From: Deltaproteobacteria bacterium
GTDB lineage: Bacteria; Myxococcota_A; UBA9160; UBA6930
DNA: 38,497 nt
Assembly (NCBI GenBank): GCA_002687015.1
Contig: NYZB01000236.1
Location: 1 to 38,497 of the forward strand
Direction of reading: 5' to 3'
Part shown: piece by piece, positions 1-38,497 of the stretch
Numbering within the stretch: the first letter of the stretch is position 1
Layout: every line of letters begins with the position of its first letter
Notes under the pieces: generated by a model
The model's database searches: none
Told to the model about the DNA's origin: nothing
Seen by the model: the letters and a program-made list of their open reading frames with translations, nothing else
Program-made: the position numbers and the translations under genes

Positions 1-16
1 CCGTAGGGGGGCGCCA

Positions 17-84
17 GGGGCCGCGCAGCGGCCCCGTCCAGCCGCTTTGAGCGGCTCACCTGATGCCCCCGGCTTTGCCGGGGG
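17..84. repeat. Three tandem perfect hairpins
   Basis: Three back-to-back perfect inverted repeats, each with a 3-nt loop: 17-35 (8-bp stem GGGGCCGC, loop GCA), 40-56 (7-bp stem AGCCGCT, loop TTG) and 66-84 (8-bp stem CCCCCGGC, loop TTT). The stem sequences differ, so this is not a tandem copy of one unit. No T-run follows, so a classical intrinsic terminator is not evident. The third hairpin begins just after the candidate ATG at 63, so it would lie in the 5' end of the lipoprotein mRNA. It could terminate an upstream gene outside the window, or be REP-like. Confidence 0.7.
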
Positions 85-2403
85 AGCAGTCACCTGGTCT
101 GGCGGGGTGGGTCGCCCTGACCTCCGTCTTGCTCGCCTGCCAGGAGCCACCGACCGGGCACCCGGCCTTCGCCAGCCCCCAGGCCGCGCCCATCGCGCTC
201 TCGCCCCTTCTCCGCGAGCTCTACGTCGCCAACACGGCGGCGGACCGACTCGAGGTGATCGACACCGAGACGCACCGGACCCTGGCCCGGGTGGCCACCG
301 GGATCGACCCGGTGAGCGTGGCCGTGCGGCCGGACGGCAAGGAGGTCTGGGTCTCGAACCACGTGTCCGACTCCGTCAGCGTGGTCGACGTCGATCCCGC
401 GAGCCCCACCCGTTACCACGTGGTTGCGACCGTCACTGCGTGGAAGCCCGGCGCTTCGGTGACCGACTTCGACGAGCCCGTGGGCATCGCCTTCGCCAGC
501 TCCCAGAAGGCCTACGTCGCGCTCTCGTCGCGCAACCGGATCGCGGTGGTGGACGTGGCGAGCCGCGCCGTGACGAAGCAGATCCAGGTTTTCGCCCAGG
601 AGCCGCGCGCCCTCGCGGTGCGCGGCGGGAAGCTCTTCGCGATTCCCTTCGAGTCGGGCAACCAGACCGAGCTCTCCGGGTGCTTCATTCTCGGGCAGCC
701 GGACGGCTGCACCTTCCACCTCTTCGATCTCGCCTCCAACAGCATCGACGTCATCCTCACCCGGAACATGGTCGCGGACATCATCCGCCGGCCCGAGACG
801 CCCGATCGCGATCTCTTCATCTACGACACGGCAGACGAGACCCCTCTCTTCGAGGTCTCCACCCTCGGCACGCTGCTCTACGGCCTGGCGATCGACTCGC
901 AGGGCCGCGTCTTCATCGCCCAGACCGAGGCCCGCAACGATGCCAACGGCGCGTCGGGCACCGAGGGCCACGAGCTGCTGGAGTTGGAGAACCGCGCCTT
1001 CCTGAACCAGATCACGCGGGTGGACTGCTCGGTCGATTGCAGCGACGTCCAGCTGATCGAGCTCGAGCCGCTGCCCCCGCAGCATCCGGCACCCGGCTCG
1101 CAGCTCGCGACCCCCTTCGGCATCCAGATCAGCGACGACGACAGCACGGTCGTCTCGGTGGCCGCCGGTTCGCACCGGCTCTTCACGATGGATGCCGAGA
1201 CCGGCGAGGTGTTGGGGGTGACGGGTGTCGGCGCGATTCCGCGGGGGCTGGCCCTCGAATCCGACGGAGACGGCGCCCCTGCCCGTGCCTGGGTCTACAA
1301 CGCCATCGAGAACAGCGTGTCGGTCGTCGACGTCTTCGACCCGGCGGCGCCCAGCGAGACGGCGCGGATCGAGCTGCGGGATCCGACCCACCCCGAGGTG
1401 AAGCGCGGCCGCATCGCCTTCAACGACGCGGCTGGCTCCACCACGGGCACCTTCTCCTGTGGGAGCTGCCACCCCGACGGAAACACCGACCAGCTCCTGT
1501 GGAACCTCGGTGCCAAGTGCATCACGCCCGGCTGCGACCAGGCCCAGCCGCGCACCACGATGCCGATCCGTGGCCTGCGCGACACCCTGCCTCTCCACTG
1601 GGACGGGGTGCCGGGCGACCCCTTCGGCGGCATCAACGCGCAGCTTGCGGACTCGGGCCAGGTCGCCGCGCCCACCTGCACCGACGAGCACAGCTGCTTC
1701 CGCGATCTCGTGAACGGCGCGATGTCCGGCACGATGTGCGACCAGCTCGCCTGTCCCACCGACCGCAACGAGCTCGGCCTGGCTGGCGAGTTCGGTGAGC
1801 TGGACCGCGACGCGATGGCGGTGTTCCTGCGCAGCGTTCCCTACCCCCCGGCGCGCTCGCGCCAGATCGACGATCAGTTCTCTCCGCTGGCCGCGGAGGG
1901 CTTCGTGAACTTCCTGATCGGCATCGACCCGGTCCACCCCGGCTGCAGCCGGGCGGGCGCATGCCACTCGCTCCCCTTCTGGGCGGGCACCAACACCCCG
2001 GGCACCGGCTTCGATGCGCCGACCTTCCGCGGGCTCACCGACCGGCACCTGCTCTTGCCGAACGGTCGCGCCGGGATGTGGCAGCTGCTCCGCGATCCGC
2101 GCCTGAACGACGTGCCCTGGGATGCGAACCACGGGCCCGACGAGCTCTACTCCTGGGGCATGACCTTCGGCTCGGCGGCCTTCCCGCTCACCAACCGCAA
2201 CAGCACCGGGACGGGCCCCTTCCAGCTCTTCCAGCTCTTCGAAGAGGGCTCGACCGGTTTCTCGGCGGCCTTCGGACGGCAGGTGACCCTCGATCCGACC
2301 ACCACCTCCGGAGGCCAGGCGGCCGCCACCACCGCCCTGCTGCAGCGGCTGGAGCAGGCCGACGAGGACGGAGTGGTCGACCTGCGCGTGAGCGGCGTGC
2401 GCC
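63..2403 (+). CDS. Beta-propeller / cytochrome c lipoprotein, N-terminal part (frameshifted)
   Basis: Predicted outer-envelope lipoprotein. Residues 13-26 form a short hydrophobic stretch ending in a lipobox-like LLAC (Cys26). Residues about 45-430 carry repeated YVTN-type blades (ELYVANTAADRLEVIDT; EVWVSNHVSDSVSVVDV), i.e. a surface beta-propeller. A c-type heme motif CGSCH sits near residue 466, followed by the PIRGLRDTLPLHWDG region typical of propeller proteins with a cytochrome peroxidase-like domain. A second site near residue 628 reads AGACH: the first Cys of CXXCH is missing, although a Cys lies five residues before the retained one. After about 2400 this frame becomes Arg/Pro-rich nonsense up to 2990, while the protein continues in another frame (next entry). 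The start at 63 is the only ATG, with a poor ribosome site and inside the hairpin cluster, so it is uncertain. Probable role is surface electron transfer or binding; substrate unknown. Confidence 0.75.
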
Positions 2404-2919
2404 TTGAGCTCCCAGGGGCTCTTCTTCGGCGACGGGTGGGCTCCCTGGAACCACATCAGCCTGGTCTACGAGGGCGGCCAGTACGAGTCCACCCACGATC
2501 CCCGCATCGCTCCGATGACCCGGGCCGAGCTCATCCTGGCAGCCCAGCAGGGCGACGCGGTCGTGACGGCCACCGCCCGGCTGGGCCCCAACTCCGACGT
2601 GGAGCACCCGCAGCCGGCACTCTGGCTGCCCCCCCTGCGCCCCAACCAGCAGACCTCGCTCCAGAAGATGCCCGTCCTGACCAGCATGCCGACCCTCACC
2701 CTGTTCGGACGCCACGTGGTGGACGGGGCGATCGTCCTCGTGAACGGGCGCGCGGTGGCCGGCGACGTCGTCTGCGAGACCGGTGGCGATCTACCGGCCT
2801 GCGACGACGAGCGGCTCCGGATCGACCTGGCGCAGCTGCCGCCCGTCGGCAACCACACGATCCAGCTCGCGACACCCGGAGGCCTGCTCAGCAACGAGGT
2901 CCTCCTGCTGGTCCGGTAG
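2404..2919 (+). CDS. C-terminal continuation of the beta-propeller / cytochrome lipoprotein
   Basis: This frame, open from just after a TGA at 2389-2391, encodes a plausible protein of about 171 residues: LFFGDGWAPWNHISLVYEGG, then a region ending in a beta-rich IPT/TIG-like segment (TLTLFGRHVVDGAIVLVNGRAV ... IQLATPGGLLSNEVLLLVR). It has no good start or ribosome site (TTG at 2404 only). It reads smoothly on from the upstream frame if one base is removed within 2392-2404. I read the two parts as one gene of about 950 residues with a +1 frameshift, either a real mutation or an assembly/consensus error. A separate small gene is less likely because the segment begins mid-domain. Confidence 0.65.
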   Translation: MSSQGLFFGDGWAPWNHISLVYEGGQYESTHDPRIAPMTRAELILAAQQGDAVVTATARLGPNSDVEHPQPALWLPPLRPNQQTSLQKMPVLTSMPTLTLFGRHVVDGAIVLVNGRAVAGDVVCETGGDLPACDDERLRIDLAQLPPVGNHTIQLATPGGLLSNEVLLLVR

Positions 2920-2974
2920 CGGGGCCGAGACTCGGACGGGTTGGTAACTACTTGAAAACACTTCTGTTTTCGGG

Positions 2975-3003
2975 TGGACAACCGAATTGAAACGTGTTCT
3001 AAT
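2975..3003 (+). promoter_or_regulatory. Sigma-70 type promoter of the TetR operon
   Basis: TGGACA (2975-2980) and TCTAAT (2998-3003) are separated by exactly 17 bases and each differs from the -35/-10 consensus at one position. Transcription would start near 3009-3010, only two or three bases before the GTG at 3012. The TetR mRNA would then be nearly leaderless, consistent with the absence of a Shine-Dalgarno sequence there. The inverted-repeat operator at 2988-3001 fills the spacer and overlaps the -10, so bound repressor would block RNA polymerase. Confidence 0.7.
2988..3001. promoter_or_regulatory. TetR operator, site 1 (KstR-like)
   Basis: TGAAACGTGTTCTA is an imperfect palindrome that fits the pattern TnnAACnnGTTnnA, which I recall as the binding motif of mycobacterial KstR. 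The surrounding 20 bases (2986-3005) recur exactly, in inverse orientation, at 15982-16001 in front of another fatty-acyl-CoA operon. The position inside the promoter of a TetR gene indicates autorepression. Assignment of this TetR as the binder is inference. Confidence 0.75.
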
Positions 3004-3011
3004 TTGGCTTC

Positions 3012-3650
3012 GTGAGCTCTCCCCTCGAGTCCCCCAGCGCGACCGGTCTGGCCGCCAGCCAGCTTCGCCGGATCCGCCGCATCGTGGACGCCGCCGTGCA
3101 GCTGGCGGAGCAGGGTGGCTTCGACGGCGTGCGCCTGCGCGACGTGGCCGAGAGCGCCGACGTGGCCCTGGGCACCCTCTACAAGTACTTCCCCAGCAAG
3201 GAGGCGATCCTCCTCTACGCGGTCAACGAGGGCAACGAGGGTCTCGAGCGGGTGATGGGCGAGAGCCCGCCCCGGGGCGACAGCCCCGCCGAGCGGGCCA
3301 GCGACTTCTTCGCCCGCGCCACCCAGACCTTCACCCGCCGGCCGGACTTCGCCCGCGCCGTGCTGCGGGCGATCGCGGCCAGCGACCATGCCACGGCCGC
3401 CCAGCAGGCCGGCTTTCATTTGCGGATCGGACGGATGATCATCTCCGCATTGCGCGGCGAGCAGCCGGAGCTCTCGCGCCCGCTGAGCGAGCCGATCGGC
3501 AGTGAGCGGGAGCAGGCGATCGCCCTGATCTTGAATCACATCTGGTTTGCGGCGCTGCTCGGCTGGTCGAGCGGCCTGCATCCCGCGACGGCCGTGGCCG
3601 AACGCATGGCCCAGGCCATCGAGCTGATTCTCGGAGGACCCCCTACATGA
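3012..3650 (+). CDS. TetR-family transcriptional repressor
   Basis: A 212-residue TetR/AcrR-type regulator. Residues about 18-65 form the DNA-binding domain: RRIVDAAVQLAEQGGFDGVRLRDVAESADVALGTLYKYFPSKEAIL, split here as helix 1, the helix-turn-helix and the family hallmark GTLYKYFPSKE. The rest is the helical ligand-binding and dimer domain. GTG at 3012 is chosen because the promoter ends at 3003 and the next codons give a normal-length N-terminus. The stop overlaps the start of the next gene (ATGA), so it is the first gene of a six-gene operon for acyl-CoA metabolism. The operator in its promoter implies autorepression. By analogy with KstR the inducer could be an acyl-CoA thioester, but this is not visible in the sequence. 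Confidence 0.9.
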   Translation: MSSPLESPSATGLAASQLRRIRRIVDAAVQLAEQGGFDGVRLRDVAESADVALGTLYKYFPSKEAILLYAVNEGNEGLERVMGESPPRGDSPAERASDFFARATQTFTRRPDFARAVLRAIAASDHATAAQQAGFHLRIGRMIISALRGEQPELSRPLSEPIGSEREQAIALILNHIWFAALLGWSSGLHPATAVAERMAQAIELILGGPPT

Positions 3651-4096
3651 GTCAGGAAAGTTCCCTCACTGCGCCCCACAAGATGGCGTACACCTACAAG
3701 CGTTCGCTGGGTCCGGTGCTGAGCCGCTTTGCCACCGCGCTGCGGGATCGCAAGATCCTGGGTGCTCGGCGTGCGGACGGCACGGTGATGGTGCCGCCGA
3801 AGGAGTACGACCCGGACACGGCCGCCGCCATCGAGGAGCTGGTCGAGGTGGGGCCGGCCGGCGTGGTGAAGAGCTGGGCCTGGGTGGGCGAGCCGCGGGC
3901 CGCGCAGCCGCTTGCAAGGCCCTTTGCCTACGCCCTCGTGCAGCTCGACGGCGCCGACACCCCCATGGTGCAGGTCGTCGACGCGGGCAGCGAGGAAGCC
4001 ATGAAGACGGGCATGCGCGTCACGGCGCGCTGGTCCGATGAGGCGACGGGGATGATCACCGATCTCAGCTTCGTACCCGTCGACGGGGAGGCCTAG
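3647..4096 (+). CDS. DUF35-type OB-fold protein without zinc ligands
   Basis: A 149-residue protein of the OB-fold acyl-CoA-associated (DUF35) family, which partners thiolase-like proteins. The N-terminal helix region (LGPVLSRFATALRDRKILGARR) and the PPKEYDPDT segment align with the zinc-ribbon part, but all four expected Cys are gone (ARRADG ... YDPDT). The OB domain follows (GVVKSWAWVGEP ... PFAYALVQLDGADTPMVQVV). It overlaps the TetR stop by four bases and is followed eight bases later by a second family member that retains zinc-like ligands. Likely one subunit of a complex with the two downstream thiolases, comparable to ChsH2 with Ltp2. The lack of zinc ligands suggests a structural or substrate-shaping role. 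Confidence 0.8.
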   Translation: MSQESSLTAPHKMAYTYKRSLGPVLSRFATALRDRKILGARRADGTVMVPPKEYDPDTAAAIEELVEVGPAGVVKSWAWVGEPRAAQPLARPFAYALVQLDGADTPMVQVVDAGSEEAMKTGMRVTARWSDEATGMITDLSFVPVDGEA

Positions 4097-4104
4097 AGGG
4101 AGCC

Positions 4105-4617
4105 ATGAGCGAACAAGAAAGCGACGCCAACGAGCCGGTCGAGATGCTCCGCATGCCGGTCGAGCTCGACTACACCTACTCGGCCGGAACCTCCGCCTCG
4201 CGCTTCCTGCGTGCCTTCGCCGAGGGCAAGCTGCTCGGCCAGCGCTGTCCCGTGGATGGCAAGGTCTACATCCCCACCCGCGGTTCCTGCCCGCAGCATG
4301 GCGTGCCCATCGACGGCGAGCCGGTGGAGGTGGCCGACAAGGGTACGCTGGTCACCTACTCGATCGTGAGGGTGCCCTCGGAGAACATCCCCCTCGAGCT
4401 TCCCTACGTGGCCATCCAGGTGGTGCTCGATGGCGCTGACACCGCCATGCATCACGTCCTCAGCGAGTGCGAGCTCGAGGACGTGCACATGGGAATGCGG
4501 CTGCAGGCCAAGTGGAAGCCTCGGGAGGAGTGGGAGACCTCGGTGGGGAACATCCTCTACTTCATTCCCATCGACGAGCCGGATGCCCCCTACGACTCGT
4601 ACAAGGAGCACATCTGA
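4105..4617 (+). CDS. DUF35-type OB-fold protein with zinc-ribbon remnant
   Basis: A 170-residue DUF35 protein. Residues about 30-65 match the rubredoxin-like zinc ribbon: LGQRCPVDGKVYIPTRGSCPQHG, where the usual four Cys appear as Cys, Asp, Cys, His. This could still hold a metal. The OB fold follows (GTLVTYSIVRVPSENIPLELPYVAIQVVLDGADTAMHHVLSE). The start has GGAG seven bases upstream. The stop overlaps the ATG of the thiolase gene by one base (TGATG), so tight co-translation is expected. It probably binds one of the two adjacent thiolases. Two DUF35 and two thiolase genes in a row resemble the DUF35/ltp arrangements of actinobacterial sterol clusters. Confidence 0.85.
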   Translation: MSEQESDANEPVEMLRMPVELDYTYSAGTSASRFLRAFAEGKLLGQRCPVDGKVYIPTRGSCPQHGVPIDGEPVEVADKGTLVTYSIVRVPSENIPLELPYVAIQVVLDGADTAMHHVLSECELEDVHMGMRLQAKWKPREEWETSVGNILYFIPIDEPDAPYDSYKEHI

Positions 4618-5669
4618 TGCGTGACGTCGCCGTCGTCGGCTTCACTCAATCGGAGTCGGTCCGCCGTGAGCGCGACCGCAACGAGGTCGAGATCCTCATT
4701 CCGGTGATCCACGAGCTCAAGACGCGGGCCGGGATTACCAGCGAAGACCTGGACTTCGTCTGCTCGGGCTCCAGCGACTACCTGGCGGGCGCGGCCTTCG
4801 CCTTCGTGAGCGGTCTCGACGCGGTCGGCGCCTGGCCGCCCCTCTGCGAGAGCCACGTCGAGATGGACGGTGCCTGGGCCCTCTACGAGGCCTGGGTGAA
4901 GATCCAGATGGGCTACGCGGATCTCGCTCTCGTCTACGGCTTCGGCAAGCCCAGCATGGGCGACCTGCCCCTGACCATGGCGCTGCAGCTCGACCCCTAC
5001 ACGACCATGCCACTGTGGCCGGATGCGGTGAGCATCGCCGCGCTGCAGGCGCGGCTTTGTCTGGAGGGCGGAGTGCTGAGCGAACGCGACATGGCCGAGG
5101 CAGCGGCTCGCGACCGCAGGAACGCGCTCGACAACCCCAATGCCCAGGTGGCGGGCGACTTCAGGGCGGAGCAGATCTTGAGCGAGCCGTATCTGGTGTC
5201 GCCCTTGCGCAAGCACGACTGCGCGCCGATTTCCGATGGCGCCTCGGCGGTCCTGCTCGCGGCTGGCGACCGCGCGAAGGAGATGTGCGAGCGCCCGGCC
5301 TGGATCCGCGGCATCGAGCACATCTGCGAGCCCCAGGAGCTGGGCGTCCGCGATCTCACGCGGAGCCGCTCGACCGAGATCGCGGCCGAGAAGGCCGGCG
5401 TGGGCGCGGGCAAGGTGGACGTGGCCGAGCTCTCGGCTCCCTTCAGCCACCAGGAGATCCTGGTGGAACGCGCCCTCGGGCTGGGATCGGATACCGAGGT
5501 CAACCCCTCGGGCGGGGCCCTGGCGGGCAACCCGATCATGGCCGTAGGCCTCTCCAGGATCGGAGAGGCCGCCGATCGAATTACCAAGGGAAGCGCGAAC
5601 CGCGCGGTGGCCCACGCCACCTCGGGGCCGTGCCTGCAGCAGAACCTCGTCTGCGTGCTGGAGGGCTGA
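4617..5669 (+). CDS. Lipid-transfer-protein type thiolase, nucleophile Cys replaced
   Basis: A 350-residue thiolase-superfamily protein of the SCP-x/Ltp type (MRDVAVVGFTQSE ... ADLALVYGFGKP ... ISDGASAVLLAAG ... NPSGGALAGNPIMAVG). By eye, the canonical nucleophile block VCGSGLQA lines up with VEMDGAWA, so the catalytic Cys is replaced by Glu near residue 82. The catalytic His of GHP is Asn (AGNP). The late Cys is kept in SGPCLQQN. Such changes argue against ordinary beta-ketothiolysis and fit aldolase-like members such as Ltp2, which act with DUF35 partners. The ATG at 4617 overlaps the preceding stop, and the second thiolase starts three bases after this one ends. The substrate is unknown; a steroid or branched side-chain acyl-CoA is an inference. 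Confidence 0.85.
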   Translation: MRDVAVVGFTQSESVRRERDRNEVEILIPVIHELKTRAGITSEDLDFVCSGSSDYLAGAAFAFVSGLDAVGAWPPLCESHVEMDGAWALYEAWVKIQMGYADLALVYGFGKPSMGDLPLTMALQLDPYTTMPLWPDAVSIAALQARLCLEGGVLSERDMAEAAARDRRNALDNPNAQVAGDFRAEQILSEPYLVSPLRKHDCAPISDGASAVLLAAGDRAKEMCERPAWIRGIEHICEPQELGVRDLTRSRSTEIAAEKAGVGAGKVDVAELSAPFSHQEILVERALGLGSDTEVNPSGGALAGNPIMAVGLSRIGEAADRITKGSANRAVAHATSGPCLQQNLVCVLEG

Positions 5670-5672
5670 GCG

Positions 5673-6830
5673 ATGGCAGAGCTCACCGGAGTCGTCGGAA
5701 TCGGACAGACCAAGTATGCGGCCAAGAGGGCGGAGCTCTCGATGCCCGGGCTGCTGCGAGAGGCCGCGCTTCGCGCCCTCGAGGACGCCGGGCTCACCTG
5801 GAACGACATCGACGCCGTCGTGATCGGGAAGGCCCCCGACATGTTCGAGGGCGTGATGATGCCCGAGCTCTTCCTGAACGACGCCGTCGGCGGGGCCTAC
5901 AAGCCCATGCTGCGCGTGCACACGGCCGGCAGCGTGGGCGGCTCGACGGCCGTCGTGGCGGCCAGCCTGGTGCAGTCGGGTGTGCACGATCGGGTGCTCA
6001 CCGTCGCCTACGAGAAGCAGTCCGAGTCGAACGCCACCTGGGCGCTCTCGATCTCCATGCCCTTCTCGGTGGCCACGATCGCTGGCGCCGGCGGCTACTT
6101 CGCGCCGCTCGTGCGCGGCTACATCCGGCGTTCGGGCGCACCCGACGACACGGGCATCCGCGTGGCCGTGAAGGACCGCGAGCACGCGCTCAAGAACCCG
6201 CTGGCCCACCTGCAGCTCGAGGACATCAGCTTCGAGATGGTGGCCAACTCTCCCATGCTCTGGGATCCGATCCGCTACCTCGAGACCTGTCCCTCGTCGG
6301 ACGGCGCCTGCGCGATGATCTTCGCGAACGAGGAGCTGGCCAGGCAGGCTCCGAACCCGGTCGCCTGGGTGCATGCCACCGAGATGCGCAGCGAGCCGAC
6401 CATGTTCTCGGGCCGCGACCAGGTGATGCCCCAGGCCACCCTCGACAATGCGGCCTCCCTCTACAAGAAGGCCGGCATCCAGAACCCGCGCGAGGAGATC
6501 GACTGCGCCGAGATCTACGTGCCCTTCAGCTGGTTCGAGCCCATGTGGATGGAGGGCATGCTCTTCGCCCCGACCAACGAGGGCTGGAAGATGACCTACG
6601 AGGGAGCCACGAAGCTGGGGGGTGAGCTGCCGGTCAACTGCTCCGGCGGCGTGCTCTCCTCGAACCCGATTGGCGCCTCCGGGATGATCCGCTTCGCGGA
6701 GTCGGCCCTGCAGGTGCGCGGCATGGCGGGTGAGCACCAGGTCGATGGCGCGAAGAAGGCACTGGGCCACGCCTATGGCGGCGGCTCGCAGTACTTCTCG
6801 ACCTGGATCGTGAGCAGCGAGAAGCCCTAG
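5673..6830 (+). CDS. Lipid-transfer-protein type thiolase, second copy
   Basis: A 385-residue SCP-x/Ltp-type thiolase (MAELTGVVGIGQTKYA ... ALEDAGLTWNDIDAVVIG ... CPSSDGACAMIFANEE ... NCSGGVLSSNPIGASG). The nucleophile region reads VHTAGSVGGSTAVVAA, with Ala/Gly where the Cys belongs. The GHP His is Asn (SSNPIGASG), and the late active-site Cys is also absent (HAYGGGSQYFSTW). It therefore probably does not catalyse classical thiolysis. It follows the first thiolase with a three-base gap. The two divergent copies may form a heteromer with the two DUF35 proteins, or serve as two alternative aldolase-like enzymes. Confidence 0.85.
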   Translation: MAELTGVVGIGQTKYAAKRAELSMPGLLREAALRALEDAGLTWNDIDAVVIGKAPDMFEGVMMPELFLNDAVGGAYKPMLRVHTAGSVGGSTAVVAASLVQSGVHDRVLTVAYEKQSESNATWALSISMPFSVATIAGAGGYFAPLVRGYIRRSGAPDDTGIRVAVKDREHALKNPLAHLQLEDISFEMVANSPMLWDPIRYLETCPSSDGACAMIFANEELARQAPNPVAWVHATEMRSEPTMFSGRDQVMPQATLDNAASLYKKAGIQNPREEIDCAEIYVPFSWFEPMWMEGMLFAPTNEGWKMTYEGATKLGGELPVNCSGGVLSSNPIGASGMIRFAESALQVRGMAGEHQVDGAKKALGHAYGGGSQYFSTWIVSSEKP

Positions 6831-6854
6831 CGGCGGGGCGGTACGGAGAGAGAC

Positions 6855-7985
6855 ATGGACTTCGCGTTCTCGGAGGAGCAGGACGAGTTCCGGGAGATGC
6901 TGCGCCGCTTCTTCGAGGAGAAGGCGCCGAGCAGCGAAGTGCGTCGGATGAGCGAGCTGCCCGAGGGCTTCGATCGAGCGGTCTGGAAGCAGATGGCCGA
7001 GGAGCTCGGTCTCCAGGGGGTGCACGTACCCGAGGGCTACGGCGGCCAGGGCTTCGGTTTCCTCGAGCTGGGCATCGTCCTCGAGGAGATGGGGCGCGTC
7101 CTGCTCCCCTCGCCCTTCCTGGCGAGCTCGGTTCTCGCAACCTGCGCCATCTTGAACGCCGGAGCGGAGGAGCAGCGCGCCGCCCTGCTGCCCGGCCTCG
7201 CGAGTGGCGAGCGAATTGCCGCACTCGCCCTGGCCGAGGACGGCGTCGGCTGGGAGCCGCGGGCCTTGAAGCTCGAAGCGGTTCCCGAGGGCAGCGGCTT
7301 TCGTCTCTCCGGCTCCAAGGGCCTGGTCCTCGACGGGCAGGTCGCGGACCGGCTCATCGTCGCCGCACGCCTGCCCGGCACGGAGGGCGACGACGGCATC
7401 ACGCTCTGCGTCGTGTCGGCGGACGACTCCGGCTTGAAGGCGGCTCCGCAGGAGCCCCTCGATCCGACCCGCAGGCTGGCCCGCATCGAGCTCGACGGTG
7501 CTCGCGGAGAGGCGCTCGGAGTGCCCGGAGAGGGGGCCGCACCCCTGGCCAGGACGCTCGCCCAGGGCGCGATCGCTCTCAGCGCGGAGATGGTAGGGGG
7601 CGCTGCGCGTTGTCTCGACATGTCCGTCGACTACGCGAAGGTGCGCGTCCAGTTCGCCAAGCCCATCGGCACCTTCCAGGCCATCAAGCACAAGGCGGCC
7701 GAGGTCCTCCTCGACCTCGAGCTGGCTCGCGCGGCAGCCTACTGGGCGTGGTGGGTCGCAGACGAGGACCGGGATGAGCTCCAGGAGGCCGCTCACCTGG
7801 CGAAGGCCACCTGCGCCGAGGCCTTCCACCATGCGGCCCGGGAGAACATCCAGATCCACGGTGGCATCGGCTTCACCTGGGAGCACGATGCCCATCTCTA
7901 CTACAAGCGGGCCACGGCCGACGACACCCTCTTCGGTGATGCCACCGAGCATCGTTCGAAGCTGGCGGATCTGCTCGGGGCCTAA
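6855..7985 (+). CDS. Acyl-CoA dehydrogenase, small (non-catalytic Glu) type
   Basis: A 376-residue FAD acyl-CoA dehydrogenase: N-terminal helical domain (MDFAFSEEQDEFREMLRRFF), a middle beta domain, and a C-terminal helical domain with VRVQFAKPIGTFQAIKHKAAE and IQIHGGIGFTWEHDAHLYYKR. At the position of the isovaleryl-CoA dehydrogenase-type catalytic Glu (LDLER) it reads LAQGAIAL, so the base is missing. In heteromeric alpha2beta2 dehydrogenases (FadE26-27 type) this is the signature of the partner subunit. A partner with the Glu is encoded at 14768-15955 under the same operator. GGAGAG lies five bases upstream of the ATG. It is the last clear gene of the TetR operon. Confidence 0.9.
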   Translation: MDFAFSEEQDEFREMLRRFFEEKAPSSEVRRMSELPEGFDRAVWKQMAEELGLQGVHVPEGYGGQGFGFLELGIVLEEMGRVLLPSPFLASSVLATCAILNAGAEEQRAALLPGLASGERIAALALAEDGVGWEPRALKLEAVPEGSGFRLSGSKGLVLDGQVADRLIVAARLPGTEGDDGITLCVVSADDSGLKAAPQEPLDPTRRLARIELDGARGEALGVPGEGAAPLARTLAQGAIALSAEMVGGAARCLDMSVDYAKVRVQFAKPIGTFQAIKHKAAEVLLDLELARAAAYWAWWVADEDRDELQEAAHLAKATCAEAFHHAARENIQIHGGIGFTWEHDAHLYYKRATADDTLFGDATEHRSKLADLLGA

Positions 7986-8068
7986 CGCTGCCCGGCGGCC
8001 CCGTCCCCGCTCTTCGGCCCGGGAAGCGTGGTAGCCTTGCGCGTGAGCACGCCTAGAGGAGACATCGC

Positions 8069-8479
8069 ATGAGCCGAATCGTCATCTCGATCGTTCTCGG
8101 TGCTCTCGTGGCCGCGGGAAGCTGGGCCGGGGATCCCAAGCCCGGTGGAGCGCCGAGCATCAGCATCGCCGACCTGCACGCCCAGCGCGAAGCGGGCGCC
8201 GCTCCCGCCGTCATCGATGTGCGAACGGCAGGGGAGTACGCCTCGGGTCACATCCCCGGTGCCATCAACATCCCCTTCGACGAGGTGGCGGAGCGCATCG
8301 GCGAAGTGGAGGCTCCCCATGGCGTCGCGCTCTATTGCATGGTCGGGCCGCGCGCCTTGAAGGGTGAGAGCGCGCTCCTGGCCGCCGGCTACGAGACGGT
8401 CTTCCACATCGAGGGAGGCCTCGCAGCCTGGCAGGCAGCCGGCCTCCCGGTCGAGGGAACGGGGTCGACGACACCCTGA
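8069..8479 (+). CDS. Periplasmic rhodanese-domain protein
   Basis: A 136-residue single-domain rhodanese with a Sec signal peptide ([20 protein letters not shown], cut probably before GD). Hallmarks: [26 protein letters not shown], and the active-site Cys near residue 92 in [13 protein letters not shown], the loop that carries the persulfide. AGGAG precedes the ATG by eight bases. It sits 83 bases after the TetR operon and 47 bases before a membrane-anchored thioredoxin-fold protein, so sulfur-transfer or thiol redox work in the periplasm is plausible. The substrate is not evident. A short palindrome GCGTGAGCACGC lies at 8041-8052 upstream. Confidence 0.88.
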
Positions 8480-8525
8480 AGGGCCCTGTTCGCGCAATGC
8501 TCGGGCTCCACGCGGGCCGTCCCTA

Positions 8526-10943
8526 GTGTTCGGATCGAGGCTTCTGCTCCCCGGACTCGTGCTCGCGGGCGTCCTCGCCCTGCTAGGCTATCGCCTGTTG
8601 GCGGATCGGGAACCCGAACGAAGCGCCGATCGAGAGGAGGCCACCCCGATGTCTCCCGCCTCCCATCCCGGAAGTGCTTCGGCCTCCAATCGGCTCGCCC
8701 TCGAGGCGAGTCCCTATCTGCAGCTGCACGCGCACAACCCGGTGGACTGGTATCCCTGGGGCCCGGAGGCCTTCGAGCGGGCTCGGGCCGAGCAGAAGCT
8801 GGTCTTCCTCTCCGTGGGCTACAGCACCTGCTACTGGTGCCACGTCATGGAGCGGGAGGTGTTCTCCGACCCGGCGATCGCGGCGTTCATGAACGCCCAT
8901 TTCGTGTCGGTCAAGGTGGATCGCGAAGAGCGGCCCGACATCGACGCGGTCTACATGGAGGCCACGCGCCTGCTCACCCACAGCGGCGGCTGGCCCAACT
9001 CGGTCTTCCTGACCCCCGAGGGTGAGCCCTTCTTCGCGGGGACCTACTTCCCGCCGGAGGACGGCCTCGGCCGGCCCGGCTTCCCCCGCGTCCTGCGCTC
9101 TCTCCAGGAAGCCTGGACGAAGGAGCCGGAGAAGATCCTGGCCGTCGCCGGGCGGGTTACCGAGCAGATTCGGAAGATGGCGCTCCTCGGGGGTGGAGAG
9201 CAGATCCTGCTTCCCACGGGCGACCTGATGAGGCAGGCGCTCGATGGGCTGGCCCGTGACTTCGACGCGGACTACGGCGGCTTCGGGCAGTCCACCAAGT
9301 TCCCGCGTCCGCCCTCCCTCGATCTGCTCCTGACGCACCTCGAGATGCAAGAGGATCCCGAGGTCGAGGCCATGCTCGTCCACACCCTCGACGCGATGGC
9401 CCTGGGTGGGATCTACGACCATCTCGGCGACGGCTTCCATCGCTACTCGACCGAGCCGACCTGGTCGATTCCCCACTTCGAGAAGATGCTCTACGACAAT
9501 GCGCAGCTCGTGAGCGTCTACGCCCGGGCCTTCGCGCTCACCGAGCGCCCTCTCTACAGGCGGGTCGTCGAACGCACTCTCGCCTACCTCGACCGCGAGA
9601 TGAGCCATCCCGAGGGTGGCTTCGTCTCGGCGCAGGATGCGGAGGTGGGCGGAGAGGAAGGCGCGTCGTACCTGTGGAGCCGGGAAGAAGTCGAAGCCGT
9701 GCTCGGCAAGGAGAAGGCCGAGGAGCTCCTGCGAGTCTACGAGCTGGCGGCCATGCCCGATTCCCATGAGCATGGCGTCCTACGGGTGCGTCTTCCCCTC
9801 GAGGAGCAGCTGGAGAGGACGGGTGTGGGAGATGCAGCGAGCCTGCTGGCCCGCTTCGACGCCGAGCGCCGCTTGCTCCTGGCACGGCGCGAGACGCGCC
9901 CGCAGCCGCTACGCGACGCCAAGGCGCTGGCTGCCTGGAACGGGCTGGCCATCCGGGGGCTGGTCGATGCGGCCCGGGCGCTCGAGCGGCCGGAGTATCT
10001 CGGCCGTGCCGAGAGCGCTGCGGAGTTCGTCCTGGCGCGGCTCCTCGGCGAGGATGGGACCCTGCGACGCTCCTACGTCGCCGGGCGGGTACGAGAGGAC
10101 GGCGTCCTGGACGACTACGCCTTCCTGGCCGACGGGCTCCTGGCGCTGCATGGCGCGACGGGAGAGGCGGGCTGGCTCGCGGCCGCGCGGGGCCTCGGCG
10201 ACGTCCTGCTCTCCCGATTCCAGGACACGGGGCAAGACGGCGGGGCTGCCGCCTTCTTCCTGACACCGCAGGGCTCGGACCTGCTCGTCCGGCCCAAGCC
10301 CTTCGAGGACAACGCCCTGCCCGCAGGAAATGGCGTGGCACTCCGCGTGCTGCGGAGCCTGGATGCGAGCTTCGGCTCTGGCGACTACGCGAAAGCCGCC
10401 GCCGGGATCATCGGAGCGGCAGGCCTTCTCCTGGAGCGCGCCCCCCACGCCCTTCCCACGACCGTCGCGGCCATGGCACGCGCTCCGTCGTCGCGGGGCA
10501 TCGAACCGCTTCAGGCGCCGAGCGGGTCCGAGGCCGAGGGGCGAAGCGCGCGCCCCTTCCCCTCGAGCGGGGATCACGTGCAGGTCCGGCTCGTGCGGAA
10601 GGGAGGCGAGCGGGGCGAGCTGGCGGTGATCCTCACGATCGACGAGGGCTGGCACGTGAACGCCAACCCGGCCTCGCTGGCCTACCTCGTCGCCACGGCC
10701 GTCGAAGGGCCCGCCCTCGGAGGGCGCAGCGTCCGCTACCCAGAGGGAAGGAGCTACCAGCCCGAGTTCGCGCCGACCGCCATCCAGGTCTACGCGGGGA
10801 CGGTCGAGATCGTCGTCTCGCCCGGCGAGACCGCCGTCTCTCCCGAAGGGCTCGCGCTCCGCTTCCAGGCCTGCAGCGACACCCAGTGCCTGCCGCCCCA
10901 TCGCAGCGCGCTCGTACTCGACCCCCCCCACACGACGCAGTAG
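8526..10943 (+). CDS. Membrane-anchored YyaL/SSP411-type thioredoxin protein with DsbD-alpha-like C-terminus
   Basis: A protein of about 805 residues. From GTG 8526 the first 30 residues form a membrane anchor ([20 protein letters not shown]). Next comes the DUF255/YyaL thioredoxin fold ([18 protein letters not shown]) with the redox motif STCYWCHVM, and a long helical region resembling an alpha/alpha barrel ([12 protein letters not shown]). The last 130 residues look like the N-terminal alpha domain of DsbD ([10 protein letters not shown] ... [13 protein letters not shown]), including its two Cys. An alternative start is ATG 8649, with a strong AGGAGG eight bases upstream, which would give a cytoplasmic protein without anchor. 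I prefer the longer form because the DsbD-like domain is periplasmic in its relatives and the rhodanese before it is exported. Function of YyaL-type proteins is poorly known. Confidence 0.85.
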
Positions 10944-11090
10944 TCCTGCCACGCCGCAAAGGTGCCCGGATGGGAGGGCCGGCGACTCATGGGCGTGCAA
11001 TCGACCGGCGACGACCTCCGCACCCGCAGACGCCGGTGTTTGGCGATCCACACCCGCCCACTATCTTCTCCAGGGAAGTCGGGTGGTAGA

Positions 11091-11516
11091 GTGGGACGGA
11101 TCGATTACACGATCGACGCCGGGCGATCGCTCCTGCATGCGGTGGCCGTGGGCGACCTGGATGACGACGCCCTGGCCGCCTACGTGATCAGCTATCACGC
11201 CCATCCCGACTATTCGCCTTCACTGGACGAGATCGTCGACTTCACCGGCGTCGCCTCGGTCCTGGTGACGGGCGCGGGAATCCGCGGCCTTGCGCACCTC
11301 GTGTCCCACTACGGCCAGGCCTCCGAGGGCTCGCGGGTGGCCCTGATCGCGACGACCCCCGTCGTCTACGGTCTCGCTCGCATGTACCAGGCCCTTCGCG
11401 CCGACGCGCCGGACGACATCCGCGTCGTCAGCGATCTCGTCGAGGCCGAGACCTGGCTCGGGGCAGCGCGTACGAGCGATTGCGTGAGTTCTGCTCGCGA
11501 GCCCGCGACCGGGTAG
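11091..11516 (+). CDS. SpoIIAA/STAS-like small protein
   Basis: About 141 residues from GTG 11091 (VGRIDYTIDAGRSLLHAVAVGDLDDDALAAYV). The start of the sequence and the later VASVLVTGAGIRGLAHLV and SRVALIATTPVVYGLARMYQAL resemble the SpoIIAA-like STAS fold proteins found widely in Proteobacteria. No transmembrane segment or catalytic motif is visible. The ribosome site is weak (GGTGG). The reading frame extends upstream to 10962, but that part is low-complexity and not convincing. Role unknown. Confidence 0.65.
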   Translation: MGRIDYTIDAGRSLLHAVAVGDLDDDALAAYVISYHAHPDYSPSLDEIVDFTGVASVLVTGAGIRGLAHLVSHYGQASEGSRVALIATTPVVYGLARMYQALRADAPDDIRVVSDLVEAETWLGAARTSDCVSSAREPATG

Positions 11517-11577
11517 CGCACCTAGCGCCCGGCCCGGCCGGTCCCAGGAGGGCGACGGGGCCCCGTAGGGAAGGGAT

Positions 11578-12495
11578 GTGAAGCTCGAGATCGCCACCTG
11601 CCAGTTCCCCGTGAGTTCCGACCTCCGTCGGAACACGCGCTACGTCCTGCGTCAGATGAGCGCCGCGAAGGAAGGGGGCGCCCATGTCGCGCACTTCGCC
11701 GAGGGCGCTCTCTCGGGCTACGCGGGAGCCGACTTCGACTCCTTCGAGGGCTTCGATTGGGAGCTCCTCCGGGAATGCTCGCTCGAGGTCCTGGAGCACG
11801 CGCGTCGGCTCCGGCTCCGGGTCCTTCTCGGCTCCAGCCACCGGCTCACGGGGCGGCGCAAGCCCCACAACAGCGTCTACGTGATCGACGAGCGGGGCCG
11901 CATCGTCGATCGCTACGACAAGCGATTCTGCGCCGGGGATCGCGCGGGGAAGACCGGCGACCTGGCGCACTACAGCCCCGGCGACCATGTAAGCCTCTTC
12001 GCGATCCGGGGCGTCCGCTGCGGTGTGCTGATCTGCCACGAGTATCGCTACCCGGAGCTCTATCGCGAGTACAAGAAACGCGGCGTCCAGATGGTGTTCC
12101 ACTCCTACCACGCGGCGAACGCATCCCGCGCCGATCTCGCCGCCATGCGCGACCAGGTCGGGGCGGAGAACCACCGCTTCAATCGCGGCACGACCCTCCC
12201 CGAAATCACCATGCCGGCCGCGATGCAGGCGTCCGCTGCCAGCAGCCACGTCTGGATCAGCTGCCCCAACTCCTCGGCCAGGGAGAGCTGCTGGCCGGGC
12301 TTCTTCGTGCGCCCCGACGGCGTGATCACGGGGCGTCTGCACCGGAACCGGGCAGGCATCCTCTTCTCGACGCTCGACACGCGCGAGCCGCTCTACGATT
12401 CGACCGTCGCGTGGCGCGGCCGCGCCATGCGCGGCGTGTATCACACGGGAAGAGTGGCCCGGGATCCGCGCTCTCGGAATCGCAGCGAGCTGTAG
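11578..12495 (+). CDS. Carbon-nitrogen hydrolase (nitrilase superfamily)
   Basis: A 305-residue amidohydrolase of the nitrilase superfamily. The Glu-Lys-Cys triad is visible: Glu in HFAEGALSGY (near residue 43), Lys in RYDKRFC (near 119) and Cys in GVLICHEYRYPEL (near 153). The length is normal. The start is GTG at 11578, preceded by GGGAAGGG. The predicted product is cytoplasmic and hydrolyses an amide or nitrile-type C-N bond; the substrate cannot be told. It converges on the PilZ gene, with only five bases between the stop codons. Confidence 0.88.
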   Translation: MKLEIATCQFPVSSDLRRNTRYVLRQMSAAKEGGAHVAHFAEGALSGYAGADFDSFEGFDWELLRECSLEVLEHARRLRLRVLLGSSHRLTGRRKPHNSVYVIDERGRIVDRYDKRFCAGDRAGKTGDLAHYSPGDHVSLFAIRGVRCGVLICHEYRYPELYREYKKRGVQMVFHSYHAANASRADLAAMRDQVGAENHRFNRGTTLPEITMPAAMQASAASSHVWISCPNSSARESCWPGFFVRPDGVITGRLHRNRAGILFSTLDTREPLYDSTVAWRGRAMRGVYHTGRVARDPRSRNRSEL

Positions 12496-12500
12496 GCGCG

Positions 12501-13142
12501 CTACGAGCCGAGTCGGGCTTCGACGTACCTGGCGAGGGCTATGCGGGTCTCATCGGGTAGCGGATCGAAGACCAGGCCAGTACGCACGCCCTCGCGGTAG
12601 CTGGGCTGGGCCGGGATCTGCACCAGCCCCTGTCGGGCGAGCGGGAAGCAGATCTCGACACGGCTTTCCTCGTGGAAGGGCGATGTGCTCTGGAGCAGGC
12701 AGCCCTTCTCGGAGATCGAGCGGATCGCGCCGGACCAGGACTCGAGACCCCGTGTGGCACGAGCCGGAAGTGCGTCGGTGACGCGCGGCACCGAGCGTGG
12801 CTGCGGCTCGAGGGCGTTCTGCAAGAGCTGGTAGAGGTCGGCCAGGCGAGCCCGCCGGCGAACCCGCCCCAGCGAAGGCTCGTCGGGCTCCGTGGTCGTC
12901 GAGCCGCGTGAGCCGATCAGCAGGATCTGCGGAAGATCATCCCGACGGGCGGGAAGCTCACTCAGCTGGCGCTCGTCCACGATGCGGAGCTGGGGCCGCA
13001 GCAAGCCGTCGTCTCGCTGGCGGTGGGCCGTACGCGCCGAGATGAGGTTGTAGCCGAGGCGCATGAGCGCGGTCTGGACGCCGGGGGCGAAGGCCCGATC
13101 CGGCGCATGGACCGCCACGGTGACCCGGCTCCTGCCCCCCAT
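12501..13142 (-). CDS. PilZ-domain protein with receiver-like N-terminus
   Basis: A 213-residue protein. The N-terminal half (VTVAVHAPDRAFAPGVQTAL ... DLPQILLIGSRG) has the outline of a degenerate receiver fold without a clear phosphoacceptor Asp. The C-terminal half looks like PilZ (ARATRGLESWSG then IRSISEKGCLLQS ... VEICFPL ... GLVFDPLPDETRIALARYV). The SxxG part of the c-di-GMP motif is present, but RxxxR is not clean, so nucleotide binding is uncertain. The frame extends far upstream, but that part is the shadow of the membrane-protein gene. ATG 13142 begins eight bases after that gene ends, suggesting an operon. Probably a signalling output protein. Confidence 0.7.
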   Translation of the reverse strand: MGGRSRVTVAVHAPDRAFAPGVQTALMRLGYNLISARTAHRQRDDGLLRPQLRIVDERQLSELPARRDDLPQILLIGSRGSTTTEPDEPSLGRVRRRARLADLYQLLQNALEPQPRSVPRVTDALPARATRGLESWSGAIRSISEKGCLLQSTSPFHEESRVEICFPLARQGLVQIPAQPSYREGVRTGLVFDPLPDETRIALARYVEARLGS

Positions 13143-13150
13143 GGACGGGC

Positions 13151-13885
13151 TTATCGGACGATCGGGGAAGGGGTTGAGCGGCGACCGCGCCTCGGCAGAA
13201 AGCTCAGGAACAAGCAGGCGGCTGCCAGGGTGCCGGCCGCGGCATCCAGGAGCGTCAGGGCCGCGTAGTCGAGGGCCCGGTCGACGAACAGCTTCGCGGT
13301 TGCGTCGATGGAGCAACTGAGGGCTGCTCCCCCCAAACCCAGCCCCCAGAGCAGGAAGCGGCGGACCAGCAGGGGCTCCGCGAGGCCGAGTGCGAGCCGG
13401 CGCCGAAGACGGGCGTGGTAGCGCAGGGCCTCGAAGGCGCCCCAGGCGAGGGCACCCACCCGAAGCCAATCGGAGGCCCGTGTGAAGGGGCCGGACGGTC
13501 GGCTGGCATCGAAGCGGTGGGTCCAGAGCTCCCCGAACCAGCACACCGCGAGCGCCAGCATCAGGGTGATGACCGTGGCGCGGACCCGCGGCTCGCCGGG
13601 TCGGAAGACCCGCTTCGAGAAGCCGTAGCAGGCGGCCGAGCCGGCGTTGACGCTGGCCGCGGCAAGAGCCCAGACGACATTGGCGAGCGCCAGAGAGTAG
13701 CTCTCTAGGGCACTCGAGAGCACCACGCCGCCGAAGCCCAGCGGCCCGATCAGCAGGAGCGCGCCGGCCGCCAGCAGCTCGGCGACCTGGCGAGTGCGGG
13801 TCCACAGCCGCAGGAGTCTGATCCCGACCCACAGGCTCGCGGCACAGAACAGCCCGAAGCCGACCCACGGAAGCGTCTCCAGCAC
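13151..13885 (-). CDS. Polytopic membrane protein of unknown function
   Basis: A 244-residue hydrophobic protein with about seven membrane segments, beginning LPWVGFGLFCAASLWVGIRL and including LLAAGALLLIGPLGFGGVVL, ATVITLMLALAVCWFGELW and LLWGLGLGGAALSC. The tail FLPRRGRRSTPSPIVR is basic and presumably cytoplasmic. The start is GTG 13885. The overall layout is reminiscent of seven-helix sensory modules, but no family motif is recognised. It lies immediately upstream of the PilZ gene, so it may be a sensor whose output is the PilZ protein. Confidence 0.75.
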   Translation of the reverse strand: MLETLPWVGFGLFCAASLWVGIRLLRLWTRTRQVAELLAAGALLLIGPLGFGGVVLSSALESYSLALANVVWALAAASVNAGSAACYGFSKRVFRPGEPRVRATVITLMLALAVCWFGELWTHRFDASRPSGPFTRASDWLRVGALAWGAFEALRYHARLRRRLALGLAEPLLVRRFLLWGLGLGGAALSCSIDATAKLFVDRALDYAALTLLDAAAGTLAAACLFLSFLPRRGRRSTPSPIVR

Positions 13886-13955
13886 GCCCGACCCATCGGT
13901 CGTTTTGCATGCCGGATTGAGGACGGGATGGCCGCGTGTCGAGGCCCTTGCGGCG

Positions 13956-14753
13956 TCAGCGGCCCTTGAAGACGGGCTCGCGTTTCTCGAGGAAGGCGCG
14001 CGGTCCCTCGGCGGCGTCCTCGGAGGACATCACCTGCATGCCGTACTTCTGCTCGATCCCGAAGGCGTCCTCCTCGGAGAGGGTCTCCGTTTCGCGCAGG
14101 GTGGCCAGGATCGCCTTCACCGCCAGGGGGCCGTTGACCGCGATGCGCTGCGCGATCTCGCGGGCCTTCGCGAGGGCCTGGCCGTCGGGCACGACGTGGT
14201 TCACCAGACCCAGCTCGTGGGCGCGGCGCGCGGGCAGATCCTCTCCGGCCAACAGCATCTCCGCGGCGACGGCGTAGGGGATCTGGCGGCGCAGGCGCAC
14301 GGCGGAGCCGGCCATCGGGAAGAGCCCGCGCTGGACCTCGGTGACGCCGAACATCGCGCTCTCGCCGGCCACGCGGATGTCGGTGCCTTGCAGGATCTCG
14401 GTGCCGCCCGCTCGCGCGAAGCCCTCGGCCGCCAGGATCACGGGCTTCTTCGGACGGTAGGTCTTCAGCCAGGCACCGAAGATCACGGCCGGCTCCTTCA
14501 TCGCCCGTTCCATGTACTCATTGTCGGGCTTGCCTGTGCGCATCTTGCCGATCTCGCCCAGATCCATGCCGGCACAGAAGGTGTCGCCGTTGCCCGTCAG
14601 GATCGCGACGCGAAGATCCTCGTCTTCGTCGAGGTCGACCCAGGCATCGTAGAGGCGGCACATCACCTCGCAGTTGACCGCGTTCTTCTTCTCGGGGCGA
14701 TTGAGGGTGACGGTGAGGACATGGTCCTGCTTGTCGATGAGGACGACGCTCAT
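13956..14753 (-). CDS. Enoyl-CoA hydratase (crotonase family)
   Basis: A 265-residue crotonase (MSVVLIDKQDHVLTVTLNRPEKKNAV). Both catalytic Glu of the hydratase are in place: AGGTEILQG (near residue 116) and FGVTEVQRGLFP (near 136). This sets it apart from the three other crotonases here. The oxyanion-hole segments FCAGMDLGEIG and ARAGGTE are present. AAAGGAG precedes the ATG, and only 14 bases separate it from the acyl-CoA dehydrogenase upstream, so both are one operon under the operator at 15986-15999. It would hydrate the enoyl-CoA made by that dehydrogenase. Confidence 0.92.
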   Translation of the reverse strand: MSVVLIDKQDHVLTVTLNRPEKKNAVNCEVMCRLYDAWVDLDEDEDLRVAILTGNGDTFCAGMDLGEIGKMRTGKPDNEYMERAMKEPAVIFGAWLKTYRPKKPVILAAEGFARAGGTEILQGTDIRVAGESAMFGVTEVQRGLFPMAGSAVRLRRQIPYAVAAEMLLAGEDLPARRAHELGLVNHVVPDGQALAKAREIAQRIAVNGPLAVKAILATLRETETLSEEDAFGIEQKYGMQVMSSEDAAEGPRAFLEKREPVFKGR

Positions 14754-14767
14754 GGGGGCTCCTTTGC

Positions 14768-15955
14768 CTAGCTCCGAGGCAGCTCTTCGAAGGCGCGCTG
14801 ACGGTCGCTGCTCTCCTCGCGCGGCAGGCCGAGGACGCGCTCCGCGCACACGGTCTTCTGCACCTCGCTGGTGCCACCGGCGATGTGGAAGGCCGGCGCG
14901 AAGAGGTACTCGTTCTGCCAGTAACCCGGGCGAAGCAAGGCCTTCGGCCCCAGCGCCCTCATCGCCAGGGCGTTCGCCTTCGTCATGACCCGGGCCAATG
15001 CGAGCTTCATCACCGAGGACTCGGCCGTCGGCATGACGCCGCGGCCCAGCTTCGACACGACACGGGCGTTCAAGAGCTCGAGACAGCGCAGCTGGCTGTA
15101 GACCTTCGCGAGCTCGTCGCGCTGGGTCGCATCCGGATGCCCCCCCGCCTCCTCGACCACGAGTGCCTTGAGTTCGTCGAAGTGCAGCAGGTTCGAGAGC
15201 CCACCCATGGCCATGCGCTCGTTCATCAGGGTCGTCTGCGCCACGGCCCAACCGGCGTTCAGCTCGCCCAGGCGGGCGCTGTCCGGAACCCGTACGTCGT
15301 TCAGGAACACCTCGTTGAAGTGGGACTCGCCGGTCATCTCGATCAGCGGTCGCACCTCGATTCCAGGCGCCTTCATGTCCAGCAGGAAGAAGGTGATGCC
15401 CTTGTGCTTGGGCAGGGATGGATCGGTGCGCGCGATCAGGATGCCGAAGTCGTTGTGCTGGGCGCCCGAGCACCAGGTCTTCTGACCGTTCACGACCCAA
15501 TCGTCGCCGTCGCGCACAGCCCGGGTGGCGAGCCCGGCCAGGTCGGAGCCCGCGCCGGGCTCGCTGAAAAGCTGGCACCAGGTCTCGTCGGCCCGGAGAA
15601 GCGGCCCGAGGTACCGCTCCTGCTGCTCGGGGGTGCCGTGGGCGACGAGGGTCGGGCCGACCATGCCGATCCCCACGGTCAGCATGGAGTGGCCGACCCC
15701 TCGCTTGCTCAGCTCCTCGTTCCAGATGATCTGCTCGATCGGGCCCTTGCCCCGGCCGCCGTAGCTCTCGGGCCAGGTGAGGGCGCCCCAGCCGTGCTGG
15801 GCCAGGGTCTTCTGCCAGGCGAGGTGCTGCTCGTACACCTTCTCCTGGTCGTCCCCGGAGGTGTAGCTCCCGAACTCCTCCGGGACGTGGGCTTCCAGGA
15901 AGGCCACAGCCTCGGCCCGGAAGGCCGCCTCGGAGGGGGAGTCGGTGAAGTCCAC
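14768..15955 (-). CDS. Acyl-CoA dehydrogenase, large catalytic type
   Basis: A 395-residue acyl-CoA dehydrogenase. FAD/substrate motifs: QLFSEPGAGSDLAGL and WVVNGQKTWCSGAQ. The catalytic Glu occurs in TLMNERMAMGG (near residue 245), aligning with LDLER of isovaleryl-CoA dehydrogenase. The C-terminal segment FHIAGGTSEVQKTVCAERVLGLPRE is typical. The open frame runs up to a TTG at 16000, but that codon lies inside the operator and upstream of the expected transcription start. GTG 15955 has GAGGTG five bases upstream and gives the usual family N-terminus (VDFTDSPSEAAFRAEAVAFL). Co-regulation with the small-type dehydrogenase at 6855-7985 suggests that they form a heteromer. Confidence 0.92.
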   Translation of the reverse strand: MDFTDSPSEAAFRAEAVAFLEAHVPEEFGSYTSGDDQEKVYEQHLAWQKTLAQHGWGALTWPESYGGRGKGPIEQIIWNEELSKRGVGHSMLTVGIGMVGPTLVAHGTPEQQERYLGPLLRADETWCQLFSEPGAGSDLAGLATRAVRDGDDWVVNGQKTWCSGAQHNDFGILIARTDPSLPKHKGITFFLLDMKAPGIEVRPLIEMTGESHFNEVFLNDVRVPDSARLGELNAGWAVAQTTLMNERMAMGGLSNLLHFDELKALVVEEAGGHPDATQRDELAKVYSQLRCLELLNARVVSKLGRGVMPTAESSVMKLALARVMTKANALAMRALGPKALLRPGYWQNEYLFAPAFHIAGGTSEVQKTVCAERVLGLPREESSDRQRAFEELPRS

Positions 15956-15985
15956 GAGAGCACCTCGACGCGAGGGAGCCAAAAT

Positions 15986-15999
15986 TAGAACACGTTTCA
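15986..15999. promoter_or_regulatory. TetR operator, site 2 (KstR-like)
   Basis: TAGAACACGTTTCA matches TnnAACnnGTTnnA and is the inverse of site 1. The 20 bases 15982-16001 are identical to 2986-3005 read on the other strand. On the minus strand a TCTAAT -10 (15989-15984) overlaps it, exactly as at site 1. The -35 is weaker (TTGTTG with an 18-base spacer). Repression of the dehydrogenase/hydratase operon is expected. The divergent alpha-oxoamine synthase gene starts 60 bases away and could also be affected. Confidence 0.75.
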
Positions 16000-16059
16000 A
16001 TATTTCTCAACAAGCGCCTCAGCCGCACTTCACGCCAGATCCGGTAGGTTGCCGGCGCG

Positions 16060-17244
16060 ATGGACGTCTTCCAGAAGTGCGCGGAGAACGACCGAGCCGC
16101 CCAGGTCCGCGCAGCCGGTCTCTACGCCTACTATCGCGAGCTGGACACGCCCCAGGATCCGGTGGTGCACCGCCGCGGTGGGCCGCCGCTGATCATGCTG
16201 GGCTCGAACAACTACCTCGGGCTGGCGAGCCACCCGGAGGTCAAGAAGGCCTCCGGCGAGGCGTTGGAGCGCTATGGAACTGGGTGCGCCGGCTCCCGGC
16301 TCCTGAACGGGACCCTCGCGATCCACGAGGAGCTGGAAGAGCGGCTCGTGGCCTTCACGGGACGGGAGGCCGTGCTCACCTTCGCGACCGGCTTCCAGGT
16401 CAACCTCGGCGTGCTGTCGGCCCTCCTGGACCGTCACAGCACGGTGTTCCTCGACGCCCTCGACCACGCCAGCCTGATCGACGGCGCAAGGCTCGGCTTC
16501 GGCTCCCTTCGGAAGTACCGCCACAACGACCTCGCGGATCTCGCGCGCAAGCTCGGGCGCACCGAGGAGCACCACGGCAAGCTGATCGCCGTCGACGCCG
16601 TCTTCTCGATGGAGGGCGACCTCGTCGACCTTCCGGGGATCGTCGAGATGGCCAGGGCCCACGAGGCGCGCATCCTCCTCGACGAGGCGCACGGTGTCGG
16701 CGTGTTCGGCGCCCGGGGCCGCGGCGTCGCCGAGCACTTCGATCTCGAGGAGGAGGTCGATCTCGTGATGGGCACCTTCTCGAAGTCGCTCGCGGCGGTG
16801 GGCGGCTATGTCGCCGGTCCCGAGCCGGTGATCGACTACCTCCGCCATCATTCGCGCCCGGCGATCTTCTCGGCGGCTCCGCCTCCGGCCTCGGCGGGGG
16901 CTGTGATTGCCGCGCTCCACCTCATCGAGCGCGAGCCCGAGCGGCGAGCCCGGCTCTGGGACAACACGAGCTTCATGAAGCGGGAGCTCCAGGGCCTGGG
17001 TTTCGATACGGGGGAGTCGAAGTCGCCCGTGATTCCCCTCATGGTCGGCTCGGACGAGACCTGCTTCGCGATGGTGCGCCGCCTCGAGGAGGAAGGGGTC
17101 TTCGCCAATCCCGTGGTGAGCCCCGCGGTGCCCGCTGGAAACGCGATGATCCGCACCTCCTACATGGCGACCCACACCCGCGAGCACCTCGAGCGCGCCC
17201 TCGAGGCCCTTTCCACCGTCGGCCGCGAGCTGGCGGTTCTCTGA
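16060..17244 (+). CDS. Alpha-oxoamine synthase (serine palmitoyltransferase / KBL / BioF family)
   Basis: A 394-residue fold-type I PLP enzyme that condenses an amino acid with an acyl-CoA. Motifs: MLGSNNYLGLASHPEV, YGTGCAGSRLLNGTLAIHEELE, LDALDHASLIDG, LLDEAHGVGVFGARGRG, and the PLP-binding Lys in VMGTFSKSLAAVGGY (near residue 246). The GTGCAGSRLLNGT block and the absence of biotin genes nearby make a serine palmitoyltransferase-like or 2-amino-3-ketobutyrate CoA ligase role more likely than BioF, but sequence alone does not separate them. It is divergent from the acyl-CoA dehydrogenase operon with the operator between them. Confidence 0.85.
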   Translation: MDVFQKCAENDRAAQVRAAGLYAYYRELDTPQDPVVHRRGGPPLIMLGSNNYLGLASHPEVKKASGEALERYGTGCAGSRLLNGTLAIHEELEERLVAFTGREAVLTFATGFQVNLGVLSALLDRHSTVFLDALDHASLIDGARLGFGSLRKYRHNDLADLARKLGRTEEHHGKLIAVDAVFSMEGDLVDLPGIVEMARAHEARILLDEAHGVGVFGARGRGVAEHFDLEEEVDLVMGTFSKSLAAVGGYVAGPEPVIDYLRHHSRPAIFSAAPPPASAGAVIAALHLIEREPERRARLWDNTSFMKRELQGLGFDTGESKSPVIPLMVGSDETCFAMVRRLEEEGVFANPVVSPAVPAGNAMIRTSYMATHTREHLERALEALSTVGRELAVL

Positions 17245-17253
17245 GTAGCCCGC

Positions 17254-17370
17254 TCAGTCCTCGCCCAGGATCGACCGGAAGGTCTCGCTCAGGTCCCGAC
17301 GCGTGAAGGGCTTGCGCACGAAGGCACGGGCTACCCCCGGATGGGCCCGAACGTAACGGGCCGCTCCCCG
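17254..17370 (-). pseudogene. Remnant of a response-regulator receiver domain
   Basis: Downstream of clpP on the same strand, 38 codons read RGAARYVRAHPGVARAFVRKPFTRRDLSETFRSILGED and stop at 17254, in pieces that match the end of a receiver domain: the conserved Lys-Pro (FVRKPF) followed by the last helix (DLSETFRSILGED). The preceding part of the frame is only the shadow of clpP, so the phosphoacceptor half is missing. I interpret this as a truncated gene whose 5' part was lost. A chance match is possible but the KPF-x-x-x-DL pattern is specific. Confidence 0.55.
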
Positions 17371-17389
17371 GTCGGTCCTCGCGTTGCGT

Positions 17390-17971
17390 TCAGAGCTCGG
17401 AGGAGCTGGCGACGATCCGCCCCACGATCCCGTACTCGAGGGCTTCCTCGGGCGACATCCAGTAGTTGCGGTCCGTGTCCTGCTCGACCTTCTCGAGCGG
17501 CTGGCCCGTGGCTTCCGAGATGGTGCGGTTGAGCCGCTCACGGGCCTTCACGATCTCCTCGGCCTCGATGCGGATGTCGCTGGCCCGACCGCCCACGCCG
17601 CCCAGGGGCTGGTGGATCATGAAGCGCGTGTTGGGGAGGCAGAGCCGGTCTTCCTTCGGCGCCGCCAGATAGATGTGGGTGCCCGCGCTCGCGACCCAGC
17701 CGGTGCCCACCATCCGCACCTGTGGCTTCACGAAGCGGATCATGTCGTGGATGCTGTCGCCAGCCTCCACGTGGCCGCCTTCGCTGTGGATGAACACGGT
17801 GATCGGGTCGTCGCCGTCGGCCTCGAGGGCCAGCAGCTGGGCCGTCACCTGCTGGGCGAGAAGGGAGGTGACCTCGCCGTGGATCAGCAGGGTGCGCGCC
17901 TCGAAGAGGCGGTCGGCCATTCGGAAGAAGGGATTGGTGAGAGGGGACGATTCGTCCTGCTTGGCATTCAT
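17390..17971 (-). CDS. clpP: ClpP-type serine protease
   Basis: A 193-residue ClpP family peptidase. The catalytic triad is visible: Ser in GWVASAGTHIYLAA (near residue 96), His in FMIHQPLGGVGG (near 120) and Asp in QDTDRNYWMSPEEALEYGIV (near 172). The nucleophile block ASAG instead of ASMG, and HSEGGHVEAGDS in place of SPGGxVxxG, mark a divergent second-type ClpP rather than the housekeeping one. No clpX or tig neighbours are present, so it may work with a ClpA/ClpX encoded elsewhere. ATG 17971 is followed by a short polar N-terminus (MNAKQDESSPLTNPFF). Confidence 0.9.
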   Translation of the reverse strand: MNAKQDESSPLTNPFFRMADRLFEARTLLIHGEVTSLLAQQVTAQLLALEADGDDPITVFIHSEGGHVEAGDSIHDMIRFVKPQVRMVGTGWVASAGTHIYLAAPKEDRLCLPNTRFMIHQPLGGVGGRASDIRIEAEEIVKARERLNRTISEATGQPLEKVEQDTDRNYWMSPEEALEYGIVGRIVASSSEL

Positions 17972-18000
17972 GGGAGCCTGAGCCTACCACTCGGCCGGGT

Positions 18001-20634
18001 TCAGGGCAGGCCCGGCGGATCGAAGCGGCCGTTCCGGTCTGCATCGACGTAGATCGCGTTCGTGAACGCAAGGGGCAGGAAGCGGGGCGCCACCACGGAG
18101 TAGATCTCGCCCGGCGAGCCCTCGGCCTCGACCGTGACGAAGGAGTCGGAGGGGAACTGGAGCGGGAAGTGCAGGGTTCCCGGCCCGTCGATCGCGCGTT
18201 TCTCGGCCAGCACGCCGTTCACGAAGACCCGGACCTCCTCGACCGGAACCCAGGGAGCCGCGTCCACGCGAACCCGAAGCTCGGCCTCGCTACCCGAATG
18301 GGTCTGGCCGGGCTCCGCCTTGCCCAGGGCAACCTCGAGGAGCGGTCCCGTGGTTCCGAAGGAGGCACCGCCGCGGATCGCCTCGAAGAAGGCGCTCGGC
18401 TCCAGCTCGGAGAGAGGTCCCTCTGCGCCTTGGACCCGCACGTAGTTGCGCGGCAGGGCGACCGGATTGCGCAGGTGGTGGGAGTCGCTGTTCGCGGTTG
18501 CCGTGATTCGCTCTCCCTGCTGCAGGAACGCAAACCAGTCCGTCCGGGCGCGGGTGTAGGCCTCGTGGTGGTGCCCGTTCAGGAGCTCCATGGCGTCGAA
18601 GTCGATGTCGCGCAGGCCGTGAGGGCCGGCTTCGAGCAGCGCGCGGTTCGGGTCCGCGTCGAGTGGCCGAGTCGGATCGAAGGGGCGACCCACGACGGCG
18701 AGGTGGCTCAGGAAGGACTGCCCGTCGTCGGGGTCCGCGGACTGGCGGGGATGGTTGAGCTGGAGGATGGGATCGCCTCGCTGGCGCAGCTCCGCCCACA
18801 CGTCGCGCAGCCGAACGCCCTCGGCCCGCGGCGCCCCACCGCGGTTCTGCTCCGGCCGCGCGATCACCGGGAAGGCGTTGGCATGGCCGTTCGTGTAGGG
18901 CGCCTCGCCGCCCTTGAACTCCGAGGTGACCTCGACCCCGGTCACGCCCAGGATCTGATCGGACAAGCCGAGCGATGCGATCGCCGGGCCGGGGTCGACG
19001 ATGCGATCGTGCTCGGTCGCGACCAGCACCTCCGCCGCCGCCGCGTGGAAGGCTGCGACCTGATCGACCGGAGGCAGGGCAGAATCGAAGCCGGCCCCCG
19101 TGTGGACGTGGAGGTCGGCGCTCACCCAGCCCCGCGTCTCTGCGACGCGCGGGGGCGGCACGATGTCGAGCGTGGCCTCCTGCGCCGCTTCCACGGTCAG
19201 ATCGGAAGTCGTGACGTCGTATTCGGGCCCGCGCGCGGCGTAGACCCGGTAGCGCCCCGGCGGAACGATCACGGTCCGCACATCGTAGGGAGTTCCGCTC
19301 AGCACGACGTCGTTCGCCGTCAGGCTCCCGGGGATGGGATGGCCGTCGATCCGCAGCCCGAAACCGTCGTCACCGAAGTGGGGGTTCGGCGTCTCGCCCA
19401 GGCCCCGGAAGGTCAAGCGCATGGCGTGGCCCCTGGGCAGGTGTACGCGCGCCGCGGCCGGTAGCTCCAGCGCGAGTGCCTGCCCCTGGCCCGGGTGCTC
19501 GACCTCGGTCACGACCTCCCGCCAGCCGGGTGCCAGAGCGCGGAGCCGGTAGCGGCCAGGAGGTAGACGCACCGCGAAGTCCCCCGCGTCGTCGACAGCA
19601 GCCGTCGTCAGCGGGGAGCCCTCCGGGGCCTCGACGTGGACGACCGCGTCGGGCTCGCCGACCGCTCCCCGCAGGATCGGTGCATCGCCCTGGAGGTGAT
19701 CGGTGATCGAAGCGACGTCCGCGCGTCGACCCACCCAGAGCCTGCGTCGCAGGACCAGGGCGTCGCCCAGCTCGAGATTCATGAGGGGCGCCTGGGCCAG
19801 CTCGAGGAGACCCGGGTCGTCGTCGTCCCCGAACCAGAAGGGGCGCACCAGAGTGCCGGCCAGGGTGTAGCTGGGCCCCGTGATCGAGAAGGCCGGGGCC
19901 CTGCGCCGGGATCCGTCGGCATCGATCCGCTCGGCATCTCCGAGCTCGAGACCGTAGGCGATGCCAGGCCCCATCGCGGAGCTCCCGACCCATACGAGCA
20001 GATCGGCCGGCACGATCGCGGCCAGCATCGACGTGATCGCAGCGGGGTCGCCGCCGGGATGATCGAAACCCCTGGAGAGACCGGGGGCGCGGCGTTGCGC
20101 GGTGAAGGGGCGCAGCGACCCGTTGGGGTGGAGCACGACGGTGCCGTGAGCGAAGAAGCGGGGCCCCGGGCTCGTGCGGGTCATGCGGGTCGTGATGCCC
20201 AGGGCCTCGGGCGTGCGCGTTCCCAGCGCGTAGGTCGTCTCGATCTCGACGCCACCGAGCACACCGCGGGTCACGATGCGCGCCTCGTGCGGCTCCTGCT
20301 CGGCGCGGATCTCCGAGACCGGAACCAGTGAGGACTGGGAGAGGTTGAGGATCGGCTGGAGGGTGGTCCACTGGTCGTCGGCGGCACCGCAGTGACCCAG
20401 GTCGATGAGCACCGCGCCGCGGTCGCTCAGATCCGATTCGTGGGCCGTGTCCGAGACGGCCGCGCACAGGGTTCCATTGCCGAGGGCCCAGTCGCCAATG
20501 CCCGCGGTGGCATCGGGACCGCCCACCTGCCGACGGGCTGCGTTGGCTGCCGTGATGCGTTCGGCGAAGAGGTCGCTCCCATACGCCGCGGTCGCCATGG
20601 GGAGGAGCAGGGAGAGGAGGGCCAGCGCTCGCAT
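18001..20634 (-). CDS. CehA/McbA-type exported PHP metallohydrolase
   Basis: An exported protein of about 877 residues. The start at ATG 20634 gives a clean signal peptide (MRALALLSLLLPMATAAYGSD). The N-terminal 300 residues are beta-rich. A carboxypeptidase-regulatory-like beta-sandwich follows (TTAAVDDAGDFAVRLPPGRY). The PHP metal-binding domain lies at roughly 500-760 with DLHVHTG, ATEHDR, LNHPRQ and ANSDSHH, giving the His/Asp/Glu ligands for two or three metal ions. Family members include carbaryl hydrolase CehA and McbA, but most have no known substrate. A phosphoesterase or amide/ester hydrolase activity in the periplasm is likely. It is transcribed away from the NUDIX gene. Confidence 0.85.
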   Translation of the reverse strand: MRALALLSLLLPMATAAYGSDLFAERITAANAARRQVGGPDATAGIGDWALGNGTLCAAVSDTAHESDLSDRGAVLIDLGHCGAADDQWTTLQPILNLSQSSLVPVSEIRAEQEPHEARIVTRGVLGGVEIETTYALGTRTPEALGITTRMTRTSPGPRFFAHGTVVLHPNGSLRPFTAQRRAPGLSRGFDHPGGDPAAITSMLAAIVPADLLVWVGSSAMGPGIAYGLELGDAERIDADGSRRRAPAFSITGPSYTLAGTLVRPFWFGDDDDPGLLELAQAPLMNLELGDALVLRRRLWVGRRADVASITDHLQGDAPILRGAVGEPDAVVHVEAPEGSPLTTAAVDDAGDFAVRLPPGRYRLRALAPGWREVVTEVEHPGQGQALALELPAAARVHLPRGHAMRLTFRGLGETPNPHFGDDGFGLRIDGHPIPGSLTANDVVLSGTPYDVRTVIVPPGRYRVYAARGPEYDVTTSDLTVEAAQEATLDIVPPPRVAETRGWVSADLHVHTGAGFDSALPPVDQVAAFHAAAAEVLVATEHDRIVDPGPAIASLGLSDQILGVTGVEVTSEFKGGEAPYTNGHANAFPVIARPEQNRGGAPRAEGVRLRDVWAELRQRGDPILQLNHPRQSADPDDGQSFLSHLAVVGRPFDPTRPLDADPNRALLEAGPHGLRDIDFDAMELLNGHHHEAYTRARTDWFAFLQQGERITATANSDSHHLRNPVALPRNYVRVQGAEGPLSELEPSAFFEAIRGGASFGTTGPLLEVALGKAEPGQTHSGSEAELRVRVDAAPWVPVEEVRVFVNGVLAEKRAIDGPGTLHFPLQFPSDSFVTVEAEGSPGEIYSVVAPRFLPLAFTNAIYVDADRNGRFDPPGLP

Positions 20635-20731
20635 GGGAGCCCGGCAGGGTACCACTCGCCGGTCCCTTGCCTCCAGCCTATCGTCTGTCTCCGTTCCCTA
20701 TCGACGGCCGCGCGATCGCGGTCTGGAGAGC

Positions 20732-21421
20732 ATGAGCGAATCGAAGCGTCCCCAACCCTCGGCCACGGTGGTCCTGCTCCGCGACGCCTCTGCGGACCTG
20801 GAGCTGCTCCTGCTCCAGCGGGCTCCCTCGCGGAAGGAGCCGCACAAGCCGGGTCCCTGGGTCTTTCCGGGCGGACGCATCGAGCCCGCGGACATCGTCG
20901 GCGGGGATGCCCACTCCGAGGCCAGCGCTCGCCACGCGGCGATCCGCGAGACCGGCGAAGAGGCCGGTCTGTGCATCGAAGACACCCGCCTCGAGACGAT
21001 CTCGCGCTGGATCACCCCCGAGGTCTCGCCCCGGCGTTTCGATACCTGGTTCTTCGTCGGCGTGCACCAGGGGGAGGAGCTCGTGCGCCCCGACGGCGAT
21101 GAGATGGTCGACCACCGCTGGCTCTCGCCGCGGGAGACGCTCGCCGCCTACGAGTGCGGCGAGCTGGCCCTGGCACCGCCCACCTTCGTCACGGTCACCT
21201 GGCTCTCGGCCTACCTTCGCGCCGAGCACGCGGTTCGCGAGCTGGCGGGCCAGGAGCTGATCACCTTCCGGCCGCACATCTGCCGGGACCGGGCGGGCGA
21301 GCTCTTCATGCTGTACCCGGGCGATGCCGGCTACGAAGCGAAGGACCCGGACGCGGTGGGTGCGCGCCACCGCTGCCAGGTCGTGGGGCGGGGCTTCCGG
21401 TACCTGCGCGGGGCGAGCTGA
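20732..21421 (+). CDS. NUDIX hydrolase
   Basis: A 229-residue NUDIX protein. The box starts at FPGGRIEPADIVGG and, after an insertion of about ten residues, ends in AIRETGEEAGL, which holds the metal-binding Glu residues. The insertion and the length resemble the NUDT7/NUDT19-like coenzyme A diphosphatase branch. That would fit a region full of acyl-CoA enzymes, but substrate assignment is inference. ATG 20732 has GGAG six bases upstream; the open frame further upstream is the shadow of the PHP gene. It converges with the crotonase gene. Confidence 0.85.
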   Translation: MSESKRPQPSATVVLLRDASADLELLLLQRAPSRKEPHKPGPWVFPGGRIEPADIVGGDAHSEASARHAAIRETGEEAGLCIEDTRLETISRWITPEVSPRRFDTWFFVGVHQGEELVRPDGDEMVDHRWLSPRETLAAYECGELALAPPTFVTVTWLSAYLRAEHAVRELAGQELITFRPHICRDRAGELFMLYPGDAGYEAKDPDAVGARHRCQVVGRGFRYLRGAS

Positions 21422-21445
21422 TCCGCCGGTGCGCCGGGCCCGCCT

Positions 21446-22261
21446 CTAGCCCCCGTCCGAGCCCTCGTCCCGACGACCGCGAAGCGCCAGATCCACGCCG
21501 CCGAGCCGCGGCGGGTCCTCGCCCCTGCGACGCGGCCGGCCGGTCTGGGTCATCACCAGGAAGTCGGCGAAGGAGGCCTCGAGGGCGGCGCTGTAGCCCT
21601 GGATGTCCTGGACCTTGTTGACGGCGAGCTTCGACATGCGCAGGGTGGTGCGCCCGTTGCGCGCGACCCGGTCGGCGAAGGCGAGGGTCTCGCGCTCCAG
21701 GTCCGCGCGGGGGAGCACGCGATTGGCGAGGCCCAGCTGCCGCGCCTCCTCGGCCGGAAGGAAGCGGCTCTCGAAGAGCAGCTCCTTGGCTACACGCGGG
21801 TGGAGGTCCCAGGGGACGGAGAAGTACTCGAGCAGGCCCGCCAGGAACTGGGCGTCCTCGGAGGCGAAGATCAGGTCCATGGCCGCGGCGATCATCCAGC
21901 CCCCGTAGATGCAGTAGCCGTGCACCATGGCGATGGTCGGCTTGGCGAGGTTCCTCCACTTGAGCGTGTAGTCCAGGTTGTACTTCCGGAAGTTCTCGTA
22001 GAACGCGAGCCCGCGCTCCGGGATCCCACGCGCTCGCTCGTCTTCGAGCTGCGGCGGCGAACCGAGATCGTGACCCGACGAGAAGTGCTCTCCGGCGCCG
22101 CGCAAGACGACGACGCGCACCTGGTCGTCGGCCACGGAGCGGTCGAGAGCGGCGTCGAGGGCGTCGAGCAGCTCCCAGCTCTGCGCATTGCGATAGCGCG
22201 GTCGGTTCAAGGTGAGGATCGCAACGCGCTCGCGAACTTCGTAGAGAACGGGGTCGGCCAT
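21446..22261 (-). CDS. Crotonase-family protein lacking hydratase Glu residues
   Basis: A 271-residue crotonase (MADPVLYEVRERVAILTLNRPRYRNAQ). The CoA/oxyanion segments HFSSGHDLG and HGYCIYGGWMIAAAMDLIF are recognisable, but the two hydratase Glu positions are Met (GGWM) and Leu (FLAGLLEYF). It is therefore unlikely to be a simple enoyl-CoA hydratase; isomerase, hydrolase or lyase chemistry is possible. The C-terminal tail (RPRRRGEDPPRLGG ...) is polar and disordered-looking. The start ATG 22261 follows GGAGGAGCCCG. Confidence 0.85.
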   Translation of the reverse strand: MADPVLYEVRERVAILTLNRPRYRNAQSWELLDALDAALDRSVADDQVRVVVLRGAGEHFSSGHDLGSPPQLEDERARGIPERGLAFYENFRKYNLDYTLKWRNLAKPTIAMVHGYCIYGGWMIAAAMDLIFASEDAQFLAGLLEYFSVPWDLHPRVAKELLFESRFLPAEEARQLGLANRVLPRADLERETLAFADRVARNGRTTLRMSKLAVNKVQDIQGYSAALEASFADFLVMTQTGRPRRRGEDPPRLGGVDLALRGRRDEGSDGG

Positions 22262-22302
22262 CGGGCTCCTCCAGCTGGGCTGGAGGGTACCCCGGCGCGG
22301 CC

Positions 22303-24255
22303 CTAGCGCGTGACGTCGAGCATCACGCTCTCGTAGAGCGCCAGGTCCGGGTAGGTCGAGAAGCTCGCGCCCAGCAAGGTGTCTGCGTCGGGAAGCGCCG
22401 CCGCGCCGCTGCGCTCGAGGAGCTCGCGGAGGAGCACGCGGAAGGCCTCCATCGCTTCTTCCGTACCCGGCACCAGACTCCTGGGGTCGTAGCGGTCGCT
22501 CTGGAGGCGGACGACCTGCAGGCTCTCCGCATCGACGTCATGCCAGTTGAGCGCCAGATCGATGAGCAGGACGGGTCGCTCGACCAGTCCGTGCACCGTG
22601 CCGGCCGCGATCGCCTGGATGCGCGCGTAGGGAACGACGTGGGTTCGCTCACCCCGGGTCATTCGCAGGCCCTCGGGCGCGAGCTCGACCGGGACGACCT
22701 CGGCGACCTTGACGTCCCGCCAGCGCGGGCCGCTGGAGGGCAGGGGGGGAGGCATGGCGGCAGTTGCCGAGTTGGGATCGAAGACGGGTGGAGCCGGGGC
22801 TGGGGCGGGCCGGGCGCGCACACCCTCGGAAGGCGAGGGAAGCTCCGGCGCCTCGATCGGCTCACCGAGGTCGATGGCCCGGCTGCCCCGACCACGCCAG
22901 CCGTGGTGCCGGGGCGCGACCTCCTCGGCCTCGGCGTAGGCGCTCTGCTCCGCCAACAGGGAGACCTCGCGCTCCAGGTCCCTGCGCCGCTCGGCCGGCA
23001 GCTCGGGCCAGGTGAGGGCGCGCAGGCCGGCGTGGGTGGCGAGCTCGGGCGCGCGCTCCCGCGCGACCTCGAAGAAGCGCAGGGCCAGGCCCGGGTTCAT
23101 GTCCTCCGCACCTCCGCCCAGGGCCTTGGTGAGGGCGATTCGGCACTCGAGGGGCCGGTCCAGCTCGTGGAGGTGGCGGGCGATGACGAGCAGGATGCGC
23201 GGATCGATCGGCGCGTCGGGCACCAGCCGGTCCAGGTCGTGCCAGTAGCTGCTGGCCGCCTCGAGCTCCTCGTCCGCCACCCAACGCGCGAGCTGCCCCG
23301 TGAGCTCGGTGGCCATCTCCGATGCGCGTCCCAGCTGGGTGGCGGCATCCCAGGTCGCGACGACGACGTCCGGATCCTCCCGGTGCCGCTGCATCTCGCG
23401 TCGCAGCCGCTCGTAGGCCTCTTCGGGCCGTCCCGTCGCTCGCAGCTGCTGGGCCTCCGCCACCACCGGGTTTCCCGAGACCAGGGTGAGCTTGTCCTCG
23501 ATCCGAGCGGAGAGCCAGCGCTCCTCGATGCGGGCCGTGCGCATGACGCCGGCAAAGCCCATCCCATACAGGAAGCCGCCGACGTGGGCCCAGTAGGCGA
23601 CCCCGCCGCCGCCGATCTCGTCGGAGATGCGGGCGCTCCACACCTCCCCCAGGAACCAGATCGGCAGCATCAGCCAGGCCGGCGCCTCGAAGGTGCCCAC
23701 GCGTAGGAGAAGGAAGTAGAAATAGCGGAGCCGGCTGCGAAAGAGGCGGACCAGGTAGGCGCCCATCACCGCGGCGATCGCGCCCGAAGCCCCGACCAGG
23801 GGAAGATCCGCATCGGGCCGTGCGCTCGTGAAGAAGAGCGCGGCGAAGATCCCGCCCGTCAGGTAGAGGGCCAGGAAGAAGGGCCGGCCCCAGCGGTCTT
23901 CGATCGGCGGACCCAGCAGGAAGAGCAGCAGCATGTTGCCGAGCAGGTGCAGCCACCCGCCGTGCATGAACTGATGGGTGATCAGGCGGGAGCCGCGGAT
24001 GGAGGACGGGTTCAGGCCCCATCTCTGGTAGGGATTCAGGGGCAGCTCCGGCTCGACCTCTTCGCCGGTCTCGGCTTCGATCGCAGCGACCCGCTCCATC
24101 TCCAGCTCGACCTCGGCCTGCCATTCCGGAAGCGACCCGTCGCAGCTGGTCGTGCCGGTGGCGAAGAGCACCAGCAGGCAGAGGCTCATCAGGGAGAAGG
24201 TCACCCAGGGAAGCCTGCGGACTTCCGTTTCGTCATGGCCGATCGGGATCAGCAC
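22303..24255 (-). CDS. Rhomboid-family intramembrane protease with long cytoplasmic tail
   Basis: A 650-residue protein. Residues 1-250 are a rhomboid core: a first membrane helix (WVTFSLMSLCLLVLFATG), HQFMHGGWLHLLGNMLLLFLLG, the catalytic Ser in LVGASGAIAAVMGAYL (near residue 153), and the catalytic His in AYWAHVGGFLYGMGF (near 223). An atypical charged loop (EWQAEVELEMERVAAIEAETG) follows helix 1. The remaining 400 residues are soluble: a helical repeat-like region, a Pro-rich linker near 490, and a final 120-residue domain of unknown family (RTHVVPYARIQAIAAGTVHG). The start is GTG 24255 with GGAGGA about eight bases upstream, buried in a hairpin (separate entry). Confidence 0.88.
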   Translation of the reverse strand: MLIPIGHDETEVRRLPWVTFSLMSLCLLVLFATGTTSCDGSLPEWQAEVELEMERVAAIEAETGEEVEPELPLNPYQRWGLNPSSIRGSRLITHQFMHGGWLHLLGNMLLLFLLGPPIEDRWGRPFFLALYLTGGIFAALFFTSARPDADLPLVGASGAIAAVMGAYLVRLFRSRLRYFYFLLLRVGTFEAPAWLMLPIWFLGEVWSARISDEIGGGGVAYWAHVGGFLYGMGFAGVMRTARIEERWLSARIEDKLTLVSGNPVVAEAQQLRATGRPEEAYERLRREMQRHREDPDVVVATWDAATQLGRASEMATELTGQLARWVADEELEAASSYWHDLDRLVPDAPIDPRILLVIARHLHELDRPLECRIALTKALGGGAEDMNPGLALRFFEVARERAPELATHAGLRALTWPELPAERRRDLEREVSLLAEQSAYAEAEEVAPRHHGWRGRGSRAIDLGEPIEAPELPSPSEGVRARPAPAPAPPVFDPNSATAAMPPPLPSSGPRWRDVKVAEVVPVELAPEGLRMTRGERTHVVPYARIQAIAAGTVHGLVERPVLLIDLALNWHDVDAESLQVVRLQSDRYDPRSLVPGTEEAMEAFRVLLRELLERSGAAALPDADTLLGASFSTYPDLALYESVMLDVTR

Positions 24256-24261
24256 GTCCCC

Positions 24262-24290
24262 ATCCTCCGAGGCCTCACGAATCGGAGGAT
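24262..24290 (-). promoter_or_regulatory. Hairpin that sequesters the rhomboid ribosome-binding site
   Basis: On the minus strand, ATCCTCCGA (24290-24282) pairs perfectly with TCGGAGGAT (24270-24262) over an 11-base loop. The right arm contains the Shine-Dalgarno GGAGGA, and GTG starts six bases after the arm. The fold would hide the ribosome site, so translation may depend on unfolding (temperature, ligand, protein or ribosome passage). No T-run follows, so it is less likely to be just a terminator for the gene upstream. Confidence 0.6.
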
Positions 24291-24321
24291 CGGCGGGGAG
24301 GCTTGACCCGTGGTCCCCGGC

Positions 24322-27300
24322 CTACGAGATCCGGCGGCGGAAGGCGTCCAGGAGCTCCCGCTCCTTGGCGCGGGCGTCGTGGAGGTGCCGCTCCTTCACC
24401 CCTCCGAAGCCGCGGATCAGCTCGGGGATCGCGGCGATCTCGAGGGCGATCCCGTGGTTCTCGGCGTTGAGTCCCGCGACGAGCTCCGCCACGGTGGCCT
24501 CGTAGTCCCGCGGGAGCTTCCGCTCGAGGCGGCGCTCGGCCGTCCAGCCAAAGGGATCGAGGGGCGTGCCGCGCAGGAAGCGAAGGAAGCGGATCGTCTT
24601 CCACACCGGGAACAGGAAGCCCTTCGGGAAGCGCCACTTCGGCGTGCGCCCACCCTCCGGATCGCGGGGGACCAGCCAGGAAGGCAGGAAGGGCATCGCG
24701 ACGTGGAAGCGGAGACTTCGAGCGCTCTCGAACTCGCGCTCGATCTGCTCCAGGAAGACCCCGTCCGTATAGAGCCTCGCCACCTCGTACTCATCCTTGT
24801 AGGCGAGCAGCTTGAAGTAGTAGCGGGCCACCGTGCGCGCGAGCTCCTCGCTACCCAGCCGCTCCTTCTCGCACTCTGCCACCCGGTCGACGAGGCCTTC
24901 GAAGCGCCGGGCGTAGCGGGCATTCCGGTACGCAGTGAGGAAGGGGATGCGCAGTGCCAGCAGGTCGGAGAGGCTCTCTTCCCCCGGGCCCGGCTCGAAG
25001 CCGCGTCGCAGCGGCGTCACCAGCTCCTCCACGCGGCTCGGATCGTGAGCGGCGAGGCGGCCCCACGCGAGCGCCCTGCGATTCAGCTCGACGCTCCTTC
25101 CGTTCAGCTCGATGGCGCGTTCCAGCGCCTCGAGGGAGACCGGGATGTGGCCCAGCTGCCACGCGTAGCCGAGCAGGAAGAGGTTCGTCCCGATGGCATC
25201 GCCGAGCAGCGCGGTCGCCCACGCGGTGGCCTCCGGGAAGTGGGCCCGGCCGTCTCCGGTCGTGCTGCGGACGGCCTGCTGCATCGGCTCGAAGGAGAGG
25301 TCGAGGTCGGCATCGCGCGCGAAGTCCGAAGTGGGCGCGACGTATCGGTTGATGATGGCGATCGTCCTGGGACCGATCGCCGGCAGGTGCTCCGGATTGG
25401 TGGCGACCACGGGATCACAACCGAGCACGAGGCTCGCGCCGCCCGCGGCGATGCGCGTGGCGAAGATCCGATCCGACGCGTCGGCGATGCGCACGTGGCT
25501 CGCGACGGCCCCGTTCTTCTGGGCCAGCCCCGTGACATCCAGCTCCGAGCTGCCCTTGCCCTCGAGGTGGGCCGCCATGGCGAGGATGGAGCCCAGGGTC
25601 ACGACGCCGGTACCGCCGATTCCGGCGATCAGGATGTCGTAGGGCTCGGAGGTCGCGGGCAGGGTCGGCTCCGGGAGGCCCGCGAAGACCCCCGCGTCGA
25701 AGTCGGCCGCTGGCGTCTCGGCCCTTCGCAGCACGCCACCCTCGACGGACACGAAGCTCGGGCAGTCGCCCTGCACGCAGGAGAGATCCCTGTTGCAGGA
25801 GCTCTGGTCGATGCGGCGCTTGCGCCCGAAAGGAGTCTCGACCGGCTCGATGGAGATGCAGTTCGACTGCAAGCTGCAATCCCCGCAGCCCTCGCAGACC
25901 CGCTCGTTGATCACGATGCGGGTCTCCGGCTCGGGAAGCTCACCCCGCCCGCGAAGGCGACGCGCCTCGGCGGCGCAGGTCTGGTCGTAGATCAGCGCGC
26001 TCACACCCGCGATCTGGCGCAGCTCCTTCTGGACCTCGTTGAGCCTGTTGCGATCGTGGATCGTGACGCCTTCGGGGAAGAGGCCGCGCGGGTACTTCGC
26101 GATGTCGTCCGAGAGCACGGCGATCCGTTCGACGCCCTCGGCCCGAAGCTGCCGGGCGATCTCGGGGCAGGTGATCTCGCCGGCCATCGACTCGCCCTCG
26201 ATGGGCTGGCCGCCGGTCATGGCGACGGCGCCATTCACGAGCAGCTTGAAGGTGATGCTCACCCCGGCCGCTACGCAGGCTCGGATCGCAAGCAGGCCCG
26301 AGTGGAAATAGGTTCCATCCCCCATGTTCTGGAAGACGTGCGGCATCTCGACGAAGGGCGCCTGGCCGATCCAGTTGCTGCCCTCGCCACCCATCTGGGT
26401 GGCACCGAAGGTTCGACGCTCGGGAAAGAACGCGGCCATGCCGTGGCAGCCGATACCGCCCATGGCCACCGAGCCCTCGGGGAGACGGGTGGAGGTGTTG
26501 TGGGGGCAGCCGGCGCAGAAGCTCGGCAGCCGGGTCAAGGGGGCCGAGACCGCCGCGACCGGAGGTGCGGGGGCCGGCACGAGCAGGCGCGCCTGCTCGG
26601 GCATGCGCCGCGCGAGCCAACGGCGGATGGCCTCGCGCACCGCCGCGGGCCCCAGCTCGCCCACCTGGGAGAGGAGGGGTGCACCCGTCTCGTCGTGCTT
26701 GCCGAGCAGTCTGGGACGTTCGCCCTCGTTGATCAGGAGGTGCGCGAGCTGCTCCTCGAGGACCGGTCTCTTCTCCTCGACGACCAGCACCTCCTCGAGG
26801 CCCCGGCAGAAGGCCCGGGCCGCCGCCGGCTCGAGCGGCCAGGGCATCGCGACCTTGTAGATCGCGAGCCCCAGGTCGGCGGCGCGAGTTTCGTCGATCC
26901 CGAGATCGTGGAGGGCCTGACGCAGGTCCAGGTAGGCCTTGCCGGTGGTGACGATGCCGAGCTGGCGCCGGGGCGAGTCCATCGCGATACGGTCGAGGCC
27001 GTTCGCGCGCACGAAGGCCTGGGCCGCTGGGAGCTTGACCTCGAAGAGCTGCTTCTCGATCGCCGCCAGGGTGTTCGTCATCGCGACGTGGTGGTCCTGG
27101 GCCGGGAAGGCGAAGCCCGGATCGGCCAGCCGAACGCGCCCGGGGTCGACCTCCACCGATGCGCCGCTGTCGACCGTGTCGGTCGAGCACTTGAAGCCGA
27201 CCCAGCAGCCCGAGTAGCGCGAGAGCGCGAAGCCGAAGAGCCCGAGGTCGAGGTAGTCCTGCAGGTTCGCCGGGTTCAGGATCGGAATGCCCGCGTGGAT

Positions 27301-27795
27301 CAGGGCCTGCTCGCTCTGATGGGCGATCGAGGAAGATCGGGCGCCCGGGTCGTCGCCGCAGAGGGCCAGCACGCCGCCCCGGGCGGCGCTCCCCATGTAG
27401 TTGCCGTGCTTGATCGCGTCGAGGGAGCGGTCGAGCCCCGGTCCCTTGCCGTACCACATGGCAAACACACCCTCGTGTCGGGCGGTGGCCTGGATCGAGG
27501 CCTGCTGGGTGCCCCAGACCGCGGTGGCGGCCAGGTCCTCGTTGACCCCCGGCTCGAAACGGATGCCCCTGGCAGCGAGCAGCTGGCGGGCCTGCCAGAG
27601 CGCCATGTCGAGGGTGCCGAGCGGGGAGCCCCGATAGCCCGAGACGAAGCCCGCCGTATCGAAGCCCGCCGCTTCGTCCCGCGCCTTCTGGAGCAGCGGC
27701 AGCCGCACCAGCGCCTGCACGCCGGTCAGGTAGACACGCCCGGAGTCGCGGGTGTAGCGGTGATCGAGCTCGTAGCTCTGGTCGACGGGGGCCAT
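24322..27795 (-). CDS. Fused indolepyruvate ferredoxin oxidoreductase
   Basis: A 1157-residue single-chain 2-oxoacid:ferredoxin oxidoreductase of the IorAB fused type, which decarboxylates aryl or branched 2-oxoacids to acyl-CoA. Order: an N-terminal pyrimidine-binding region (GYRGSPLGTLDMALWQA); a TPP domain with FCAGCPHN, GGIGCHGMAAFFP and GDGTYFHSG (near 550); an Fe-S segment with CEGCGDC and further Cys (SCNRDLSCVQGDC); a gamma-type domain from AGIGGTGVVTLGSILAMAA (near 740); and a C-terminal domain of about 250 residues (DUF6537-like). ATG 27795 has GGGAG three bases upstream. It stands alone, divergent from the PEP-CTERM gene. An imperfect inverted repeat, AACCT-gacct-AGGTT, lies about 40-55 bases upstream. 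Likely role: amino-acid catabolism yielding acyl-CoA. Confidence 0.93.
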   Translation of the reverse strand: MAPVDQSYELDHRYTRDSGRVYLTGVQALVRLPLLQKARDEAAGFDTAGFVSGYRGSPLGTLDMALWQARQLLAARGIRFEPGVNEDLAATAVWGTQQASIQATARHEGVFAMWYGKGPGLDRSLDAIKHGNYMGSAARGGVLALCGDDPGARSSSIAHQSEQALIHAGIPILNPANLQDYLDLGLFGFALSRYSGCWVGFKCSTDTVDSGASVEVDPGRVRLADPGFAFPAQDHHVAMTNTLAAIEKQLFEVKLPAAQAFVRANGLDRIAMDSPRRQLGIVTTGKAYLDLRQALHDLGIDETRAADLGLAIYKVAMPWPLEPAAARAFCRGLEEVLVVEEKRPVLEEQLAHLLINEGERPRLLGKHDETGAPLLSQVGELGPAAVREAIRRWLARRMPEQARLLVPAPAPPVAAVSAPLTRLPSFCAGCPHNTSTRLPEGSVAMGGIGCHGMAAFFPERRTFGATQMGGEGSNWIGQAPFVEMPHVFQNMGDGTYFHSGLLAIRACVAAGVSITFKLLVNGAVAMTGGQPIEGESMAGEITCPEIARQLRAEGVERIAVLSDDIAKYPRGLFPEGVTIHDRNRLNEVQKELRQIAGVSALIYDQTCAAEARRLRGRGELPEPETRIVINERVCEGCGDCSLQSNCISIEPVETPFGRKRRIDQSSCNRDLSCVQGDCPSFVSVEGGVLRRAETPAADFDAGVFAGLPEPTLPATSEPYDILIAGIGGTGVVTLGSILAMAAHLEGKGSSELDVTGLAQKNGAVASHVRIADASDRIFATRIAAGGASLVLGCDPVVATNPEHLPAIGPRTIAIINRYVAPTSDFARDADLDLSFEPMQQAVRSTTGDGRAHFPEATAWATALLGDAIGTNLFLLGYAWQLGHIPVSLEALERAIELNGRSVELNRRALAWGRLAAHDPSRVEELVTPLRRGFEPGPGEESLSDLLALRIPFLTAYRNARYARRFEGLVDRVAECEKERLGSEELARTVARYYFKLLAYKDEYEVARLYTDGVFLEQIEREFESARSLRFHVAMPFLPSWLVPRDPEGGRTPKWRFPKGFLFPVWKTIRFLRFLRGTPLDPFGWTAERRLERKLPRDYEATVAELVAGLNAENHGIALEIAAIPELIRGFGGVKERHLHDARAKERELLDAFRRRIS

Positions 27796-27924
27796 GGGTC
27801 TCCCGGGCGCATCTCTGCGAGCCGAGGCGGAAACCTAGGTCAGGTTCCGCGGGGATGGGCACTCCCGTCTCCCGGGCCCGTTGGTGTAGGATCGGTGCGG
27901 GAAGGGGCTTCTCGAGGGCTCCCC

Positions 27925-28764
27925 TTGCGCAGCTCGTCGCTTCCCCTCCTGGTGTTCCTGCTCTCCGCACCCGCAAGCGCCGGCCCCCTGGTGTCCGCGC
28001 AGCTCACCCTGACGATGCAGGGCTACGGACAGCTCACCGTGACGGCTCCGATGGGTGCCGCCGCTGGGAGCTTCACCGGCTTCGTGAACGCCACGCCAGG
28101 GGGGACGGTGTTCGGCCCCTTTTCCTTCTCGGCCGGCAGTGTCTTTGCCGGCTCCTATTCGCTCCCGGTGACGCAGCCCTCCGCGGTTCCGACGCTCGCC
28201 GGGCTTCCCTACCTGGTGCCCAGGATCGTCCTCGGCTCGGCGACCCGGATGGACGGAGACGCCGTGGGCGGCGGATTGCTCGAGCAGGGCGGGGGATTCG
28301 CCGGCAGCTTCGGCTGGTCCGCGCTTCCGCCCTTCTCGCCTGGCCCGAGCGGCGCGGTGGCTCTGCCCCTGGGCCACGACGGCATCCGCACCGCGAGTGT
28401 CTTCACGGCCGGGATCCTGCGCGCTGCCGGTGGAGCCTGGGCGGAGGTTGCGGTGCAGGTGAGCGGGGTCTCGATCACGACACCGATGCCCTTTCTGGGC
28501 GGATCCGGAGCTTCGGGCGGCCTGGTGTCCATCAACCGGGTGGCCGCCGTCAAGATCACCTCGGATCTTCCCATCTCGGGCCCCGACACCCGCTTCCTCT
28601 TCGGGCGGCTCGAGCTCGTCTACCAGCTCGTCCCCGAGCCAAGTGTGGGCCTCCTCTTCCTCTCGGCCGCGCTCGCCGTGGGCGTGTTCGGGCGGTCTCG
28701 GGGGATGGCCTCTGGGCTCCGCGGGCAGGGCGATGGCGTGGATACGAGACGGTGCGTATCATAA
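27925..28764 (+). CDS. PEP-CTERM sorting-signal protein
   Basis: A 279-residue exported protein. TTG 27925 gives an ideal signal peptide (MRSSSLPLLVFLLSAPASA|G) with GAGGG six bases upstream. The body is Gly/Ser/Phe-rich and beta-like. Near residue 238 the chain ends in a PEP-CTERM signal: VPEP, a hydrophobic helix (SVGLLFLSAALAVGVFG) and basic RSRG. An extra tail of about 19 residues follows the basic cluster, longer than usual. PEP-CTERM proteins are processed by exosortase and are linked to exopolysaccharide or biofilm genes; none of these are in this window. The reading frame continues far upstream only as a shadow of the gene on the other strand. Confidence 0.75.
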   Translation: MRSSSLPLLVFLLSAPASAGPLVSAQLTLTMQGYGQLTVTAPMGAAAGSFTGFVNATPGGTVFGPFSFSAGSVFAGSYSLPVTQPSAVPTLAGLPYLVPRIVLGSATRMDGDAVGGGLLEQGGGFAGSFGWSALPPFSPGPSGAVALPLGHDGIRTASVFTAGILRAAGGAWAEVAVQVSGVSITTPMPFLGGSGASGGLVSINRVAAVKITSDLPISGPDTRFLFGRLELVYQLVPEPSVGLLFLSAALAVGVFGRSRGMASGLRGQGDGVDTRRCVS

Positions 28765-28765
28765 T
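28741..28765 (+). promoter_or_regulatory. Candidate operator/promoter for the acyl-CoA dehydrogenase pair
   Basis: GATACG (28741-28746) and CGTATC (28755-28760) form a 6-bp inverted repeat with an 8-base spacer, followed directly by CATAAT (28760-28765), a possible -10. It overlaps the last codons of the PEP-CTERM gene and lies 27 bases before the GTG at 28792. The -35 is not recognisable. The sequence is unrelated to the KstR-like sites, so a different regulator would act here. Confidence 0.4.
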
Positions 28766-28791
28766 CCCTCCCTGCCAGACGGAGCCGCCGG

Positions 28792-29982
28792 GTGGATCTT
28801 CGCTACTCCGAAGCCGACGAGACCTTCCGCAAGGAGCTGCGCGAGTGGTTGGCGCAGGAGGTTCCGAGGCACGGAGCGTCGCCCGCCAGGGACGATTGGG
28901 CTGCCCGGCGCGTCTACGACACGGGCTGGCAGCGCAAGCTCTCCGACGCCGGCTATGCCGGCATCAACTGGCCCAGGGAGTACGGCGGCCGCGGCGCGAC
29001 CCTGACCGAAGAGCTGGTCTACTACGAGGAGATCGCGCGGGCGAAGGCTCCGTACATCGGCATGAACTTCGTCGGGATCCGCCACGGCGGGCCGACGATC
29101 GTCGCCGAGGGCAGCGAGGAGCAGAAGGCAGTCCACCTGCCGAAGATCCTGCGCGGCGACGAGGTCTGGTGCCAGGGCTTCTCGGAGCCGAACTCCGGCT
29201 CGGACCTCGCCTCGCTCAGCACCAGCGCCGTGCGCGACGGTGACCACTACGTGGTGAACGGCCACAAGATCTGGACCTCCTTCGCCCACTCGGCCGAGTT
29301 CTGCGAGCTGTTGGTGCGCACCGACCCGGACGTCAAGAAGCACGCCGGCATCAGCTGGCTGATCATGCCCATGGATCTGCCCGGCATCGAGATCCGTCCC
29401 CTGCCCACCCTGCTCGGCGAGATCGATTTCAGTGAGGTCTTCCTGGAGGACGTGCGAATCCCCGTCGAGAATCTCGTCGGCAAGGAGAACGACGGCTGGC
29501 GGATCACCAACGTCACCCTGCGTTTCGAGCGCGGCAGCGCCTGGGCCGCCGACATCATCGAGCTGAACAGCTTTCTCGGGGAGCTGGCGGCGCTGGCCAG
29601 GCGCACGACCCGCGACGACGCGCTTGCCTGGGAGGACAAAGCGCTGCGCCGCGAAATCGGTCACCTCTCCGCAGAAGTCGAATCGCTGTGGGCGTGGATC
29701 AAGGCCTCGATCTCCGAGACGGCGAAGACCGGAGTGCCCGGCCTCGACGGCTCGGCGATCAAGCTGGGATTCAGCGAGCTGAATCAGCGCATCTACGAGC
29801 TCGGCACGAATCTCCTGGGCCGCGCCGGCCTGGTCCGAGAGGACCTCGGGGACCTGCCCAGCGGCCGGATCGTGGACAAGTTCCTGAACACGCTCTCGCT
29901 GACGATCGCCGCTGGAAGCTCCCAGATCCAGCGCAACATCATCTCCGAGCGCATCCTCAGGCAGCCCAGGGAGCCGCGCTAG
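28792..29982 (+). CDS. Acyl-CoA dehydrogenase, large catalytic type
   Basis: A 396-residue acyl-CoA dehydrogenase with QGFSEPNSGSDLASL and YVVNGHKIWTSFAH for FAD and substrate, and the catalytic Glu at residue 246 in VTLRFERGSA. The C-terminal part (LNTLSLTIAAGSSQIQRNIISERILRQPRE) is typical of the FadE26/ChsE4-like large subunits. GTG 28792 has GGAG seven bases upstream. A smaller dehydrogenase without the Glu follows after 21 bases, so an alpha2beta2 heteromer acting on bulky or branched acyl-CoA is likely. Confidence 0.93.
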   Translation: MDLRYSEADETFRKELREWLAQEVPRHGASPARDDWAARRVYDTGWQRKLSDAGYAGINWPREYGGRGATLTEELVYYEEIARAKAPYIGMNFVGIRHGGPTIVAEGSEEQKAVHLPKILRGDEVWCQGFSEPNSGSDLASLSTSAVRDGDHYVVNGHKIWTSFAHSAEFCELLVRTDPDVKKHAGISWLIMPMDLPGIEIRPLPTLLGEIDFSEVFLEDVRIPVENLVGKENDGWRITNVTLRFERGSAWAADIIELNSFLGELAALARRTTRDDALAWEDKALRREIGHLSAEVESLWAWIKASISETAKTGVPGLDGSAIKLGFSELNQRIYELGTNLLGRAGLVREDLGDLPSGRIVDKFLNTLSLTIAAGSSQIQRNIISERILRQPREPR

Positions 29983-30003
29983 ACGCGGCCCGAGGAGACC
30001 CCC

Positions 30004-30978
30004 GTGGACTTCCAGCTGAGCGAGGATCAGCAGGCCCTTCAAGCGGGCCTGCGCGCCTTCGTCGAGGGCAACTACTCCTTCGAGCGCTTTCCCGAGCTCG
30101 AGAAGGCCCCGCTCCGGCGGGAGACCTGGGCCGAGCTCGCCGAGATGGGCATCTTCAGCCTGCGTCAGGGTGAGGCCGAGGGCGGGCTGGAGCTCGGCAT
30201 GGTCGAGGCGGTCGTGGCCTTCCAGGAGCTCGGCCGACGCCTCGTCCCGGGCCCCCTCGTCTGGAGCCATCTCGCCGCCGGTCTCGTCGAGGGAGCCGCG
30301 CTCGGTGAGACCCTCGTCGGGGGGCTCGACGCGTCTCGCGGGAGCTCGGACCCGATCCTCGTGGAGTACGGCGACCAGCTCGATGCGCTGCTCGTGCTCC
30401 GCCGCGACGGCGTGTACCAGGTCGACGCGGCCGGGCTCGGCATGGAGCTCGTGGCGACGCCTCTCGATCCGCTCACACCGATCGCTCACGCCCCGGCCCT
30501 GCCCCGGGGCGACAAGCTGGCCGACGCCGAAACGGCCCAGAGGTTGCGCGACGAGGGCGCGGCCCTCACGGCCGGCCTGCTCCTGGGCATCGCCGAGCTC
30601 ACCCTCGACTACGCCAACGAGTACGCGAAGACGCGGGAGCAGTTCGACCGCCCGATCGGCTCCTTCCAGGCGATCAAGCACATGCTCGCCGACATGTACG
30701 TGAAGGCCCAGCAGGCACGGCACCTGGCCTACGCCGCCGCCGTCACGTTGGACGATCCGGACACGGGCGATGCGATCCGTACCGTCTCCTCCGCCAAGGT
30801 CGTGGCTGGCGAGAGCGCCATGCACAATGCCCGGAAGTGCATCCAGATCTACGGCGGCATGGGATACACGTGGGAGCTGCCGCCCCACTACTACCTGAAG
30901 CGCAGCTTCGTGCTCGAGAACGCCTTCGGCACGATCGCTCAGCATGCCGAGCGCGTTGCCGACCGCCTGGCCGCCTAG
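30004..30978 (+). CDS. Acyl-CoA dehydrogenase, small (non-catalytic Glu) type
   Basis: A 324-residue acyl-CoA dehydrogenase, shorter than the 370-400 usual for homomeric enzymes. N-terminus MDFQLSEDQQALQAGLRAFV; C-terminal domain with KTREQFDRPIGSFQAIKHMLADMYV and CIQIYGGMGYTWELPPHYYLKR. At the Glu position it reads RDEGAALT, so the residue aligning with the base is Gly. This marks it as the partner of the large subunit just upstream. GAGGAG lies seven bases before the GTG start at 30004. It probably contributes FAD binding and the substrate pocket. Confidence 0.92.
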   Translation: MDFQLSEDQQALQAGLRAFVEGNYSFERFPELEKAPLRRETWAELAEMGIFSLRQGEAEGGLELGMVEAVVAFQELGRRLVPGPLVWSHLAAGLVEGAALGETLVGGLDASRGSSDPILVEYGDQLDALLVLRRDGVYQVDAAGLGMELVATPLDPLTPIAHAPALPRGDKLADAETAQRLRDEGAALTAGLLLGIAELTLDYANEYAKTREQFDRPIGSFQAIKHMLADMYVKAQQARHLAYAAAVTLDDPDTGDAIRTVSSAKVVAGESAMHNARKCIQIYGGMGYTWELPPHYYLKRSFVLENAFGTIAQHAERVADRLAA

Positions 30979-31032
30979 CGAAGCGGTTGCGGCGGCCCCT
31001 CCGCCTTCGTTCACCCCCACCGGAGAAGCACC

Positions 31033-31830
31033 GTGCCGGACAAGGTCCGCTACGAGAAGAGCGCGCGGGTCGCGACGATCACGCTCGACAACCCGGGGGC
31101 GCGCAACGCCTTCGACCACGACATGGCCAGACGGCTGAAGCGGCTATGGGACGAGATCAAGACCGATCCCGAGGTCGTCTGCATCATCGTCACGGGAGCT
31201 GGTGAAGAGGCCTTCTGCACGGGTTGGGACATCCGCTCCACCGCAGCGGGTGAGAGCCAGGCCCTGGCCAAGAAGAAGCGCCAGGAAGCACCCTATGGCC
31301 GGATCACGGCCCTGCAGAATCGCTGCTGGAAGCCCGTGGTCACCGCGGTCAACGGGGTGTGCAACGGCGGCGGCTTCCACTTCCTGGCCGACAGCGACCT
31401 GGTGATCGCCTCCGACACCGCCACCTTCCTCGATACCCACGTGAAGGTGGGCACCGTCGCCGGCCTCGAGCCCGCCGGGCTCGCGCGCCGCATCCCGCTG
31501 GAGAGCGTGCTTCGCCTCGCGCTCCTGGGCGGCGCCGAACGCATGAGTGCCGCGGAGGCGCTGCGCATCGGCCTGGTCGGAGAGGGGCTACCCCAGTCCG
31601 AGCTCCTCCCGCGCGCCCGTGAGCTGGCGGCGAAGATCGCCGAGCACTCGCCGACGGCGCTCGCTCGCACCAAGCAGGCGATCTGGCAGAGCCTGGACCA
31701 TGGCCTCGAGAAGGGGCTCGACGCCGCCTACGCGCACATCGAGGCCCACGCGGAGCACCCCGACCAGCTCGAAGGTCCCAGAGCCTTCTTCGAGAAGCGC
31801 CCGGCCCAATGGGCGCCCTACTCCGAATGA
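31033..31830 (+). CDS. Crotonase-family protein with His at both catalytic positions
   Basis: A 265-residue crotonase (VPDKVRYEKSARVATITLDNPGARNAF). FCTGWDIRSTAAG and NGVCNGGGFHFLADSDLVI form the CoA and oxyanion regions. The two Glu of enoyl-CoA hydratase are both His: GGGFH (near residue 117) and FLDTHVKVG (near 137). The start is GTG 31033 with GGAG seven bases upstream. It follows the dehydrogenase pair by 54 bases, in the same operon, so it should act on their product, but the chemistry may not be plain hydration. Confidence 0.88.
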   Translation: MPDKVRYEKSARVATITLDNPGARNAFDHDMARRLKRLWDEIKTDPEVVCIIVTGAGEEAFCTGWDIRSTAAGESQALAKKKRQEAPYGRITALQNRCWKPVVTAVNGVCNGGGFHFLADSDLVIASDTATFLDTHVKVGTVAGLEPAGLARRIPLESVLRLALLGGAERMSAAEALRIGLVGEGLPQSELLPRARELAAKIAEHSPTALARTKQAIWQSLDHGLEKGLDAAYAHIEAHAEHPDQLEGPRAFFEKRPAQWAPYSE

Positions 31831-31856
31831 CGAAGAGCGGAACGACGAGGAGCTCG

Positions 31857-33815
31857 ATGCGCGTCCATTCGATCCTGATCCTGGGTCTTCTCTTCGCGGC
31901 CTGCAGCGCCACTCCCGAGCTCGACTACCGGGGCCCCGTTGCCAGCTGGCCCGAGTGGGCCGGTGACAAGGGCGGCCTGCACTACTCCCCCCTGACCCAG
32001 ATCCACGCCGGGAACGTCGAGGCGCTCGAGCTCGCCTGGGTGCACGAGAGTGGAGACTTCAATCCCCCCTCGGCCGACCAGATGCCGACCGCCCTGCAGG
32101 TCACGCCCATCGTCACGAACGGGACCCTCTACTACTGCACGCCCTACATGCGCGTCTTTGCCCTCGATCCCGAGACGGGTGAGGAGCGCTGGTCCTTCGA
32201 TCCGGAGCTGCGCGCCCGGGGTGTCGGCGGGCCCTACCCCCTCACCTGCCGCGGCGTCGCCTACTGGGAGGCCGCCGAACCCCTCGCGGGCCAGGCCTGC
32301 CAGAAGCGGATCCTCTACGGCACCAAGGACTCGGAGCTCTGGGCTCTCGATGCCGACACGGGCAAGCCCTGCGCCGACTTCGGCGACGGCGGCAAGGTCG
32401 CCCTGCGGGAGGGGATCGAGCCGGGTCTTCCGCCCTGGGAGTACTACGTCACCTCGCCTCCCCTGATCATGGGGGATCGCGCCATCCTCGGCGCACTGGT
32501 CGCCGACCAGCTGCGCACCGATGCGCCCTCGGGCGTGGTGCGCGCCTTCGACGTGAGGACGGGTTCGCAGCTCTGGGCCTGGGACCCCGTGCCCCCGGGC
32601 TACCGCAGAGGCGTGCCGCCCGGCGAGCGCTTCCACCGCGGCACTCCGAACGTCTGGTCGCTTCTCTCCGGAGACGAAGAGCGTGGCCTCGTCTTCGTGC
32701 CCACCGGCAATCCCTCGCCGGATAGCTACGCCGGCGAGCGTGACGGGCTCGACCACTACGGATCGTCCACGGTGGCGTTGGATGCCGCGACCGGAGAGGT
32801 CGCCTGGCATTTCCAGACGGTCCACCACGACGTCTGGGACTACGACGTCGGCACCCAGCCCGAGCTCTTCCAGATCGAAGGCGTGGGGGGAGGCCGGCCC
32901 GGCGTCCTGCAGGCCACGAAGATGGGGCACATCTTCCTGCTCGATCGCGAGACCGGCGAGCCGCTCTATCCCGTCGAAGAGCGTCCGGTGCCGACCGACG
33001 GCGTGCCCGGCGAGACCCTCTCGCCGACCCAGCCCTTTCCGACCCATCCCCCGCCCCTTCACCCGACCGAGCTGACGCCCGAGAACGTCGGCTTCAGCTT
33101 CCTCGATCGCGGCTCCTGTCTGGAGGTGCTCGAGAGATCGCGCTTCGACGGCATCTTCACACCGCCTTCTCTCGAGGGCTCGATCCAGTATCCGCACACC
33201 GCGGGCGGCATGAACTGGGGCGGTGTCGCGATCGACCCCGTGGACGCCACCCTGTTCACGAACCAGACCCACATCGCGATGATCGTGGAGTTGGTGCCGC
33301 GCGAAGAGTACGAGAAGATCCCGCCGGGCACGGTGGCCTACCCCGACGAGCTCTATCCCATGAAGGGGACGCCCTACGGCGTGAAGCGCAGCGGGTATCT
33401 GTCGAGCGCGGGCGCGCCCTGCAACCCTGCTCCCTACGGCTCGCTCCAGGCCGTTGATCTCCGCACGGGGAAGGTGAAGTGGAAGGTCACCCTGGGTACC
33501 ACCAAGCACAACGCGCCGTGGCCCCTCTACCTGATTCCGGGCCTGGGCGACGTGGGATCTCCGAACTTCGGCGGCGGCGTGGTGACCGCCGGCGGCCTCT
33601 ACTTCATCGGCGCTTCGATGGATCGGGCCTTCCGGGCCTTCGACGTCGAGAGCGGGGAGATTCTCTGGGAGACGGAGCTTCCCTACCAGGCCAATGCCTC
33701 TCCGCTCAGCTACCGCCTGCGCCCCGACGCGCGTCAGTACGTGGTGGTGGCCGCCGGAGGCAATGCGATCTCCACGCAGGGCGATGCCATCATGGCCTTT
33801 GCCCTGCCCGAGTGA
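31857..33815 (+). CDS. PQQ-dependent dehydrogenase lipoprotein (glucose dehydrogenase-like)
   Basis: A 652-residue quinoprotein. ATG 31857 has GAGGAG five bases upstream and begins MRVHSILILGLLFAACSATPELDY, a lipoprotein signal with Cys17 (the Phe at -3 makes the lipobox imperfect). Propeller blades follow with PQQ-domain repeats (ALDPETGEERWSFDPEL, ALDADTGKPCADFGDGG, VALDAATGEVAWHFQTVHHDVWDYDV, VDLRTGKVKWKVTLG, FDVESGEILWETELP). GTPNVWSLLS, MNWGGVAIDP and the C-terminal YVVVAAGGNAIS resemble membrane glucose dehydrogenase and related quinoproteins. No heme motif is seen, so electrons must pass to a separate acceptor. Substrate is an alcohol or sugar of unknown kind. It is the fourth gene of the operon and is followed by a crotonase after ten bases. 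Confidence 0.9.
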   Translation: MRVHSILILGLLFAACSATPELDYRGPVASWPEWAGDKGGLHYSPLTQIHAGNVEALELAWVHESGDFNPPSADQMPTALQVTPIVTNGTLYYCTPYMRVFALDPETGEERWSFDPELRARGVGGPYPLTCRGVAYWEAAEPLAGQACQKRILYGTKDSELWALDADTGKPCADFGDGGKVALREGIEPGLPPWEYYVTSPPLIMGDRAILGALVADQLRTDAPSGVVRAFDVRTGSQLWAWDPVPPGYRRGVPPGERFHRGTPNVWSLLSGDEERGLVFVPTGNPSPDSYAGERDGLDHYGSSTVALDAATGEVAWHFQTVHHDVWDYDVGTQPELFQIEGVGGGRPGVLQATKMGHIFLLDRETGEPLYPVEERPVPTDGVPGETLSPTQPFPTHPPPLHPTELTPENVGFSFLDRGSCLEVLERSRFDGIFTPPSLEGSIQYPHTAGGMNWGGVAIDPVDATLFTNQTHIAMIVELVPREEYEKIPPGTVAYPDELYPMKGTPYGVKRSGYLSSAGAPCNPAPYGSLQAVDLRTGKVKWKVTLGTTKHNAPWPLYLIPGLGDVGSPNFGGGVVTAGGLYFIGASMDRAFRAFDVESGEILWETELPYQANASPLSYRLRPDARQYVVVAAGGNAISTQGDAIMAFALPE

Positions 33816-33825
33816 GCCGATCCCC

Positions 33826-34563
33826 ATGAGCTACGAGAGCATCCTCCTCGAGGTCGGCGACGGGATCGCCACCGTCACCTTGAATCGACCGGACAAGCTC
33901 AACGCGTACACCGTGGAGATGGGCGAAGAGCTGGTCGACGCGTTCCGCAGGGTGCGCGACGACGAAGCCGTGCGAACGGTCCTGCTGACCGGTGCGGGGC
34001 GCAGCTTCTGCGCCGGCGTCGATCTCGACCACCTGAAGGCGCGCCAGGCCGGTGGCCATGTCTCCTCGGGCCCGCAGCTCGGCGAGGAGGACTTCCTCAA
34101 GGTCTTTCCCCTCGAGATGGTCCAGTACCCGAAGCCGATCATCGCCGCGGTCAGGGGGCACGCCGTCGGGGTGGGTGTGACGATGCTCCTGCCCTGCGAC
34201 ATCCGGATCGCGGCGGACGACGCGAAGCTCGGCCTGACCTTCGTGAAGCTCGGTATCCTGCCCGGGTTGGGGAGCACCCACCTGCTGCCGCGCATCGTCG
34301 GCCGGGCACGGGCCCTCGAGCTCGTCACGACCGGCCGGGTCGTGAAGGCGGCCGAGGCCCTGGAGATGGGCCTCGTGAACCGCGTCGTCGCCGGCGACGC
34401 ACTGCTGGAGACGGCTCGCGAGCTCGCAGGCTCCTTCGCCGAAGCCCGTCCCGAGGTGCTCGCGGCGGCCAAGCGCTCCATCCACTACGGCCAGGAGCAC
34501 ACGATGGAAGAGGCGATGCGCAACGAGGAGCGCAGCAGCGCCGGGCTGCGCAAGCCGCGCTAG
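33826..34563 (+). CDS. Crotonase-family protein (isomerase-like)
   Basis: A 245-residue crotonase (MSYESILLEVGDGIATVTLNRPDKLNAYT). The core segment RGHAVGVGVTMLLPCDIRIAADDAKLGLTFVKLGILPGLGS resembles delta3,delta2-enoyl-CoA isomerases. The two hydratase Glu are Thr and Phe, as in that group, but the isomerase Glu (LxPE) is Gly here (LPGLG), so the activity is uncertain. It ends in CTAG, which also provides the stop of the convergent methyltransferase gene: the two stop codons overlap by two bases. Confidence 0.87.
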   Translation: MSYESILLEVGDGIATVTLNRPDKLNAYTVEMGEELVDAFRRVRDDEAVRTVLLTGAGRSFCAGVDLDHLKARQAGGHVSSGPQLGEEDFLKVFPLEMVQYPKPIIAAVRGHAVGVGVTMLLPCDIRIAADDAKLGLTFVKLGILPGLGSTHLLPRIVGRARALELVTTGRVVKAAEALEMGLVNRVVAGDALLETARELAGSFAEARPEVLAAAKRSIHYGQEHTMEEAMRNEERSSAGLRKPR

Positions 34564-35309
34564 GGGCCGGGAGACTCCCCGGCCGGCTCCTGCAGCCGGC
34601 ACACGTAGAGGACGTGCGGGTAGGGCAGCCAGTCGCGCATGCTGTGCTTCTTCACGTCGAAGCCGAGGCCTTCGAGCAGGGCGATCATCTCGGCGGGGGG
34701 CCAGTAGTGGATCGGCTCTCTCCAGCCGACCATCAGGCGGTCGAGGAGCAGCGTGAACCACATCTTCCAGCGGGGCCGGTCCTCCACCTCCTTGACGATC
34801 AAGGTGCCGCCCGGCCGAAGTCGCGCGCGCAGGCGGCCCAGGAAGGGCGCCACTTCCCGCTCGGGAAGATGGTGGAGCAGGTCCAGGATGTAGGCCGCGT
34901 CGAAGGTCTCCTCGCTGTCCCATTCCGCGGCATCGCGGACCTCGTAGTGGGCGTTCTCGAGGCCCATGCGCAGGGCCGCCGTGTTGGCGTCGGCGATCCG
35001 CCGGGCGTTCAGGTCGATGCCGAACATCTCACGTCCCGGCTCGCGGGCGGCGAAGTAGAGGGAGAAGAAGCCGAAGCCGCAGCCGAGGTCCAGGACGCGC
35101 CCCGTCCTGGGCAGGTACTGGCCGATCTCCTCCAGGAAGACCTCGCGCAGGATCGTGAAGCGTCCGCGGGAGTAGAGGCGGATGATCCGGCTGTCGAAGC
35201 TCGCGATCACCTTCTCGACCGGGTCGCCGATGTAGCGGACCGGGTCGGGGCCAGCCCCCGCCGGTCCTTCGAGACCCTCCGGGGATCTTCGGCTCGCGCT
35301 GTGATGCAC
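34560..35309 (-). CDS. Class I SAM-dependent methyltransferase
   Basis: About 249 residues. Motif I is VLDLGCGFGFFSLYFA, motif II EMFGIDLNARRI, and post-motif YILDLLHHLPEREVAPFLGRL; RPGGTLIVKEVEDRP closes the Rossmann fold. The tail (MIALLEGLGFDVKKHSMRDWLPYPHVLYVCR) is typical of small-molecule methyltransferases. The start is uncertain: GTG 35309 has GGAG six bases upstream, GTG 35321 and ATG 35378 are alternatives, and the frame stays open to 35576. The substrate is not evident. The gene is divergent from the polytopic membrane protein. Confidence 0.8.
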   Translation of the reverse strand: MHHSASRRSPEGLEGPAGAGPDPVRYIGDPVEKVIASFDSRIIRLYSRGRFTILREVFLEEIGQYLPRTGRVLDLGCGFGFFSLYFAAREPGREMFGIDLNARRIADANTAALRMGLENAHYEVRDAAEWDSEETFDAAYILDLLHHLPEREVAPFLGRLRARLRPGGTLIVKEVEDRPRWKMWFTLLLDRLMVGWREPIHYWPPAEMIALLEGLGFDVKKHSMRDWLPYPHVLYVCRLQEPAGESPGP

Positions 35310-35451
35310 AGGGGGCTCCACGGAGGGAGGGTAACGGCCTTTGTGGGTGGCGTCTGAAGCGCCGCGGTGGCGGGCCATCGGGCTGGCCGCTCCCCCTGGA
35401 AACCGCGAAGGTTCAGAAATCCATTTTGGTTCCAAGCAGTTGGAGAGGCCC

Positions 35452-37161
35452 TTGCCGATCGACGAGCGCGCCGCCCATACCGGCAGCCGGAACCGGATTC
35501 TCGACCCCCGGGTTCTGGCATGTGCGCTCGCCTGGATGGCCGTGATCCTCGCCGTCCATCGGGAGAGCCCCTTCACCCTTGTCTCGGCGCACGGCCTGCT
35601 CCACGCCGCGATCGCCGAGCGCCTGCTCCTGGCCCCCGCGGTGCTCCCCCCCGAGAATCCCTTCTTCGCCGGCGAACCCCTCGCCTACTACTGGTCGTTC
35701 CACCTGCTGGTCGCGTCGGTCTCGCGCCTCTTCGGTATCGACGTGCTGCACGCTCTCGAGCTGTGGATCCTCGTCGCCGCGGCCGGCCTGGTGCTCCTCG
35801 CCGCAGGGCTGGGCCGCGGGCTCTACGGTCGCATCGGGCCCGGGCTCCTGATCTCCTTCCTGGTGCTCGCTGGCGCGCAGCCCCAGGCGCCGTTGGTGCT
35901 GCTCTTTCGGAGCCTCCGCCACGGCGGCCTGCCCGCCGACGACGGCAGCTATCTCTGGGGTCTCGTCCATCCGGCTTCCGCGTGGATGCGTCTCGGCGAT
36001 CCCTTTGGCCAGCTCGGGCCGCTGGTGAACTACTACCTGAACACGACCTCTCGTCCGCTGGCGTTGACCACCCTGGTGGGCGTGGTGTGGGCGCTCGCCG
36101 TCACCCTGCGCTCTCCCCATCGCGGCGCCCCGTGGCTGGCCGGTGCGACGGCCCTGCTCGCCTTGTGGAGCCCGATCCTCGCGATCGCGGGTGGGCTCTC
36201 CCTGGCCGGCGCCGTCCTTGCGGTCGAGGTGAGCCGCAGCAGGGGCTGGCTGCAGCTGGGAGGAGCCAGCGCCCTGCCCTGGGTTCCGGCGGCGGGTGCG
36301 CTGGTGGCCGGCATCCTCGTGGCCCTTCCGACCTACGCCCACCTGCTGGGTGGCGCGGCCGGCGAGGGCAACGGGCTCCTCGGCCAGGGGCTCGGGACTG
36401 CGGTGGCCCATACCGGGTGGGCTCTCGCTTCGGGCTGGGCGCTGGCGGCGCTCGCCTGTCTCGGGATCCTCCGTGCGCCGCTCGAACGCCGGCTGCCGCT
36501 CCTCGTCTGCGGGGTCGCCGCGCTCCCGCTTCTCGTGGCCACGGCGACCGTGATCCTGCCTGCCGGCAACTTCGTCAACTTCTTCCACGCGGCCCTGGTG
36601 CTCCTCGCGGTGCCCGCGGCCGGTGCCGCGCGTGGCTCGGACGGCGAGCCCTCCCGGGGTCGCGCGCTCGCCATCGTGGCCCTCTTCCTTCCATCGCTGC
36701 TCCTGGTGCTCTGGACCTACACGGGTCGCCCGCCCACCGAGGTCGTGATCCAGGACGGCCAGCTCGCCCAACGGTCCGGACCCCGCGCCACGATCTACCG
36801 CTGGCTGCGGGTTTCGTCTCCGCTCGATGCCGTCGTCGTGATCGACCCCGGCCCGCCGACCCGCGCCTCCCAGGGCAACACGGCCGAGCTTCCCGCGCTC
36901 ACGGGGCGGACCCTCTTCACCGAGCGGGCCCATCACTACATCGTGTCGCCTTACCCGCGAGCCGGGCAGCGGGTGGCCATCGCGCAGGCGCTCGCGCGGG
37001 GAGAGGCCCTCTCTGCCGAGGGGCAGCAGCTTCTCGCCGCGCTGGCGCGACCGGTCTACGTGTTGGTGAGGGGCGAGGCTCGGGCGGCGGCCCGCGCGCG
37101 GTGGGGCGAGCCCGTCGTCGCAACCGAGCCCCTGGCGCTGCATCGCTGGCAGCCTCGCTGA
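35452..37161 (+). CDS. Polytopic membrane protein, glycosyltransferase-like
   Basis: About 569 residues from TTG 35452 (GGAGAGG three bases upstream); the frame is open further upstream but is not convincing there. Around ten membrane segments occupy residues 20-430. The first periplasmic loop (LPPENPFFAGEPLAYYWSFHLLVASVSRLFGI) resembles that of lipid-linked glycosyltransferases of the GT-C kind. The C-terminal 130 residues are soluble (ATIYRWLRVSSPLDAVVVID ... ELPALTGRTLFTERAHHYIVSPY), similar in style to membrane proteins that carry a WLR-x3-P segment. A role in sugar or lipid transfer is plausible but unproven. Confidence 0.7.
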   Translation: MPIDERAAHTGSRNRILDPRVLACALAWMAVILAVHRESPFTLVSAHGLLHAAIAERLLLAPAVLPPENPFFAGEPLAYYWSFHLLVASVSRLFGIDVLHALELWILVAAAGLVLLAAGLGRGLYGRIGPGLLISFLVLAGAQPQAPLVLLFRSLRHGGLPADDGSYLWGLVHPASAWMRLGDPFGQLGPLVNYYLNTTSRPLALTTLVGVVWALAVTLRSPHRGAPWLAGATALLALWSPILAIAGGLSLAGAVLAVEVSRSRGWLQLGGASALPWVPAAGALVAGILVALPTYAHLLGGAAGEGNGLLGQGLGTAVAHTGWALASGWALAALACLGILRAPLERRLPLLVCGVAALPLLVATATVILPAGNFVNFFHAALVLLAVPAAGAARGSDGEPSRGRALAIVALFLPSLLLVLWTYTGRPPTEVVIQDGQLAQRSGPRATIYRWLRVSSPLDAVVVIDPGPPTRASQGNTAELPALTGRTLFTERAHHYIVSPYPRAGQRVAIAQALARGEALSAEGQQLLAALARPVYVLVRGEARAAARARWGEPVVATEPLALHRWQPR

Positions 37162-37228
37162 GCGACGACTCGGCCGATCCACGGGTCCCCGGCGGCGGGC
37201 TCGAGGGGTCCCGGGGCCGAGGGCCGAC

Positions 37229-37256
37229 GGAGACCGCGAGAGGTCGCAAGGTCTCC
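37229..37256 (+). terminator. Stable hairpin downstream of the membrane-protein gene
   Basis: GGAGACC GCGA (37229-37239), loop GAGG, then TCGC (37244-37247), a two-base AA bulge and GGTCTCC (37250-37256): eleven base pairs in total. It lies 68 bases after the stop at 37161. There is no T-run, so it may be a non-canonical terminator, or a part of the regulatory region of the hemerythrin promoter. Confidence 0.45.
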
Positions 37257-37348
37257 CGGCTCCCAGGTGGCGGATGGCCCAGACCGCCGCGGTTCCGGGT
37301 CTCGCGGTCCCACACCCGATCTCCCCGAGGCGGTGCCGGGCCACCGTC

Positions 37349-37364
37349 TGGCATGGCGTTTGCT
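37349..37364 (+). promoter_or_regulatory. Sigma-54 (RpoN) promoter of the hemerythrin gene
   Basis: TGGCAT-GGCGT-TTGCT fits the -24/-12 consensus TGGCAC-N5-TTGCW, with the invariant GG and GC at the right spacing. Transcription should start near 37375, 41 bases before the ATG at 37416. An enhancer-binding activator would be required. Confidence 0.7.
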
Positions 37365-37415
37365 TTACACCATGGGGCCGGCGAGCCCGGTGCCCGGGCT
37401 CCCGTTGAGGCACCC

Positions 37416-37883
37416 ATGGTCGCCATCCCCCCGACGCGACGGCCTTCGGCCCCCGCTCTCGACCATCGCGAGCTGTACGTCCTTCTGGGCCGCATCGAAG
37501 AGGCGCTCGAGGTCCTGCTCCGCACGGAACCTCTGGAGCCCACGGCCGCCCAGTCCGCCCTGGAGCTCCTCGAGGTCGCGGGTCGCGAGCTGCCCGTCCA
37601 CTTCGCGGATGAGGAGGCGCCAGACGGCTTCTTCGCCTCCGCTCTGGCTCGGGCGCCCCACCTTCACCATGCGTTGGAGACGCTCCAGAAGGAGCACCTC
37701 CACCTGGCCGAGCTGTTGGGGGAGCTGCTCCAGGAGGTCCGGTGGGCGGGGACCTCCTCATCGGCGTGGACCCACGTCGAGGCCAGCTACCTGTTGCTCG
37801 CGGAGACCCTCCGCCGTCACGAGCGGGCAGAAGACGGGATCGTGGCCGAGGCCTTCTCGACCGACGAGGGGGGGCTGGGCTGA
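37416..37883 (+). CDS. Hemerythrin-like (HHE) domain protein
   Basis: A 155-residue four-helix bundle protein with a hemerythrin ligand set: His in ALDHRELY (near residue 15), His and Glu in LPVHFADEEAPDGFF (near 63 and 67), two His in KEHLHLAELL (near 91-93), and His-x4-Asp in RRHERAEDG (near 132-137). It would bind a di-iron centre and sense or carry O2, NO or peroxide. ATG 37416 has GAGG five bases upstream and lies downstream of the sigma-54 promoter. An earlier in-frame ATG at 37353 sits inside the -24 element and is excluded. RpoN control suggests induction by a specific signal. Confidence 0.75.
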   Translation: MVAIPPTRRPSAPALDHRELYVLLGRIEEALEVLLRTEPLEPTAAQSALELLEVAGRELPVHFADEEAPDGFFASALARAPHLHHALETLQKEHLHLAELLGELLQEVRWAGTSSSAWTHVEASYLLLAETLRRHERAEDGIVAEAFSTDEGGLG

Positions 37884-37948
37884 TTCCATCGCCGGTCTGA
37901 ATATCCCGCTGCCGCTTCGCGTCTCAACCGCGGGGGCGAGGAGGCGCG

Positions 37949-38497
37949 ATGGAGTTCCGCAGGTGGCTGCTGCGGGGTGCCCTGCTGGGTGTGATGGCGG
38001 CGTCGGGGCTCTCCGCGCAGCCGATCGTCTTCTCCGAGCCCGCTCCCGGGGGCGCCGGGTCGGAGGCCACCTCGCGGCCCGCTGGTGATCCCTCCCCGCG
38101 CTCTGCTCGCTACCGGGCCCGGCGGGAGGAGGCCTATCGGGATTCTGCGACCGCCAGTGAGACCCGCCGTCCGGGGGGCCCCGGCCTGGCCGCGCTCCTC
38201 GAGGAGCCGCAGGTCACGGCATCCCCCGCACCGAGCCCCCAGGTAGCAGCCGGCCCCCCTGAGCCGCTTCGGCCCGAGCTCTCCCCGAACCCCTCGCGAC
38301 CGGAAGAGCCGCGGCAAGGGAAGCGAGAGAAGCTCGCCGAGCAGAAGTCGCCGGCCGGAAAGGTGCAGAAGCTGGCGGAGCAGAAGGCCCGGGCGGCGAA
38401 GCAGAAGAAGCTCACCGAGCAGAAGGCGCGTGCCGCGAAGCAGAAGAAGCTGGCGGAGCAGAAGGCGCGTGCCGCGAAGCAGAAGAAGCTGGCGGAG
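37949..38497 (+). CDS. Secreted protein with Lys-rich 13-residue repeats (partial)
   Basis: Incomplete at the window edge (at least 183 residues). Strong GAGGAGG four bases before ATG 37949. MEFRRWLLRGALLGVMAASGLSAQ is a signal peptide. A Pro/Ser/Arg-rich disordered region follows to about residue 125. Then comes a 13-residue repeat, KLAEQKARAAKQK, encoded by near-identical 39-bp units. The repeats should form one long charged helix, like the helical middle of TolA. Function unknown; an envelope-spanning or nucleoid/cell-wall binding role is possible. This frame is not the longest open frame here, but the repeat, signal peptide and ribosome site support it. Confidence 0.7.
   Translation, partial: MEFRRWLLRGALLGVMAASGLSAQPIVFSEPAPGGAGSEATSRPAGDPSPRSARYRARREEAYRDSATASETRRPGGPGLAALLEEPQVTASPAPSPQVAAGPPEPLRPELSPNPSRPEEPRQGKREKLAEQKSPAGKVQKLAEQKARAAKQKKLTEQKARAAKQKKLAEQKARAAKQKKLAE
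38330..38497 (+). repeat. 39-bp tandem repeat (13 codons)
   Basis: Units start at 38330 (degenerate, KLAEQKSPAGKVQ), 38369, 38408, 38447 and 38486 (cut by the window end). Units at 38408 and 38447 differ at only three positions (CTCACC versus CTGGCG in codons 2-3). The high similarity indicates recent expansion by slippage or recombination, and copy number may vary between strains or be collapsed in assembly. Confidence 0.85.

Follow-up and report, generated by a model that had tools for sequence, protein, structure and literature searches.

A KstR-type gene block assigned by sequence to the Ltp3-Ltp4 system in an uncultured deltaproteobacterial lineage: a probable sterol side-chain retro-aldolase

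Gene organization of the locus

The window analysed here, the whole 38,497-nucleotide stretch of a deltaproteobacterial contig (NYZB01000236.1), carries at positions 3647–6830 four tightly packed genes downstream of a KstR-like TetR gene (Table 1). Both of the small proteins, DUF35-A and DUF35-B, match OB_ChsH2_C (PF01796) in Pfam, and both of the large ones, T1 and T2, match thiolase domains. The spacing runs from -4 to 8 bases: the TetR gene and DUF35-A overlap by 4 bases, DUF35-A and DUF35-B are 8 bases apart, the stop codon of DUF35-B overlaps the start of T1 (4617), and 3 bases separate T1 from T2. An earlier note on this DNA had described two thiolases and two DUF35 proteins in one block, and this description holds. 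The acyl-CoA dehydrogenase gene that begins 24 bases after T2 is probably on the same transcript, and 22 loci have a homologue of it close to the block (cluster count). The other neighbours in the window are generic acyl-CoA dehydrogenases and hydratases.

Table 1. Predicted genes and operators of the locus and of the second operator site
Feature	Position	Strand	Evidence
Predicted KstR-type operator TGAAACGTGTTCTA	2988..3001	.	exact match to TnnAACnnGTTnnA
KstR-like TetR-family repressor	3012..3650	+	NCBIfam KstR model 121.9 bits, full length; Pfam TetR_N
DUF35-A (OB_ChsH2_C), without zinc-ribbon Cys	3647..4096	+	PF01796 39 bits
DUF35-B (OB_ChsH2_C), zinc-ribbon remnant	4105..4617	+	PF01796 43.8 bits; weak zf-ChsH2
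T1, Ltp4-type thiolase-like, 350 aa	4617..5669	+	PRK07937 533.7 bits (cut-off 419)
T2, Ltp3-type thiolase-like, 385 aa	5673..6830	+	PRK08313 651.3 bits (cut-off 514)
Acyl-CoA dehydrogenase	6855..7985	+	Pfam ACAD domains
Acyl-CoA dehydrogenase	14771..15982	-	
Second predicted KstR-type operator TAGAACACGTTTCA	15986..15999	.	exact inverted copy of first
BioF/serine-palmitoyltransferase-like	16060..17244	+	

Regulator and operators

A gap of 10 bases separates the first predicted operator from the TetR gene that follows it. The second is placed between an acyl-CoA dehydrogenase gene and a BioF/serine-palmitoyltransferase-like gene, and this site is also present downstream of the block in two homologous loci (L049 and L055). 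With the motif definition of PMC1995591 and no more than one mismatch, 5 matches were found in the window against 1.37 expected, and the motif precedes 28 of 81 homologous blocks against 0.12 expected. Throughout the genome, however, the pattern gave 14 sites and its reversed control 8, so that genome-wide matches alone prove little; beside the operator-like sites on C137 and at C239:48261, no lipid genes were recognised. The TetR protein stays well below the equivalog cut-off of the NCBIfam KstR model (280 bits), and is therefore called only KstR-like, on the basis of its full-length similarity and the matching operator. The suspected KstR-type control is supported by the regulator gene and by an exact operator. 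In M. tuberculosis, a KstR site is reported at Rv3520c/Rv3521, and ltp3 and ltp4 are listed in the KstR regulon (Kendall 2007).

Replaced residues in the thiolase-like proteins

Residue columns were read from an alignment of 116 T1, 105 T2 and 8 other thiolase-family sequences, in which neither T1 nor T2 has the nucleophilic Cys and GHP His of the classical and SCP-x thiolases. The column of the nucleophile is Glu82 in T1 (114 Glu and two Asp in the family). T2 has invariant Gly86 and Ser87 there, of which pairwise HMMER equates the first, and MAFFT the second, with the Cys. The loss of the nucleophile from both proteins, claimed earlier, therefore stands, but the "Ala/Gly" given for one of them is better read as Gly or Ser. 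The replacement of the GHP His by Asn in both was correctly recognised: it is Asn305 in T1 (105 of the family, the other 11 having His) and Asn331 in every T2 sequence.

The segment of the HDCF motif differs between the two proteins. In T2 it is Y282-V-P-F in 105 of 105 sequences, and the invariant Tyr282 occupies the position of the proven base, Tyr294 in TcLtp2 and Tyr302 in Sal. In T1 it is Ser273-A-P-F, so that position 273 holds no base Tyr in the T1 of this window; 77 His, 18 Ser and 15 Tyr occur there in the family. Neither of the known catalytic acids, Tyr344 of Ltp2 and Cys304 of Sal, is found in T2, where the alignment places Asn331 and Pro284, respectively, and Val takes the place of Asp in the YDxF motif. 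Thus, of the two Ltp2 catalytic tyrosines proposed for checking, Tyr294 has its equivalent and Tyr344 does not.

That the two proteins are decayed thiolases, or artefacts of annotation, is hardly credible: the frames are intact, each has more than 100 conserved homologues, and the replacements, being themselves conserved across about 110 homologues of each protein, do not reflect decay. A more serious possibility, held tentatively as a variant of the heteromeric retro-aldolase proposed below, is that all of the chemistry falls to T2, with T1 serving as a scaffold (pseudoenzyme) that has no catalytic activity. The variability of position 273 (His, Ser or Tyr) and the lack of the base Tyr would fit such a role. 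However, T1 hardly varies at His80, Glu82, Asp84 and His333, or over most of the HATSGPCLQQN segment, in sequences ranging from Myxococcota to Streptomyces, and this exceeds what a scaffold would seem to need.

The AlphaFold2 model of T1 (pLDDT 89.2) has as its best Foldseek match the 6et9 thiolase (TM 0.91), its closest structure being the DUF35-linked archaeal acetoacetyl-CoA thiolase; that of T2 (pLDDT 85.2) matches SCP2-thiolases, BbsB and Ltp2 (6ok1). The same heteromeric complex, in the same sterol or isoprenoid pathway, might perform another reaction, for example a Claisen-type, decarboxylative or hydration-coupled step. These structural neighbours are compatible with such chemistry, as are the absence of the Ltp2 and Sal acids from T2 and the different reactions run by the thiolase and DUF35 complexes BbsAB, PhlABC and archaeal thiolase/HMG-CoA synthase. 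We nevertheless regard it as unlikely, because a thiolytic or Claisen route in the thiolase fold uses the nucleophilic Cys that both subunits lack, and because T2 retains the Tyr and Gly of the aldolase type.

The DUF35 pair

No Cys was found at the zinc-ligand positions of DUF35-A in 115 aligned sequences. DUF35-B keeps the remnant of a zinc ribbon, C48-x2-D51 and C62-x2-H65. Cys is present at position 48 in 89, and at position 62 in 92, of the 115 sequences; position 51 is Cys in 61 or Asp in 25, and position 65 is Cys in 41, His in 26 or Asp in 26. In 19 homologous loci a single frame holds both halves. In Nocardia farcinica, Tsukamurella and Streptomyces clavuligerus the DUF35s are fused into one gene, and the order of the block is kept.

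Homologous loci and sterol context

The four-gene order is kept, as far as the contigs reach, in 32 loci read from the class of the window. T2 follows T1 in all of the 80 named loci, and a pair of DUF35s stands in front of them wherever the contig extends far enough. The gene set is widespread in bacteria, being present in Nocardia farcinica, Streptomyces, Tsukamurella and 80 other loci; Zhongshania is a carrier that has been cultured. In Tsukamurella the block is clustered with a P450 and the steroid 3-ketoacyl-CoA thiolase FadA5 (667 bits, cut-off 515), and in one relative it lies alongside an EchA19-type hydratase, KshA and HsaA (407 bits against a cut-off of 450). Outside the class of the window, 15 genomes carry the block together with a strong KshA match (above 170 bits), one has KshA without the block, two have the block without KshA, and 206 have neither; Fisher's test gives p = 2.5e-20, with no correction for relatedness.

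Within the class, a strong KshA was found in only two of 60 sampled genomes, though most of them carry the block, and HsaA exceeds its cut-off in 7 of 61 relatives. These low counts, together with the generic character of the neighbours in the window, would suit a non-sterol substrate in this lineage, such as a branched or cyclic acyl-CoA, only the regulator and operator being common to steroid catabolism. We consider this improbable, since 54 of 61 relatives have a match above cut-off to Ltp2, the aldolase of the C17 side chain, which is often next to the block and in about 13 of them lies 3–8 kb from it, since the HsaA-like match of the genome itself, 439 bits, is slightly under the cut-off of 450, and since the operator matches mycobacterial KstR sites. 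The genome itself also encodes an orthologue of Ltp2 (494 bits against TcLtp2 6ok1), which, together with two acyl-CoA dehydrogenases, follows a KstR-type site. Its best KshA-like match (149.6 bits, contig C18) was rejected as a steroid-cluster gene on account of its caprolactamase/carboxylase-type neighbours, and a search of the genome with a generic flavoprotein motif gave nothing useful.

Assignment and proposed function

Its subfamilies, gene order, operator and sterol-cluster context identify the block as a member, in an uncultured deltaproteobacterial lineage, of the KstR-regulon system Ltp3-Ltp4 known from actinobacteria. Length, order and operator, instead of a direct alignment, were the grounds for equating the PRK07937 and PRK08313 models with Rv3522 and Rv3523. 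The assembly is thus not an undescribed one, contrary to what the earlier note considered possible: the Rv3521–ltp4–ltp3 genes of M. tuberculosis have already been called a heteromeric aldol-lyase (Ltp3-Ltp4) for C24-branched sterols (PMC6678751). Genetic work on Ltp3-Ltp4 is reported by Wilbrink et al. (2012), and we could not find any biochemical characterisation in the literature searched. In Mycolicibacterium neoaurum, single deletions of ltp3 and ltp4 still yield 4-HBC from phytosterols (PMC10398937), which counts against an essential C24 role in that species.

We propose that the KstR-controlled block probably encodes a heteromeric retro-aldolase that acts on the beta-hydroxyacyl-CoA form of a sterol side chain, with the C24 branch as its likeliest site of cleavage. 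The Ltp2-like C-C cleaving role suggested in the earlier note remains the best guess, T2 having kept the base Tyr of Ltp2 and Sal and a Sal-like Gly in place of Cys. If the model of Ltp2-ChsH2 and Sal-Shy applies, the two thiolase-fold and two DUF35 subunits would form one complex, in which only DUF35-B could carry a zinc-ribbon-like fold. T2 would be the catalytic subunit, with Gly86 leaving room for deprotonation of the side-chain hydroxyl by Tyr282, and breakage of the C-C bond would give a ketone and a CoA enolate. Since both Tyr344 of Ltp2 and Cys304 of Sal are absent, the proton donor to the enolate has to be sought elsewhere; candidates are another T2 residue and, in T1, the conserved region around Glu82 and His80. 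T1 may be a partner with a conserved pocket of its own. A composite site in the T1-T2 heterodimer, with the Tyr base from T2, the acid (Glu82 or another invariant residue) from T1, and neither subunit working alone, is a rather doubtful form of this proposal; if it is true, the thiolase fold would have a third way of catalysing retro-aldol cleavage, unlike those of Ltp2 and Sal.

The enzyme that takes C24 branches off plant sterols is so far a proposal from genetics, and the residues seen here (a retained Tyr base, no known acid, a conserved Glu in the partner and one zinc-less DUF35) narrow the question of its mechanism to a few positions. The operator and gene set common to actinomycetes and this lineage suggest a shared sterol side-chain regulon, and the KstR-linked set broadens the enzyme sources for steroid synthesis.

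Comparison with known systems

BbsAB (7pxp) and PhlABC (5m3k) are likewise heteromeric assemblies of thiolase and DUF35 proteins; however, their reactions are thiolysis and Friedel-Crafts acylation, and their sequence similarity to the block is only moderate. The bile acid aldolase Sal-Shy (9myr, PMC12329534) shares with T2 a Gly in place of the nucleophile and the base Tyr, and has a DUF35 partner with an altered zinc finger, whereas its catalytic Cys304 is Pro284 in T2 and it has one thiolase-like type instead of two. Ltp2-ChsH2 (6ok1) shares the thiolase fold, the DUF35 partner, the lack of a nucleophilic Cys and the base Tyr, but it has one thiolase-like and one DUF35 type, and His296 of Ltp2, in addition to the acid Tyr344, is replaced in T2 (Pro284). 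Both Ltp2 and Sal form an alpha-beta-beta-alpha complex with DUF35, and a comparable one may form here, where the genes are adjacent. Identity of T2 with Ltp2 was rejected, because the genome encodes an Ltp2 orthologue elsewhere and T2 has another residue in place of the acid; as both known acids are absent, T2 is classed neither as Ltp2 nor as Sal, and is only probably similar in its working.

The closest counterpart is Ltp3-Ltp4/Rv3521, with tandem thiolase-like genes, DUF35 domains directly upstream and a KstR operator upstream; sterol catabolic clusters of Mycobacteriales contain this gene set. The present block differs in its uncultured deltaproteobacterial/myxococcotal host, in having two DUF35 genes instead of the one fused gene of Nocardia, Tsukamurella and Streptomyces, and in being headed by its own KstR-like gene.

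Gene organization and family assignment

Gene calls and Pfam assignments bear out the earlier note's description of a four-gene block with two thiolase-like and two DUF35 proteins. All four genes are intact and co-directional, and adjacent ones overlap or lie apart by no more than 8 bases; a TetR gene lies directly upstream, and an acyl-CoA dehydrogenase gene starts 24 bases downstream. DUF35-A and DUF35-B match OB_ChsH2_C (the DUF35 OB fold), and T1 and T2 match thiolase domains. In NCBIfam, T1 is PRK07937 (533.7 bits; cut-off, 419) and T2 is PRK08313 (651.3 bits; cut-off, 514), whereas the TetR product scores only 121.9 bits against the KstR model, below its cut-off of 280. Elsewhere in the window, enoyl-CoA hydratase genes flank a PQQ-type gene on both sides.

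Features of the window
Feature	Position	Strand	Remarks
KstR-type operator	2988–3001		
TetR gene	3012–3650		
Four-gene block	3647–6830		
DUF35-A	3647–4096		
DUF35-B	4105–4617		
T1	4617–5669		Ltp4-type, 350 aa
T2	5673–6830		Ltp3-type, 385 aa
pimC-like acyl-CoA dehydrogenase	14771–15982	minus	preceded by the second operator
KstR-type operator, second copy	15986–15999		inverted
Indolepyruvate ferredoxin oxidoreductase, single-gene	24325–27795	minus	1533 bits; cut-off, 816
PQQ-type alcohol dehydrogenase beta-propeller protein	31809–33815		745 bits

Replacement of catalytic residues

We aligned 116 T1 and 105 T2 sequences with eight further thiolase-family proteins from the window's genome; because some loci occur in two collections, the sets include near-duplicates, and the following counts are of sequences, not independent lineages. 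The column of the nucleophile Cys holds Glu82 in T1 (114 Glu, 2 Asp) and an invariant Gly86-Ser87 in T2, with Cys opposite Gly86 in the pairwise HMMER alignment. The GHP His is replaced by Asn331 in all 105 T2 sequences and by Asn305 in 105 of the 116 T1 sequences, the other 11 having His. The proposed loss of both residues thus stands, with Glu in T1, Gly in T2 and Asn in both, except for the suggested Ala. That the replacements are kept across homologues indicates repurposing and rules out decay of the thiolases.

The catalytic residues are Tyr294 and Tyr344 in TcLtp2, and Tyr302 and Cys304 in CtSal, where Gly replaces the nucleophile Cys (PMC12329534). T2 was mapped onto the structures of both (6ok1 and 9myr, respectively) with paralogues as bridges. 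The invariant Tyr282 is equivalent to TcLtp2 Tyr294 and CtSal Tyr302, Pro284 occupies the position of CtSal Cys304 and TcLtp2 His296, and Asn331 that of TcLtp2 Tyr344, which by our reading of the alignment coincides with the GHP His. Of the two Ltp2 tyrosines sought, only the Tyr294 equivalent was therefore found. In this bridged alignment the acids of Ltp2 (Tyr344) and Sal (Cys304) are both absent; T2 thus keeps the base and the Gly, and neither acid. At the T1 position 273, the family has His, Ser or Tyr; the window's T1 has Ser and so no base Tyr in the alignment. The AlphaFold2 models of T2 (pLDDT 85.2) and T1 (pLDDT 89.2) are both thiolase folds; the former matches SCP2-thiolase, BbsB and Ltp2, and the structure nearest to the latter is 6et9, a DUF35-linked archaeal thiolase.

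No cysteines occur at the zinc-ribbon positions of DUF35-A (115 aligned sequences), whereas DUF35-B retains four mixed-type ligand positions (C48, D/C51, C62 and H/C/D65). The DUF35 pair is thus asymmetric, like the thiolase pair.

Distribution and KstR-type operator

The order DUF35-A, DUF35-B, T1, T2 was found, within contig reach, in 32 loci of the window's class. A scan of named genomes gave at least 597 matches, with at least 592 confirmed relatives; T1 precedes T2 in all 80 retained loci, and 19 loci have the two DUF35 domains in a single reading frame. Named carriers include Nocardia farcinica, Tsukamurella tyrosinosolvens, Streptomyces clavuligerus, Zhongshania, Spongiibacter, Sterolibacterium and Acidimicrobiia, together with many "Deltaproteobacteria/Myxococcota" MAGs. 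One block (CAMAXE010000001.1) lies in a MAG titled Klebsiella pneumoniae, a bin that is probably mislabelled. Seven genomes (G004, G019, G021, G047, G058, G143 and G167) carry two or three T1-type copies above the family cut-off, which suggests substrate-specific duplicates.

An exact copy (TGAAACGTGTTCTA) of the published KstR operator, TnnAACnnGTTnnA (PMC1995591), is located 10 bases upstream of the called TetR start codon; an identical copy in inverted orientation precedes the pimC-like gene. In 28 of 81 loci the operator motif lies in the 300 bases preceding the block or its TetR gene, against a mean of 0.12 (maximum, 2) in first-order Markov sequences built from the same stretches.

Sterol context

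In Tsukamurella the block clusters with genes for an AMP-binding ligase, a crotonase, a P450 and a steroid 3-ketoacyl-CoA thiolase, and in the relative G125 with those for an acyl-CoA synthetase, KshA, a TetR protein, an EchA19-type hydratase and HsaA. Among 224 genomes from other classes of the same phylum (T1, >200 bits; KshA_C, >170 bits), 15 have both block and KshA, one KshA only, two the block only and 206 neither (Fisher p = 2.5e-20, only indicative because the thresholds were set after the score gap was seen and the genomes are related). In the window's class, strong KshA matches are rare, although most genomes carry the block. Of 61 relatives, 54 have a match above the cut-off for Ltp2, the C17 side-chain aldolase; in about 13, the distance between Ltp2 and the block is 3–8 kb.

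The window's genome encodes an HsaA-like protein slightly below the HsaA cut-off and an orthologue of TcLtp2, which scores 494 bits against 6ok1. This orthologue, at G000:C239:8000-20000, and two acyl-CoA dehydrogenases follow a KstR-type site (C239:14639), a set reminiscent of the mycobacterial igr-type side-chain operon. Another locus of this genome (L139, G000:C269:10000-29900) carries at 9827-12754 the gene for a large molybdoenzyme belonging to the type II DMSO reductase family. Its product is similar to ethylbenzene dehydrogenase alpha (697 bits against a cut-off of 2000) and may act as a side-chain hydroxylase that needs no oxygen; thiolase-like genes and a trio of the xanthine dehydrogenase type are nearby.

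Proposed function and comparison with known systems

Together, these lines of evidence point to the Ltp3–Ltp4 system and its DUF35 partners. In a review, Ltp3–Ltp4 is described as a heteromeric aldol-lyase for the removal of the C24 branches of sitosterol and campesterol (PMC6678751, citing Wilbrink et al. 2012). Such a complex had therefore already been put forward, as a genetic proposal, and was not undescribed as the earlier note supposed; the note's Cys-less pair holds and an aldolase-like role is probable, but the supposed novelty does not hold. No biochemical or structural characterization of Ltp3–Ltp4 was found in the open literature searched. M. neoaurum ltp3 or ltp4 deletion mutants still convert phytosterols to 4-HBC (PMC10398937), which counts against an essential C24 role; redundancy could explain this. 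The novelty is modest; what is of value is the map of residues and the conservation of the KstR operator across phyla.

In the Ltp3–Ltp4 reading, T2 would bind the hydroxyacyl-CoA, and its Tyr282 would abstract the side-chain hydroxyl proton. Cleavage of the C–C bond would yield a ketone and a CoA enolate, to be protonated by a further acid; the candidates of most interest are Glu82 of T1 and the conserved residues around it. The DUF35 subunits probably give the substrate cleft its shape, by analogy with Sal–Shy.

T2 resembles CtSal in having a Tyr base as well as Gly at the position of the nucleophile Cys; it shares the Tyr base with TcLtp2, but has Asn331 instead of the acid Tyr344. In M. 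tuberculosis, ltp3 and ltp4 are listed members of the KstR regulon, and the interval between Rv3520c and Rv3521 contains a KstR site (PMC1995591); the window's block likewise has a KstR-type operator upstream.
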